Assembly: GCA_021773365.1 (NCBI GenBank)
Contig: JAJFKF010000024.1
Coordinates: 1-47,548 of the forward strand
DNA: 47,548 nt
Origin: Gammaproteobacteria bacterium
Lineage (GTDB): Bacteria > Pseudomonadota > Gammaproteobacteria > Steroidobacterales > Steroidobacteraceae
Direction: 5' to 3'
Below the pieces are notes generated by a model that had not been told where the DNA came from, ran no database searches, and saw only the letters and a program-made list of their open reading frames with translations. Each line of letters opens with the position of its first letter. Position 1 is the stretch's first letter. The translations under genes were made by a program, and so were the position numbers. Below, in pieces: positions 1-47,548 of this stretch.

Positions 1-137
1 ATGATCCTCACCTTGGAACGGGGAGGCTTCATCCAACGACAGCCCGGCGTTCCACGCAGCATCAGGCTACTCCTCAGCCCGCAATCCCTACCGGTACTCT
101 CGCCCGCTCAACCGGTCAAAATCACTGCGTCGAGGTA

Positions 138-1418
138 CTAGGGCTTTTCAGTCAGGAACTCGCTGGGCTGCATGTCCTTGATGAAAAGCACGCCGTCGAT
201 CACCTGCGGCCACAGGGCCTTCATTGGCGCGAAGCCCAGGAACAGGCCCACCTGCTGCCCGCCGAACAGCCGCTGCAGTCCACGCCTGCCGACGAACGCG
301 TACTCATGTCCGCGCGCGGCGATTCGCGCCTCGATGCTGTCCGCCGGCGCCGGATCGTGGTCATAGACCTCGCGCCTGGCAAAGCTGCTGGTGCGGCCCT
401 GATAGGCGCTGAAGGCGAGCACATAGGCATCGCGGCCGAATTCCCGGTGAATATAGCTGCCCATGGGAATCATGTCGGGGGCGACAGTGGTTTCCACGAC
501 CGTGCGATCCTTGATGATGTGCGAAGTCGCCGCCCACACGATGATCCGCTCCTCGGGATAGGCGACATTGGCGAGCCATGAAAGGTTGGCCGCCATCTGC
601 CGGTCGCGCAGGTTGTAGGCGCCCTGCTCCTGTGTGGTGATGCCCTTGAGAAAGGTCAGCATGGTCTCGATGCTGCTCAACTGCTGGCGCCAGAACGGCG
701 CCCTGGGTGCCGCCGATGCGTCGAGCCGGGCAATGGTCGCGGCAACGTCGGCCTGCAGGGCCGGGATCTCGAGTGCCTTCAGGGCGGCGCCACCGCCTGC
801 GAACAAACCTTTCAATACGTCCCGTACGCGCTCCAGCCCCGCCGGATCGCCGTCCAGTTCGGCATTCAGCGCATCGAGCGCCTGCGGTACGTCACGGGCC
901 AGCGCGCCGGTAAAATTCAGATCGAATCCCGCCAGCTGCATGGGCTGCGCGCCCTTGGCCTCGGCGTCAAGGTAGTCCATGAACGGCTGCATCTGCACGC
1001 TTTGCATCCACACCGGGAATATAGCCCGCGGCAACACGGCACTCGGCGCCTGCCCGGCGGCCACCAGTGCCCGCGCCTGCTCCATCTCGTACATGCCGCT
1101 CTCGAAAGCCAGCACATTAAATCCGAGTTCCTCATGCAGGTATTTCAGAACCCGCGTCTTGGCCAGAAACGTGCTGCCGGTGCCGTGTGACTGCTCGCCG
1201 AGCATCACGATACGCGCAGTGCCGATATCGGCGCCCAGGACCTGCAGATCGCTGAAGTCCGTATCGGCGGGATCGATGGAGACGATTTCATGAACCTGCT
1301 CTGCGCTACTTGCATCGCGGCGCTCCCCGCCGGACGCCGTGCACGCGCAAGCCGCCGTGACGAATATGAAAAGAACTGACAAACCCGCATACAGCGACAT
1401 GCAACGACCTGGATTCAT
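138..1418 (-). CDS. Erythromycin-esterase family protein, exported
   Basis: 426 aa. The family signature GEQSHGTG is at about residues 74-81 (E75, H78), followed by FESGMYEM and, near residue 300, WAATSHIIKD, matching the His/Glu-rich active site of the Ere/succinoglycan-type esterase family (PF05139). Known members open macrolide lactones or have unknown hydrolase roles. The N-terminus has a hydrophobic segment (about residues 9-24) ending in Cys-rich VTAACACTA, so it is a secreted protein and possibly a lipoprotein, though the lipobox is not canonical. The ATG has a good AGGAG site 8 nt upstream. It lies 31 nt downstream of the TonB-dependent receptor gene on the same strand, so they are probably co-transcribed; this suggests it processes a compound taken up by, or released near, that receptor (inference). 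Macrolide resistance cannot be assumed. Confidence 0.85.
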   Translation of the reverse strand: MNPGRCMSLYAGLSVLFIFVTAACACTASGGERRDASSAEQVHEIVSIDPADTDFSDLQVLGADIGTARIVMLGEQSHGTGSTFLAKTRVLKYLHEELGFNVLAFESGMYEMEQARALVAAGQAPSAVLPRAIFPVWMQSVQMQPFMDYLDAEAKGAQPMQLAGFDLNFTGALARDVPQALDALNAELDGDPAGLERVRDVLKGLFAGGGAALKALEIPALQADVAATIARLDASAAPRAPFWRQQLSSIETMLTFLKGITTQEQGAYNLRDRQMAANLSWLANVAYPEERIIVWAATSHIIKDRTVVETTVAPDMIPMGSYIHREFGRDAYVLAFSAYQGRTSSFARREVYDHDPAPADSIEARIAARGHEYAFVGRRGLQRLFGGQQVGLFLGFAPMKALWPQVIDGVLFIKDMQPSEFLTEKP

Positions 1419-1449
1419 GCAAAAACTCCTGCAAAACGGTGGACAGTGG

Positions 1450-4245
1450 TCACCATGACTTCACGATCTGCACCGAGGCGAACCGTCCCAATGGGTTGGC
1501 GTTGGTCGGGTCGTAGTTGAAGATCGCGAACATGTAGTTCGGGGTACCGACGGAGGGTGGCTCGTCATTGAACAGATTGAGCACGCTCAACGCGATGCGC
1601 GTGTTGTCGAGCCCGACCGATGCCAGCCGGTCCGCGGTTCTATAGGCGATATCCAGATCGATAGTGGTCCATGAATCGATCTTGTTCGATCCGGAAGTTC
1701 CGTCCACAGAATAGCTATCCACGTAGTTCAGGGCCGAGGAGACGCTCCAGCCAGCGCGACTCCACGACACGCCGGCGCGAACTTTCAGGTCGGCGGGGTT
1801 GTAGATTGAATTCAGCGCCTCGACCACCGGCGTGGAAATCGACGCCTGGGTTTCATAGTCCGTCAGGTAAGTGCCGGACAGGCGCCACAGCCAATCACCC
1901 CAGACCGTGCTCGCACCATAGTCCACTTCCATATCGAAGCCGCTGACGACCGCCCGCGACAGGTTGGTCTCGAACAGATTGGCGATCAGGCCGACACTGG
2001 CAAAATCGATGCGCTCCAGCGTGGCCGGATCATTGGGCGCGATGGGATCGGCCCCGGAGGTGATCAGCCGGAACTGATCGCGGAAGCCACGCTCCATGAT
2101 GGCCTGGGCGATGGTGGCCTGTACCGCCTGCGGGTTGACCTGACTGCCGCTGAGGAGCACGCCCGCCGGGAAGAAGCCGGGCTGGGAAAGCCCGACATTG
2201 TAGATATTGAAAGGGCTGATCGGCACCTGCACCAGGTTGATGCGATCGGAGAACTCGATATCGAAATAGTTGGCGCGTAGAGAAAAGAGGCCTTCCCCGG
2301 CATTGCGCTTGAATTCGAACCCCAGGGTCCAGGCATCCGAGGTCTCCTGTTTGATATTCGGATCGGTACCCTGAACCAGCAGCGCCGGATCGGGGTTGGA
2401 AACCTGAGGATCAAAATTGAAGAATGGACCCAGAGCCGCGTTAATGATGTCGTTGGAAAACACGTCGACTGCCAGGTCCTGAGTATTCAACCGGCCCAGG
2501 TCGGGCGGATTGAACGAAGTGCTGTAGCTGGCCCGAACGGCGAACCCCCGGAGCGGGGACCAGTACAGGCCATACTTCGGATTGGTGGTGGTGCCGAAAT
2601 CACTGTAGTCCTCGTAACGCGCGGACACGTTCAGCTCCAGCCTGGAGATCCCGCGAATGGCGTTGTCCGCGCCCACCAGCGGAATCAACACCTCACCGAA
2701 GGCCGACAACACCTCACGCGTGCCGCCGCGACGAGGCGCGTCAACCACGGTAAGACTGCGATTGGATAGATCTTCCTCGCGATAGGCCAGGCCACCCGCA
2801 AACCTCACGCTGCCGCCGGGAATATTGAACAAGGCGCCGCTGGATTTCGCGTCCACATGCCACAATTCCGATTGCGTACGGAAAGTCTGCGTACCGTTGC
2901 TCTCCAGCTCCGCGCTCGCCGATTCACTGTAGGTGGCATTGGTCTCCAGCACCCAGCCCCGCCACAGATCAATCTCCAATCCGGCGGCGACGTTGACCTG
3001 CTCGGTTTCCGCATGGCTGGTAAACAGCGGAGAGATCGGGTCAAAGACCCGGTCAATCTGCGTCTCGCGATTGGCGTACAGCGCGTCCGCGTTCAGCTGC
3101 ACCCGATCGGAGAGCGCCTGCCGCGCGGTGAGCAGCACCGTGTAACGCTCCTGCTTGGGCAGCAGCCCGATGGGCTCGCCGATCGCGCGGGAAAAATCCC
3201 GCTCCAGTGCGCTGAGGCTGTCGCGCTTGTAGTAATCTCCCGACAGCAGCACGTTGCCAGAGCGCCAGTCCTTGCCCAGCGTCTGGCCCACACGCATCTC
3301 ATCCAGCGCACCCTCGGTCACGGTGCCGTAGCGCAGGGAGGTTTCTGCGCCATCGTAGTCATCGCGCAGGATAAAGTTCACCACGCCGGCGACCGCGTCG
3401 CCCCCGTAAATGGACGAAGCACCGTCGGTCAGCACCTCGACCCGGTCGATGGCATTGATGGGGATCAGCGAAATATCCACGAAGCCGCCCAGCGAGCCGG
3501 CGCCTGCCAGCCGGCGGCCGTTGATCAGCACCAGCGTCGAGGTGGAACCGAGCCCGCGCAAATTGGCGCTCGAGCCGGCGGCCGTATTGCGGCCCGCGGA
3601 AGAATCGTTCGGCACACCGCGGATCAGGTTTTCGTTGGAACCACCGCCGAAGTTCTGCGGCAGGGATTGAATGAGCTGCTGGGTGGTGGAGTAGCCGGTT
3701 TTCTCAATGTAGTCACGGTCAAGGATGATAACCGGCACGCTGTCCGGCGCCGCGCCCCTGATGTGCGTACCGGTCACCACGATCTGGTTGCGCTGATCAC
3801 CCACCTGCGAACTGGCGGATGCGCCGGAGGCGGACACCGGTGCCGACGCCGGGTTGTTGCCCGCGCCATAGGCCAGTTTGATGTTGTAGGAAGCCGCCGC
3901 GGCGGCAGCCGTATCCATACGGATAATCTTGATCTCGCCGTCGGCGCCGTAAGCATAGCCGAGCCCGGAGTTGCGCAGCAACCGCTCCAGCGCCTCTTGA
4001 GGCGCCATCTTGCCCTTAACCGCCGGTGCGAGCTTACCGGCGATCAATTCCCCCGGCGCCACCAAGTTGGCGTCGCTTTGCTCAGAAAATTCAATCAATG
4101 CCTGCGCCATTGTTTTAGCATCGATACTGAAAACCTTCTTAGTTTCGGCCGCGCGTGCCTGTGCGGACCAAAGGCCCGCGACGCAGAACATCACCGTTGC
4201 CGCCCCTGCAAGGAATTGCGACAGTTTTATGGTTCCATTCTTCAT
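1450..4245 (-). CDS. TonB-dependent outer-membrane receptor with STN domain
   Basis: 931 aa from the ATG at 4245, chosen over the in-frame ATG at 4263 because AGAGGT stands 7 nt before it. Signal peptide about residues 1-33 ending SAQARA. An STN (secretin/TonB short N-terminal) domain follows at about 38-108, then an Ala/Ser-rich linker, a TonB-box-like QIVVTG near 155, a plug domain with the typical LRGLGSTSTLVLINGRR stretch, and a 22-strand type barrel ending in Trp (VQIVKSW). Such receptors import siderophores, oligosaccharides, peptides or other large ligands across the outer membrane using TonB energy. STN domains usually signal to a FecR protein; none is adjacent here, although a FecR/sigma pair lies 7 kb away beside a second receptor. 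The ligand cannot be read from sequence. It leads a probable operon with the esterase gene. Confidence 0.9.
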   Translation of the reverse strand: MKNGTIKLSQFLAGAATVMFCVAGLWSAQARAAETKKVFSIDAKTMAQALIEFSEQSDANLVAPGELIAGKLAPAVKGKMAPQEALERLLRNSGLGYAYGADGEIKIIRMDTAAAAAASYNIKLAYGAGNNPASAPVSASGASASSQVGDQRNQIVVTGTHIRGAAPDSVPVIILDRDYIEKTGYSTTQQLIQSLPQNFGGGSNENLIRGVPNDSSAGRNTAAGSSANLRGLGSTSTLVLINGRRLAGAGSLGGFVDISLIPINAIDRVEVLTDGASSIYGGDAVAGVVNFILRDDYDGAETSLRYGTVTEGALDEMRVGQTLGKDWRSGNVLLSGDYYKRDSLSALERDFSRAIGEPIGLLPKQERYTVLLTARQALSDRVQLNADALYANRETQIDRVFDPISPLFTSHAETEQVNVAAGLEIDLWRGWVLETNATYSESASAELESNGTQTFRTQSELWHVDAKSSGALFNIPGGSVRFAGGLAYREEDLSNRSLTVVDAPRRGGTREVLSAFGEVLIPLVGADNAIRGISRLELNVSARYEDYSDFGTTTNPKYGLYWSPLRGFAVRASYSTSFNPPDLGRLNTQDLAVDVFSNDIINAALGPFFNFDPQVSNPDPALLVQGTDPNIKQETSDAWTLGFEFKRNAGEGLFSLRANYFDIEFSDRINLVQVPISPFNIYNVGLSQPGFFPAGVLLSGSQVNPQAVQATIAQAIMERGFRDQFRLITSGADPIAPNDPATLERIDFASVGLIANLFETNLSRAVVSGFDMEVDYGASTVWGDWLWRLSGTYLTDYETQASISTPVVEALNSIYNPADLKVRAGVSWSRAGWSVSSALNYVDSYSVDGTSGSNKIDSWTTIDLDIAYRTADRLASVGLDNTRIALSVLNLFNDEPPSVGTPNYMFAIFNYDPTNANPLGRFASVQIVKSW

Positions 4246-4552
4246 CTTGCACCTCTTAATCAAGCCGGGATGAGGGTCTGAAGGCCACTGGCAATGCGAA
4301 TCGCCGTTTCCCTACTGCTAAGACGGATCAGAATGGTATTTTTAAATCGACACGGTTGCGTGATTTTCAGAGGCGGTACGCCGCCCACATGCCCCGCGCC
4401 ACGTTGCGCCACACAATCGGGCATGTGCCGGCTGCGGCCCGATCGACGACAGCGACGATAGCGATACAGGATTTCGCATGTTTAGGTTTAGGGCCAATGG
4501 CACTTACTTAAGCGTTCGGTAGATATCCGAGGGTGCGTATTTGTTGCCTTGC
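4246..4552. other. Intergenic spacer upstream of the TonB receptor
   Basis: About 300 nt with no supportable gene. It should hold the promoter of the receptor/esterase operon (reading minus), but no convincing -35/-10 pair or Fur box was seen. An AT-rich patch (around 4338-4350) stands out from the GC-rich surroundings. The perfect 9-nt inverted repeat CACATGCCC/GGGCATGTG lies at 4386-4394 and 4419-4427. Confidence 0.4.
4386..4427. repeat. Inverted repeat, 9-bp arms
   Basis: Arms CACATGCCC (4386-4394) and GGGCATGTG (4419-4427) are perfectly complementary around a 24-nt spacer. It lies about 140-180 nt upstream of the receptor start, so it could be an operator or a chance stem. No known regulator motif was recognised. 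Confidence 0.3.
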
Positions 4553-4584
4553 GATGGCTCGATGGCTCGATGGCTCGATGGCTC
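4553..4584. repeat. 8-bp tandem repeat, 4 copies (GATGGCTC)
   Basis: Four perfect head-to-tail copies of GATGGCTC occupy 4553-4584. The last copy runs into the start of the IS630-like reading frame (TGG CTC AAC CAA = WLNQ), so one unit comes from the transposase gene and the others probably arose by slippage. An 8-bp unit changes reading frame with each copy, and the number may vary between strains. Confidence 0.85.
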
Positions 4585-4793
4585 AACCAAGTGGAACGCT
4601 TCTTTGGGCTCATCACCGATAAGGCCATCCGCCGCGGCTCCTTCACCAGCGTGAAAGAGCTGATCGCCAGGATTGAACACTTTGTCGCCCAACACAACAA
4701 GACCTGCAAACCTTTTACTTGGACTGCCACCGCGATTCGATCTTGGCGAAACTCGAACGACTTACTTCACGAATCAGCGGGACAGCCAGCCTT
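4576..4793 (+). pseudogene. IS630-family transposase, C-terminal remnant
   Basis: Translation from about 4576 gives WLNQVERFFGLITDKAIRRG, then TSVKELIARIEHFVAQHN and KPFTWTATA, which matches the C-terminal DDE region of IS630-family transposases, including the catalytic Glu context (QVERFFG). The original frame then breaks near 4732: adding one base to GCGATTCG restores the expected ADSILAKLERL...SRISGT ending. The 5' part of the gene, including the first two catalytic Asp, is absent, and no terminal repeats could be defined. It is a dead fragment in the spacer between the TonB receptor and the M1 peptidase. Confidence 0.8.
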
Positions 4794-5046
4794 CCCCGAC
4801 CCTGTAGACCGAGCCCGGCAGGACCAAGGCATCTCCTGAGCAATTGGCGCTTAGACACCGACAAATGGCAGTGACACGGCGGACCTGCAGCCAAAGTGGC
4901 CGCAAAATGACGCTGGCCGCGCCGACCGGCTCCATAATTACCTGGGAAAACTGACGCCCGTTCTACACGCACGCACCGACCCGCCCCAGCCATCCCGCGA
5001 TGCAATGCTATGATCCGGCGCTTTATTGCCACCTCCGGGGGATTTC

Positions 5047-7545
5047 ATGGCCCACGCCGCCAGCGCATCCACAACACTTCCACTCATCGCCCTGTACGCG
5101 GCCGGCATCCTGACCTCCGCCCTGACCCCCGTTCCAGCCACCGCCGCCTCGCCGGACCCCTTCCAGCAGCTCGACATCGAGCTACCCACCCCCAATGTCT
5201 ACCGTACCGCCTCCGGCGCCCCGGGCCCGCAGTACTGGCAGCAGAGCGCCGACTACAACATCAAGGTGGCCCTGGACGAGAAGGCCCGGCGCATCGACGC
5301 TGCGGAGACCATCACCTACACCAACCGCTCACCTGATCCGCTGCGCTATCTGTGGCTGCAGCTCGACCAGAACCGCTTCCGTGACGATTCCCTCGCCCGC
5401 CGCTCCGAAACCGCCGGGAAAAGCGGTACCCGGCGCAGCAAGACCGGCGAGGGAGACTCCCTCAGCTACAACGCCCTGCGCCGCCACCAGGCCTTTCAGG
5501 ACCGCGAGTACGGTTTCGAGATCACGCGCCTTGCCGACGAACGCGGCCGCGCGCTGCCCTACACCATCGTCGACACCATGCTGCGTATCGACCTGCCGCG
5601 CCCGCTGGCACCCGGGCAATCCACGCGTTTCAGCGTCGACTGGACATTCAATATCATTAACCGTGACGCGGTGGGCGGCCGCAACGGCTACGAGCACTTC
5701 CCGAAGAACGACACCGACATCTTCTTCCTGGCACAGTGGTTTCCGCGCCTGGCGGCCTACACCGACTACACCGGCTGGCAGCACCACGCCTTCCTCGGCC
5801 GCGGTGAGTTCACGCTGGAATTCGGCGACTACGATGTCGAGATCACTGTTCCGGACAATCACATCGTCAGCGCCAGCGGCGTGCTGCAGAACCCCGGCTC
5901 CACACTGACACCCACGCAGCGCAAGCGCCTCGATGAGGCTCGCACGGCCGACTCACCGGTGTTCATCGTCACGCCCGAGGAAGCGCTGGCCAACGAGAAG
6001 AGCACACCCGGCGGCACCCGCACCTGGCACTTTCGCGCCGACAATGTCCGCGACTTCGCCTGGTCGAGTTCGCGCAAGTACATCTGGGACGCCATGGGCT
6101 ACGACCAGAGCAAAGTGATCGACGACCCCGAGGCGCCCTTCGTGATGGCCATGTCCTTCTATCCCAACGAAGCCGAGCCGCTGTGGTCGCACTACTCCAC
6201 CCAGGCGGTGGTGCACACCATGGAGGTGTATTCACGTTATTCCTTCCCGTACCCCTACCCCACTTCGCAGTCGGTGAATACCTGGGCGCGCGGCGGCATG
6301 GAGTACCCGATGATCACCTTCAACGGTTATCGGCCGAAGATCGACGAAAAAACCGGTGAGCGCACCTACTCCGCCGCCACCAAGTACGGCTGCATCGGCG
6401 TGATCATTCACGAGGTGGGACACAACTACTTCCCCATGATCGTCAACTCCGACGAGCGCCAGTGGACCTGGATGGACGAGGGCATGAATTCCTTCCTGCA
6501 GACCGTGGCCCAGTTCGAATGGGACGAGAAGTATCCCTACAACCGCGGCGGCAAACCCTACGCCGGCGTGCTGGAGTACATACCCGAGTACATGGTCAGC
6601 AAGAAACAGGTGCCGATCATGACCCAGTCCGACTCGGTGCTGCAGTTCGGCCCCAATGCCTACGCCAAGCCCACCGCCGCCTACACCATCCTGCGCGAGA
6701 CCATCCTGGGACGCGATCTGTTCGACCACGCCCTGCGCGAGTACTCGCGCCGCTGGCGTTTCCGCCGTCCGACGCCGGCGGACTTCTTCCGCACCATGGA
6801 GGATGCCTCGGGCGTGGACCTGGACTGGTTCTGGCGCGGCTGGTTCTTCACCACCGATCATGTGGACATGGCCATTACCGGCGTGCGCGAGTACCAGGTT
6901 TCCAGCCAGGACCCGGACCGCGAGCTGGCGCTGCAGCGTGAAAAGGCCGCCGCCGACACGCCTGAACCGCTGACGCCGAAACGCAATCGCGAGGAAGGAA
7001 TACAAACACGGCTGCAGAGGATTCCCGGGCTTGCCGACTTCTACAACGAGCACGATCCGTACACCCCCACCAACAAAGCGCGCAACGAGTACCAGAAGTT
7101 CCGCAAGGACCTGGAGGATTGGGAACGGGTCGCGCTCGATCGCGCCGTGACAGCCGGCGAGTACGTGTACTTCGTGGACTTCGAGAACCGCGGTGGACTG
7201 GTGATGCCGCTGCCGCTGCAGCTCGAGTACGAAGACGGCACGACAGAGTTTCTCATGATCCCGGCAGAGTTCTGGCGTCAGGACGACCGCGCCGCCACCA
7301 AGCTGCTGATCCGCCCGCGCCGTGTTGTGTCGGTCGAACTCGATCCGCGCCACGAGATTGCAGACGCCGACTACGGCAACAATCACTACCCCAGCCGTAT
7401 TGAACGCTCGCGATTTGAGCTGTACCGCGACAAACAGTCGGAACGCAACCTGATGAAGGATCTGATGGTGGAGCTGGAGGGCGGCAAGGACGGCCAGGGC
7501 GAGGCGGAAAAGGCGGTACCGCTGGCGCCGACAGCAGGACAGTGA
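5047..7545 (+). CDS. M1-family zinc metallopeptidase, secreted
   Basis: 832 aa from the ATG at 5047, preceded by GGGGG 5-6 nt upstream; a TTG at 5026 is in frame but would disrupt the signal peptide (about residues 1-33, ending PATAA). The zinc site HEVGH is at 455-459 with the third ligand E478 exactly 18 residues later (HExxH-x18-E), the gluzincin M1 aminopeptidase pattern; E456 is the expected catalytic base. A MEYP-type motif (GGMEYPMITF, near 418) sits upstream, where the GxMEN exopeptidase loop normally lies, so the N-terminal amine-binding Glu is retained although the motif is altered. A C-terminal extension of about 250 residues follows the catalytic domain. Its likely role is degradation of peptides in the periplasm or outside. 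The next gene starts 10 nt downstream and is clearly in the same unit. Confidence 0.92.
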   Translation: MAHAASASTTLPLIALYAAGILTSALTPVPATAASPDPFQQLDIELPTPNVYRTASGAPGPQYWQQSADYNIKVALDEKARRIDAAETITYTNRSPDPLRYLWLQLDQNRFRDDSLARRSETAGKSGTRRSKTGEGDSLSYNALRRHQAFQDREYGFEITRLADERGRALPYTIVDTMLRIDLPRPLAPGQSTRFSVDWTFNIINRDAVGGRNGYEHFPKNDTDIFFLAQWFPRLAAYTDYTGWQHHAFLGRGEFTLEFGDYDVEITVPDNHIVSASGVLQNPGSTLTPTQRKRLDEARTADSPVFIVTPEEALANEKSTPGGTRTWHFRADNVRDFAWSSSRKYIWDAMGYDQSKVIDDPEAPFVMAMSFYPNEAEPLWSHYSTQAVVHTMEVYSRYSFPYPYPTSQSVNTWARGGMEYPMITFNGYRPKIDEKTGERTYSAATKYGCIGVIIHEVGHNYFPMIVNSDERQWTWMDEGMNSFLQTVAQFEWDEKYPYNRGGKPYAGVLEYIPEYMVSKKQVPIMTQSDSVLQFGPNAYAKPTAAYTILRETILGRDLFDHALREYSRRWRFRRPTPADFFRTMEDASGVDLDWFWRGWFFTTDHVDMAITGVREYQVSSQDPDRELALQREKAAADTPEPLTPKRNREEGIQTRLQRIPGLADFYNEHDPYTPTNKARNEYQKFRKDLEDWERVALDRAVTAGEYVYFVDFENRGGLVMPLPLQLEYEDGTTEFLMIPAEFWRQDDRAATKLLIRPRRVVSVELDPRHEIADADYGNNHYPSRIERSRFELYRDKQSERNLMKDLMVELEGGKDGQGEAEKAVPLAPTAGQ

Positions 7546-7555
7546 AGGACAAACG

Positions 7556-8146
7556 ATGAAGGACACGGGCGCGGCGGCAACACGTCGCCAGTTCCTCGCC
7601 GCCAGCGCCGCGCTGGCCCTGTGCGCTGCCACACCCCTGGCAGCGCATCGCCTGCGCATGGCGATGACCACCATCGTGTGGCGGGCCGATCGCGGACTGC
7701 TGGAGATCACCCATCGCCTGCACACCGGCGACGCGGAACTGGCGCTGGCCGGCTCCACCGCTGACGGCCAGCACGATGACGATGACCACGGCGCCAATCG
7801 TGAGGGTTACGCTGCGCTGTCCCCGGAGAATGCGCGGCAGCGGGCGCGGATCGCGCTATATGTCGGCAAGCGCTTTGGCCTGGTTGATCCCGACAAGGGA
7901 GCCATCGACCTCACCACGCTGGGCGCTGAGGTCGATGGCGACAATGTGCTCGTCTACCAGGAAGTGAAACTGCCTGCTCTGCCGCCGGTCCTGCGGGTTC
8001 GAAATGAGATTCTCACCGACGTGTTCAGGGACCAGACCAATCACGTGAACTTTCATGTCGGCGAACAGGTATTCAGCCTGGAGTTCCGCGACAGGGCGAA
8101 GCCGCAGCAACTGCGGCTGGACCGCCCTGAACGCGGCAGCCGCTAG
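7556..8146 (+). CDS. DUF6702-like exported protein
   Basis: 196 aa with an N-terminal TRRQFLAASAALALCA segment that resembles a Tat-type signal (twin Arg followed by a hydrophobic stretch), cut near PLAAH. The body has EITHRLHTGDAELAL and a C-terminal half ending in a likely beta-rich HVNFHVGEQVFSLEF stretch, which fits the small DUF6702 family often found beside M1 peptidases. Its function is unknown. Residues 70-80 hold a His/Asp-rich run (HDDDDH) that could bind metal. It starts 10 nt after the peptidase stop, suggesting a functional pair. Its TAG stop overlaps the TAG stop of the convergent receptor gene within the palindrome CTAG. Family assignment is from memory of the motif and neighbourhood and is not certain. 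Confidence 0.7.
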   Translation: MKDTGAAATRRQFLAASAALALCAATPLAAHRLRMAMTTIVWRADRGLLEITHRLHTGDAELALAGSTADGQHDDDDHGANREGYAALSPENARQRARIALYVGKRFGLVDPDKGAIDLTTLGAEVDGDNVLVYQEVKLPALPPVLRVRNEILTDVFRDQTNHVNFHVGEQVFSLEFRDRAKPQQLRLDRPERGSR

Positions 8147-11100
8147 AATCCCTTGCGCACCTGCAGATAGAGCACCCGCTCACGCGGATCGTTGAAACCG
8201 CTGTACCACAGCTGATAGCGTGCGGACACCAGTGGCGGCGTGGTATCGAATACGTTGCGGGCGCCGATGGTCCAGCGCGTTCCCTGCAGCGCATTCAGCA
8301 AAGCCGCGCCTGTGGTTCCGCTCGTCGCTGGCAATTCAAAGTTGAATACCAGATCGTGCTCGATCGAGCTGGGTATGCGCGCCCCGTCCAGACCGTTGCC
8401 GAAGGGATTGTCGGGTGTGGCAAAGGTGGTATCGCCCACGTAGGAATCGAAGTAGCGCGTGGTCCATGTCCAGCTCATGTTGCCGGCGGCAAACCACAGC
8501 GAGGCCTTGCCGCGCCAGTGCAGCGGCCCGGTACCGGTGAACAGGCTGGACTGACCGGTACGATCGATGAACTCCGCTCCGGGCACCTCCTGGATACTGT
8601 AGCGATCGGTTCGCGTGGCCTCGCCACCAAGGCCGAAACTGCGGCCGCCGCCCAGATCATGGGCATAGTCCAGCTTGAAATCCCAGCCATCGATGAACTG
8701 CCGCGCAAGATTGATGGCTGTCCCATCGATGAGCAGCACCGGACCGGGTGTCCCTGCCGGCTCGCCGGGCAGAGCGGGACCGCGAACGATGCGTTCGGGC
8801 ACCAGCGCGAGCAATTGTTCCAGGGCCAGGTTGGCCACGACATCGAATTTGTCGTAGCGGAAGTAACTGGCCGTCAACGACAGTCCAGGGATAAAGCGCG
8901 GCATGTAGACCACACCGGCGTCCCAGGTATCGCTGGTCTCGGGCAGCAGGCCCGGGTTACCGCCGTACAGTGCCTCACCTTCGATCTCCTCGAAGTTTCT
9001 CTCCGGGTCAAGGTAGCCATAGCCGATGATCGAGTAGCTTTCCACGGGCGCCTGCAAGGCGGCCTGTGTCGGCGGCTGAAAACCTTCGCTGTAGCTGCCA
9101 CGTAGAATGACGTCCCTGAACGGCCTGTATTTCAGGCCCACCATGGGCGGCGAGGCCATGCCGAAGTCATCGTATTTTTCCAGCCGGGTCGCGGCTACCA
9201 GCTCCAGCTCCCGCAGCAACGGGCGCTGATTCCGCTCGCCCACCAGGGGCACGACCACTTCCGCGTAGCCGGCCACAGCCTGTCGATCCGTACTCTCGTC
9301 GTAGACCTCCGCCACGAAGAAGGCGCCCGGCAGCATGCTGTGGCTGCCTGCCTCGCTGATCTGGTGGTATCGGGCGTCCTCCGACCGGGCCTCCAGGCCC
9401 AGCGAGAACCTGGCCTCGCCGCCCCGGGTATTGAACAGATCGCCGTTCACCCGCCAGTTGGTAGCCAGTATGTCCAGACGCGTGCGGCCGACCGATTCCC
9501 ACAGGAAGCTATCCAGTTCAGCACCCGAAATCAGCGCAGCGGAGGTCAGATCGCGCAGCGGATTGTAGAAGCCGGCATTGACGGCGGCCGACAGGTTGCG
9601 CCGGTAACTGACATTGCGCGAGTAGGTTTCGTTGCGATCCCAGGACACGTCGATCGCCCAGTTGAAGGTCCGCGCGGAGGCAAATTCCAGCTGCCCCTTC
9701 AGTCCACCCACCGTGCGCAGGGTACGCTGATGGCTGGTCGCGCTGTCGGCGGGCAGATCTACCGGATCGAAGGAGACGTTGATGACGCGCCCGGTGAATC
9801 CTGGCGTGACATCATCGCGGAACGGATTCAGCGGATGAGTTTGACTCAGGCGCAGCGGCTGCAGCACCCCGGAAACATGGCCGGTGCTGGTGTCCGCGTA
9901 ACGCCAGCTGAGTTCGGCATAGGCGCCCATGCGACCCTGGCGCATGGAATGTTCCAGGGTTGAGAACAACGAGTAGGCGTCCGATCCGCGCAGTAATCGG
10001 GCCTCATCCGTTCGGCCCGTGCTGACATTCGCCATCCCGGCTGTTGCCGAGAAAGTATCCGGCATCAGATTCACCCCGTCGCTGCCAGCGGGGACAGCGG
10101 CCAGTGTGGCGTCCGGCGCGGCCGGGATACCCAGGCCACCCGCACCGGCGATGGCGATGGTTGCACGCGGCGCGGTGAAGTTGCGCCCGATCTCCAGAAA
10201 GTACCGTGGCGACTGTGGCGTCACGTGAGCCAGTATGCGCTCCTGGTAGCTGCGCTCCGCCAGCGTCAACGGATCGATGGCGTGCACCTCGGCCATGACG
10301 GACAGATTGGTACTACCGTCGTTGAAGCGCTGTCCATGATGCAGTGTCAGGCGGCTCTCGGGCGCGGCGCCGTCGGCAGTGCCGTAGTACGCCGACAACT
10401 CTGTCCCTGAATAGTCCTTGCGCAGCACGACATTGATCACGCCGCCGACGGCATTGGCGCCGTAGATCGCCGAACCTGAGGTCGGCAGAATCTCGATGCG
10501 TTCGATGGCTTCGATCGGGATACGGCCGATATCGGCGCCTTCGCCGTCGCCGCCGAACAAGCGCCTGCCGTTGACCATCACCAGTGTCTGCGCCGCGCCC
10601 AGACCGCGCAGGTCCACGGTGTCGTTGACCGCGACGGCGCCGGACGCCAATGCAAGCTGGGCCGCAAGGAAGGTCTGGGTATCAGTGCCCGGCCTGGCGT
10701 TGCTGGACAGATCGCGAAACAAATCCGAGATGCTGGTAGCGCCACTCCTGGCGATCTCGGCGCGATCAACGATTTCATAGCGCAACGCCTGGTTGAGCTG
10801 GCGCGGAATGACGCCCTGATTGATCACCCCGGTGTCCTTGACGCCCTTGACCACCAGTTCGGCATCTGTTTTTGCCGCATCGATCACGACCTCCTCGCTA
10901 CCGACCGTCTCACCCTGTGCCAGGCGCAGACCAACGTCGTCCCGCGCACGCACCGTCTCGGCACTGCCCGCCGGTTCTATGGTGACCGTGTTGCCCACCG
11001 CGGTGAACGTCAAGCCGGTGCCTTTGAGCAGGGAGTTCAACGCCGTGTGGACAGTGAATCGGCCCGACAGGCCCGCGCTGCGTCGTGGTCCGACCGCCTT

Positions 11101-11307
11101 CGCCGCCAGCATCAGCTGCAGGTTCGCCTGCTTCGACAGCTCCAGCAGCGCCTCGTCCAGCGGCTGCGGCGCGATGCTGAAAGTGACCTCACGCTCAAGC
11201 CCTGAACTGTCGGGACCCGCATATGCTGGCGCAACCGACAACAGCAGACAAACGAGAAAAGACACGATACGCAGATGACCGCCCATTACAACGTTCCCCT
11301 TCGACAT
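8143..11307 (-). CDS. STN-domain TonB-dependent receptor of a FecIR surface-signalling unit
   Basis: 1054 aa from the ATG at 11307; a second ATG at 11286, preceded by AGGGG, is equally possible and leaves the signal peptide (ending SVAPAYA) intact. STN domain about residues 35-110 (EVTFSIAPQPLDEALLELS...). After a linker come a plug (LRGLGAAQTLVMVNGRR, SAIYGANAVGGVINVVL) and a large barrel ending VRKGF, the terminal Phe expected for Bam-dependent insertion. It is the third gene after a sigma factor and a FecR gene, so the STN domain probably contacts that FecR when ligand binds, activating the sigma factor. The ligand is unknown; it lacks features that would single out haem, siderophore or cobalamin. 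Plug and barrel sequence style resembles the large Xanthomonas/Caulobacter-type receptors. Confidence 0.9.
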   Translation of the reverse strand: MSKGNVVMGGHLRIVSFLVCLLLSVAPAYAGPDSSGLEREVTFSIAPQPLDEALLELSKQANLQLMLAAKAVGPRRSAGLSGRFTVHTALNSLLKGTGLTFTAVGNTVTIEPAGSAETVRARDDVGLRLAQGETVGSEEVVIDAAKTDAELVVKGVKDTGVINQGVIPRQLNQALRYEIVDRAEIARSGATSISDLFRDLSSNARPGTDTQTFLAAQLALASGAVAVNDTVDLRGLGAAQTLVMVNGRRLFGGDGEGADIGRIPIEAIERIEILPTSGSAIYGANAVGGVINVVLRKDYSGTELSAYYGTADGAAPESRLTLHHGQRFNDGSTNLSVMAEVHAIDPLTLAERSYQERILAHVTPQSPRYFLEIGRNFTAPRATIAIAGAGGLGIPAAPDATLAAVPAGSDGVNLMPDTFSATAGMANVSTGRTDEARLLRGSDAYSLFSTLEHSMRQGRMGAYAELSWRYADTSTGHVSGVLQPLRLSQTHPLNPFRDDVTPGFTGRVINVSFDPVDLPADSATSHQRTLRTVGGLKGQLEFASARTFNWAIDVSWDRNETYSRNVSYRRNLSAAVNAGFYNPLRDLTSAALISGAELDSFLWESVGRTRLDILATNWRVNGDLFNTRGGEARFSLGLEARSEDARYHQISEAGSHSMLPGAFFVAEVYDESTDRQAVAGYAEVVVPLVGERNQRPLLRELELVAATRLEKYDDFGMASPPMVGLKYRPFRDVILRGSYSEGFQPPTQAALQAPVESYSIIGYGYLDPERNFEEIEGEALYGGNPGLLPETSDTWDAGVVYMPRFIPGLSLTASYFRYDKFDVVANLALEQLLALVPERIVRGPALPGEPAGTPGPVLLIDGTAINLARQFIDGWDFKLDYAHDLGGGRSFGLGGEATRTDRYSIQEVPGAEFIDRTGQSSLFTGTGPLHWRGKASLWFAAGNMSWTWTTRYFDSYVGDTTFATPDNPFGNGLDGARIPSSIEHDLVFNFELPATSGTTGAALLNALQGTRWTIGARNVFDTTPPLVSARYQLWYSGFNDPRERVLYLQVRKGF

Positions 11308-11357
11308 GAATTGCTCTTCATGACGACCGAGCAGGGAGCAAGGGACAGCACTCCGTT

Positions 11358-12353
11358 TCAATGACCGGCAGGCTGGCGGGGACGGATCATGAGGCTGTTG
11401 TCGCCGGCTGCCACAATCTCCACCGGAAAGATACGCTGCAAACCTTCAGTCCACTGCGGAATCTGTCCATACATGAGCACTCCGGTGAGTTCGAGATCGG
11501 CAACCGCCGGATCAACGGTGATATGCCGCGATGAATACCGGTTCACATCCTCCACCACCCGGCGCAAGGTTTCCCGCCGATAATGCCTGCGGCCATCGCG
11601 CCAGCCGGCAGCCACGGCAGGATCAACACTGACGATAGCTCCGGCATGCCCGGCCGCGTCACAGCTGAGTTGCTCGCCACTGGCAAGCTGCGCCGGCGGC
11701 TGCGGACCTCCAGAGTTCACCTCCACCCTGCCTTCAGTCACCGTCACCACGGTCCGTTCACCGCTGTGCAGAACATTGAAGGCCGTACCAAGCGCAGTGA
11801 CCGTGGTCCCGCCAGCTGCCACCTCGAAGGGTCGCGAGACGTCACGGGCGACATTAAACAGTGCCTCGCCCCTTTCCAGTTCGACCACGCGCCCCGCAGC
11901 GGAATAACGAACTATCAACCTGCTGCTGGCGCCGAGCAGAACTGCGGAGCCATCAGTCAGGGATACCTCCCGGTGTTCGCCACGACCGGTCACATGCACC
12001 GCGTTCCGATCGGCCATGCGACTTGTCAGCCAGTAAGCACCACCGCTACCCAGACCCATGGCGACGGCAGTCAGGGCGGCGGCCATCATCCAGGACCGCC
12101 GACCACGACGATCACTGCCCGCCTCCATCCCGGCGGACAAGGCCGGGCGCTGCAGTGCGCCGGCCTCAGTCCATACCGCGGCTATCCGCTCAAAGGCCAC
12201 CTGATTTCCAGGTTTCGCGATCCACTGCTCCCAACGCCGCAGTTCATCGGCCGGCAAATCAGCACCATCGCCACCCTGCAGATTCACGAACCACTCTGCC
12301 GCTTGCTCGCGCTGCAGCGCTGCTGACTGCCCTTCCTGCCCTGGCACGGTCAT
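11358..12353 (-). CDS. FecR-type anti-sigma factor
   Basis: 331 aa. The N-terminal 90 residues (AAEWFVNLQGGD...ELRRWEQWIAKPGNQVAFERI) form the cytoplasmic DUF4880-type sigma-binding region. One transmembrane helix follows at about residues 89-111 (MMAAALTAVAMGLGSGGAYWL), then the periplasmic FecR domain (HREVSLTDGSAVLLGASSRL... VTEGRVEV) and a C-terminal STN-like segment (VEDVNRYSSRHITVDP) that receives the receptor signal. Its ATG overlaps the sigma-factor stop by 4 nt, indicating translational coupling. It would hold the ECF sigma factor inactive until the STN receptor encoded downstream reports ligand binding. Confidence 0.92.
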   Translation of the reverse strand: MTVPGQEGQSAALQREQAAEWFVNLQGGDGADLPADELRRWEQWIAKPGNQVAFERIAAVWTEAGALQRPALSAGMEAGSDRRGRRSWMMAAALTAVAMGLGSGGAYWLTSRMADRNAVHVTGRGEHREVSLTDGSAVLLGASSRLIVRYSAAGRVVELERGEALFNVARDVSRPFEVAAGGTTVTALGTAFNVLHSGERTVVTVTEGRVEVNSGGPQPPAQLASGEQLSCDAAGHAGAIVSVDPAVAAGWRDGRRHYRRETLRRVVEDVNRYSSRHITVDPAVADLELTGVLMYGQIPQWTEGLQRIFPVEIVAAGDNSLMIRPRQPAGH

Positions 12354-12940
12354 GGCCGTTCCTTCGCGGTATCACCCGCGGCATTGAGGCGACTTTCACA
12401 ATGCAGCAGCGCGCGGGCGATGTAGCGCTTGACGCTGCGGACATTGACGCTCAGCCGCAAGGCGATGTCATCCAGGGCCAGATCGTCGAACTTGCGCAGC
12501 ACGAAGGCCGCCCGGCACAGGGGCGGCAGCTCCGCGATCGCGCGCTCGATCAGCTCCAGGCGCTCGCGCGCAACCCACAGCGGCTCCGGTGAAGGCACGT
12601 CGGCGGCCCGGTCGAAGAACACCAGAGGATCGATACGCGCATGCCGGCTGCGCTGCTTTCTGCGGTCCTTGACCAGATTGGCGGCGGTCTGAAACAGGTA
12701 CGCCCGCAGATAACCCACGGTGCCGGGACTGTCGAGGTTCAACAGCTTGACGTAGGCCTCCTGGGCCACGTCCCGGGCTTCCTGCGAGGAACCGGTGCGC
12801 GCAGCCAGGAAACGCAGCAGCGCCTCGTTATGCTGACGGAACAGCCGCTCGATCTGCTGCGCATGACTCGCGCGCCCATCGCCCGTACCGCCGTCCGGCC
12901 GGGTCCTGTCGGGGCAGGGATCGGTTTCTTCCGGATTCAT
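12350..12940 (-). CDS. FecI-like ECF RNA polymerase sigma factor
   Basis: 196 aa from the ATG at 12940 (MNPEETD...); an upstream in-frame ATG at 12982 exists but adds only an unconserved tail. Sigma region 2 (IERLFRQHNEALLRFLAARTG...ARDVAQEAYVKLL) and region 4 (ELPPLCRAAFVLRKFDDLALDDIALRL...VKRYIARALLHCESRL) are both present, with no region 3, as in ECF factors of the FecI group. It should direct transcription of the downstream TonB receptor and possibly other targets once freed by the FecR. The roughly 100-nt spacer before it (12941-13041) would hold its promoter; none could be assigned with confidence. Confidence 0.93.
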   Translation of the reverse strand: MNPEETDPCPDRTRPDGGTGDGRASHAQQIERLFRQHNEALLRFLAARTGSSQEARDVAQEAYVKLLNLDSPGTVGYLRAYLFQTAANLVKDRRKQRSRHARIDPLVFFDRAADVPSPEPLWVARERLELIERAIAELPPLCRAAFVLRKFDDLALDDIALRLSVNVRSVKRYIARALLHCESRLNAAGDTAKERP

Positions 12941-13041
12941 GGGTTTTCTACCACTTCGAACCCCCAGACGACTGAGAAGCACAAAGGGGACAACAAAGGA
13001 ATGGGATCCGGCTATGGAATACCTATACAGATCAATAGCTT

Positions 13042-14865
13042 TCAGTAGCTCAGAACAATATTCCCCAGCACCGAGTACGGCACGGCGCCACCGAACAGAC
13101 GGCGGTATCCGCCGCCCGGAATAAGCGCGGCGGCGGACAGGCGCACCACGATGTTCTGCGTGGCCAGCGGCCGCCAGGTTGCCGCCACCGACAGATCCTG
13201 ACCGATGTCACGTCCGATCCCGGCCTGGTTGCGCGCCACCTCCAGCACCGCGGTATCGGCAAACATCAGCTGATTGAGATTGACGCTGAGGCGAAGCGTA
13301 GGCGTCAGATCCAGATCTGCGCCCAGCCCGAACAGCACCAATCCTGGATTTTCGAAGTTCGACTGCCCGAACTCCTTGCCTGGCCGCAGCGAGTTGAGCA
13401 GGCCGTTGCGGCCGGACAGCGCCACTCGTCCGCCGCCGATCAGCGGCACGGCCTGGCGCACCCAGAAGCTGGTGTCGGCGCCGGCAAACAAAGGGTTCTC
13501 GAAGATGGCGTCAAAACCGCTGGCCACATCATCGAACGGGTCCCTATCCGGGCTGGCGTAGGCCAGGGAAGCGCGGGCGCGGATCCAGTTGTAGTCACGG
13601 GAAACTTCCGCGGCGACGAAGGCCGCACGGATCTCCTGCTCCGTATCGACAAATACTCCGTGGGTGCTGCTGCCCAGTGCAGCGTAAGCCGCAGCGGTGA
13701 GATTCCAGCGACCGACATGCCCATCGCCATTCAGACCCAGGTACACCACGTCGTAGTCGCGGCCGCGCTCCTGCCCGATCGAGGCCGGACGCTGGATGAA
13801 GCCGTTGTCATCGTATCGCGTCTCGCCGCCCTCGCGATTGCGGTTGTAGACCAGCGTGGCCTGGGAGGTGAAACCGGCAACCGGAAAATCCTGCATGTAG
13901 GCATTGGCCGCGAACACATCGTCGTCGCGAAAGGCATCGCCGCCCAGCTCCACCAGGTTGTTCAGGCCGCTGTTGGTGTCCTTCTCCAGCCTGCGGAACC
14001 AGGCGAGATTGTACTGGTAGCGGTTGTTGGCGCGGGTGCCGAACAGGCGAATACCCGGCGCACTATCCTGAAAAAGAAAGCCGCGGAAGTCGGCAGTGAA
14101 GGGCTGGATACCGACGCGCAGACTATCGAAGTCGTAGCGGGATGAAACGTTGCGCAGATGTTTGTCGATGAACAGTGCCTGGATGCCGATGACGCCTTCA
14201 GTACGGCTCAATGGCGCGATCGCCCGTGCCTTGAGTACGCCACGCTCCTGCACGCTGGCGTGGTTGATATTGAACACCGGTGTGAAGCGAAACTCGTAGT
14301 CCGGTGGCTTGAAGACCGTATCGCCTTTGTAAATGACGCCCTCGACAACGAGATTGTGCACCAGCCCCAGCTGCTCACCATTGCCCAGGGTGTCCAGGCT
14401 GCCCGGCCCGCCGGCAACGGCCCCGGCTACCGGCGTGGGCAGGCTACGTTGCTCAATGACTGAGTCGGAAACCACGATCAGATTGACAAACCAGTCCTCG
14501 CCCCAGGCGGGCCGGTCGCCCTTCAGCCAGTTGTTACCGTTGTAGGGGTCGAGGAGATTCTCCGGGTAACCGAGCATGGAGGCCAGGCGCCAGCGGTCGG
14601 GTAGTCCCGTGGTGGTGCCGGAGTTGCCGGCATCCGTCAGCGGCAGGCGCGAGGGGTCGCAGGGGAACGGCTCCCAGCGCAGGATGGGCACTGTGGGGCT
14701 GCGACGCCGGGGATCTACCGGCACCTCCTTCGGGCAACGCACATCATCCCCGCCGGGCAGCCTGGGTTTTTCCTGAGCGCAGAGGCCGGCACACGGTGAC
14801 AGCAGCAACATGCCCAGACAAACATCGCGGAGCACGGCCGGCCGACGACAAGAATCACTTGCCAC
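13042..14865 (-). CDS. Outer-membrane beta-barrel protein, candidate electron-conduit porin
   Basis: About 607 aa from a GTG at 14865 that overlaps the upstream stop by 11 nt and has AGGA 8 nt before it; the frame is open to an ATG at 14934, so the start is uncertain. A signal peptide (CLGMLLLSPCAGLCA) precedes mature QEKPRLP. The rest is rich in alternating hydrophobic/polar strands and ends VLSY, an outer-membrane C-terminal aromatic. Near residue 95 is the segment NNWLKGDRPAWGEDWFVNLI, a pattern I associate with barrels encoded beside multiheme cytochromes; I know no named family. It is the last gene of the five-gene redox cluster, so it may form the pore that lets a cytochrome or electron carrier cross the outer membrane (inference). 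No CxxCH motif is present in this protein. Confidence 0.7.
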   Translation of the reverse strand: MASDSCRRPAVLRDVCLGMLLLSPCAGLCAQEKPRLPGGDDVRCPKEVPVDPRRRSPTVPILRWEPFPCDPSRLPLTDAGNSGTTTGLPDRWRLASMLGYPENLLDPYNGNNWLKGDRPAWGEDWFVNLIVVSDSVIEQRSLPTPVAGAVAGGPGSLDTLGNGEQLGLVHNLVVEGVIYKGDTVFKPPDYEFRFTPVFNINHASVQERGVLKARAIAPLSRTEGVIGIQALFIDKHLRNVSSRYDFDSLRVGIQPFTADFRGFLFQDSAPGIRLFGTRANNRYQYNLAWFRRLEKDTNSGLNNLVELGGDAFRDDDVFAANAYMQDFPVAGFTSQATLVYNRNREGGETRYDDNGFIQRPASIGQERGRDYDVVYLGLNGDGHVGRWNLTAAAYAALGSSTHGVFVDTEQEIRAAFVAAEVSRDYNWIRARASLAYASPDRDPFDDVASGFDAIFENPLFAGADTSFWVRQAVPLIGGGRVALSGRNGLLNSLRPGKEFGQSNFENPGLVLFGLGADLDLTPTLRLSVNLNQLMFADTAVLEVARNQAGIGRDIGQDLSVAATWRPLATQNIVVRLSAAALIPGGGYRRLFGGAVPYSVLGNIVLSY

Positions 14866-16831
14866 TGCAGGCGTCCTGCGTCGATGAATCCAGGAACGGA
14901 GACTGCGGACAGTTGACGTAGCGCAGGCGGGCACCGGCGGGCGTCAGCACGTCGGTGCGCAGATGGGCCGGAGCATTGTTGATGGTGCCCAGCTGCTGCC
15001 CGGCCTGATGCACCGCCAGCAGGGCAATCATGTCATCCTGGTCAACGCCGTCGCCCGAGACACCGATGCCGCCAACCAGCGTACTACCGCGATAAACGGG
15101 CACCGCGCCGGGAAAGATCTGCAGGCCGTTTGCCACGGCTGCAATGGCCGCTCCAGGCACAAAGCCGCCGCTGAAACCGCCGGTGCCGGTGCAGTTCGCA
15201 GCGACGTCGGGCGCCAGGCCCGCGACGAAGGCAACGTGCTGCACCAGCGCGTTGTGCACCAGGTCGAGCTGCAGGCCGGTGGAGAACGGACTCCACTGCC
15301 CCGCCGGCTTGCTCATCGGTCCGGCCGGCGCGCCGTTGGCGCCGTCGGGATAGTAGGGCCGGGAAAGATTGCCCAGCGCGCGGGCGGTGAAGGCCAGCTG
15401 CCCGTCGGCGAAGACATTGGGCAGACCGAGAAAGTTGCGGCCTGCACTGACGTACTGGCCCAGCGGCTCCGTGCGCAGCACCGCAAGTCCGCCGTCGAGG
15501 TACTCAGCGGGCGGCAGCGCCGACACCGCCGCGGCGGCGGCGGGCGACGAAAGGAAGGCAACCGTGCGCGCCTTCTGCACCGAGACATCGATGCCGAACA
15601 CGGGCGCGTCGCGACTGCTGACCAGTCCCAGGATCACGCCATTGGAATCGGTCACGGTAATGGTGACACGTGCCGCGGACCCGGCGGGCTGTCGAATCTG
15701 ACCGCGGGTGCGCGCCACCACCTGCAGGGCCTCGCGCAGAATCTGGCGCACCTCCGCCGTGGTCAGTGCATCCAGCACCTCGGTGCCGCCGATGGGCCGG
15801 TACCGCTCGCTGTTGGCAGTATCGACCAGAACAAACGCATCCAGCCCCGGATAGTCAAGCGCATCGGCGCGCACGCCGGAAGCCGGCTGGCCGAAGGCCG
15901 TGCCACTGCGCACCACGGCGGTGGCGTAGCCAGGCACTGCCAGCAGCACACCGGCAACACCGTTCAGCGCCGCAAAGGATGGCGCGCTCGCCGGTGCGCT
16001 GGCCAGATCATCAAAATCCGCATCACTGAAGCGCAGCGACTTGCCATCCACCACGATGCGCCCGGCGCGCCGCTCATCAGGCGCGGCGAAACCAAAACTG
16101 CCCGCCACCGCCACCTGTTCATCGAAATCCGCATCCGTGTCAGAGACGTTCAGATCCAGACCGTATACGCCGTCGGCAATGACGCCGATTGCTCCCACCG
16201 GCGTGCCGCCTTTGTACAGTGGCAATCCGCCGGGGTCCGCCGACAAACCAAGCGGTGAGCGCTTCGGTCCGGCATCCGCTGCGCCGCCGGCAAAGCGCGC
16301 TACCAGGTCTGAACAGGGCAACTGACTGAACTGCACACCGAACAAGGGCCCGGAGGGCGACAGCACCTCGCCGGGATTGAAATGCTCCTGCACGATCTGC
16401 CCGGCGGTACGCGTGCTGAAGGCATGACCTTCGGTGGACAGGTACGCACCGGTCACGGCCTTCGCAATAGCCGCCATACTGTCCGGCACGATGCTGACAC
16501 CCTCCAGTCCGCCGTCGGGCGTGGCGCCAGCCGCAGTCGAACGCACCGTCACGGTGGTCGCGGCGCCAGTCATGCGAAACACTGCCAGCACATTGCCCAC
16601 CCGGTCGGTCACGGCAATGGTGGCGCGCGCGCCGCGCGCCTGCGCCTCGAACACGGCCTGTGCCAGCACGCGCCCGACATCGGCCTGTGTCAAAAAACTC
16701 GCCGGTCCGGCACAGGACCCGGAACAGGAAGGTGTGGCCGGATCGACCGCGCCGACTGGTGAGTTGTCAGTGCCGCCGCCACCGCATCCGGCAACGAACA
16801 AAACCAACAGCGCTCCCCAGACAGGCTTCAC
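14855..16831 (-). CDS. Lipoprotein with two GlcG/HbpS-like (PF03928) domains
   Basis: 658 aa starting at a GTG that overlaps the upstream stop (GTGA). A short signal peptide ends in the lipobox LFVAGC (Cys16), so it is lipid-anchored, followed by a Gly-rich tether. Two copies of the GlcG/HbpS fold follow: about residues 48-240 (LTQADVGRVLAQAVFEAQARG...AITD-type strand, ending GGTPVGAIGVIADGVY) and about 355-630 (LTTAEVRQILREALQVVARTRG..., ending GSTLVGGIGVSGDGVDQDD). HbpS binds haem and acts in redox sensing; GlcG-like proteins are otherwise poorly defined. The second copy has a long insert. Its place between a ten-heme cytochrome and a beta-barrel suggests an extracytoplasmic haem- or cofactor-binding partner (inference). 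Confidence 0.82.
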   Translation of the reverse strand: MKPVWGALLVLFVAGCGGGGTDNSPVGAVDPATPSCSGSCAGPASFLTQADVGRVLAQAVFEAQARGARATIAVTDRVGNVLAVFRMTGAATTVTVRSTAAGATPDGGLEGVSIVPDSMAAIAKAVTGAYLSTEGHAFSTRTAGQIVQEHFNPGEVLSPSGPLFGVQFSQLPCSDLVARFAGGAADAGPKRSPLGLSADPGGLPLYKGGTPVGAIGVIADGVYGLDLNVSDTDADFDEQVAVAGSFGFAAPDERRAGRIVVDGKSLRFSDADFDDLASAPASAPSFAALNGVAGVLLAVPGYATAVVRSGTAFGQPASGVRADALDYPGLDAFVLVDTANSERYRPIGGTEVLDALTTAEVRQILREALQVVARTRGQIRQPAGSAARVTITVTDSNGVILGLVSSRDAPVFGIDVSVQKARTVAFLSSPAAAAAVSALPPAEYLDGGLAVLRTEPLGQYVSAGRNFLGLPNVFADGQLAFTARALGNLSRPYYPDGANGAPAGPMSKPAGQWSPFSTGLQLDLVHNALVQHVAFVAGLAPDVAANCTGTGGFSGGFVPGAAIAAVANGLQIFPGAVPVYRGSTLVGGIGVSGDGVDQDDMIALLAVHQAGQQLGTINNAPAHLRTDVLTPAGARLRYVNCPQSPFLDSSTQDACSGK

Positions 16832-18450
16832 TGCGCGGAAACCTCATGCGGCCACGGCGGACGTGAGGGAACATGAAAGTCATGACAGAGCGTGCAGGCG
16901 CTGGGCACCAGGTTTTCCGCGGTGTGTGCGCTGCGGCTGCCTGCGTGGCACTGGCGACACTGACCGATGTCCGGCATCAACACGTCCTCAGCCGCCCCCG
17001 AGTCCTTCGCCGCATGGCAGCTCTCGCAGGGACTGGCGGCAGTGGCATGTCTGGAATGATCGAAGCGCGCCCGCGGCATCCAGCGCCCGATGAGCTGCGC
17101 CGGTTCCACCCGCCACCGCGATCCTTCCGCACGCACCTCGTGGCAACTTGCGCACACGCGCCGCTCGAACAGATCGCGCGCGGTGACCTGTGCCTTCGCG
17201 CGCGCCAGTTCCAGGGCACGCTCGCGCTCGGCAGCATTCAGCACGACACCCGGTCTTTGCGCCATGCGGGAAGGCCGGGCCAGCGCCAGCGGATCGGGAT
17301 AGCTCTCCAGGTAGCGTGCGCTGTAGTACTCGATCAATGTCTGCAGCACCTGTCCGGCGTCTCCATGCGGCACCTGCCTTTGCGGATCGGCCGGATCGAA
17401 ATCCAGCCGGTGGCAATTCTGACAATGCGTCTCCATGCGAATGGGCTGCATGCGCGCCCCGCCCGGCTCCGGCCGGTGGCAGTCCGCGCAGCCCATCACC
17501 ACCGTGCCCTGCGGCGCCTTCAGCCCGGCCGGATCGAGATGCACATCGTGCGGAAATTTCAGGCCCGACCGATCCTGTCCGCCGAGCAGCGCATCCGCCT
17601 CGCGGAAGGGCGGGTGGTCTGTGAGGAAATCAGTTGCAATAAACTTCATATCTATATGATTCTTATGGTTTTCTTCGGTATTTTCATGGCAGCCCGCACA
17701 CAGCTGGTCGCCCGCCCTGAGCAGCTGTGCCGGCTGGTGTTCGGCGTGGCAGTCCGTACACCGCGCATCAGCGAAAGTGGCGTGACTTTCGGCATGGCTG
17801 TGCAGCGAGCCCGCATGGCAGGACAGACAGGCCCCGTCGCGAACCCTGACAAAGGGCTGCTCGTGACATTTTTCGCAGGTGCTGTCGAGCGTGCCATGTG
17901 CGGCGTGCAATGCGCCGCTGCGCCACCAGCCATCATCCGGAAAGGGCATGGTGCGCAGCGCCTGCTGCAGGTCCGCATCCTTCACACCCAGCGCCGGTAT
18001 GAACAGACAGGCTGCCAGCACGCCGACAAACAGCGCCCATGACACCCACCGCGTGCGCAGACGCAGGTCCAGCCTGGGTGTCAGCGGCGCCGTCTCCACG
18101 GCGCGCGCGGCCGGATCGAGCTCGACGGTGAAGGCCAGATCGAATCCCGCGGGCGGGTCGAAGAGCTTCAGCAGGTTCGATCCGATGCCGACGGTATCGC
18201 CCACCCGCAGCTGCGCGTCGCGCTGCACGGCACCGTTGACGATGACGCCGGCGGTGGCACTGCTGGAAATGAGGATGCGCCCGCCGCTGTGCAGGATGCG
18301 CGCATGCTTGAGCGCCACGCGCCGGTCCTTCAGGTGCAGTACGCGGTCGGTGGCGCGACCGAGCGTCAGGCTGTCGCCCTCGAACACCCGCTCGCGCTGC
18401 TCCACCGTACCGGTGGCGCTGCGGGTGAGGAAGCGGATCAGGGCGCGCAT
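16828..18450 (-). CDS. FHA domain - transmembrane helix - decaheme c-type cytochrome fusion
   Basis: 540 aa. Residues about 20-98 form an FHA domain (SLTLGRATD at 28-35, LKHARI replacing the usual SxxH segment, VIVNGAV near 69-75). A transmembrane helix lies at about 135-154. The remainder contains ten CxxCH haem c sites, starting at C192, C208, C231, C251, C321, C343, C433, C475, C498 and C519, plus many free His that could be distal ligands. The FHA part must face the cytoplasm and the haems the periplasm. FHA domains bind phospho-threonine, so haem electron transfer may be tied to a Ser/Thr kinase; no kinase is in the window. No N-terminal signal peptide is seen; the internal helix would act as the export anchor. 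The gene begins 7 nt after the cytochrome b-like gene and overlaps the next start by 4 nt. Confidence 0.92.
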   Translation of the reverse strand: MRALIRFLTRSATGTVEQRERVFEGDSLTLGRATDRVLHLKDRRVALKHARILHSGGRILISSSATAGVIVNGAVQRDAQLRVGDTVGIGSNLLKLFDPPAGFDLAFTVELDPAARAVETAPLTPRLDLRLRTRWVSWALFVGVLAACLFIPALGVKDADLQQALRTMPFPDDGWWRSGALHAAHGTLDSTCEKCHEQPFVRVRDGACLSCHAGSLHSHAESHATFADARCTDCHAEHQPAQLLRAGDQLCAGCHENTEENHKNHIDMKFIATDFLTDHPPFREADALLGGQDRSGLKFPHDVHLDPAGLKAPQGTVVMGCADCHRPEPGGARMQPIRMETHCQNCHRLDFDPADPQRQVPHGDAGQVLQTLIEYYSARYLESYPDPLALARPSRMAQRPGVVLNAAERERALELARAKAQVTARDLFERRVCASCHEVRAEGSRWRVEPAQLIGRWMPRARFDHSRHATAASPCESCHAAKDSGAAEDVLMPDIGQCRQCHAGSRSAHTAENLVPSACTLCHDFHVPSRPPWPHEVSAQ

Positions 18451-18457
18451 GAGCGGC

Positions 18458-19336
18458 TCACCAGTACAGGAACACGCTGACCACGTGCGCGATCAGCGCT
18501 GCCAGCAGCGCAATGGACAGGGGGATGTGCACGTACAGCCAGATCTGCAGCCAGGCACGGATCTGCGCATCGCGCAGCAGTTTGCGCAGCAGAACGCGCC
18601 GGGCGCCGAGCAGCGTCAGCAATTCCTGTATCTGCCGTGTCTGTTCGCCGGCGGAGCTGCGCGACAGCTGCCCGCTCAGCCAGTCGATCACTGCCCGCTG
18701 ATCGTCATTGGTCAACACCGCCGCCCACCCGCCGGCAGGCAACACGATGCGCGAACGGTCGCGGCCGCCGAGCAGCGCCCACAGATTGCCGCCTATCAGG
18801 GTACGGTCGCGGTTACTTTGCAGGACTTCAGTGAACTCATGTGGCAGCGGTGCGGCCTGCCGCAGGGCGCGCTGATCGAGACTGGCCAACTCCTCCAGCA
18901 TCTGGACGCGCGTGAGGTCACTGCGGTTGGCGCTCATCTGTGCCGGATAGCGCAGGTACGCGAACACACCGAACATGCCGCTGAATATCACGGCACACAT
19001 GAGCACGTAGGCAAAGGTGTGGATATTCCAGCCGAACTGCCAGCCGCTGTGCAGGGAGACGATCAGCAGCAGCGCGGTGCCAAGGTAGACATGCGCAGAG
19101 AGCCAGCCCTGGACAGTGCCAAGCGTGGAGCGATAGCTGCGTTTGCGCAGACCGAAGGCGAGCAGCCAGAGGATCAGCGCCGCGCCGATGCCGCCGAGGG
19201 TGTAGCCCAGCCAGGTGCCGCCGCTGGGCGTGTCGACGGGGTCGTGCCAGATGTAGATCGCCAGGCTCAGGGCGGACAGGACCAGGGCTATCCAGAGGTA
19301 GCGTTTGCCGGCATAGGCGAGGATGGAGTCGTGCAT
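18458..19336 (-). CDS. Bis-heme b-type membrane protein (ferric-reductase/cytochrome b-like)
   Basis: 292 aa from the ATG at 19336; the frame is open to 19408, but that extension runs into the palindromic repeat and is unlikely to be translated. Predicted helices are near residues 13-31, 42-63, 79-96, 107-127 and 268-290. Two His pairs each separated by 13 residues, H82/H96 and H270/H284, sit in helices, the classic spacing for two b-haems stacked across a membrane. The sequence is only weakly like ferric-reductase-type (PF01794) proteins, so a named family is not given. About 140 soluble residues lie between the helical parts. It stands between the cytoplasmic Fe-S flavoprotein and the decaheme protein, fitting a transmembrane electron relay (inference). 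Confidence 0.78.
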   Translation of the reverse strand: MHDSILAYAGKRYLWIALVLSALSLAIYIWHDPVDTPSGGTWLGYTLGGIGAALILWLLAFGLRKRSYRSTLGTVQGWLSAHVYLGTALLLIVSLHSGWQFGWNIHTFAYVLMCAVIFSGMFGVFAYLRYPAQMSANRSDLTRVQMLEELASLDQRALRQAAPLPHEFTEVLQSNRDRTLIGGNLWALLGGRDRSRIVLPAGGWAAVLTNDDQRAVIDWLSGQLSRSSAGEQTRQIQELLTLLGARRVLLRKLLRDAQIRAWLQIWLYVHIPLSIALLAALIAHVVSVFLYW

Positions 19337-19379
19337 GGTTATGCAGGTGTTGCAGGAATCGAGTTGGGACAGGTGGTGG

Positions 19380-19466
19380 GCGCCGGTGTGGTCAGCAGAG
19401 TTATCCACAGTTTAAGGGCGGAGATTCCCCAGAAACTATGGATAACTCTGCTGACCACACCGGCGC
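19380..19466. repeat. Family B long palindrome, copy 1
   Basis: Arms of 33 nt (19380-19412 and 19434-19466) are complementary except at one position. The 21-nt centre contains the asymmetric core AGGGCGGAGATTCCCCA (19415-19431). The left arm carries a perfect DnaA-box sequence TTATCCACA (19401-19409), the right arm a one-mismatch version on the other strand (19437-19445). Core and inner arms recur inverted in copy 2; the outer roughly 18 nt of each arm are specific to this copy. It lies between the flavoprotein and cytochrome b-like genes. Confidence 0.9.
19401..19409 (+). promoter_or_regulatory. DnaA-box-like sequence
   Basis: TTATCCACA is identical to the strict DnaA-box consensus. It lies in the left arm of the first family B palindrome. 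Whether DnaA binds here is unknown; the match may simply be part of the repeat. Confidence 0.45.
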
Positions 19467-19513
19467 AGCCGGCGTCACGGTAGTTCCTGAAGAGAGATCT
19501 TGATGACCTGTGA

Positions 19514-19596
19514 GGAGAATGGGCCGGGCAAGTTATCCACAGTTTATGGGGAATCTCCGCCCTTAAACTGTGGGTAACTTGTCCGGCCCATTCTCC
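19514..19596. repeat. Family B long palindrome, copy 2 (inverted relative to copy 1)
   Basis: Arms of 33 nt (19514-19546 and 19564-19596) pair with two mismatches around a 17-nt centre, which is the exact reverse complement of the copy 1 core. The left arm has a perfect DnaA box (19533-19541) and the right arm a one-mismatch version. The right end lies 41 nt downstream of the flavoprotein stop codon. Outer arm sequence differs from copy 1 although each copy is internally symmetric. Confidence 0.9.
19533..19541 (+). promoter_or_regulatory. DnaA-box-like sequence
   Basis: A second perfect TTATCCACA, 132 nt from the first, in the left arm of the second family B palindrome. Same caution as for the first. 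Confidence 0.45.
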
Positions 19597-19637
19597 CGCA
19601 CACCCCAGGATCAAAGATTGCCGCAGTGAGAAGGCGC

Positions 19638-22043
19638 TCATTCGCTCACCAGCTCGACAAACTTCTCGGGACTGATGCGGATCGCCGCTCCGGTGGGACA
19701 GGCACGCACGCAGGCCGGCCCGCCGGACAGGTCCTTGCACATGTCGCACTTGACGGCCTTCTTCGGCGTGTCCTTTCCTGTCGTCTTTGAAGCTGTCTGC
19801 TGGCCCGGCCCCGGTCCGCTGCCAAAAAGCAGCCAGGACATCAGGCCGGGTTTGGCGGGTGCTTCGGCGGCCATCTGGATGACGCCGTAGGGACAGTTGT
19901 TCATGCAGTTGCCACAGCCGATGCAATTGTCGCGGATAAACACCTCGCCGTTGGGTGCACGGCGGATGGCGTCGGGCGGACAATCCTTCATGCAGTGCGG
20001 GTCTTCGCAGTGACGGCAGGAGGTCGGCACATGAACCTGCGCAAAGGTGGGGCCGGCTTCGCGATTCAGGCGCGAGGTGCCATCATGGGTTTCTGCGCAG
20101 GCTTTCTCGCAGTTGTCACAGCCCACGCACAGTTCGGCATCGATCAGCAATACGTCGGTGGCCTCACCCAGGCCCTGACTCATCAGAAAAGATATCAAGT
20201 CGCCCGCCTGGGGCTGATCCTGCATGCGCATGTTCTCGGTCAGGCGCTTGCGCATGGTGGCCTGCACCTCCTCGCGCAGCGCCGGGTTGCTGTCGAGCAG
20301 GAGGTTGAAGGCCTGCGCATCGATGCTGATGGTCTCGGTGGCCACGGTGGCGCGCACGGTGGCGCTGCGGCGGGTGCCGCCCAGCAGACCCATCTCGCCG
20401 ACGTAGTTGCCGGCAGCCACATAGGACGTCACCACTTCGCGGCCGCCGATGTTGCGGGATACGGATACCGAACCGCTGCGGATCAGGTGCAGGCAGTCGG
20501 CGGCATCGCCGTCGGCGAAGAGGGCCTGGTCGGGTTTGTAGCGGTTCAGGCACGCGCCATGCACCACGACCCGCAGTTCCTCGGCGCTGGCCTGCGGGGC
20601 GAAACTCGATTGCAGGGCACGCACGACGAAGTGTTCGTCGATGACGCGCTTGACGCCATCGGCGGAGTTGATGAGTTTCAGGATTTCCCGCCGGGGGGAT
20701 TCCACCAGCACGCAACCCGGGCCGGCGCGCACGGTGCCGGAGCGGCGCCGACCTGACAGCAGACTCATTTCGCCGAAGAACTCTCCGGCGTGCAGCGTCA
20801 CCTGCGGGGCGCCCTCCTGGCCGTCCGCGGTATCGATATGCACGCTGCCGTCGAGAATGGCAAAGAAGCTGTTGGTGTAGTCGTTCTTGCGGAAAACCAC
20901 TTCCCCCGGCGGCGGCGTGGCGACGTTGCTGCCGAGGATGAGTTCGCGAAACAGCAACGGATTGATGGCAGCGAACAGCGGCACGCGCGCCTGCATCAGC
21001 GCCAGGGTGTCATCCACCGCCAGGCCGTACGGCAGGACAGAGAATTTTTTCTCCAGCAGCGGGTGGTCGGCGGGCTGGATGGAGCGGCCGAGCAGATACT
21101 CCACCGCCTCGTAGCCTTGGTTCATCGCCTGTTTGATCAGCGGGTAGCCGCCGAGGGCACCGATGACATACAGGCCCGGAACATTCGATTCGTACTGCGC
21201 GCTCAGCTGCGGCAGCGCCGTGAAGTCCTCGTTCGGGAAGACGATGCCGCAGGACTCGACGAACTTGCGCGGCGGCACCGCGCCGATGCGGGCAATGATG
21301 CGATTACACTCGATGCGCGCCTCGCCGTGGGCGGTATCCAGCATCAGGGCGTAGGGACGCGCGCCCTGCGCAACCGCTTCGACGCCTGCGCAGCTGGCGC
21401 GGTAGAAACATTCGATGCGTCCCTCGTCGACGGCCTTGAGCACCAGATTGAGGTTGCCTTCCTTGACGCGGGTAAACTCCTCACCGCGGTTGATCATGAA
21501 CACCTTGTTCTGCCGCGTAAGCGCGATGGCGTTTTCGATGGCGGCATCGCCGGCGCCTACCACCACAATGGCTTCCTCGCTGTATTCGTCGGGGTCGTCG
21601 AGCGTGTACTGCACGCAGGGCAGGTCCTGACCGGGTACGCCGAGGCGGCGGGGATTGCCCTGTACGCCAATGGCGAAGATGACATGTTCGGCGGCGAGGC
21701 GTTCGCCGGTTTTCAGTTCGATGTCGAAGCGGGGCTTGCTGCCGGTGAGTTTGACTACTTCGGCGTCATAGCGGGCGTTGACGCCCTGCTGCTCCAGACC
21801 GGTGCGCCAGCGTTCAAGAATGGTTTCGCGGGTGCCGGCTTCGAACGGCAGGGGGCTGCGCAGGGGGAGCACGTTGGGCTCGGCCATCACGTGCTTGCCT
21901 TTCTGGTAGCGCTGGATGGTGTTGGCGTGAGCGGGGCCGGACTCCAGCAGGATGTGCGGCAGGCCAAGTTCGGCGGCATGCGCGGCGGCGCTCAGGCCGC
22001 CTGGGCCTGCGCCGATGATGGCTACTTTGTAGATCTCCCCCAC
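19638..22043 (-). CDS. Flavoprotein with two cyclic-nucleotide-binding domains and a four-cluster ferredoxin module
   Basis: 801 aa, GTG start with AGGT 8 nt upstream. Residues 1-330 form a two-dinucleotide-fold oxidoreductase: FAD motif GAGPGG (11-16) and a second GAGDAAIE (163-170) for NAD(P)H. The redox CxxC of thioredoxin reductase is absent, so it is closer to YpdA-like reductases. Two cNMP-binding domains follow at about 360-475 and 500-605; both keep the phosphate-binding Glu and Arg (E425/R435 and E550/R559 in FGEMSLL...RRSGTV and VGEMGLL...RRSATV). The last 165 residues contain sixteen Cys in four CxxCxxCxxxC-like groups (639-649, 676-688, 707-717, 766-782), like HycB/DmsB subunits, for four [4Fe-4S] clusters. 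No signal peptide, so cytoplasmic. Likely role: NAD(P)H- or quinol-linked electron transfer gated by cAMP (inference). Confidence 0.9.
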   Translation of the reverse strand: MGEIYKVAIIGAGPGGLSAAAHAAELGLPHILLESGPAHANTIQRYQKGKHVMAEPNVLPLRSPLPFEAGTRETILERWRTGLEQQGVNARYDAEVVKLTGSKPRFDIELKTGERLAAEHVIFAIGVQGNPRRLGVPGQDLPCVQYTLDDPDEYSEEAIVVVGAGDAAIENAIALTRQNKVFMINRGEEFTRVKEGNLNLVLKAVDEGRIECFYRASCAGVEAVAQGARPYALMLDTAHGEARIECNRIIARIGAVPPRKFVESCGIVFPNEDFTALPQLSAQYESNVPGLYVIGALGGYPLIKQAMNQGYEAVEYLLGRSIQPADHPLLEKKFSVLPYGLAVDDTLALMQARVPLFAAINPLLFRELILGSNVATPPPGEVVFRKNDYTNSFFAILDGSVHIDTADGQEGAPQVTLHAGEFFGEMSLLSGRRRSGTVRAGPGCVLVESPRREILKLINSADGVKRVIDEHFVVRALQSSFAPQASAEELRVVVHGACLNRYKPDQALFADGDAADCLHLIRSGSVSVSRNIGGREVVTSYVAAGNYVGEMGLLGGTRRSATVRATVATETISIDAQAFNLLLDSNPALREEVQATMRKRLTENMRMQDQPQAGDLISFLMSQGLGEATDVLLIDAELCVGCDNCEKACAETHDGTSRLNREAGPTFAQVHVPTSCRHCEDPHCMKDCPPDAIRRAPNGEVFIRDNCIGCGNCMNNCPYGVIQMAAEAPAKPGLMSWLLFGSGPGPGQQTASKTTGKDTPKKAVKCDMCKDLSGGPACVRACPTGAAIRISPEKFVELVSE

Positions 22044-22091
22044 GGTTTGTACCTGTCAGCCGAGCGAGCCTGCGAACAATGTTCGTGGGAA

Positions 22092-22213
22092 GCGGAATCT
22101 GCATCGGGGAGGGCTTTCCAGGACCGCCCGTGAACCCATCCATGGGGGGCTTCGGCAAAAACCATCCTGGGTTTTTGACGATCCTGGAAAACCCTCCCCG
22201 ATACAGATTCCGC
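22092..22213. repeat. Family A three-arm palindrome, copy 1
   Basis: Outer arms of 35 nt (22092-22126 and 22179-22213) pair with three mismatches. Inside are two small hairpins: CCCAT-CC-ATGGG at 22135-22146 and an AAAAACC/GGTTTTT stem at 22157-22176. The whole would fold as a three-way junction. It starts 34 nt downstream of the FecR-domain gene stop and lies before the flavoprotein gene. Related copies are at 27627-27743 and from 47463. Confidence 0.9.
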
Positions 22214-22247
22214 CCGCAATGTTGGTGGAACGCACAAACAAGGGCAT

Positions 22248-23891
22248 CTACGGATTCTTGAGTGCCACGGTGCCGTTGACCTGCAATGCGTCTGAGCCGT
22301 CGATCAGTGAGTAGGTCAGGCCCACGGTACCGGGGATACCCGGGGTGCCACCGCCGCCCTGGCTGAAGAAGCCGGCGAAGGAGCCGCTGGCGTCGCTCTG
22401 GACGGGGTTGATGGTGCCCGTATAGGCGCCGGAGAACTGGTGGGGTTCGTCGCCGAGCTGGAGATTGCCGATGGTGCCGGTGCCGGCGACGACCCAGTTC
22501 AGGGTGTTGACGGTGAGGTCGAGGGTGCTGGTGACGGTCTGGGCGGTGAAGTTGGCTGAGAACGTGGCGGCGTTCAGGACGCCCACATTACCGGCGTTGT
22601 CGGTGGGACTGGTGTTGCCCACTGCGGTGTAGGTGGCGATGCCTGTGGTGGGCATCTGCGGGGGTGTGGCGGCATTGCCGCTGTCTATCCAGTGCAGGCT
22701 GCGCTGACTGAGGTCTTCGGTGAATGTCTGGTCGGCGACTGAGAGACTGATGGCGCCGCCGGACCAGCGGCCCCAGCGTAGCGAGGTGCCGGCCAGGGCG
22801 CCGGATTCGACTACGGTACTTGTGCCGATGTCGATGGTGCTCAACATGCCGATGCCGCGCGCAAGGTCCTGGGCAAAGCGCGTGACGTCACCGGAGAAAT
22901 CAGTGTCGTAGCTGGCGGGGACGTTGCTCTCCACCGCGGCGATGTCGATGGGCTGCGCGAGTTGCAGGATGGAGAAGGCGATGTCGCGGCGCTGCGGGGT
23001 GGGTTTACCGCCGGTGATGTCTGCCGGATTGCCGTTCGGATCGGTACCGGTCACCGGCTGGCGCACCGTATCGGCGCCGCCTGCGGCGCCCTCCGGCTGT
23101 GCACCGGGGACCGACTGCGGTCCGCGGCGATTGTTGTCCAGTTCCCGCGCCTGCACGGCAATGCCTTTGGCGCTGCTGCGCAATGCGCCGAGCTTCAGCG
23201 GACCGGCGCCGTCCTCGATGAGGAAGGCTGGCGGATTCTGCAGCGGTTCGGGCCGTGCACCACTGAGCGGGATGAATATGGTTTCACCAGCGCCTACTTC
23301 GATCTCACGGCTCCCACCACGGAACACAATGCGTCCTGCCGTAACGTGCAGATACAACCCGTCGCGCACTACGGCGCCCGGCGCCAGTCCAGGCGCATCG
23401 TTGCAGTCACCGGCGCAGAACACTGCCGTGTAGTCGGTACCGCGAATGCCCAGCGTGCCAATTGGCGTGCGCACTTCATAGGCGCTCTTGTCGATTTTGC
23501 CGATGGCTCCCGTCTGCGTGCGGAAGCCGCCCTTGAGCAGACTGGCCACACTGCGCCCGTCGGTCTTCACCACCGTGGCTTCCGCCGGCGCATTCACCGC
23601 CGGCGGCAATGCAAAGTCATCAATCCGGAACCGGCTCCCCGCCCGCAGCGCGATCTTGGTGCTATCGGCCATCAGCAACTGCGCCCGCGCCTTCTCGCCC
23701 GTCACGACAATATCGCCAACTTCGACTGGGTCCTTCACCTTGAGCGGCACCGTTGTCTCCCGCTCCAGACTCACCGGTCCGGTCACAAAAACCGCCTTCC
23801 CGGCAGCAGCCAACACCGGCCCCGACGCTATCAGCAACGCAATACCAAGCGCCGCGCCCTGGAAACGACTCATTCTTGTCTTCTTCTGCAT
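22248..23891 (-). CDS. Secreted FecR-domain protein
   Basis: 547 aa, ATG preceded by GGAGG at ideal spacing. Signal peptide about residues 1-29 ending GPVLA. A FecR domain (PF04773) spans about 45-190 (VEVGDIVVTGEKARAQLLMADSTKIALRAGSRFRID... IGTLGIRGTDY... VTAGRIVFRGG), without the cytoplasmic sigma-binding part of true anti-sigma factors. The C-terminal 300 residues are low-complexity and beta-rich (AVGNTSPTDNAGNVGVLN..., repeated Gly/Thr/Asn stretches). This type of FecR protein is frequently encoded with CHASE2-cyclase genes, as here, and is thought to be an extracytoplasmic partner of unknown role. It is the last of three genes in that unit, 21 nt after the barrel gene. Confidence 0.85.
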   Translation of the reverse strand: MQKKTRMSRFQGAALGIALLIASGPVLAAAGKAVFVTGPVSLERETTVPLKVKDPVEVGDIVVTGEKARAQLLMADSTKIALRAGSRFRIDDFALPPAVNAPAEATVVKTDGRSVASLLKGGFRTQTGAIGKIDKSAYEVRTPIGTLGIRGTDYTAVFCAGDCNDAPGLAPGAVVRDGLYLHVTAGRIVFRGGSREIEVGAGETIFIPLSGARPEPLQNPPAFLIEDGAGPLKLGALRSSAKGIAVQARELDNNRRGPQSVPGAQPEGAAGGADTVRQPVTGTDPNGNPADITGGKPTPQRRDIAFSILQLAQPIDIAAVESNVPASYDTDFSGDVTRFAQDLARGIGMLSTIDIGTSTVVESGALAGTSLRWGRWSGGAISLSVADQTFTEDLSQRSLHWIDSGNAATPPQMPTTGIATYTAVGNTSPTDNAGNVGVLNAATFSANFTAQTVTSTLDLTVNTLNWVVAGTGTIGNLQLGDEPHQFSGAYTGTINPVQSDASGSFAGFFSQGGGGTPGIPGTVGLTYSLIDGSDALQVNGTVALKNP

Positions 23892-23912
23892 CTCATCCTC
23901 CGCGAGCGTCGC

Positions 23913-25226
23913 TCACTGAAAGCTCCGCCGAACAAACACCCCGATCTCCCACCGATCATGCTCATACAAAGAGACATTGGAATCCCGGCGCACGTAGCGG
24001 ATGCGTGGATTCACCACCCATCCCTTGCGCGGCCAGTTCTGATACTCCGTAGCCACCAGCGCACTGAACTCCTCGTCCCTGCGCACTACGCCGAAAAACC
24101 CCGGCGTATCATCAAAATCCGTCTCCATATACCCGGCTTCCAGGTATATGCCGCTCTGCGGCGCCAGCGCCCAACCGGCAAACACCCGCGCACCCATCCG
24201 TTCATTGCCGAACGCCGAGGCCTGCAGCCGTTCCTCATCAACGCCGCCCAGCAGGATCGCGCCAAACCGTCCCGCCCGACTGCCGATGTTGAGCCGGCTC
24301 AACGACAGCGCTCCAAGCAACCGGTCCACATCCAGCAGCTCCAGAGCCGGATCGCGATAGCGCAGCACTCCACGCCGCATCGTCAATCCAAGCTCCCAGC
24401 TCTGCGCCAGCCGGCGAGCCACTCCGGCATCAAGCCCGGCGCCCCACTCATGGTCATCGCCATCCAGCAGGCCGAAATAGCCGCTGACACCGATGTTTCC
24501 ACGCCAGCGCGAACGCGCCCAGTTCACTCCACTGTTCAGTGATCCGATGCTCTGGTCAACGAAATCCGCCTGCGGATTGAAGCGATGACTCAGTCGCAGG
24601 CCATTCACCCAGGCCGTGTCCTGCCGTCCGCCCACCGGAGCGGCGTGGTTCAGGCCGGCAGCCAGTTCCATGAAGCCGGACGAAGTCTCGACATTGCGCG
24701 GATCTAGCATGAAGCCCAGGAAGGTCTGCTCGGAAGTGGAGCCGTTGGCATTGGTGTCATACCCCGCCCCGAACTCATAGAACGGTCGTACGCCAAAGCC
24801 GGCGCGGCGCGTGGGACGGTCGATGGCGGCAAGGTACTGCTCGATGACGGCGCGGGTCTGTGGCGGCGGGGACTGACCCAGCAGGTACTGGAACTGGTTG
24901 CGCGCGACCTGCAGATCGCCGGACTCGAACTGCGCCCGCGCCAGCTCCATGCGCGCGCCCGGAAAATCCGGCTCAGCGGCCACGGCTCGCTCGAGACTGA
25001 AAACCGCCTCCCCTGCCCGGCCACTGTCCAGCGCGGCCATGCCGAGCAGATAGTCGTACGCGGGATCGCCGGCCCAGTCCAGCTCCTGCGCGGCCAGCAA
25101 CTGGTAGGCCGCACCGGCATCGCCGGCAGCCAGTAACTGGCGGGCGTCATCCAGCACATCGGCGCAGGCGCAGCGCAGGGAAAGTGTGCCGAGCGTCACA
25201 AGAATCGACAAGGTCACAGCCCGCAT
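23913..25226 (-). CDS. TPR-containing outer-membrane beta-barrel protein
   Basis: 437 aa with AAGGA upstream of the ATG. Signal peptide ending CACA (about residue 22). Residues about 25-135 make TPR-type helical repeats (LDDARQLLAAGDAGAAYQLLAAQ..., AVFSLERAVAAEPDFPGARMELARAQFESGD). From about 145 the sequence becomes beta-strand-rich, as in surface-lipoprotein-assembly-modifier (Slam/DUF560)-like proteins, and ends RRSFQ. It may be a barrel with a periplasmic helical domain that handles export or display of another protein, possibly the FecR-domain protein encoded next (inference). It lies between the cyclase and FecR genes in a three-gene unit. Confidence 0.75.
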   Translation of the reverse strand: MRAVTLSILVTLGTLSLRCACADVLDDARQLLAAGDAGAAYQLLAAQELDWAGDPAYDYLLGMAALDSGRAGEAVFSLERAVAAEPDFPGARMELARAQFESGDLQVARNQFQYLLGQSPPPQTRAVIEQYLAAIDRPTRRAGFGVRPFYEFGAGYDTNANGSTSEQTFLGFMLDPRNVETSSGFMELAAGLNHAAPVGGRQDTAWVNGLRLSHRFNPQADFVDQSIGSLNSGVNWARSRWRGNIGVSGYFGLLDGDDHEWGAGLDAGVARRLAQSWELGLTMRRGVLRYRDPALELLDVDRLLGALSLSRLNIGSRAGRFGAILLGGVDEERLQASAFGNERMGARVFAGWALAPQSGIYLEAGYMETDFDDTPGFFGVVRRDEEFSALVATEYQNWPRKGWVVNPRIRYVRRDSNVSLYEHDRWEIGVFVRRSFQ

Positions 25227-25298
25227 GCAGCTTCCTTCTAATTGTAAGTGGGTTGAGCCGGCATCAGCCGTGGCGGCGCAGCACCATACCTAAATACC

Positions 25299-27548
25299 CT
25301 ACTTGGTTTCAAACACGTATACCCCATCCCAGTCATCCGGCGGCGGAAAGGCACGGCAGCGGGCGATCCGCTCCAGGTACATGGTGTACAGCGGCCGCGG
25401 ATCGGTCCGTACCAGCTCATTCAGCACCTCCAGCGCCTCATGCCAGCGCTGGGCGCGGTAGTTCTCCAGTACGGAGCTGAACGCCTCTACCGCCTCCAGC
25501 TCGGCGCTCGCGACATGCCCACGCAAACCCACCGGCTGCAGAATGGCCACCGGCTCGTTCTTGCCCTTCACCCGCACCCGATCCAGCTCCCGGAATACCA
25601 CATCGTCAACGGCGTCAGCCGTCGGGCCGCTGACGATGATGTCAACGCCGTATTGTTTGGTCAGTCCCTCCAGCCGTGAGCCCAGGTTCACGATGTCACC
25701 AAGCACCGTGTAGGCCACGCGGAACTGCGAGCCCATGTCGCCGACGCTCATGACGCCGGTGCTGATACCCACGCCGATGCGGATCTGCGGCCAGCCCTGC
25801 GCCTTGAAGACCGGCTGCAGTTCATGCATCGCCCGGAGCATGGCCAGCCCGCCATGCACCGCGTTGCGCGCGTGCTGCGCGTCCGGCAGCGGCGCGCCCC
25901 AGAAAGCCATCACCGCATCGCCCATGTACTTGTCGATGGTGCCGTTGTGCCTCTGGATGATCTCGGTGATGGGCGTAAGAAACTCATTCATCAGCCGCGT
26001 CAGCTCGCGTGGCTCCAGCCCTTCGGAAATAGTGGTGAATCCGCGCACGTCCGAGAACAGCACCGACATCTCGCGGCTCTGGCCCTCCAGCGTCAGGCGC
26101 GCATCGTCGGGCTCGAGTTTGCGCACCACCTCGCCGGGTACGTACTGACTGAAGATGCCCATGATGCGCCGCTTGCGGCGGATCTCCACGAAGTAGCTGT
26201 AGCTCAGCTGCAGCAGCGCAGCCACCAGTATGTAGGCAACAAACGATGCGACGGGCAGTGCAGCGCCGGAGTGTTTCCACAGCCACAGATTCGCCCCTCC
26301 CCAGGCGCCGATCAATCCGGCCACCAGCAGCAGGCCACCCTGTGGCGAGAGACGCCCGAGCCAGAAAGCGGCTATCAGGGCGAGGACGATGAGGCCGATG
26401 ATCTCCACCTGCGTGGTGTAGGCGGGAATGAAGGGCACGGCGCTGTCGAGAATGCCGGCCACCATGTTGGCGTGCGCCTCCACGCCGATGTACTCCCTGG
26501 CCACCGGCGTCGGACGGATATCCAGCAGGCCGGGCGCGCTGGTGCCGATGAGCACGATGGCATTGCGCATCAGCTCCGGATCGGCCGTTCCCTTGAGCAC
26601 CCGTGTCGCCGGAACATAGGGAAAGCTGCCAACGGGACCGCGGAACGGGATCAGCGCCGCGGCACGCGAATCAACCGCGATGCGTACGTCTCCCAGCCTG
26701 ATGGCATCGAGCCGCGGTCTGACGCCGGCATCCTCCTGCACAATTTCCAGTTGCACCGGCGGGGAACCCAGCGCCAGGCGCGCGACAACGAAAGCCAGAG
26801 ATTCGTAAAGCCGGCCGTCATACATCTGCAGCACTGGCGTACGCCGTACGATGCCATCAATATCCACCAGCGGCGTATCGAAGAAACCACCCGCCACCGC
26901 CTCCTGCAACATGGCAAGGTTGCCGGTGTAGCCAGCCGGACGCACCCAGTCCACCTCCCTGACCGACTGTCCTTGCAGATCAAACGGCGGCGGCAGCACA
27001 TTCTTGGCGGCTGGCTCGCCGGGCGCCAGCTGGCGCTTGAAGACATAGCCCAGCACCGCATCGCGCGCGATCAGCGACTCGGCGAACAACCGGTCGGTTT
27101 CATACTGTGCGCGGCGCGCCTGCAGATCGGCGCGCCGGGCCTCGTCGATATCTGCATCGTCGGTGAGATCATCGATGAGCCGCAGGGCCAGTGGCGACTC
27201 GGGCTCAGGGAACATGACGTCGAAGCCCACCACGCGCACTTCGTAGTCGTCGAACAGGCGATTGACCAGAGTGGCCAGCTTGTCGCGCGGCCAGGGCCAG
27301 TGCCCCTCCTCCGCCTGGCTGAGCTCGTCGATGTCGACGATGACCACGCGTGGGTCGACGCCTTCCTGCAGGGTGAGGCGTACGCGCAGGTCGTAGAAAT
27401 AATTCTCGACGCGGGTGAGCAGTTCAACGGGCCAGATGCCGAGGGCATGGGGAATGAATATGAGCAGCGGCAGCACGCCAATGGCAATGCGTACCAGCTG
27501 CCGCCGTGACGGGCGCAGCGCGCCCGGGACAGTTGAGAATCTCCCCAT
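25299..27548 (-). CDS. CHASE2-domain class III adenylate cyclase
   Basis: 749 aa. A first membrane helix near residues 19-38 is followed by an extracytoplasmic CHASE2 sensor (about 45-340; DPRVVIVDIDELSQAEEGHWPW, GFDVMFPEP), three more helices (about 345-440) and a cytoplasmic class III nucleotide cyclase domain (about 490-680). The metal-binding Asp residues are in FSDVRGFTTISE and KYMGDAVMAFWG; the latter Lys and the LGDIVNLGSRL segment are those of adenylate rather than guanylate cyclases. It converts ATP to cAMP in response to an unknown envelope signal. It leads the unit with the TPR/barrel and FecR-domain genes. Two cNMP-binding domains are encoded 3-7 kb away in the flavoprotein, a plausible but untested target. 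Confidence 0.93.
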   Translation of the reverse strand: MGRFSTVPGALRPSRRQLVRIAIGVLPLLIFIPHALGIWPVELLTRVENYFYDLRVRLTLQEGVDPRVVIVDIDELSQAEEGHWPWPRDKLATLVNRLFDDYEVRVVGFDVMFPEPESPLALRLIDDLTDDADIDEARRADLQARRAQYETDRLFAESLIARDAVLGYVFKRQLAPGEPAAKNVLPPPFDLQGQSVREVDWVRPAGYTGNLAMLQEAVAGGFFDTPLVDIDGIVRRTPVLQMYDGRLYESLAFVVARLALGSPPVQLEIVQEDAGVRPRLDAIRLGDVRIAVDSRAAALIPFRGPVGSFPYVPATRVLKGTADPELMRNAIVLIGTSAPGLLDIRPTPVAREYIGVEAHANMVAGILDSAVPFIPAYTTQVEIIGLIVLALIAAFWLGRLSPQGGLLLVAGLIGAWGGANLWLWKHSGAALPVASFVAYILVAALLQLSYSYFVEIRRKRRIMGIFSQYVPGEVVRKLEPDDARLTLEGQSREMSVLFSDVRGFTTISEGLEPRELTRLMNEFLTPITEIIQRHNGTIDKYMGDAVMAFWGAPLPDAQHARNAVHGGLAMLRAMHELQPVFKAQGWPQIRIGVGISTGVMSVGDMGSQFRVAYTVLGDIVNLGSRLEGLTKQYGVDIIVSGPTADAVDDVVFRELDRVRVKGKNEPVAILQPVGLRGHVASAELEAVEAFSSVLENYRAQRWHEALEVLNELVRTDPRPLYTMYLERIARCRAFPPPDDWDGVYVFETK

Positions 27549-27626
27549 GCTGGGGCGACATTAGACCACAAGCAGGCTCCCTCACCCTGCTAGCGCGCGT
27601 TATTCACGCGATAGAGTCAGTGCCTG

Positions 27627-27743
27627 GCAGGTTGCGGGTGGGGAAGGGGTTTTCCGGGCCGCCGTGAATACATCCCTGTAGGCTGCGGGAAAAACATCCT
27701 GTTTTTCACGCCCCGGAAAACCCCTTCCCCATCCGCAACCTGC
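27627..27743. repeat. Family A three-arm palindrome, copy 2
   Basis: Outer arms of 32 nt (27627-27658 and 27712-27743) pair with one mismatch. Inner hairpins are TACA/TGTA at 27669-27680 and AAAAACA-TCC-TGTTTTT at 27690-27706. The core matches copy 1 in order and orientation. It starts 32 nt downstream of the recA stop codon. Confidence 0.9.
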
Positions 27744-27775
27744 AGAGAGGTCACATTGAGCACGAGAAACGCGGG

Positions 27776-28804
27776 CTAACCAGCCGCCTGCCGCAGTTCG
27801 CCGTTCACCTGCTGCGGCGGCAGCAGCTTCTCGCGCACCTGTTGCTCGATGGCGGTGGCGATTTCCGGGTGCTGCTGCAGGAACTGGCGTGCGTTCTCCT
27901 TGCCCTGGCCGATGCGCTCGCCGCCATGGCTGTACCAGCTGCCGGATTTCTCCATCAGGCCGTGCGCGCAACCCAGATCGATGATTTCCGCCTCGCGGGA
28001 AATACCCACGCCGTAGTGGATCTCGAACTCGGCCTGGCGGAAGGGCGGCGCCACCTTGTTTTTTACTATCTTCACCCGGGTCTGGTTGCCCACCACTTCC
28101 TCGCCATTTTTTACGGCACCGGTGCGGCGGATATCCAGGCGCACCGAGGCATAGAACTTCAACGCATTGCCGCCGGTGGTGGTCTCCGGATTGCCGTACA
28201 CCACGCCGATCTTCATACGCAGCTGGTTGATGAAAATGACAAGTGCGTTGGTACGCTTGATGTTGCCGGTGAGCTTGCGCAGTGCCTGGGACATCAGCCG
28301 CGCGTGCAACCCCATCTGCATCTCACCCATCTCACCTTCGATCTCCGCCCTGGGTGTCAGTGCAGCCACCGAATCGATGACCACAATATCCACCGCGCCT
28401 GAGCGCACCAGCATGTCCGTAATCTCCAGCGCCTGCTCGCCGGTGTCGGGCTGTGAGATCAGCAGATTCTGCAGACGTACGCCGAGCTTCTGCGCGTATG
28501 CCGGGTCCAGCGCATGTTCGGCATCGACAAACGCAGCCGTGCCGCCATGGCGTTGCACCTCCGCCACTGCCTGCAACGTCAACGTGGTCTTGCCGGATGA
28601 CTCCGGACCAAAAATCTCCACCACCCGGCCGCGCGGCAGGCCGCCGACACCGAGGGCGATATCCAGACCCAGGGAGCCGGTAGACACCGTTTCCAGATCC
28701 GCAACCGCAGTGCCATCGCCCAGGCACATGATGGCTCCGGCACCGAACTGTTTCTCGATCTGGCCGAGAGTGGCGGTCAGCGCCTTGTTGCGATTCTCAT
28801 CCAT
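27776..28804 (-). CDS. recA: Recombinase RecA
   Basis: 342 aa from the ATG at 28804, preceded by AAGGAGA; the frame upstream is open but not RecA-like. Walker A GPESSGKT is at 66-73; [28 protein letters not shown] and [25 protein letters not shown]-type loops are all present. It forms ATP-dependent filaments on ssDNA for homologous recombination and triggers the SOS response. The C-terminus ([14 protein letters not shown]) lacks the acidic tail of E. coli RecA. recX is not adjacent; a family A palindrome occupies the downstream spacer. The 194-nt upstream spacer contains no clear LexA box of the E. coli type. Confidence 0.98.
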
Positions 28805-28998
28805 GAACTGTCTCCTTGCGTTCACCTGGGCAGCCCTGCATCGGGCGGCGGGAATGCAACGGTAGCAACACGGCGCTGTGGCCGACAGGTCGATTACCTG
28901 CGTGTTTGTCCCCTTGCAAAGGGGCTGGACGCGGTACCGATCCGCGGTGGCGGCCGCCGACCGCGGCGTGCCGGCGGATCGCCGCGCACGGCCTGCAA

Positions 28999-29961
28999 TC
29001 AACCGGGTCGCGTCAGAACCAGCTGTCCACGGCGGCGGCTGATCTCCGCGCCGTCCCAGGCGACCCGCGGTGTCGCATCCGGTCGGGACTCGAACATCTG
29101 GCGCAGGATCTCCTGCAGCTTGACGGTTGACGGCGGGCGCACGCCCGCCACGCGAATCCAGTAACGCAGCGCATTGCGCGCTCTCGGCAGGGTGAGCGCC
29201 TGCAGCGCGGAGACCGGAAGACAGTCACCCTCTTGCGCACCGGCCAGATCCAGGCGTGCCAGTTCATCGAGCAACGTCTGCGTCTCAGCCATGTGTCCGG
29301 CGGTGCGGGACACCGTGGTGGCCGCCTGCGGCCAGCGCTCACGCAGCAGTGGCAGCACGCGCTGGCGCATATAGTTGCGGTCGAACTGCAGCTGCGCATT
29401 GCTGGTGTCCTCCACCCATGCCAGGCCGGCCTGACGCACCAGCGCCTCCAGGTCAGTACGGGAACAGCCGAGCAGCGGACGCACATGGCAGCCGCGGCCA
29501 AAATCCGCCTTCTCCGGCATGGCGGAGAGCCCGGCGACACCTGCGCCACGCAGCAACTGCAACAGCACGGTCTCAAGCTGATCATCCTGGTGATGGGCAG
29601 TCAGCAACACTTCGCCTTCACCCAGATGAGTACGCAAGGCCGCGTAACGGGCATCGCGAGCCGCGGCCTCGATCGATACGCCGGCCCCTTGCCCGACCTT
29701 CACCTCAAGGACTTCCAGCCGGATCTGCATTTGCGCCGCCATGCGACGGCAATGCTCCGCCCACTGATCGGCTGCGGTCAGCAGGTGATGATTGACATGC
29801 AGGGCGCGCAAAGTGGCCGCCGGGTGCTGCTCGCACCACTGCCGCATCAGATGCAGCAGCGCGGTGGAATCCAGCCCGCCGCTGAAGGCCACACAGTAGC
29901 GGGAACTTTCCGGATGCGCGAGGCTGCGCGCCAGCGCGGCGCTAGTTGCCGGAGTACACAC
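28999..29961 (-). CDS. tilS: tRNA(Ile)-lysidine synthase, short form
   Basis: 320 aa, apparently from a GTG overlapping accA by 20 nt. The N-terminal PP-loop ATPase motif SGGLDST is near residue 28, followed by NHHL, AAAR(D)ARYAAL and [17 protein letters not shown], all diagnostic of TilS, and by the substrate-binding domain ([11 protein letters not shown]...ALRYWIR). It ends at about the point where E. coli TilS (about 430 aa) enters its last C-terminal domain, and the next bases do not continue it in any frame. TilS converts C34 of the CAU-anticodon tRNA to lysidine so it reads AUA. Some bacteria use such short TilS proteins, so it is probably functional. Confidence 0.95.
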
Positions 29962-30901
29962 CGAAATTCTTCAGCCGCAGCATGCGCGCTTCCAGCAGCC
30001 GCTCAACCGGCAGCGCCTGCAGATCGGCAAGGTTGCGCACCAGCGCTTCCTTGAACGTTTCCGTCACCAGGGTGGGTTCGCGGTGCGCGCCGCCCAGCGG
30101 TTCGCGCACGATCTCATCGACCAGACCAAACTGATCGAGTCGCTCGGCGGTGAGGCCCATGGCCTCGGCCGCCAGTTCCTTCTTGTCGGCGCTGCGCCAG
30201 AGAATGGAGGCGCAGCCTTCGGGAGAGATCACCGAATATACAGCGTACTGCAGCATCAACAAACGGTCGCATACGCCGATGGCCAACGCGCCTCCGGAAC
30301 CACCTTCGCCGATTACGGTGCTGATTATCGGTATTTCCAGGCGACTCATCTCGAACAGATTGCGCGCGATGGCCTCACTCTGGCCGCGCTCTTCAGAGCC
30401 GACGCCGGGATAGGCGCCGGGGGTATCGATGAGCGTGATCAGCGGCAGCCGGAAGCGCTCGGCAAGCTGCATCAGGCGCAACGCCTTGCGATAGCCTTCA
30501 GGCTTGGGCATGCCGTAGTTGCGGCGCACGCGCTCCTTGGTATCGCGCCCTTTCTGGTGCCCGATAATCATCACCGGTTTGTCGTCCAGGCGCGCGACGC
30601 CACCGACGATGGCCATGTCGTCGCCGTACATGCGATCGCCGTGCAACTCCTGAAAATCGGTAAAGATCTGGCCGATGTAGTCGAGGGTGTACGGGCGCTG
30701 GGGGTGGCGGGCGACCTGGGTGATCTGCCAGGGGGTCAGGTTGGAGAAGATGCTCGTTGTGAGCGTCTTGCTCTTGGCCTTCAGGCGCATGATCTCCTCG
30801 CCGATGTTGATTTCGGCGTCGGAGCCAAGGAATTTCAGCTCGTCGATCTTCGCTTCGAGTTCGGCGATGGGTTGTTCGAAGTCGAGGAAATTCAGATCCA
30901 T
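29942..30901 (-). CDS. accA: Acetyl-CoA carboxylase carboxyltransferase subunit alpha
   Basis: 319 aa, full family length. N-terminal [20 protein letters not shown] and conserved [55 protein letters not shown] and [16 protein letters not shown] are characteristic of AccA. With AccD it transfers carboxyl from biotin to acetyl-CoA, the first step of fatty-acid synthesis. It starts 17 nt after dnaE, the usual arrangement, and overlaps tilS by 20 nt. Confidence 0.98.
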
Positions 30902-30918
30902 ATTCAGTGCTCTTGTAA

Positions 30919-33900
30919 TCAGTGTGCCGTCTGCTCGTTGCGGCCGCGGCTGCCGCCTGTGCCAGGTCCCGAGTTGCGGCCCGGGTTGCCACCGGGACCA
31001 TATAGCACCCGAAGGTTCTCACGGCCCAGCAGGTCGCTGAGCTGGTCGATCAGCGCCGGGGCCGGGCGCACCGCCCATTGCTCGTCGAGCAGGAGCGTGG
31101 CGCTGGCGTGGGTGTTGTTGTACTTCACCGCCACGGCGCACTGCCCGCCCGCATAGGGGCGCAGCAACCCGGCCAGTTTCTGCACTGCGCCTGCATCCGT
31201 CAATGCCTGCGGCCAGAACAGGACCAGGCGGCGGGCCTGACGTTCACGGGCTTCGCTGATATCCAGCGCCTTCCTGGCGTTCAGTCGCCAGGCTTCGATG
31301 AATTCATCAAAGCGCAACTGGCCCTCTACCAGCACGATGGCATCCTTGAGCAGAACCTTGCGGTGCTGCTGGTAGATCTCGTCGAAGAAGGTGGCTTCCA
31401 TGCGCCCGCTCCGGTCTTCAAGAATGATCGTAGTGCGGTTGTTGCGCTTGCGGATTTCACGCACCAGACCAGCCACGGTGACATTGCGGCCGGGCTGCCA
31501 GCGTCCGCTTTCGCCATTGCTCGCCGGGCGCGCGGCGCCGGCGAGGTCGCCCAGGCGGCCATGCGTGAGAAAGCGCAGTTCCTGTTCGTACTCGGTGGTG
31601 GGATGGCCGCTGAGATACAGGCCCAGGGTTTCGCGCTCTCCCGCCAGCAGCTGGGCTGCGGACCACTCCGGCAGCAGGGGCGCCGGTTCCTGCTGCAACG
31701 CTGCCGCGGTTTCCGCCGCCGGCGCCAGGCCGAACAGGTCCTCCTGGCCGGTAGACAGCGCGCGGGTATTCTGTTCACCGTACTGCATGGCCGTGGCCAG
31801 GCCGTGCATCCGCGAAGCGCGCGTGCCACCGAATGAATCGAGACTGCCGGAGCGGATCAGCGCCTCCAGCACCCGCTTGTTGACGCGGTTCAGATCAAGC
31901 CGGCGGCATAGATCTTCCAGCGAGGTATACGGACCGTGTGCTTCGCGTTCGCCGACAATGGCCTGCACTGCAGACTCACCCACGCCCTTGATGGCGCCGA
32001 GACCGTAGCGGATACGGCGCGGGCCACTGACTGTGAAACGATACACGGAGGCATTGACATCCGGTGGCTCCACGGTGAGACCGATATCGGCGCACTCCTC
32101 GAAGAAAATGACCACCTTGTCGGTACGATCCATATCCGAGGACAGGACTGCGGCCATGAAGGCTTCCGGATGGTGCGTCTTGAGCCACGCTGTCTGGTAG
32201 GACAGCAATGCATAGGCGGCGGAGTGGGATTTGTTGAAGCCGTAGCCGGCAAACTTCTCCATCAGATCGAAGATGTGTTCTGCCCGCCGTGCATCCACAC
32301 CGCGACTGACTGCGCCTTCCATGAAGATGGAGCGCTGTTTGGCCATTTCCTCGGGCTTCTTCTTGCCCATGGCCCGGCGTAGCAGATCCGCGCCGCCCAG
32401 CGTGTAGCCGGCCAGCACCTGCGCGATCTGCATCACCTGTTCCTGGTAGAGAATCACGCCGTAGGTGGGCGCCAGGACGGGCTTGAGGTCCGGGTGCAGA
32501 TAGTCGATCGCCTGCCCGGTGCGATCATGCTTGCGGGCAATGAAATCATCGACCATGCCCGACTGCAGCGGTCCGGGACGAAACAGCGCCACCAGCGCCA
32601 CGATGTCCTCGAAACGATCCGGTTGCAGGCGCCGGATGAGGTCCTTCATGCCGCGCGACTCAAGCTGGAACACCGCGTTGGTGCGCTGGCCTTTCAGCAG
32701 CGAGAAAGTTGCCGCATCGTCCATGGGGATGGCCGTGATGTCGAGCGGCGCTTGCGGCCCGCCGGCGGCGGCGTCCGTCTGCGCATTGATGATGTGCACT
32801 GCCCAATCAATGATGGTCAGCGTGCGCAACCCCAGAAAGTCGAACTTAACCAAGCCGGCGGCTTCCACGTCGTCCTTGTCGAACTGGGTGACCACGCTGG
32901 TGCTGCCTTCTTCGCAGTACAGCGGGGCGAAGTCGGTCAGCACGGACGGGGCGATCACCACGCCGCCGGCGTGAGTACCGGCGTTGCGCGTGAGGCCCTC
33001 CAGTGAGCGGGCCAGATCGATCAGCTCGCGCACATCGCCTTCTTCACCATACAGGCGCTTCAGTTCCGGCTCCTGCTCCAGTGCCTTGTCCAGCGTCATG
33101 CCGAGCTCAAAAGGGATGAGCTTGGCAATGCGATCGCAGAAGCCATAGCTCATGCCGAGCACGCGCCCGGTATCGCGCACCACCGCCTTGGCAGCCATGG
33201 TGCCGTAGGTGATGATCTGCGAGACGCGATCGCGGCCGTATTTCTCGGCAACGTAGTCAATGACCCGGTCGCGTCCTTCCATGCAGAAGTCGATGTCGAA
33301 GTCGGGCATGGACACCCGCTCCGGATTGAGGAAGCGCTCGAACAGCAGGTCATGCGCCAGCGGGTCCAGATCGGTGATACCCAGCGCCCAGGCCACCAGC
33401 GAGCCGGCACCCGAGCCGCGCCCCGGACCCACCGGCACGCCGTTCTTGCGTGCCCAGCGAATGAAATCAGCAACGATGAGAAAGTAGCCCGGGAATCCCA
33501 TGCTGCAGATGACCTGCAGCTCGCTGGCGAGACGCTCGTGATAGGGCGCAGCGTCGACAGCAAGGGATCCCAGCCTCTCTGCCAGCCCTCTTGCGGCCTC
33601 GGTCTGCAGATACTGCGCGGTGGTCATGCCCTCCGGCACCGGGTACTCCGGCAGTATCGATTCACCCAGCTTCAGCTCCAGACTGCAGCGCCGGGCGATC
33701 TCGACGCTGTTTTGCAGCGCCTCGGGCAGGTCCTCAAACAGCGTCGCCATCTCCTGCGGCGAGCGCAGGTACTGCTGCTCGGTGTAGCGCCGCGCGCGCG
33801 TCGGATCACCCAGCAGCGTGCCTTCGCGGATGCACACACGCGCTTCATGGGCTTCGAAATCCTCGCGACGCAGGAAGCGCACGTCGTTTGTCGCCACCAC

Positions 33901-34482
33901 GGCCACCGGATACTGCGCTGCCAGCTCCAGCACCGCGACAATGTGCTCCTCGTCCTGCGGCCGTCCCAGGCGCTGAATCTCGAGGTAGAAGCGATCACCA
34001 AACAGCGCCAGCCAGTGCTCCAGCGCGGCGCAGGCCTCCGCACGATGATTGTTGAGCAACAGCTGACCAACGTCCCCGGCGTGAGCACCGGACAGCGCCA
34101 GCAGTCCGCGCGTACTGTCTGCGGTCAGCCATTCACGCTGCACGAGGGGAAGGCCGCGGCGCTCGCCGTGCAGGTAGGCGTTGGTCACCAGCCGCGTCAG
34201 GTTGCGATACCCTTCCAGGTTCTGGCACAGCAGCGTCAATCGCGCCGGCTCCATGCGCTCGGCCGCTTCGGTCAGGCGCAGATCCACGCCGACGATGGGC
34301 TTCAGCCCCTGCTTCTGCGCGGCTCGGTAGAACTTCACCATCGAGAACAGGTTGCACTCGTCGGTGAGTGCAATGGCCGGCATGCCCGCCTGCGCAACGG
34401 CGGCCATCAGCTTCGGCACCCGTACCACGCTGTCGAGCAACGAGTACTCGGTATGCAGACGCAGATGCACGAATTCGCTCAT
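30919..34482 (-). CDS. dnaE: DNA polymerase III subunit alpha
   Basis: 1187 aa from the ATG at 34482 ([18 protein letters not shown]), close to the E. coli length. The PHP domain is N-terminal. The polymerase core has [19 protein letters not shown] (two catalytic Asp) and [18 protein letters not shown], then the helix-hairpin-helix ([13 protein letters not shown]) and an OB-fold near the end ([28 protein letters not shown]). It is the replicative polymerase of the chromosome. Its ATG overlaps the rnhB stop (ATGA), the standard gammaproteobacterial arrangement. Confidence 0.98.
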
Positions 34483-35129
34483 CGCGTCATCCCCGCGGCC
34501 ACAGCGTCCGGAGCAGTGAACGCAGCGAGCGGTTCGCGGCCGGCGTCGCAGTTGGCGCGCACCGGCGCAAACGAACGCCGGTGCAGCGGACATACGCCGT
34601 GGCGCACCAGCGCCTGCAGATGAGCGGGCGTACCGTATCCCTTGTGGCCGGCGAAGTCGTAATGCGGATACAGCATATGCAGCCGGCGCATCCAGGCGTC
34701 GCGGTAGGTCTTCGCCAGTATGGAGGCGGCGCTGATCACCGGCACGGTGGCATCACCCTGCACTACTGCAGTGGCCGGGCACTGCGGCCACACGCCCTCC
34801 AGCGAGGGCAGTCGATTGCCGTCGACCTTGATGGCGTGCGGACTGATGCGCAAACCCAGCAGCGCGCGACGCATGGCGAGGAAGGTGGCCTGGAGAATAT
34901 TGATGGCGTCGATTTCCTCGCGGTCGGCCCAGCCGACGGACCAGGCCAGCGCGCGATGGCGGATTGTCGCAGCGAGTTGTTCGCGGACATCCGCCTTGAG
35001 CACCTTGGAATCGTCGAGCCCGCGAATGTGGTGACGCGGCCCGAGGATGACGGCAGCAGCAACCACGGGTCCGGCCAGCGGACCGCGCCCGGCTTCGTCC
35101 ACACCGGCGATGAGTTGGTGACTGGGCAA
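34479..35129 (-). CDS. rnhB: Ribonuclease HII
   Basis: 216 aa from a TTG at 35129, chosen because AAGGAGG stands 5 nt upstream; the frame is also open to a GTG at 35144 that overlaps the lpxB stop. Catalytic acidic residues are in [20 protein letters not shown] and DDSKVL, with the C-terminal [10 protein letters not shown] motif. It removes single ribonucleotides and RNA primers from DNA. It lies between lpxB and dnaE with overlaps on both sides. Confidence 0.96.
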
Positions 35130-35140
35130 GGAAACCTCCT

Positions 35141-36313
35141 TCACCCTGGCGCACCCTCCCCGGCAGGGGAACTGGGAAGAAGAGCGCTGATGGCTTCCGC
35201 GGCGCGGGCACTGGCATCGCGGCGCAGCTGGTGGTGGATATCGGTAAAGCTCTCATGGAGTCCGGCGCGATGGGTCGCGTCGTCGAGCTGTTGCAGAATC
35301 GCGGTACCCAGCGCCTGGGGCGTCACCTGCTCCTGCGCGAATTCCGGCACCAGGCGCCGGCCGGCCAGAAGATTGGGCTGCGAGAAAAACGGCGTTTTCA
35401 TGATCTCGAAGCGGCGCACCAGCCAGGCCGTGAGGGGATGAATCCGGTAAGCCACCACCATGGGTCGCTTGCTCAGCGCCGTTTCCAGGGTGGCCGTGCC
35501 AGAGGCTACCAGCACAACGTCCGCGGCGGCCAGCGCGGCCTGGGCCTGTCCCTCCACCAGTTGCACCGCGAGCCCGGGCGCCGCAGCGCTCAGCGCCTGT
35601 GAAAACGCCGTACGCACGCCTGCTCCGGCCATGGGCGCCACGAACTGCAGCTGCGGACGGCGTTCATGCAGCCACTGCGCAGCACCAGCGAAGTCTGCAC
35701 CCAGTCGCCGGACCTCGCCCATGCGGCTGCCGGGCAGCAGCGCAAGCACCGGCCGCTGCGCATCCAGGCCCAGGAGCCTGCGGGCAGCCGCGCGATCGGG
35801 TTCAAGGGGTATGCGATCCGCCAGCGGATGCCCGACAAAGGCGGTGCGAACCCCCGCCGACTGGTACAGCGCCTCCTCGAAGGGCAGCAGACACAGCACC
35901 AGGTCCACCGCTTTGGCGATTGTGTGCACACGATCGCGCCGCCAGGCCCAGATCTGCGGGCTCACATACTGCACGGTGGCGATGCCGCGTCCCCGCAATC
36001 GCCCGGCGAGACCCAGATTGAAGGCCGGCGCATCGATGCCCACAAACACATCGGGCCGTTCAGCGGTGAAACGCCGCAGCAGCATCCGCCGCAACAAGAA
36101 CAAACCAGGCAGGTGCGTAAGCACTTCGAAGAAACCCATTACGGCCAGTCGCTCGGCTGGCTGCCAGACTTCGAAACCCTCCGCCATCATCAGCGGTCCG
36201 CCCACCCCATAGAACCGCGCGTCGGGAAAACGACGGCGCAGTTCGCGGATGAGCCCGGCGCCGAGTTGATCGCCGGAGTGCTCACCCGCCACCAACGCGA
36301 ACTTCAGCAACAT
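35141..36313 (-). CDS. lpxB: Lipid-A-disaccharide synthase
   Basis: 390 aa from the ATG at 36313 ([15 protein letters not shown]), with GGAG 10 nt upstream; a GTG at 36355 overlapping the lpxA stop is also in frame. The family GT19 pattern is clear: [53 protein letters not shown] and [10 protein letters not shown]. It joins UDP-2,3-diacylglucosamine to lipid X to make the lipid A disaccharide at the inner membrane. Part of the lpxD-fabZ-lpxA-lpxB block. Confidence 0.97.
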
Positions 36314-36354
36314 CGACGCGCGCTCCAGTATCTGCTCACTACCGGATCCGGCCA

Positions 36355-37122
36355 CTACCGGACAATGCTGCGGGTGGCCTGCCCCAGAAACCCGACAAAA
36401 ATCTCCAGCTCCGGCTGGTCCTGCACCAGTGTCTGCAGCTGCTGTGTCGCCTCCGCCAGTTTCAGCCCGGAGCGATAAAGGGCTTTATAGGCATTGCGCA
36501 GGTTGCGTATCTGCTGTTCGCTGAAACCACGGCGCTTCAGGCCCTCGGAGTTGATGCTGTGCGGTCTGGCAGGCTGGCCGGTCACCAGCACATAGGGCGG
36601 CACGTCGCGCGTCACTGCGGTGTTGTTCGCCAGGAAGGCATGCGCACCCACCTTGCAGAACTGATGGATGCCGGAGTAACCCGCCATGATCACCCAGTCA
36701 CCAAGTTCCACATGACCACCGAGCGTGGCGTAGTTGGCCATGATGCAGTGATCACCCACCACGCAGTCGTGCGCAACATGGGTATAGGCCATGCAAAGGT
36801 TGTCGTTACCAACTTTTGTCACGCCACTCGCGGTGGTGCCGCGATTGACCGTGCAGCATTCGCGAAAAACATTGTCGTCGCCGATTTCCAGCCGGGTGTC
36901 CTCGTCGCGGTATTTCCTGTCCTGCGGCGCAGCGCCAATGGAGGCGAACGGAAAGACCTGATTATTGGCCCCCAGTCGCGCCGGCCCCTGCAGCACGGCA
37001 TGCGGACCAATGCGACAACCGGGTCCGATCTCGACCTGCGCACCGATGACGGCGAAGGCGCCGACCTGCACATCCTCCGCCAGCCTGGCGCCAGGATCGA
37101 CTACAGCGCGCGGATCGATCAT
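36355..37122 (-). CDS. lpxA: Acyl-ACP:UDP-N-acetylglucosamine O-acyltransferase
   Basis: 255 aa of left-handed beta-helix hexapeptide repeats. The catalytic His is H118 in HVAHDC (E. coli H125). The residue aligned without gaps to the acyl-chain ruler position (G173 in E. coli, M169 in P. aeruginosa) is N166 in [10 protein letters not shown], which may favour a shorter acyl chain than C14. It performs the first step of lipid A synthesis in the cytoplasm. ATG overlaps the fabZ stop by 4 nt. Confidence 0.97.
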
Positions 37123-37649
37123 GCACCCGCTCCGGCGTTGCCGTTGCGACCGTTTTTGACTTCAGGCGCCACCATCATCTCCGCCGAACACACCACCTTG
37201 TCCTCGACTTCCGCGGCGGTGGTGAAGCACCAGATTCCTTTCACCGAGCGCTTCAGCTGCGCTTTGAGAATAAGAGTGTCGCCGGGCTCCACCGGCCGAC
37301 GGAAACGCGCCTTGTCGATACCTACAAAGAAAAAGCGGCTGTGCTCGTCCGGGAGAATGCCCGCGGTAACGAAGGCGAGAATGCCTGCGGCCTGCGCCAG
37401 CGCCTCCAGGATCATCACCCCCGGCATCAGTGGCCGGTGCGGGAAGTGTCCGGTGAAGAACGGCTCATTGACGGTGACGTTCTTCAGCGCACGAATGGAC
37501 TTGCCGCTCTCGCACTCCAGCACGCGATCGACGAGCAGAAAAGGATAGCGGTGCGGGAGTTGACGCAGCACACCCATGATATCCATGTAGGGCTGCCCGG
37601 GTATTGATCCCACCGGCTTCGTTTCAACTGGTTTGGTTACCTCAGGCAT
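37119..37649 (-). CDS. fabZ: 3-hydroxyacyl-[acyl-carrier-protein] dehydratase
   Basis: 176 aa from the ATG at 37649, which has AGGG 7 nt upstream; two other ATGs (37661, 37667) lie within the end of lpxD. The hot-dog fold motifs [13 protein letters not shown] and [21 protein letters not shown] contain the catalytic His and Glu. The first 20 residues are a Pro/Lys/Val-rich extension ([17 protein letters not shown]) not seen in E. coli FabZ. It dehydrates hydroxyacyl-ACP in fatty-acid elongation and competes with LpxA for the same substrate, which is why they are neighbours. Confidence 0.97.
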
Positions 37650-38652
37650 CGTCACCCTCATCGTCATGTTGTTTCGACAGGCGCCGCAGTTGCGCCACGT
37701 TGCGCCGCCAGCGACGCGTTTCCTCGGCCGGCCAGCCACTGGAATACACCCCGGGCCCGCTTAGCGAGCGACTCACCAGCGTCAGGCCGGTGACATGCAC
37801 GTCATCGCCCAGGGTCAGGTGCCCGGCGATACCCACCATGCCCCCGATAATACAGCGCCGCCCGATCACCGTGCTGCCGGAAATACCGCTGCAGCCGGCG
37901 ACGACAGTGTGCGCGCCGATGCGCACGTTGTGCCCGATCTGGATCTGGTTATCGAGCTTCACGCCGTCCTCGATCACCGTGTTCTCGATGGCGCCGCGAT
38001 CGATGGTGGTGTTGGCGCCGATCTCCACATCATCGCCGATGCACACGCCGCCGATCTGGGGCACCTTCACCCACCCCTCCGGCTCCGGGGCAAAACCAAA
38101 GCCATCCGCGCCGATGACCACGCCGGGATGCAGCAGTGCCCGCGCGCCGACATGCACACCACGGCACAGCGTAACGCCGGCAACCAGCCGCGAATCATCG
38201 CCGACCCGGGCATCGCGCATGACGACGCAGCTCGGCCCGATGACTGCGCGTTCGCCGATGCTCGCCCCGGCTTCGATCACCGCGCCCGCAGCGATGCTGG
38301 CGCTGGTGGCGACATGGGCGCCGGGATCGACGTGGGCCGCGGCATGAACACCCGGCGCGCTGGCCGGCTGCGGGTGCAGCTCGGCGGCGATACGCGCGAA
38401 GGTGGCATAGGGGTTGGCGCTGATCAGCGCGGGCACCGGGCACTCGGCGGCGAATCGGGCCTGCAGCACGACGGCGCCTGCGGCAGTGGCGGCCAGATGA
38501 CGGCGATACTTCAGGTTGGCCAGGAAGGCCACGGAGCAGCCCGTGGCGCCCTGCAGGGTGGCCACGGAGTCAACCTCGATATCGGGGTCGCCACGCAGCT
38601 CACAGCCGAAGCGCACCGCCAGAGCTGCCAGTGTGGTCATAGGCGCTGGCAT
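37642..38652 (-). CDS. lpxD: UDP-3-O-(3-hydroxyacyl)glucosamine N-acyltransferase
   Basis: 336 aa from an ATG with a strong GGGAGGGG ribosome site. N-terminal uridine-binding domain ([33 protein letters not shown]), then hexapeptide repeats with the catalytic His in [13 protein letters not shown]. It adds the second acyl chain in lipid A synthesis. It overlaps the fabZ start by 8 nt and follows skp. Confidence 0.97.
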
Positions 38653-38688
38653 ACCCCTCCCTTCCCCGGGGCAACAGGCGATACAGGA

Positions 38689-39225
38689 TTACTTCCCGCC
38701 GCCGCCCTTGGACTTGGCCTCCAGCGCGCTGAGCACGTTGGAGGTGATATTCAGGGCTTCGGTGGCGTACAGCACCCCATCGCCCACAACCAGGTCATAG
38801 CCCTGCGCCTTGGCGTAGTTCTGGATTTCCTCCAGAAGCACGCGCTGCATACGGCCGATTTCCTCGTTCTGCCGCACGTTGAGGTCCTCCTGGTACTCCT
38901 GGGCCCGGCGCTCAAAGTCGCGCTGGGTATCGCGCAGCTCGCGCTGTATCTTGGTGCGCTCGCTCTCGGACATTACCGCCGCATCGCGTTCAAGCTTCTC
39001 CGCGCGGGCCTGGTACTCCTTCTGCTGGCCTTCCAGCTCGCGCTGGCGCGGCGCGAATTCATCCTCGATCATGCGCTTGACCACCCGCGCCTGCGGGGAA
39101 GATTCCATCAGCTGGCGCACGTTGACCACGCCAATCTTTATCTCCGCTGCCAGCGCCGCGGGACCTGCGCCCAGCAACAGCACCACCAGCAGCCCCAAAC
39201 TCAGTCTCATCATTTTGTTGTACAT
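38689..39225 (-). CDS. skp: Periplasmic chaperone Skp (OmpH)
   Basis: 178 aa. Signal peptide to about residue 26 (LLLGAGPAALAA), then IKIGVVNVRQLMESSPQ and a long charged coiled-coil (QRELEGQQKEYQARAEKLERD... RDTQRDFERRAQEYQEDL), ending ALEAKSKGGGGK. Skp trimers hold unfolded outer-membrane proteins on the way to BamA. In most relatives skp directly follows bamA; here a DUF4397 lipoprotein gene separates them. Confidence 0.93.
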   Translation of the reverse strand: MYNKMMRLSLGLLVVLLLGAGPAALAAEIKIGVVNVRQLMESSPQARVVKRMIEDEFAPRQRELEGQQKEYQARAEKLERDAAVMSESERTKIQRELRDTQRDFERRAQEYQEDLNVRQNEEIGRMQRVLLEEIQNYAKAQGYDLVVGDGVLYATEALNITSNVLSALEAKSKGGGGK

Positions 39226-39291
39226 CGCAGTTCAATCCTCACTAAGTCATGCAGACATGATATTGGAAACGAATCCCGCCGCCGTGGCCGC

Positions 39292-40737
39292 TCAGTCCTG
39301 GGTATCGACGATCACCTGCAGCTGCAGGCTGGCCATGGCCGAGTCCGTCAGTGCAAGGGTCTGGGTGGAGCCGTTGGCCAGCTGCAGGGGCACGGGCCCG
39401 AGCACGGTGGTAGTGGCTCCGGCGGTGGCGAAATACACGTCGTAGCTGCCGCCTTCCAGCGATACATAGCCACTGCCGGCACGGTATCCCAGCCCGGCGA
39501 CCTGACGCAAAGTGGCGGCATCATCGGTGGTGTCGCTGTCGTCATCGGGATTGAAATCGATGGCCTTGCCCGGGAGGGTAAAGTAGGCATCGACATTGCT
39601 GTCGGCAAGGCTCCCGGCGGCGTGTACGAAGCGCACGCGCATCTGGGTGGGCACGCTGCGCCGGTCATCGAACAGCACCAATCCGTCGATCGCCATCTGC
39701 GGACCGATGGCGTACACCGAGTAGGCCTGGTCGCGTGTGGCGGTAAACTCGTTGATAAAGACGATCTCCGTGGGCGTGGCATTGAGACGGGCCAGCAGAT
39801 CCAGACTGCCATTGGCCGTCGCGGTGCGCAGGGAAACATCACCAAAGGCCACGTTCTGCGCCAGGGTCTGCTGCGGGCTGCCGAGACGCGTGAGGTCCAG
39901 GGCGCCAGTATCATGCGACAGGTGCGCCAGACGCACCGTGGCCGGATCTGACGGATCGCGCAACAAACCACCGCTGCCGTCGCTGCCCAGCACTGCCAGT
40001 TGCAGAGAACTGCCATCGGGGGCAGCCACATTGGGCGCAATCGCGAACAGCAGGCGGTTGCGCTCGTTCAGCGTCTGCGGACCACTGTTGTACAGCACTT
40101 GGGTGGTGCCGCTGACGCGCAGCTCAAAGGTCATGTTCACGTACAGGGCATCATTCTCATCAGCACCCGACTGGCGGGTCAGTGTCAGTTCGCGCGACTC
40201 GGTAGCATCCTTGAAGCCCAGCGTGGCAACGTACTGGGGCGCGGCGATTCCGGCCTCCGGCGCGGTGAGGTACAGGTCCACCACCTGCCCACCGGCCACC
40301 GCATGCACCATGCGCCAGATCAACTTGGTCTCATCCACCGCTTCGCGCTGGTCGGGCGCGTCGATGGTGAACAGCTGCGGCGTGGCTACCGTGCCGGCGG
40401 CAATCAGCGTGTAGTCCGTGCTGTCGGTGAAAGTCTGGCTGACGGCGGTTCCAAGTGCGATGGGATCGGTGGTGCCGGTATCGCCGGCAAGACGGCTGGC
40501 ACGCACCGCGCGCAGCTGCAGGCTGTGATCTCCGCCCGGCGCCACGCTGTAGGCCGAGCCGCTGCCGAAGCCCGTGGTGGCCACCACCGTGGTATCCACC
40601 AAGAACTGCAGCGAGGGCGAGTCGCCAAGGGCATTGAATACACGAAGGTATGTTGCGGTCTCGTCCTCGCCGATACCGCCCGAACTGCCGCAGCCGGCAA
40701 GCAACGACAGCAGCGCTGCGGCAGCGGCCGTACGCAT
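39292..40737 (-). CDS. DUF4397-domain lipoprotein inserted between bamA and skp
   Basis: 481 aa from the ATG at 40737 (MRTAAAAALLSLLAGC); the longer frame to 40854 would overlap bamA. The lipobox LLAGC is canonical, so it is lipid-anchored. Two DUF4397 (PF14344) copies can be seen: TYLRVFNALGDSPSLQFLVDTTVV...YSVAPGGDHSLQLRAV near the N-terminus and RVRFVHAAGSLADSNVDAYFTL...GYRAGSGYVSLEGGSYDVYFAT near the end, with a less clear middle copy. DUF4397 is a beta-sandwich of unknown function found in exported proteins. Its location in the OMP assembly operon suggests co-expression with BamA and Skp (inference). Confidence 0.88.
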   Translation of the reverse strand: MRTAAAAALLSLLAGCGSSGGIGEDETATYLRVFNALGDSPSLQFLVDTTVVATTGFGSGSAYSVAPGGDHSLQLRAVRASRLAGDTGTTDPIALGTAVSQTFTDSTDYTLIAAGTVATPQLFTIDAPDQREAVDETKLIWRMVHAVAGGQVVDLYLTAPEAGIAAPQYVATLGFKDATESRELTLTRQSGADENDALYVNMTFELRVSGTTQVLYNSGPQTLNERNRLLFAIAPNVAAPDGSSLQLAVLGSDGSGGLLRDPSDPATVRLAHLSHDTGALDLTRLGSPQQTLAQNVAFGDVSLRTATANGSLDLLARLNATPTEIVFINEFTATRDQAYSVYAIGPQMAIDGLVLFDDRRSVPTQMRVRFVHAAGSLADSNVDAYFTLPGKAIDFNPDDDSDTTDDAATLRQVAGLGYRAGSGYVSLEGGSYDVYFATAGATTTVLGPVPLQLANGSTQTLALTDSAMASLQLQVIVDTQD

Positions 40738-40804
40738 CGTTACGCGGGACACGCGCTCCGCCTGACCATACGCCCTGCTCACGCTGCTGAATTCCGCCGC
40801 GCGC

Positions 40805-43303
40805 TCAAAACGCCTGGCCAATGGAGAACTGAAACCCCTCAAGCTGATCACCATAGTTCAACTCCGTACCCTTGCGATATTTCAATGGAATGGCATAACT
40901 GAAGCGGAACAGGCCCAGCGGGGCCAGCCACTGTACGCCGATGCCGGCCGAGCTGCGCAGCTCTTCAACGTCGAAAGAAAGATCAACCGGGAAGCCGGCG
41001 CGATCGGTGAACTGCACGCCACCACCCTGGTAGAAGATGTTGCCCACGTCGTAGAACAGGCCCACTCGCGCACTGCTCTGCCACTTGCGCGGCAGCGGGA
41101 ACAACAGTTCGACGCGGCCGATCACCTTCAGATTGCCGCCGTAGGGGTTGCCAAAATTATCCTTCGGACCCAGGCGGCTTTCCTCGAAGCCACGCACCGA
41201 ATTCGGCCCGCCGCCGAAGAAATTCCGATACGGCGGCACCGCGGTAGTGTCGCCGAGCGCGCGCCCATAGCCAATTTCGACCTTGGTGGCGAGAATGAAA
41301 TTGCGCCACAGCGGCAGGTACTGGCTGTAGTCGTAGCTTACGTTCCAGTACTCCACGTCGCTTCCCGGGACCGTGTAGGACAGGTCGATCGAATGCTGCA
41401 TGCCGCGCATGGGAAACAGGAAGGGAACGCGCGAGTCGTAGGCCCAGCCGCCGGTCAGCTCCAGTGCATTGAACCGGGTACCGAAGAACTGCACCGGCAG
41501 ACCACCAAAGTTGCCTATGCGCACGAAGGTATCACCGTTCTGACGCACCCAGTCCACGGCCTGCGAGGCGCTACCGGAAGCGGAGGTCAGCAGTTCAGCC
41601 CGCTGCAACGAAAAGCCCAGCCGCATACCCTGGTACTCGGAGATCGGGTAACCGTAGGTCAGTCCGGCCGACAATTGTTTGGTAGAGAAGTCAGAGGATG
41701 CGGAAACGAACTGGGTGACGTCGCGATAGGCAAAGCTCGTGGAACGACTCACTCCATCGATGCTGGTGTAGGGGTTGGTGTGCTGGAAGCTGTACACCTT
41801 ACTGAACCGCCCGGTCTGCAGCTCCAGCGCCACCCGCTCGCCGCGGCCACGGTAATTGCTGTGTACGAAGCTGCCATTGAGCAGGAATTTATATGACTCC
41901 GAGTAGCCGATGCCGCCGCTGAACTGCCCGGGCAGACCTTCCTCAATGCTCACATCCACATCCACCAGATCAGGCGATCCAGGCACCGGCGTGGTTTCGG
42001 TCTCGACAGACTTGATGTAGGCCAGCCGCTGCAGACGCTCCTTGGAGCGCTCCACGGCCTGATTGGACAGATACGCGCCCTCGAGCTGGCGCATCTCGCG
42101 GCGCAGGGTCTCGTCGTTGATGCTGTCGGTGCCGAGGAAATTCACATGCCGCACGTACACGCGGTTGCCCGGCTCAATGAAGAAGGTCAGCGAGACTTCC
42201 TTGGTTTCCTCGTTGGGCGTGGGCACCGGATCGATCTCGGCGAAGGCGTAGCCATCGGTCCCCAGGCGGTAGCTGAGGTACTCCTGCGAGGTGGTCACCA
42301 GCTTGTTGGAGAAGGTCTGTCCGGGCTGCACGAGAATCATCTTGCGCAGTTCTTCCTCGGGAACCACAAGGTTGCCGGCCAGCTTCACTTCGCTGACCTT
42401 GTACACCTCGCCCTCATCGATGTTGATGGTGACGAAAATATCGTCCTTCTCCGGCGCGATGGCCACCTGCGTGGACTCCACGCGGAAGTTGGCGTAGCCG
42501 CGATCCATGTAGAAGGAGCGCAGTTTCTCCAGATCGCCCTGCAGGGATTCGCGGGCATAGCGATCGCCCTGCTTGTACCAGCTGAGCCAGTTGGGGGTCT
42601 TCAGCTCAAACTCCCCGAGCAGCTCCTTGTCCTTGAACTGCTTGTTGCCGACGATGTTGATCTGGCGGATCTTGGCGCGCTTGCCCTCGCGGATGTTGAC
42701 GGCAATCTTCACCTTGTTGCCCGGCACTTCCGTCACATCGGTGTCAATGCGAACGCCGTACTTGCCGCGGCTGAAGTACTGGTCGGTCAGATAGCGGGTG
42801 ACTTCGTCCAGCACCGAGCGGTCGAAGGTCTTGCCGGCAGCCAGGCCCGCCTGACGCAGGTTCTGGGTGAGATCCTCGGTCTTGATGTCCTTGTTGCCCT
42901 CGATCTCGAAACTTTCGATGGAGGGACGTTCGAGCACGGCCACCACCAGTGTATCGCCGTCGCGGCGCAACTCCGCGTCGCGGAAGAAGCCGGTGGCGTA
43001 AATGGCGCGCAGCGCCTCACGCAGGCGCTGTTCATCCAGCACATCTCCGATGTTCACCGGCAGGTAGTTGTACACCGTGCCCTCGGAGATACGCTGCAGG
43101 CCCTCGATGCGGATATTGCCGACACGGAAGGCGTCGGGATCGACCGGCTCCGGTGGCAACGCGGGGGAGGCCTGGGGTTGCACCTGCTCCTGCGCGGCAG
43201 GCGGGCTGGCCTGTATCGTGTTTGATTGTGCAAACGCACGCGGCTGAACCATGACGAGGGCCGCCATCGCCGCCAATGCGAAGGTAATCGATTGCTTGAG
43301 CAT
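40805..43303 (-). CDS. bamA: Outer-membrane protein assembly factor BamA
   Basis: 832 aa with signal peptide (ending QPRAFAQ), an unusually Pro/Gln-rich linker, five POTRA domains (from FRVGNIRIEGLQRISEGTVYNYL to about residue 450) and a 16-strand barrel with the conserved VRGFEE lid motif; the last residue is Phe. It is the core of the Bam machine that inserts beta-barrels into the outer membrane. It begins 2 nt after the rseP stop. Confidence 0.97.
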   Translation of the reverse strand: MLKQSITFALAAMAALVMVQPRAFAQSNTIQASPPAAQEQVQPQASPALPPEPVDPDAFRVGNIRIEGLQRISEGTVYNYLPVNIGDVLDEQRLREALRAIYATGFFRDAELRRDGDTLVVAVLERPSIESFEIEGNKDIKTEDLTQNLRQAGLAAGKTFDRSVLDEVTRYLTDQYFSRGKYGVRIDTDVTEVPGNKVKIAVNIREGKRAKIRQINIVGNKQFKDKELLGEFELKTPNWLSWYKQGDRYARESLQGDLEKLRSFYMDRGYANFRVESTQVAIAPEKDDIFVTINIDEGEVYKVSEVKLAGNLVVPEEELRKMILVQPGQTFSNKLVTTSQEYLSYRLGTDGYAFAEIDPVPTPNEETKEVSLTFFIEPGNRVYVRHVNFLGTDSINDETLRREMRQLEGAYLSNQAVERSKERLQRLAYIKSVETETTPVPGSPDLVDVDVSIEEGLPGQFSGGIGYSESYKFLLNGSFVHSNYRGRGERVALELQTGRFSKVYSFQHTNPYTSIDGVSRSTSFAYRDVTQFVSASSDFSTKQLSAGLTYGYPISEYQGMRLGFSLQRAELLTSASGSASQAVDWVRQNGDTFVRIGNFGGLPVQFFGTRFNALELTGGWAYDSRVPFLFPMRGMQHSIDLSYTVPGSDVEYWNVSYDYSQYLPLWRNFILATKVEIGYGRALGDTTAVPPYRNFFGGGPNSVRGFEESRLGPKDNFGNPYGGNLKVIGRVELLFPLPRKWQSSARVGLFYDVGNIFYQGGGVQFTDRAGFPVDLSFDVEELRSSAGIGVQWLAPLGLFRFSYAIPLKYRKGTELNYGDQLEGFQFSIGQAF

Positions 43304-43305
43304 GG

Positions 43306-44697
43306 TTAGTTCAGGAATCGCGATGTGATGTCATTATAAAAAGCGAGGCCCATCAGCAGCACCAGCGCTGCGATACCCACCTGCTGACCGAAGATCTGCG
43401 ACCGTTCGGACAGTGGGCTGCCTTTCACGCCTTCGATCAGCTGGTAGACGATCTGCCCCCCGTCGAGCAGCGGGATGGGCATGAGGTTGAGAATACCAAG
43501 GCTGATGCTGACGATGGCGAGAAAGGTTATGAATTGTTTCAGCCCGATGCGCGCGGTCTCACCGGCGAAGGCGGCGATATTAATGGGACCGCTGATGTTT
43601 TTCACCGAAACTTTGCCGGCTACCATGCTCCAGAGCATATTTACCGTCAGCGCCGACATCTCCCAGGTCTTCGCGCCGGCATGCGCCACCGCCGCCAGCG
43701 GCCCGTACTGCTGGCGTACCTGCATGCGCTCGATCTCGCTGAGGTCGGCCGGCGCATCGGCACGGCCCTTGATGCCGATCTGCCCCACTTCGCGACCGGC
43801 CTCATTGCGTCCACGCCCGATTCTGGCCGCCAACGTCTGCGTGGCGCCATCCCGCTGAATTCGCAGCTGCACGGTCTCGCCCGGCCGTGGCGCCACTTCG
43901 CGGATAAATCCCTGAAAGTGGCGCACCGGCCGCCCGTCCACGGACAGGATGCGGTCGCCCGCCTTCAACCCGGCCTGCTCGGCCGCGCTGTCCGCCACGA
44001 CTTCCTCGATGATCACCGCGCGTGTGGGCGCCCAATAATCAAATCCCAGCCCCTGCAGCAGCATCCCGGGCTCGGTGAGGCGGCGGCGCTCGGCCGGATC
44101 GTCAATCTGCAGGATCAGCGTGCGCTCAGCGCCCCGGCCCTCATCGCCGCGGACTATCAGCTGCATACGCCCGGCATTGGGCACCCGCTGGATCAGCTCG
44201 AACATCACCGCCTGGGCGGTGGGCGTAGCCTTCTGGCCGATCGAGACGATCTCGTCACCGGCACGCAAGCCTGCCTGCGCGACGTGGGAACCGGGGGTCA
44301 CGGCATCCACCACGGGGCGCTGCTCCAGCGTGCCCCACATGGACAGCACCCAGTAGACGCTTACGGCGAGGATGAAATTGAAGGCCGGTCCAGCCAGCAG
44401 CACCGCGACGCGCTGCCAGATTGGCCGCCGGGTAAAGGACTTGGGGAGATCCTCCGGCTCCACCGGCCCCTCGCGCTCATCAAGCATCTTCACGTACCCG
44501 CCGATCGGCAGGGCGGCGATGACGTACTCCACCCCATCCTTGCCGGTGCGCATCCACAGCGGGCGGCCGAAGCCGATGGAAAAGCGCAGTACCTTGAATC
44601 CCAGGCGCCGCGCCACCCAAAAGTGGCCGAATTCATGCACGGCGACCAGGATGCTGATCGCCACCACGAAGGACAGAATGTCGACAAGAACCGTCAT
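43306..44697 (-). CDS. rseP: Site-2 membrane metalloprotease RseP
   Basis: 463 aa. Zinc site HEFGH at 21-25 in the first helix, a second motif [11 protein letters not shown] in a C-terminal helix, and two PDZ domains between ([53 protein letters not shown]). It cuts anti-sigma factor RseA within the membrane in the sigma-E response and clears signal-peptide remnants. FecR-type anti-sigma factors, as in this window, are also site-2 protease substrates in other bacteria. ATG overlaps the dxr stop. Confidence 0.96.
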
Positions 44698-45890
44698 GCG
44701 TGTAGTTCCGTAACCGGATGCTGCATAACCGCAGCCGCGGCGCTGCGCGCCTGGGCATCGGCCTGGAGTATCACCTCGAGATCGCTGACATTGCCGATAG
44801 TTTCAACGGTTTCGAACACAGCCTCAATGACTTCCGGAATCGCGGCGAAGTTCAGCCGCCGTTCAAGGAAGGTCTGGACGGCCATTTCGTTGGCCGCATT
44901 GAGGATGGCCGGGGCCGTGCCGCCGGCCCGCGCAGCAGCCTGGGCATAGGCCAGGCAGGGAAATCGCTCCATATCCGGCGCCTCGAAATCCAGCCGGCCG
45001 ATGGCGACCAGATCCAGCCGATCAGCGCCTGACGGGCGCCGCTGCGGCCAGGCCAGGGCGTGGGCAATGGGGATGCGCATGTCCGGGTTGCCAAGCTGGG
45101 CCAGTACCGAACCGTCCAGGTACTCGACCATGGAGTGGACGATGCTCTGCGGATGAACCACCACATCCACCTCGTCGGCCGCCAGCCCGAACAGATGGCA
45201 GGCCTCGATCAGCTCCAGCCCCTTGTTCATCAGCGTGGCGGAATCGACGGAGATCTTGCGCCCCATGGCCCAGCGCGGATGCGCGCAGGCTTCGTCCGGC
45301 GTCACCCGTACCAACCGCTCCACGGGCAGGCGCAGGAAGGGCCCGCCGGAGGCTGTCAGCAGCACGCGCCGCACGCCCGGCGGACGAACTCCGGCACGGA
45401 TGTCACCCGGCAGGCACTGGAAGATGGCGTTGTGTTCGCTGTCGATCGGGATTAGTACGCCACCGCCGGCGTGTACCGCCTCGATCAGCAGGTTCCCGGC
45501 CATCACCAGCGCCTCCTTGTTCGCCAGCAGCAGCTGCTTGCCGGCGCGCGCAGCCGCCAGGGTGGGCAGCAGCCCGGCAGCACCCACGATGGCCGCCATG
45601 ACGCTCTGCGCCTGTGGCCACCGGGCGGCCACTTTCAGCGATTCCGCCCCGCCCAGCACTTCGGTGGGCAGGCCGGCCGCCTTCACCTGCTTCTCGAGAC
45701 GGGCTGCCGCATCGCGGTCGACCAGGACCGCCACATCGGGACGAAATTCGTGACATTGATGGAACAGACGTTCATCGTTGGACAGCGCGGTCAGCGCCAC
45801 TGCGCGCATCTCCTGGCTGTTGCGTCGGATCACATCCAGCGTGCTCACGCCCACGCTACCGGTGGAGCCGAGGATGGCAACGCCCTTCAC
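44694..45890 (-). CDS. dxr: 1-deoxy-D-xylulose-5-phosphate reductoisomerase
   Basis: 398 aa from a GTG overlapping the cdsA stop. NADPH motif GSTGSVG at residues 8-14; [32 protein letters not shown] and [16 protein letters not shown] form the metal- and substrate-binding site. It makes 2-C-methylerythritol 4-phosphate, the committed step of isoprenoid synthesis, which supplies the precursor for UppS encoded two genes upstream. Confidence 0.97.
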
Positions 45891-46690
45891 AAGGAAGGCT
45901 CCAGCCAGTAGAGACCAAGCAGGAAGGTGGGAGCGGCGGCATAGACGCTGTCGAAGCGGTCCAGCACTCCCCCGTGTCCGGGAAAGAAACTGCCACTGTC
46001 CTTCACACCGGCATACCGCTTGAACATGCTTTCAGTCAGATCGCCCACGATCGAGATCAATACCACGCCCAGGCACAGGCTGATAAACGCCAGGGGCGGA
46101 CGGGCGAACCACCATACGCCGGCCACGGCCACTACGGCGGAGACTACCACGCCACCGATGAGCCCCTCCCACGTTTTGTGCGGGCTGACACGGGGGGCGA
46201 GCTTCACGCGTCCGAACTGGCGGCCGGCAAAAAAGGCGCCCACGTCGGCCGCCCACACCAGCAGCAGCAGGAACAGCACCAGCTCCGGTCCCTGCGGCAG
46301 GCGGTACAATGACACCAGAGCCAGCCCCGCCGGCACCATCACCAGCAGGCCACTGCCAGCGGCTGTTGCGCGGTTGTGCCTTGCCGGCGCCACCACCATC
46401 CACAGGAAGGCCGCAAGCCACCAACCCAGCGACAGCCACAGCACCCCCCGCAGCACATCGGCGTTCTGACGGGAAAAATGCCAGGCGGCGAACAGCGCCA
46501 GGCCGACCACCAGCACATACGCTCCACGTATCAGGGGCGTGGCAAGGCGAGGAAACAGTGCCCACTCCCACGCGCCGGTCAGAATGACGAAAGCCAGTGC
46601 CGCCAGTACCACCTGCGAGGGCATCCATAGCAGCACTGCGCACAGCACCGCACCGATAACCGCTGCCGTAATGACTCGCTGCTGCAGCAT
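45887..46690 (-). CDS. cdsA: Phosphatidate cytidylyltransferase
   Basis: 267 aa with about eight hydrophobic segments. The C-terminal CDP-diglyceride synthase signature is complete: [20 protein letters not shown] followed by GVLDRFD. It makes CDP-diacylglycerol for phospholipids at the inner membrane. ATG overlaps the uppS stop by 1 nt. Confidence 0.96.
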
Positions 46691-47409
46691 CAGGCGGTCC
46701 CAGCCTGGGCGCCGGTCATGCCGAAACGGCGCTGACGGCCCGCGAAGAAGGCCAGCGCGGCATCGAATGCGGCCCGGTCAAAGTCCGGCCACAGTGTGTC
46801 GCAGAAATACAGCTCGGTATAGGCCAGCTGCCAGAGCAGGAAATTACTGATGCGCTGTTCCCCACCGGTGCGGATGAACAGGTCCGGTTCCGGCAGCCCC
46901 TGCAGCGACAGCTCCCCCTGCAGGGCAGCCTCGTCGATGTCGGCGGCATTCAGCGCACCACTCTGGCAGCGGCGCGCCAGTGCGCGACTGGCCTGGACGA
47001 TGTCCCAGCGCCCGCCGTAGCCCACGGCAATGTTCAGCTTGAGCCCCTGGTTTCCGGCGGTATGGGCTTCGGTCTCGGCCATACGCGCCTGCAGGCGAAC
47101 CGTCAGGGACTCACGCCGACCGATGAATTGCAGCCGCACCGCGTTGCCGTGCAGTTCCGGCAGCTCCTTCTCCATCGCATCCATGAACAGGTCCATCAGC
47201 TGGCCGATCTCCTCAGGCGGGCGCCGCCAGTTCTCGCTGGAGAAGGCAAACAGCGTCAGCGCCTCGATGCCCAGCTCGCCGCAGCTGCGCACCGTCACAC
47301 GCACCGGCTCGATCCCTGCCCGGTGACCGGCGTGACGCGGCTGGCCGCGTGCCTCGGCCCAGCGGCCGTTGCCGTCCATGATGATGGCGATGTGGCGGGG
47401 GTGGCTCAT
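46690..47409 (-). CDS. uppS: Undecaprenyl diphosphate synthase
   Basis: 239 aa from the ATG at 47409 (MSHPRHIAIIMDGNGRWAEARG); the frame is open to 47523 but that part runs through the palindromic repeat. Conserved IIMDGNGRWA, FAFSSENWRRP and RTGGEQRISNFLLWQ motifs of cis-prenyltransferases are present. It builds the C55 lipid carrier for peptidoglycan and O-antigen. It is the first visible gene of the cluster; frr is usually next upstream and would lie beyond the window. Confidence 0.97.
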   Translation of the reverse strand: MSHPRHIAIIMDGNGRWAEARGQPRHAGHRAGIEPVRVTVRSCGELGIEALTLFAFSSENWRRPPEEIGQLMDLFMDAMEKELPELHGNAVRLQFIGRRESLTVRLQARMAETEAHTAGNQGLKLNIAVGYGGRWDIVQASRALARRCQSGALNAADIDEAALQGELSLQGLPEPDLFIRTGGEQRISNFLLWQLAYTELYFCDTLWPDFDRAAFDAALAFFAGRQRRFGMTGAQAGTA

Positions 47410-47462
47410 GGGTGAATAGGCCTGTGGGGGCGTCGGGGTCCTGTTGGAGTCAGGGCTCGGGC

Positions 47463-47548
47463 AGGGCTTCCGGGGACCGGCAGCAAGACCCCATCCCTGG
47501 GGGCCTTGGGAAAAACCATCCATGGTTTTTCACATCCCCGGAAGCCCT
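47463..47548. repeat. Family A three-arm palindrome, copy 3 (cut by window end)
   Basis: Outer arms AGGGCTTCCGGGGA (47463-47476) and its exact complement (47535-47548) frame two inner hairpins, CCCCA-TCCC-TGGGG at 47489-47502 and AAAAACCAT-CC-ATGGTTTTT at 47511-47530. Order and orientation match the other two copies. The right arm runs to the last base, so the true arm may be longer. Confidence 0.85.

Follow-up and report, generated by a model that had tools for sequence, protein, structure and literature searches.

The stretch of DNA analysed here, the window, is 47,548 nt long and makes up positions 1-47548 of contig C74 in a host assembly of 3.97 Mb and 157 contigs. Five open reading frames lie on its minus strand, in the order and range given by an earlier reading made from the sequence alone (the sequence-only reading). 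In the direction of transcription, g1 (19638..22043) encodes a protein with a YpdA/thioredoxin-reductase-like FAD-NAD(P) domain, two cNMP-binding domains and four [4Fe-4S] motifs; g2 (18458..19336, likely start ATG at 19336) a predicted bis-haem b membrane protein with invariant His pairs; g3 (16828..18450) a protein with an FHA domain, one membrane helix and ten CXXCH motifs; g4 (14855..16831) a predicted lipoprotein with HbpS/GlcG-like domains (PF03928) and a Cys at the lipobox position; and g5 (13042..14934, start codon uncertain) an AlgE-like outer-membrane beta-barrel of 18 strands as predicted by AlphaFold2. Pfam and NCBIfam matches for g1, Pfam matches and motif counts for g3 and g4, the invariant histidines of g2 and the barrel model of g5 all fit the component types described in that reading. 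Upstream of g1, on the same strand, Pfam identifies a FecR-domain gene directly adjacent (22248..23891), a gene for a TPR / surface-lipoprotein-assembly-modifier-like (Slam-like) protein (23913..25226), and a CHASE2-domain class III adenylate cyclase (25299..27548), which is a likely source of cAMP. Downstream of g5 are sigma-factor and FecR genes (Pfam) and an open reading frame that reads as TonB-receptor-like.

The tight spacing ascribed to these genes holds from g2 onwards, with 7 nt between g2 and g3, a 4 nt overlap of g3 and g4, and an overlap of up to 80 nt between g4 and g5 whose size depends on the uncertain g5 start codon, but it does not extend to g1 and g2, which are separated by 301 nt as counted from the likely ATG at 19336. 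This spacer is occupied by two dispersed REP-like palindromes, detected as inverted repeats at 19380-19466 and 19514-19596 (span 19380..19596), which have 66 matches across the genome with both orientations counted. Because g1 and g2 usually touch in other loci (n=64; median distance about -6 nt, measured up to the first residue in the alignment, with a range of -26 to 301), the gap in the window looks like a repeat insertion. Between 12900 and 22300, no promoter-like sites were found, and terminator-like sites did not exceed chance level.

The gene set comprises seven genes, two multihaem cytochromes more than the sequence-only reading had included. Its grouping of g1-g5 stands, whereas the five are not the complete set, as two further genes, g6 and g7, usually adjoin g5. 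In the host these lie on another contig (C21:13454-18429), where they are 72% and 55% identical to those of a relative and are preceded by what reads as a FecR-like gene. The host operon thus appears to have been broken between g5 and g6, perhaps at loci of the FecR type.

Domains and cofactor motifs of the seven proteins

In g1, Pfam finds Pyr_redox, two cNMP_binding stretches and a ferredoxin-type Fer4 region at the C-terminal end; the PF00027 match (127.5 bits over 2 stretches) identifies these stretches as cyclic nucleotide-binding domains. We compared 88 g1 proteins, a set that includes repeats since the same loci came from both the contig scan and the family genomes. The four [4Fe-4S] motifs are kept in 88/88. 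Scored with what we take to be the phosphate-binding motif of cNMP domains, 60 of these proteins carry the strict form twice, 25 once and 3 not at all, while at least one relaxed form is present in 88/88. An NRxx[ED]xxR stretch, which we regard as reminiscent of NADPH-binding motifs, follows the second Rossmann motif in 78/88 relatives. Assignment as a thioredoxin or bacillithiol disulfide reductase was rejected: g1 reaches 121.3 bits against the YpdA model (cut-off 339.9) and 62.9 against the TrxR model (cut-off 343.45) of NCBIfam, and the CxxC disulfide that is a feature of thioredoxin reductase is absent from residues 100-220 in 88/88 relatives, which makes a disulfide reductase unlikely. 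PADLOC matches to Pycsar sit in the cNMP region and suggest no role in defence. A 'cAMP-binding' gene cluster in Table 2 of the covered part of PMC10734462 was also dropped as a g1 counterpart, being annotated there with a mechanosensitive channel. From its cofactor domains, we infer that g1 is the cytoplasmic entry point for electrons.

Five histidines of g2 (H82, H96, H106, H270, H284) are invariant in 45/45 relatives, an alignment of 44 of 65 listed stretches plus the window. H82/H96 and H270/H284 form pairs, each 14 residues apart and located inside hydrophobic segments 3 and 5 or at their edges, a spacing familiar from stacked b haems. Matches to cytochrome b561 are sub-threshold (30/45 members at E<=0.01), and a sequence search of the PDB gives a best E of only 0.1. 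These residues predict that g2 binds two b haems.

Pfam recognizes FHA and cytochrome c3/c7 domains in g3. Ten CXXCH motifs are present in 63/67 relatives, seven in 3 and eight in 1; the g3 of locus L145 has nine. Ten haem histidines and ten further, distal histidines are invariant across the 73 sequences analysed, a set to which only sequences scoring >380 with ten CXXCH were added (L094, L099, L104 and L116 were excluded). A hydrophobic stretch at about 136-156, preceded by arginines, forms the single predicted membrane helix; the FHA domain is predicted to be cytoplasmic and the haem sites to face the periplasm. By sequence reading, the FHA domain does not have the Ser ahead of the conserved His that we take to be usual. 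Sequence matches in the PDB are weak and cover FHA and cytochrome regions (best E 0.0002), the match to PF22113 is weak at 20.0 bits (cut-off 30), and the score against the DmsE-type decahaem family TIGR03508 (28.4 bits, cut-off 192.2) places g3 outside the DmsE/MtrA families. In Table 1 of PMC10734462, as far as that source was covered, a 'Forkhead-associated protein' cluster with 10 haem motifs is filed under 'Other' in 27/87 iron-oxidising Gallionellaceae; its members are possibly g3 homologues.

Three stretches of g4 match the HbpS/GlcG family PF03928 (68.6 bits, cut-off 25), and Cys16 at the lipobox position is invariant in 9/9. For g5, neither NCBIfam nor Pfam returns a family at E<=0.1, and the only PDB sequence match is Midnolin, at E above 4. 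Its AlphaFold2 model (pLDDT 84.8) has 18 long strands and superimposes on the alginate exporter AlgE with Z 28.5 and rmsd 3.0 over 364 residues. The modelled likeness to AlgE is one of fold only: identity is 13-14%, and against Alginate_exp (PF13372) the window's g5 gives no match and 7/54 members weak ones (best E 0.0012), in an alignment of 53 of 58 listed stretches plus the window. More broadly, the modelled fold resembles solute and polysaccharide porins of the AlgE and OprD types, and MtrB is absent among the 50 fold matches listed.

The g6 protein, of about 1,250 aa, has 10 CXXCH motifs followed by LVIVD repeats (propeller); ten motifs are found in 48/49 members and seven in one (score above 1700). 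Its alignment (42 of 44 listed stretches) yields a consensus with no conserved lipidation cysteine and with residues 345-440 (A8 numbering) densely invariant beyond the haem motifs. The haem half is modelled poorly (pLDDT 56.9), with only the C-terminal propeller modelled well, and fold matches are mostly assorted propellers; PDB sequences give no match. ExtM is the best NCBIfam match, at 68.7 bits for the host protein and 49.4 for a relative, far from the cut-off of 800. No OmcA/MtrC-family match at E<=0.1 was returned for two g6 proteins by NCBIfam, which presumably contains such a model. The g7 protein, of about 440 aa (cut in some relatives), has 4 CXXCH and one CX4CH. For each of its five haems there is a candidate distal His that is invariant (23/23), on which ground a catalytic, NrfA-like pentahaem was rejected and g7 looks like a wire. 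The host genome also encodes a CcmF/NrfE-family haem lyase.

Conservation and distribution of the gene set

Co-occurrence of the five genes in other genomes had been set beforehand as one test of the proposal, and the proposal survived it. Close g2 relatives (46-100% identity, searched with a longer open reading frame that starts 24 residues ahead of the likely ATG) are present in 9/100 family genomes, host included, with only distant matches in 42 others. In all 8 other genomes with a close g2 the g1-g5 order is the same (g1 is cut by a contig end in one), g6 follows g5 in 8/8 (in one only its start, at a contig end), and g7 then follows g6 in 7/7 whose contig continues. Beyond the family, we scanned genome contigs with the g1 alignment and kept the best 80 of at least 531 confirmed relatives. 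All loci among these best 80 carry names of Proteobacteria, among them isolates recorded as Dokdonella, Lysobacter, Alcanivorax, Solimonas, Tahibacter, Oceanibacterium, Pseudomarimonas and Cognaticolwellia; the depositor names Klebsiella and Bordetella of metagenome bins are implausible and were not used. Scan loci overlap the family genomes (for example L061/L033, L053/L034, L054/L037 and L096/L137), and the counts are not independent.

Among the best 80, g2-g5 are present in 50/61 loci where 7 kb or more follow g1, a proportion that argues against a chance grouping of g1-g5. Six of the other 11 loci have the order g3-g4-g5-g6-g7-g1. Two of the six (L146, L147) have g2 directly before g3 by reading, giving the full order g2-g3-g4-g5-g6-g7-g1, and for the other four the coordinates put a strong match to g2 no more than about 1.3 kb from the end of the locus. 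Three loci (L105, L106, L119) have g1-g2-g3 with g7-type genes only and no g4-g6 in the surroundings of g1, the region covered. One locus (L117) keeps g6, g7 and g1, whereas its g2 lies on another contig, and in one (L088) g1 is the only gene of the set within the locus. A g2 match was found in 20/20 genomes behind 20 chosen loci, two of the matches being fragments, and g6 is present in 56/56 of the scan loci (again among the best 80) in which g5 is followed by 600 nt or more.

A second view comes from 299 sampled genomes of the phylum, host included. Here g2 (E<=1e-30) occurs in 10 genomes (about 3%) and g6 in 7, and every g6-positive genome is also g2-positive (7/7; hypergeometric 3e-12, a value that ignores kinship, with 5/7 from one family). 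Three genomes have g2 without g6: in G264 the contig stops shortly behind g5, and in G120 and G153 the g2 match is a distant one. In three genomes the two genes are unlinked, lying >600 kb apart in G302 and G414 and on different contigs in the window's genome, and this co-retention indicates that their link is not only physical. Sphingobium herbicidovorans MH carries all seven genes, confirmed by profile, as adjacent convergent units in which g1-g2-g3-phosphoesterase faces g7-g4-g5-g6; the annotations there are limited to 'cyclic nucleotide-binding', 'hypothetical', 'cytochrome c3 family', 'cytochrome c family', 'heme-binding' and 'multiheme'. The locus tags are B6S01_RS18455-RS18445 for g1-g3 and RS18410-RS18425 for g7 and g4-g6. 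Across 42 loci, identity-distance correlations are 0.93-0.94 among g1-g2-g3 and 0.90 for g5-g6, with g4 lowest at 0.57-0.77. This pattern fits two modules, as far as sequence distances can indicate, and common ancestry by itself also raises such values.

The conserved set, its rearranged orders and the co-retention of unlinked genes support one functional unit. The system belongs to a scattered minority of Proteobacteria, culturable soil bacteria among them. In the open-access papers searched, we found no account of the seven-gene system.

Cyclic-nucleotide genes in the neighbourhood

The cyclase upstream of g1 matches PF00211 with 73.9 bits (cut-off 21.9) and is thus a class III enzyme, one of two in the host genome. 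Read against what we take to be the class III catalytic-residue motif, the catalytic positions (metal Asp, Lys, Asp, Asn, Arg) are present. The cyclase-TPR-FecR block precedes g1 in ten loci including the window (the cyclase is truncated in one of the nine others), and cyclase matches >250 bits occur in ten sources totalling 1.77 Mb, where about 0.9 would be expected at host-genome density, ignoring kinship. The remaining 88/98 sources, a survey that includes repeats, have no such block in the stretch examined, which is often short.

A second type of neighbour is found in families f42 and f43, from another class of the phylum, where a phosphoesterase accompanies 6/6 loci (L138-L143). It lies directly after g3 in five loci of one family and some 4.7 kb away in L139, where it adjoins a CHASE2-cyclase-like gene with 79 bits to the window's cyclase. 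Three of these phosphoesterases score 133-141 bits against SpdA (cut-off 400) and 67-98 against CpdA (cut-off 225), below both cut-offs. Sphingobium herbicidovorans likewise has a metallophosphoesterase behind g3. No such gene is present in the stretch examined of L105, L107, L109, L122, L124 and L126, which carry alphaproteobacterial names. Since cyclase and phosphodiesterase-like neighbours occur in separate lineages, regulation by a cyclic nucleotide is supported. The cAMP link drawn by the sequence-only reading is thereby strengthened as a cyclic-nucleotide link, whereas gating by cAMP itself would be a further step.

Known systems, the proposed electron path and its rivals

In agreement with the sequence-only reading, which saw no Mtr homologue here, the curated Mtr-family cut-offs are missed. 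Membership of the Mtr/Mto porin-cytochrome systems was rejected: g3 is not of DmsE/MtrA type, g5 is not MtrB by sequence, and its modelled barrel is not a large one. Like MtrCAB of Shewanella, MtoAB and Geobacter Pcc, the set encodes a barrel with ten-haem cytochromes that would be fed by an inner-membrane cytochrome; unlike MtrCAB, g3 has its own membrane helix, and the entry would be a flavin/Fe-S/cNMP protein instead of a quinol oxidase. At 18 strands in its model, g5 is smaller than the MtrB-type sheath, for which the solved structure has 26 strands. It is unmatched in NCBIfam, which we assume to contain an MtrB-type model. For MtrB, 28 predicted motifs are given in the covered part of PMC5877670. 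The extHIJKLMNOPQS cluster of Geobacter sulfurreducens is similar in combining a porin-like protein, several multihaem cytochromes and a cytochrome b, and g6 weakly resembles ExtM, while no counterpart of g1, g3 or g4 is named in that part of the source. The Geobacter porin ExtI is implicated there in selenite/tellurite reduction as a possible channel, and is dispensable for Fe(III) citrate reduction (PMC5877670).

In NCBIfam, g1 has weak matches to the HmcB and DsrO models and g3 to TmcA, all far below cut-offs. The Hmc, Tmc and DsrMKJOP complexes of sulfate reducers combine cytoplasmic Fe-S, haem b membrane and multihaem c subunits, and the inner half of the set (g1-g3) resembles these redox modules without belonging to them. 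Unlike the seven-gene set, they have no outer-membrane module, and to our knowledge no flavin or cNMP domains. The archaeal cytochrome MmcA, linked to Rnf, is comparable to the proteobacterial set by description. In Methanosarcina acetivorans, this multihaem c cytochrome can reduce acceptors outside the cell with no Mtr barrel involved, according to the covered part of PMC11024163.

Our preferred reading, to which we give a probability of about 0.6, is that the cluster encodes most of a seven-gene trans-envelope electron chain with a cAMP-tuned entry. Cytoplasmic g1 would load its FAD with electrons from NADPH or NADH and pass them through its four [4Fe-4S] clusters, and cAMP from the adjacent CHASE2 cyclase would switch or tune it through the two cNMP domains. 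On its two b haems, g2 would move electrons across the inner membrane to g3, whose ten bis-His c haems could form a periplasmic wire while its FHA domain, on the cytoplasmic side, would serve to dock or regulate g1. Electrons leaving g3 would pass to five-haem g7 and on to the ten-haem/propeller protein g6, with g5 and g4 keeping both at the outer membrane, and would then most likely move outward to an acceptor outside the cell or on its surface. The cofactor order would be NAD(P)H, FAD, four [4Fe-4S], two haem b, ten haem c (g3), five (g7) and ten (g6). The parts themselves, their cofactor motifs, their co-conservation and the cyclase and phosphodiesterase-like neighbours can be read from the sequences. 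We infer haem loading, cAMP gating, the direction of flow, outer-membrane crossing and the terminal acceptor. The path across both membranes proposed by the sequence-only reading thus fares differently at its two ends: cofactor content supports a cytoplasm-to-periplasm path, whereas the outer-membrane step is weaker, with g5 modelled as AlgE-like. Further points that weigh against the preferred reading are the lack of a conserved lipidation cysteine in the g6 consensus, the loose tracking of g4 with the other families, the atypical FHA domain without its usual Ser, and the six loci with alphaproteobacterial names that show no phosphoesterase in the stretch examined. Within the best explanation we consider export across the outer membrane probable, an Mtr-like crossing being the weakest step of the chain. 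More tentatively, the chain could be an undescribed form of trans-envelope export in which cAMP-gated Fe-S, haem b and haem c carriers drain NADPH to the surface, bypassing quinones.

The path may instead end in the periplasm, given the AlgE-like fold of g5, the weak relation of g6 to ExtM, the three loci with no g4-g6 nearby (L105, L106, L119) and the 3/10 g2 genomes without g6. In one possible, less favoured form of this, a small substrate such as a metalloid oxyanion, an iron/haem or a catechol-like ligand would be let in or bound by g5 and g4. Its periplasmic reduction by g6/g7 would then use electrons that g1-g2-g3 supply and none of which cross the outer membrane. The modelled AlgE- and OprD-type fold of g5, with 7/54 members touching PF13372, the haem-binding-family domains of g4, and the active-site-like density of invariant residues at 345-440 of g6 all suit such a channel plus reductase, as does the fact that the nearest relative of g6, ExtM, belongs to a selenite/tellurite operon whose ExtI is a proposed channel (PMC5877670, in part). 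However, g6 is far from the ExtM cut-off (800), g7 appears wire-like with its five invariant candidate distal His (23/23), and no substrate is indicated. Far less probable is electron uptake, with the chain running inward so that Fe(II) outside the cell, or some other donor, would feed the quinone/NAD pool. Reduction of NAD(P) by Fe(II) is strongly uphill, g1-g2 contain no recognised pump, and the carriers Sphingobium, Dokdonella and Alcanivorax are not known to us as lithotrophs; what speaks for uptake is the ten-haem 'Forkhead-associated' cluster of 27/87 Gallionellaceae, with its candidate g3 homologues (PMC10734462, in part).

It is also unlikely that the cNMP domains and the neighbouring cyclase are incidental (for example structural domains) and the cluster a constitutive redox system. 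The strict motif occurs only once in 25/88 g1 proteins and is absent in 3, 88/98 sources show no cyclase-TPR-FecR block in the often short stretch examined, and in that survey the phosphoesterase is limited to six loci of two families. Yet both strict motifs are kept in 60/88 and the relaxed form in 88/88, and ten cyclase-bearing sources stand against about 0.9 expected, ignoring kinship.

Overall, the original observation was right and is wider than claimed, and its interpretation is partly supported: right in outline, incomplete in parts, and conjectural at the outer-membrane step. The Mtr and Geobacter conduits are quinol-fed at the inner membrane and known from metal-reducing anaerobic growth. 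Here, electrons would enter at a flavoprotein of the NAD(P)H type that itself contains cyclic-nucleotide domains, and the carriers include culturable bacteria, Sphingobium herbicidovorans among them. If the preferred reading is true, such bacteria would possess a second-messenger-controlled electron outlet, and the role of their multihaem cytochromes could be tested by gene deletion. If the NADPH-draining form is true, the system would be a bacterial counterpart of NADPH oxidases made of multihaem wires, in culturable soil aerobes too.

Genes neighbouring g1

A glutamate dehydrogenase gene is repeatedly found near g1, the flavin/cNMP/Fe-S gene, at nine loci (L067, L075, L080, L088, L098, L101, L138, L139 and L142), with the enzyme of L142 annotated as NADP-specific by NCBIfam. 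At L139, the gene of a CcmF/NrfE-family haem lyase (3407-5515, counted within the locus stretch, as for the loci below) directly adjoins g1 on the opposite strand. At some loci, upstream of the cluster, lies a gene for an aquaporin/glycerol facilitator fused to a cNMP-binding domain, assigned by Pfam in L037 (776-1939), with homologues in L032 (780-1919), L036 (785-1972), L054 (5157-6320, the same genomic site as L037) and L074 (5085-6272).

Palindromes between g1 and g2

REP-like palindromes occupy window positions 19380-19596 and contain TTATCCACA, a DnaA-box-like string. Related copies are dispersed across many contigs of the same genome.

Module arrangement and the apparently split operon

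Among genomes of two families from another class of the phylum (L138-L143), the placement of the inner (g1-g2-g3) and outer (g4-g7) modules varies: they can lie side by side, point towards each other, or be separated by hundreds of kilobases. In the window, the barrel gene g5 is followed by a sigma factor, FecR and a TonB-receptor-like ORF (8143-12982), while on contig C21 of the same genome (L046) a FecR-like gene precedes the multihaem cytochrome gene g6. This arrangement suggests that the operon was split by rearrangement, possibly at such sigma factor/FecR/TonB-receptor-like loci.
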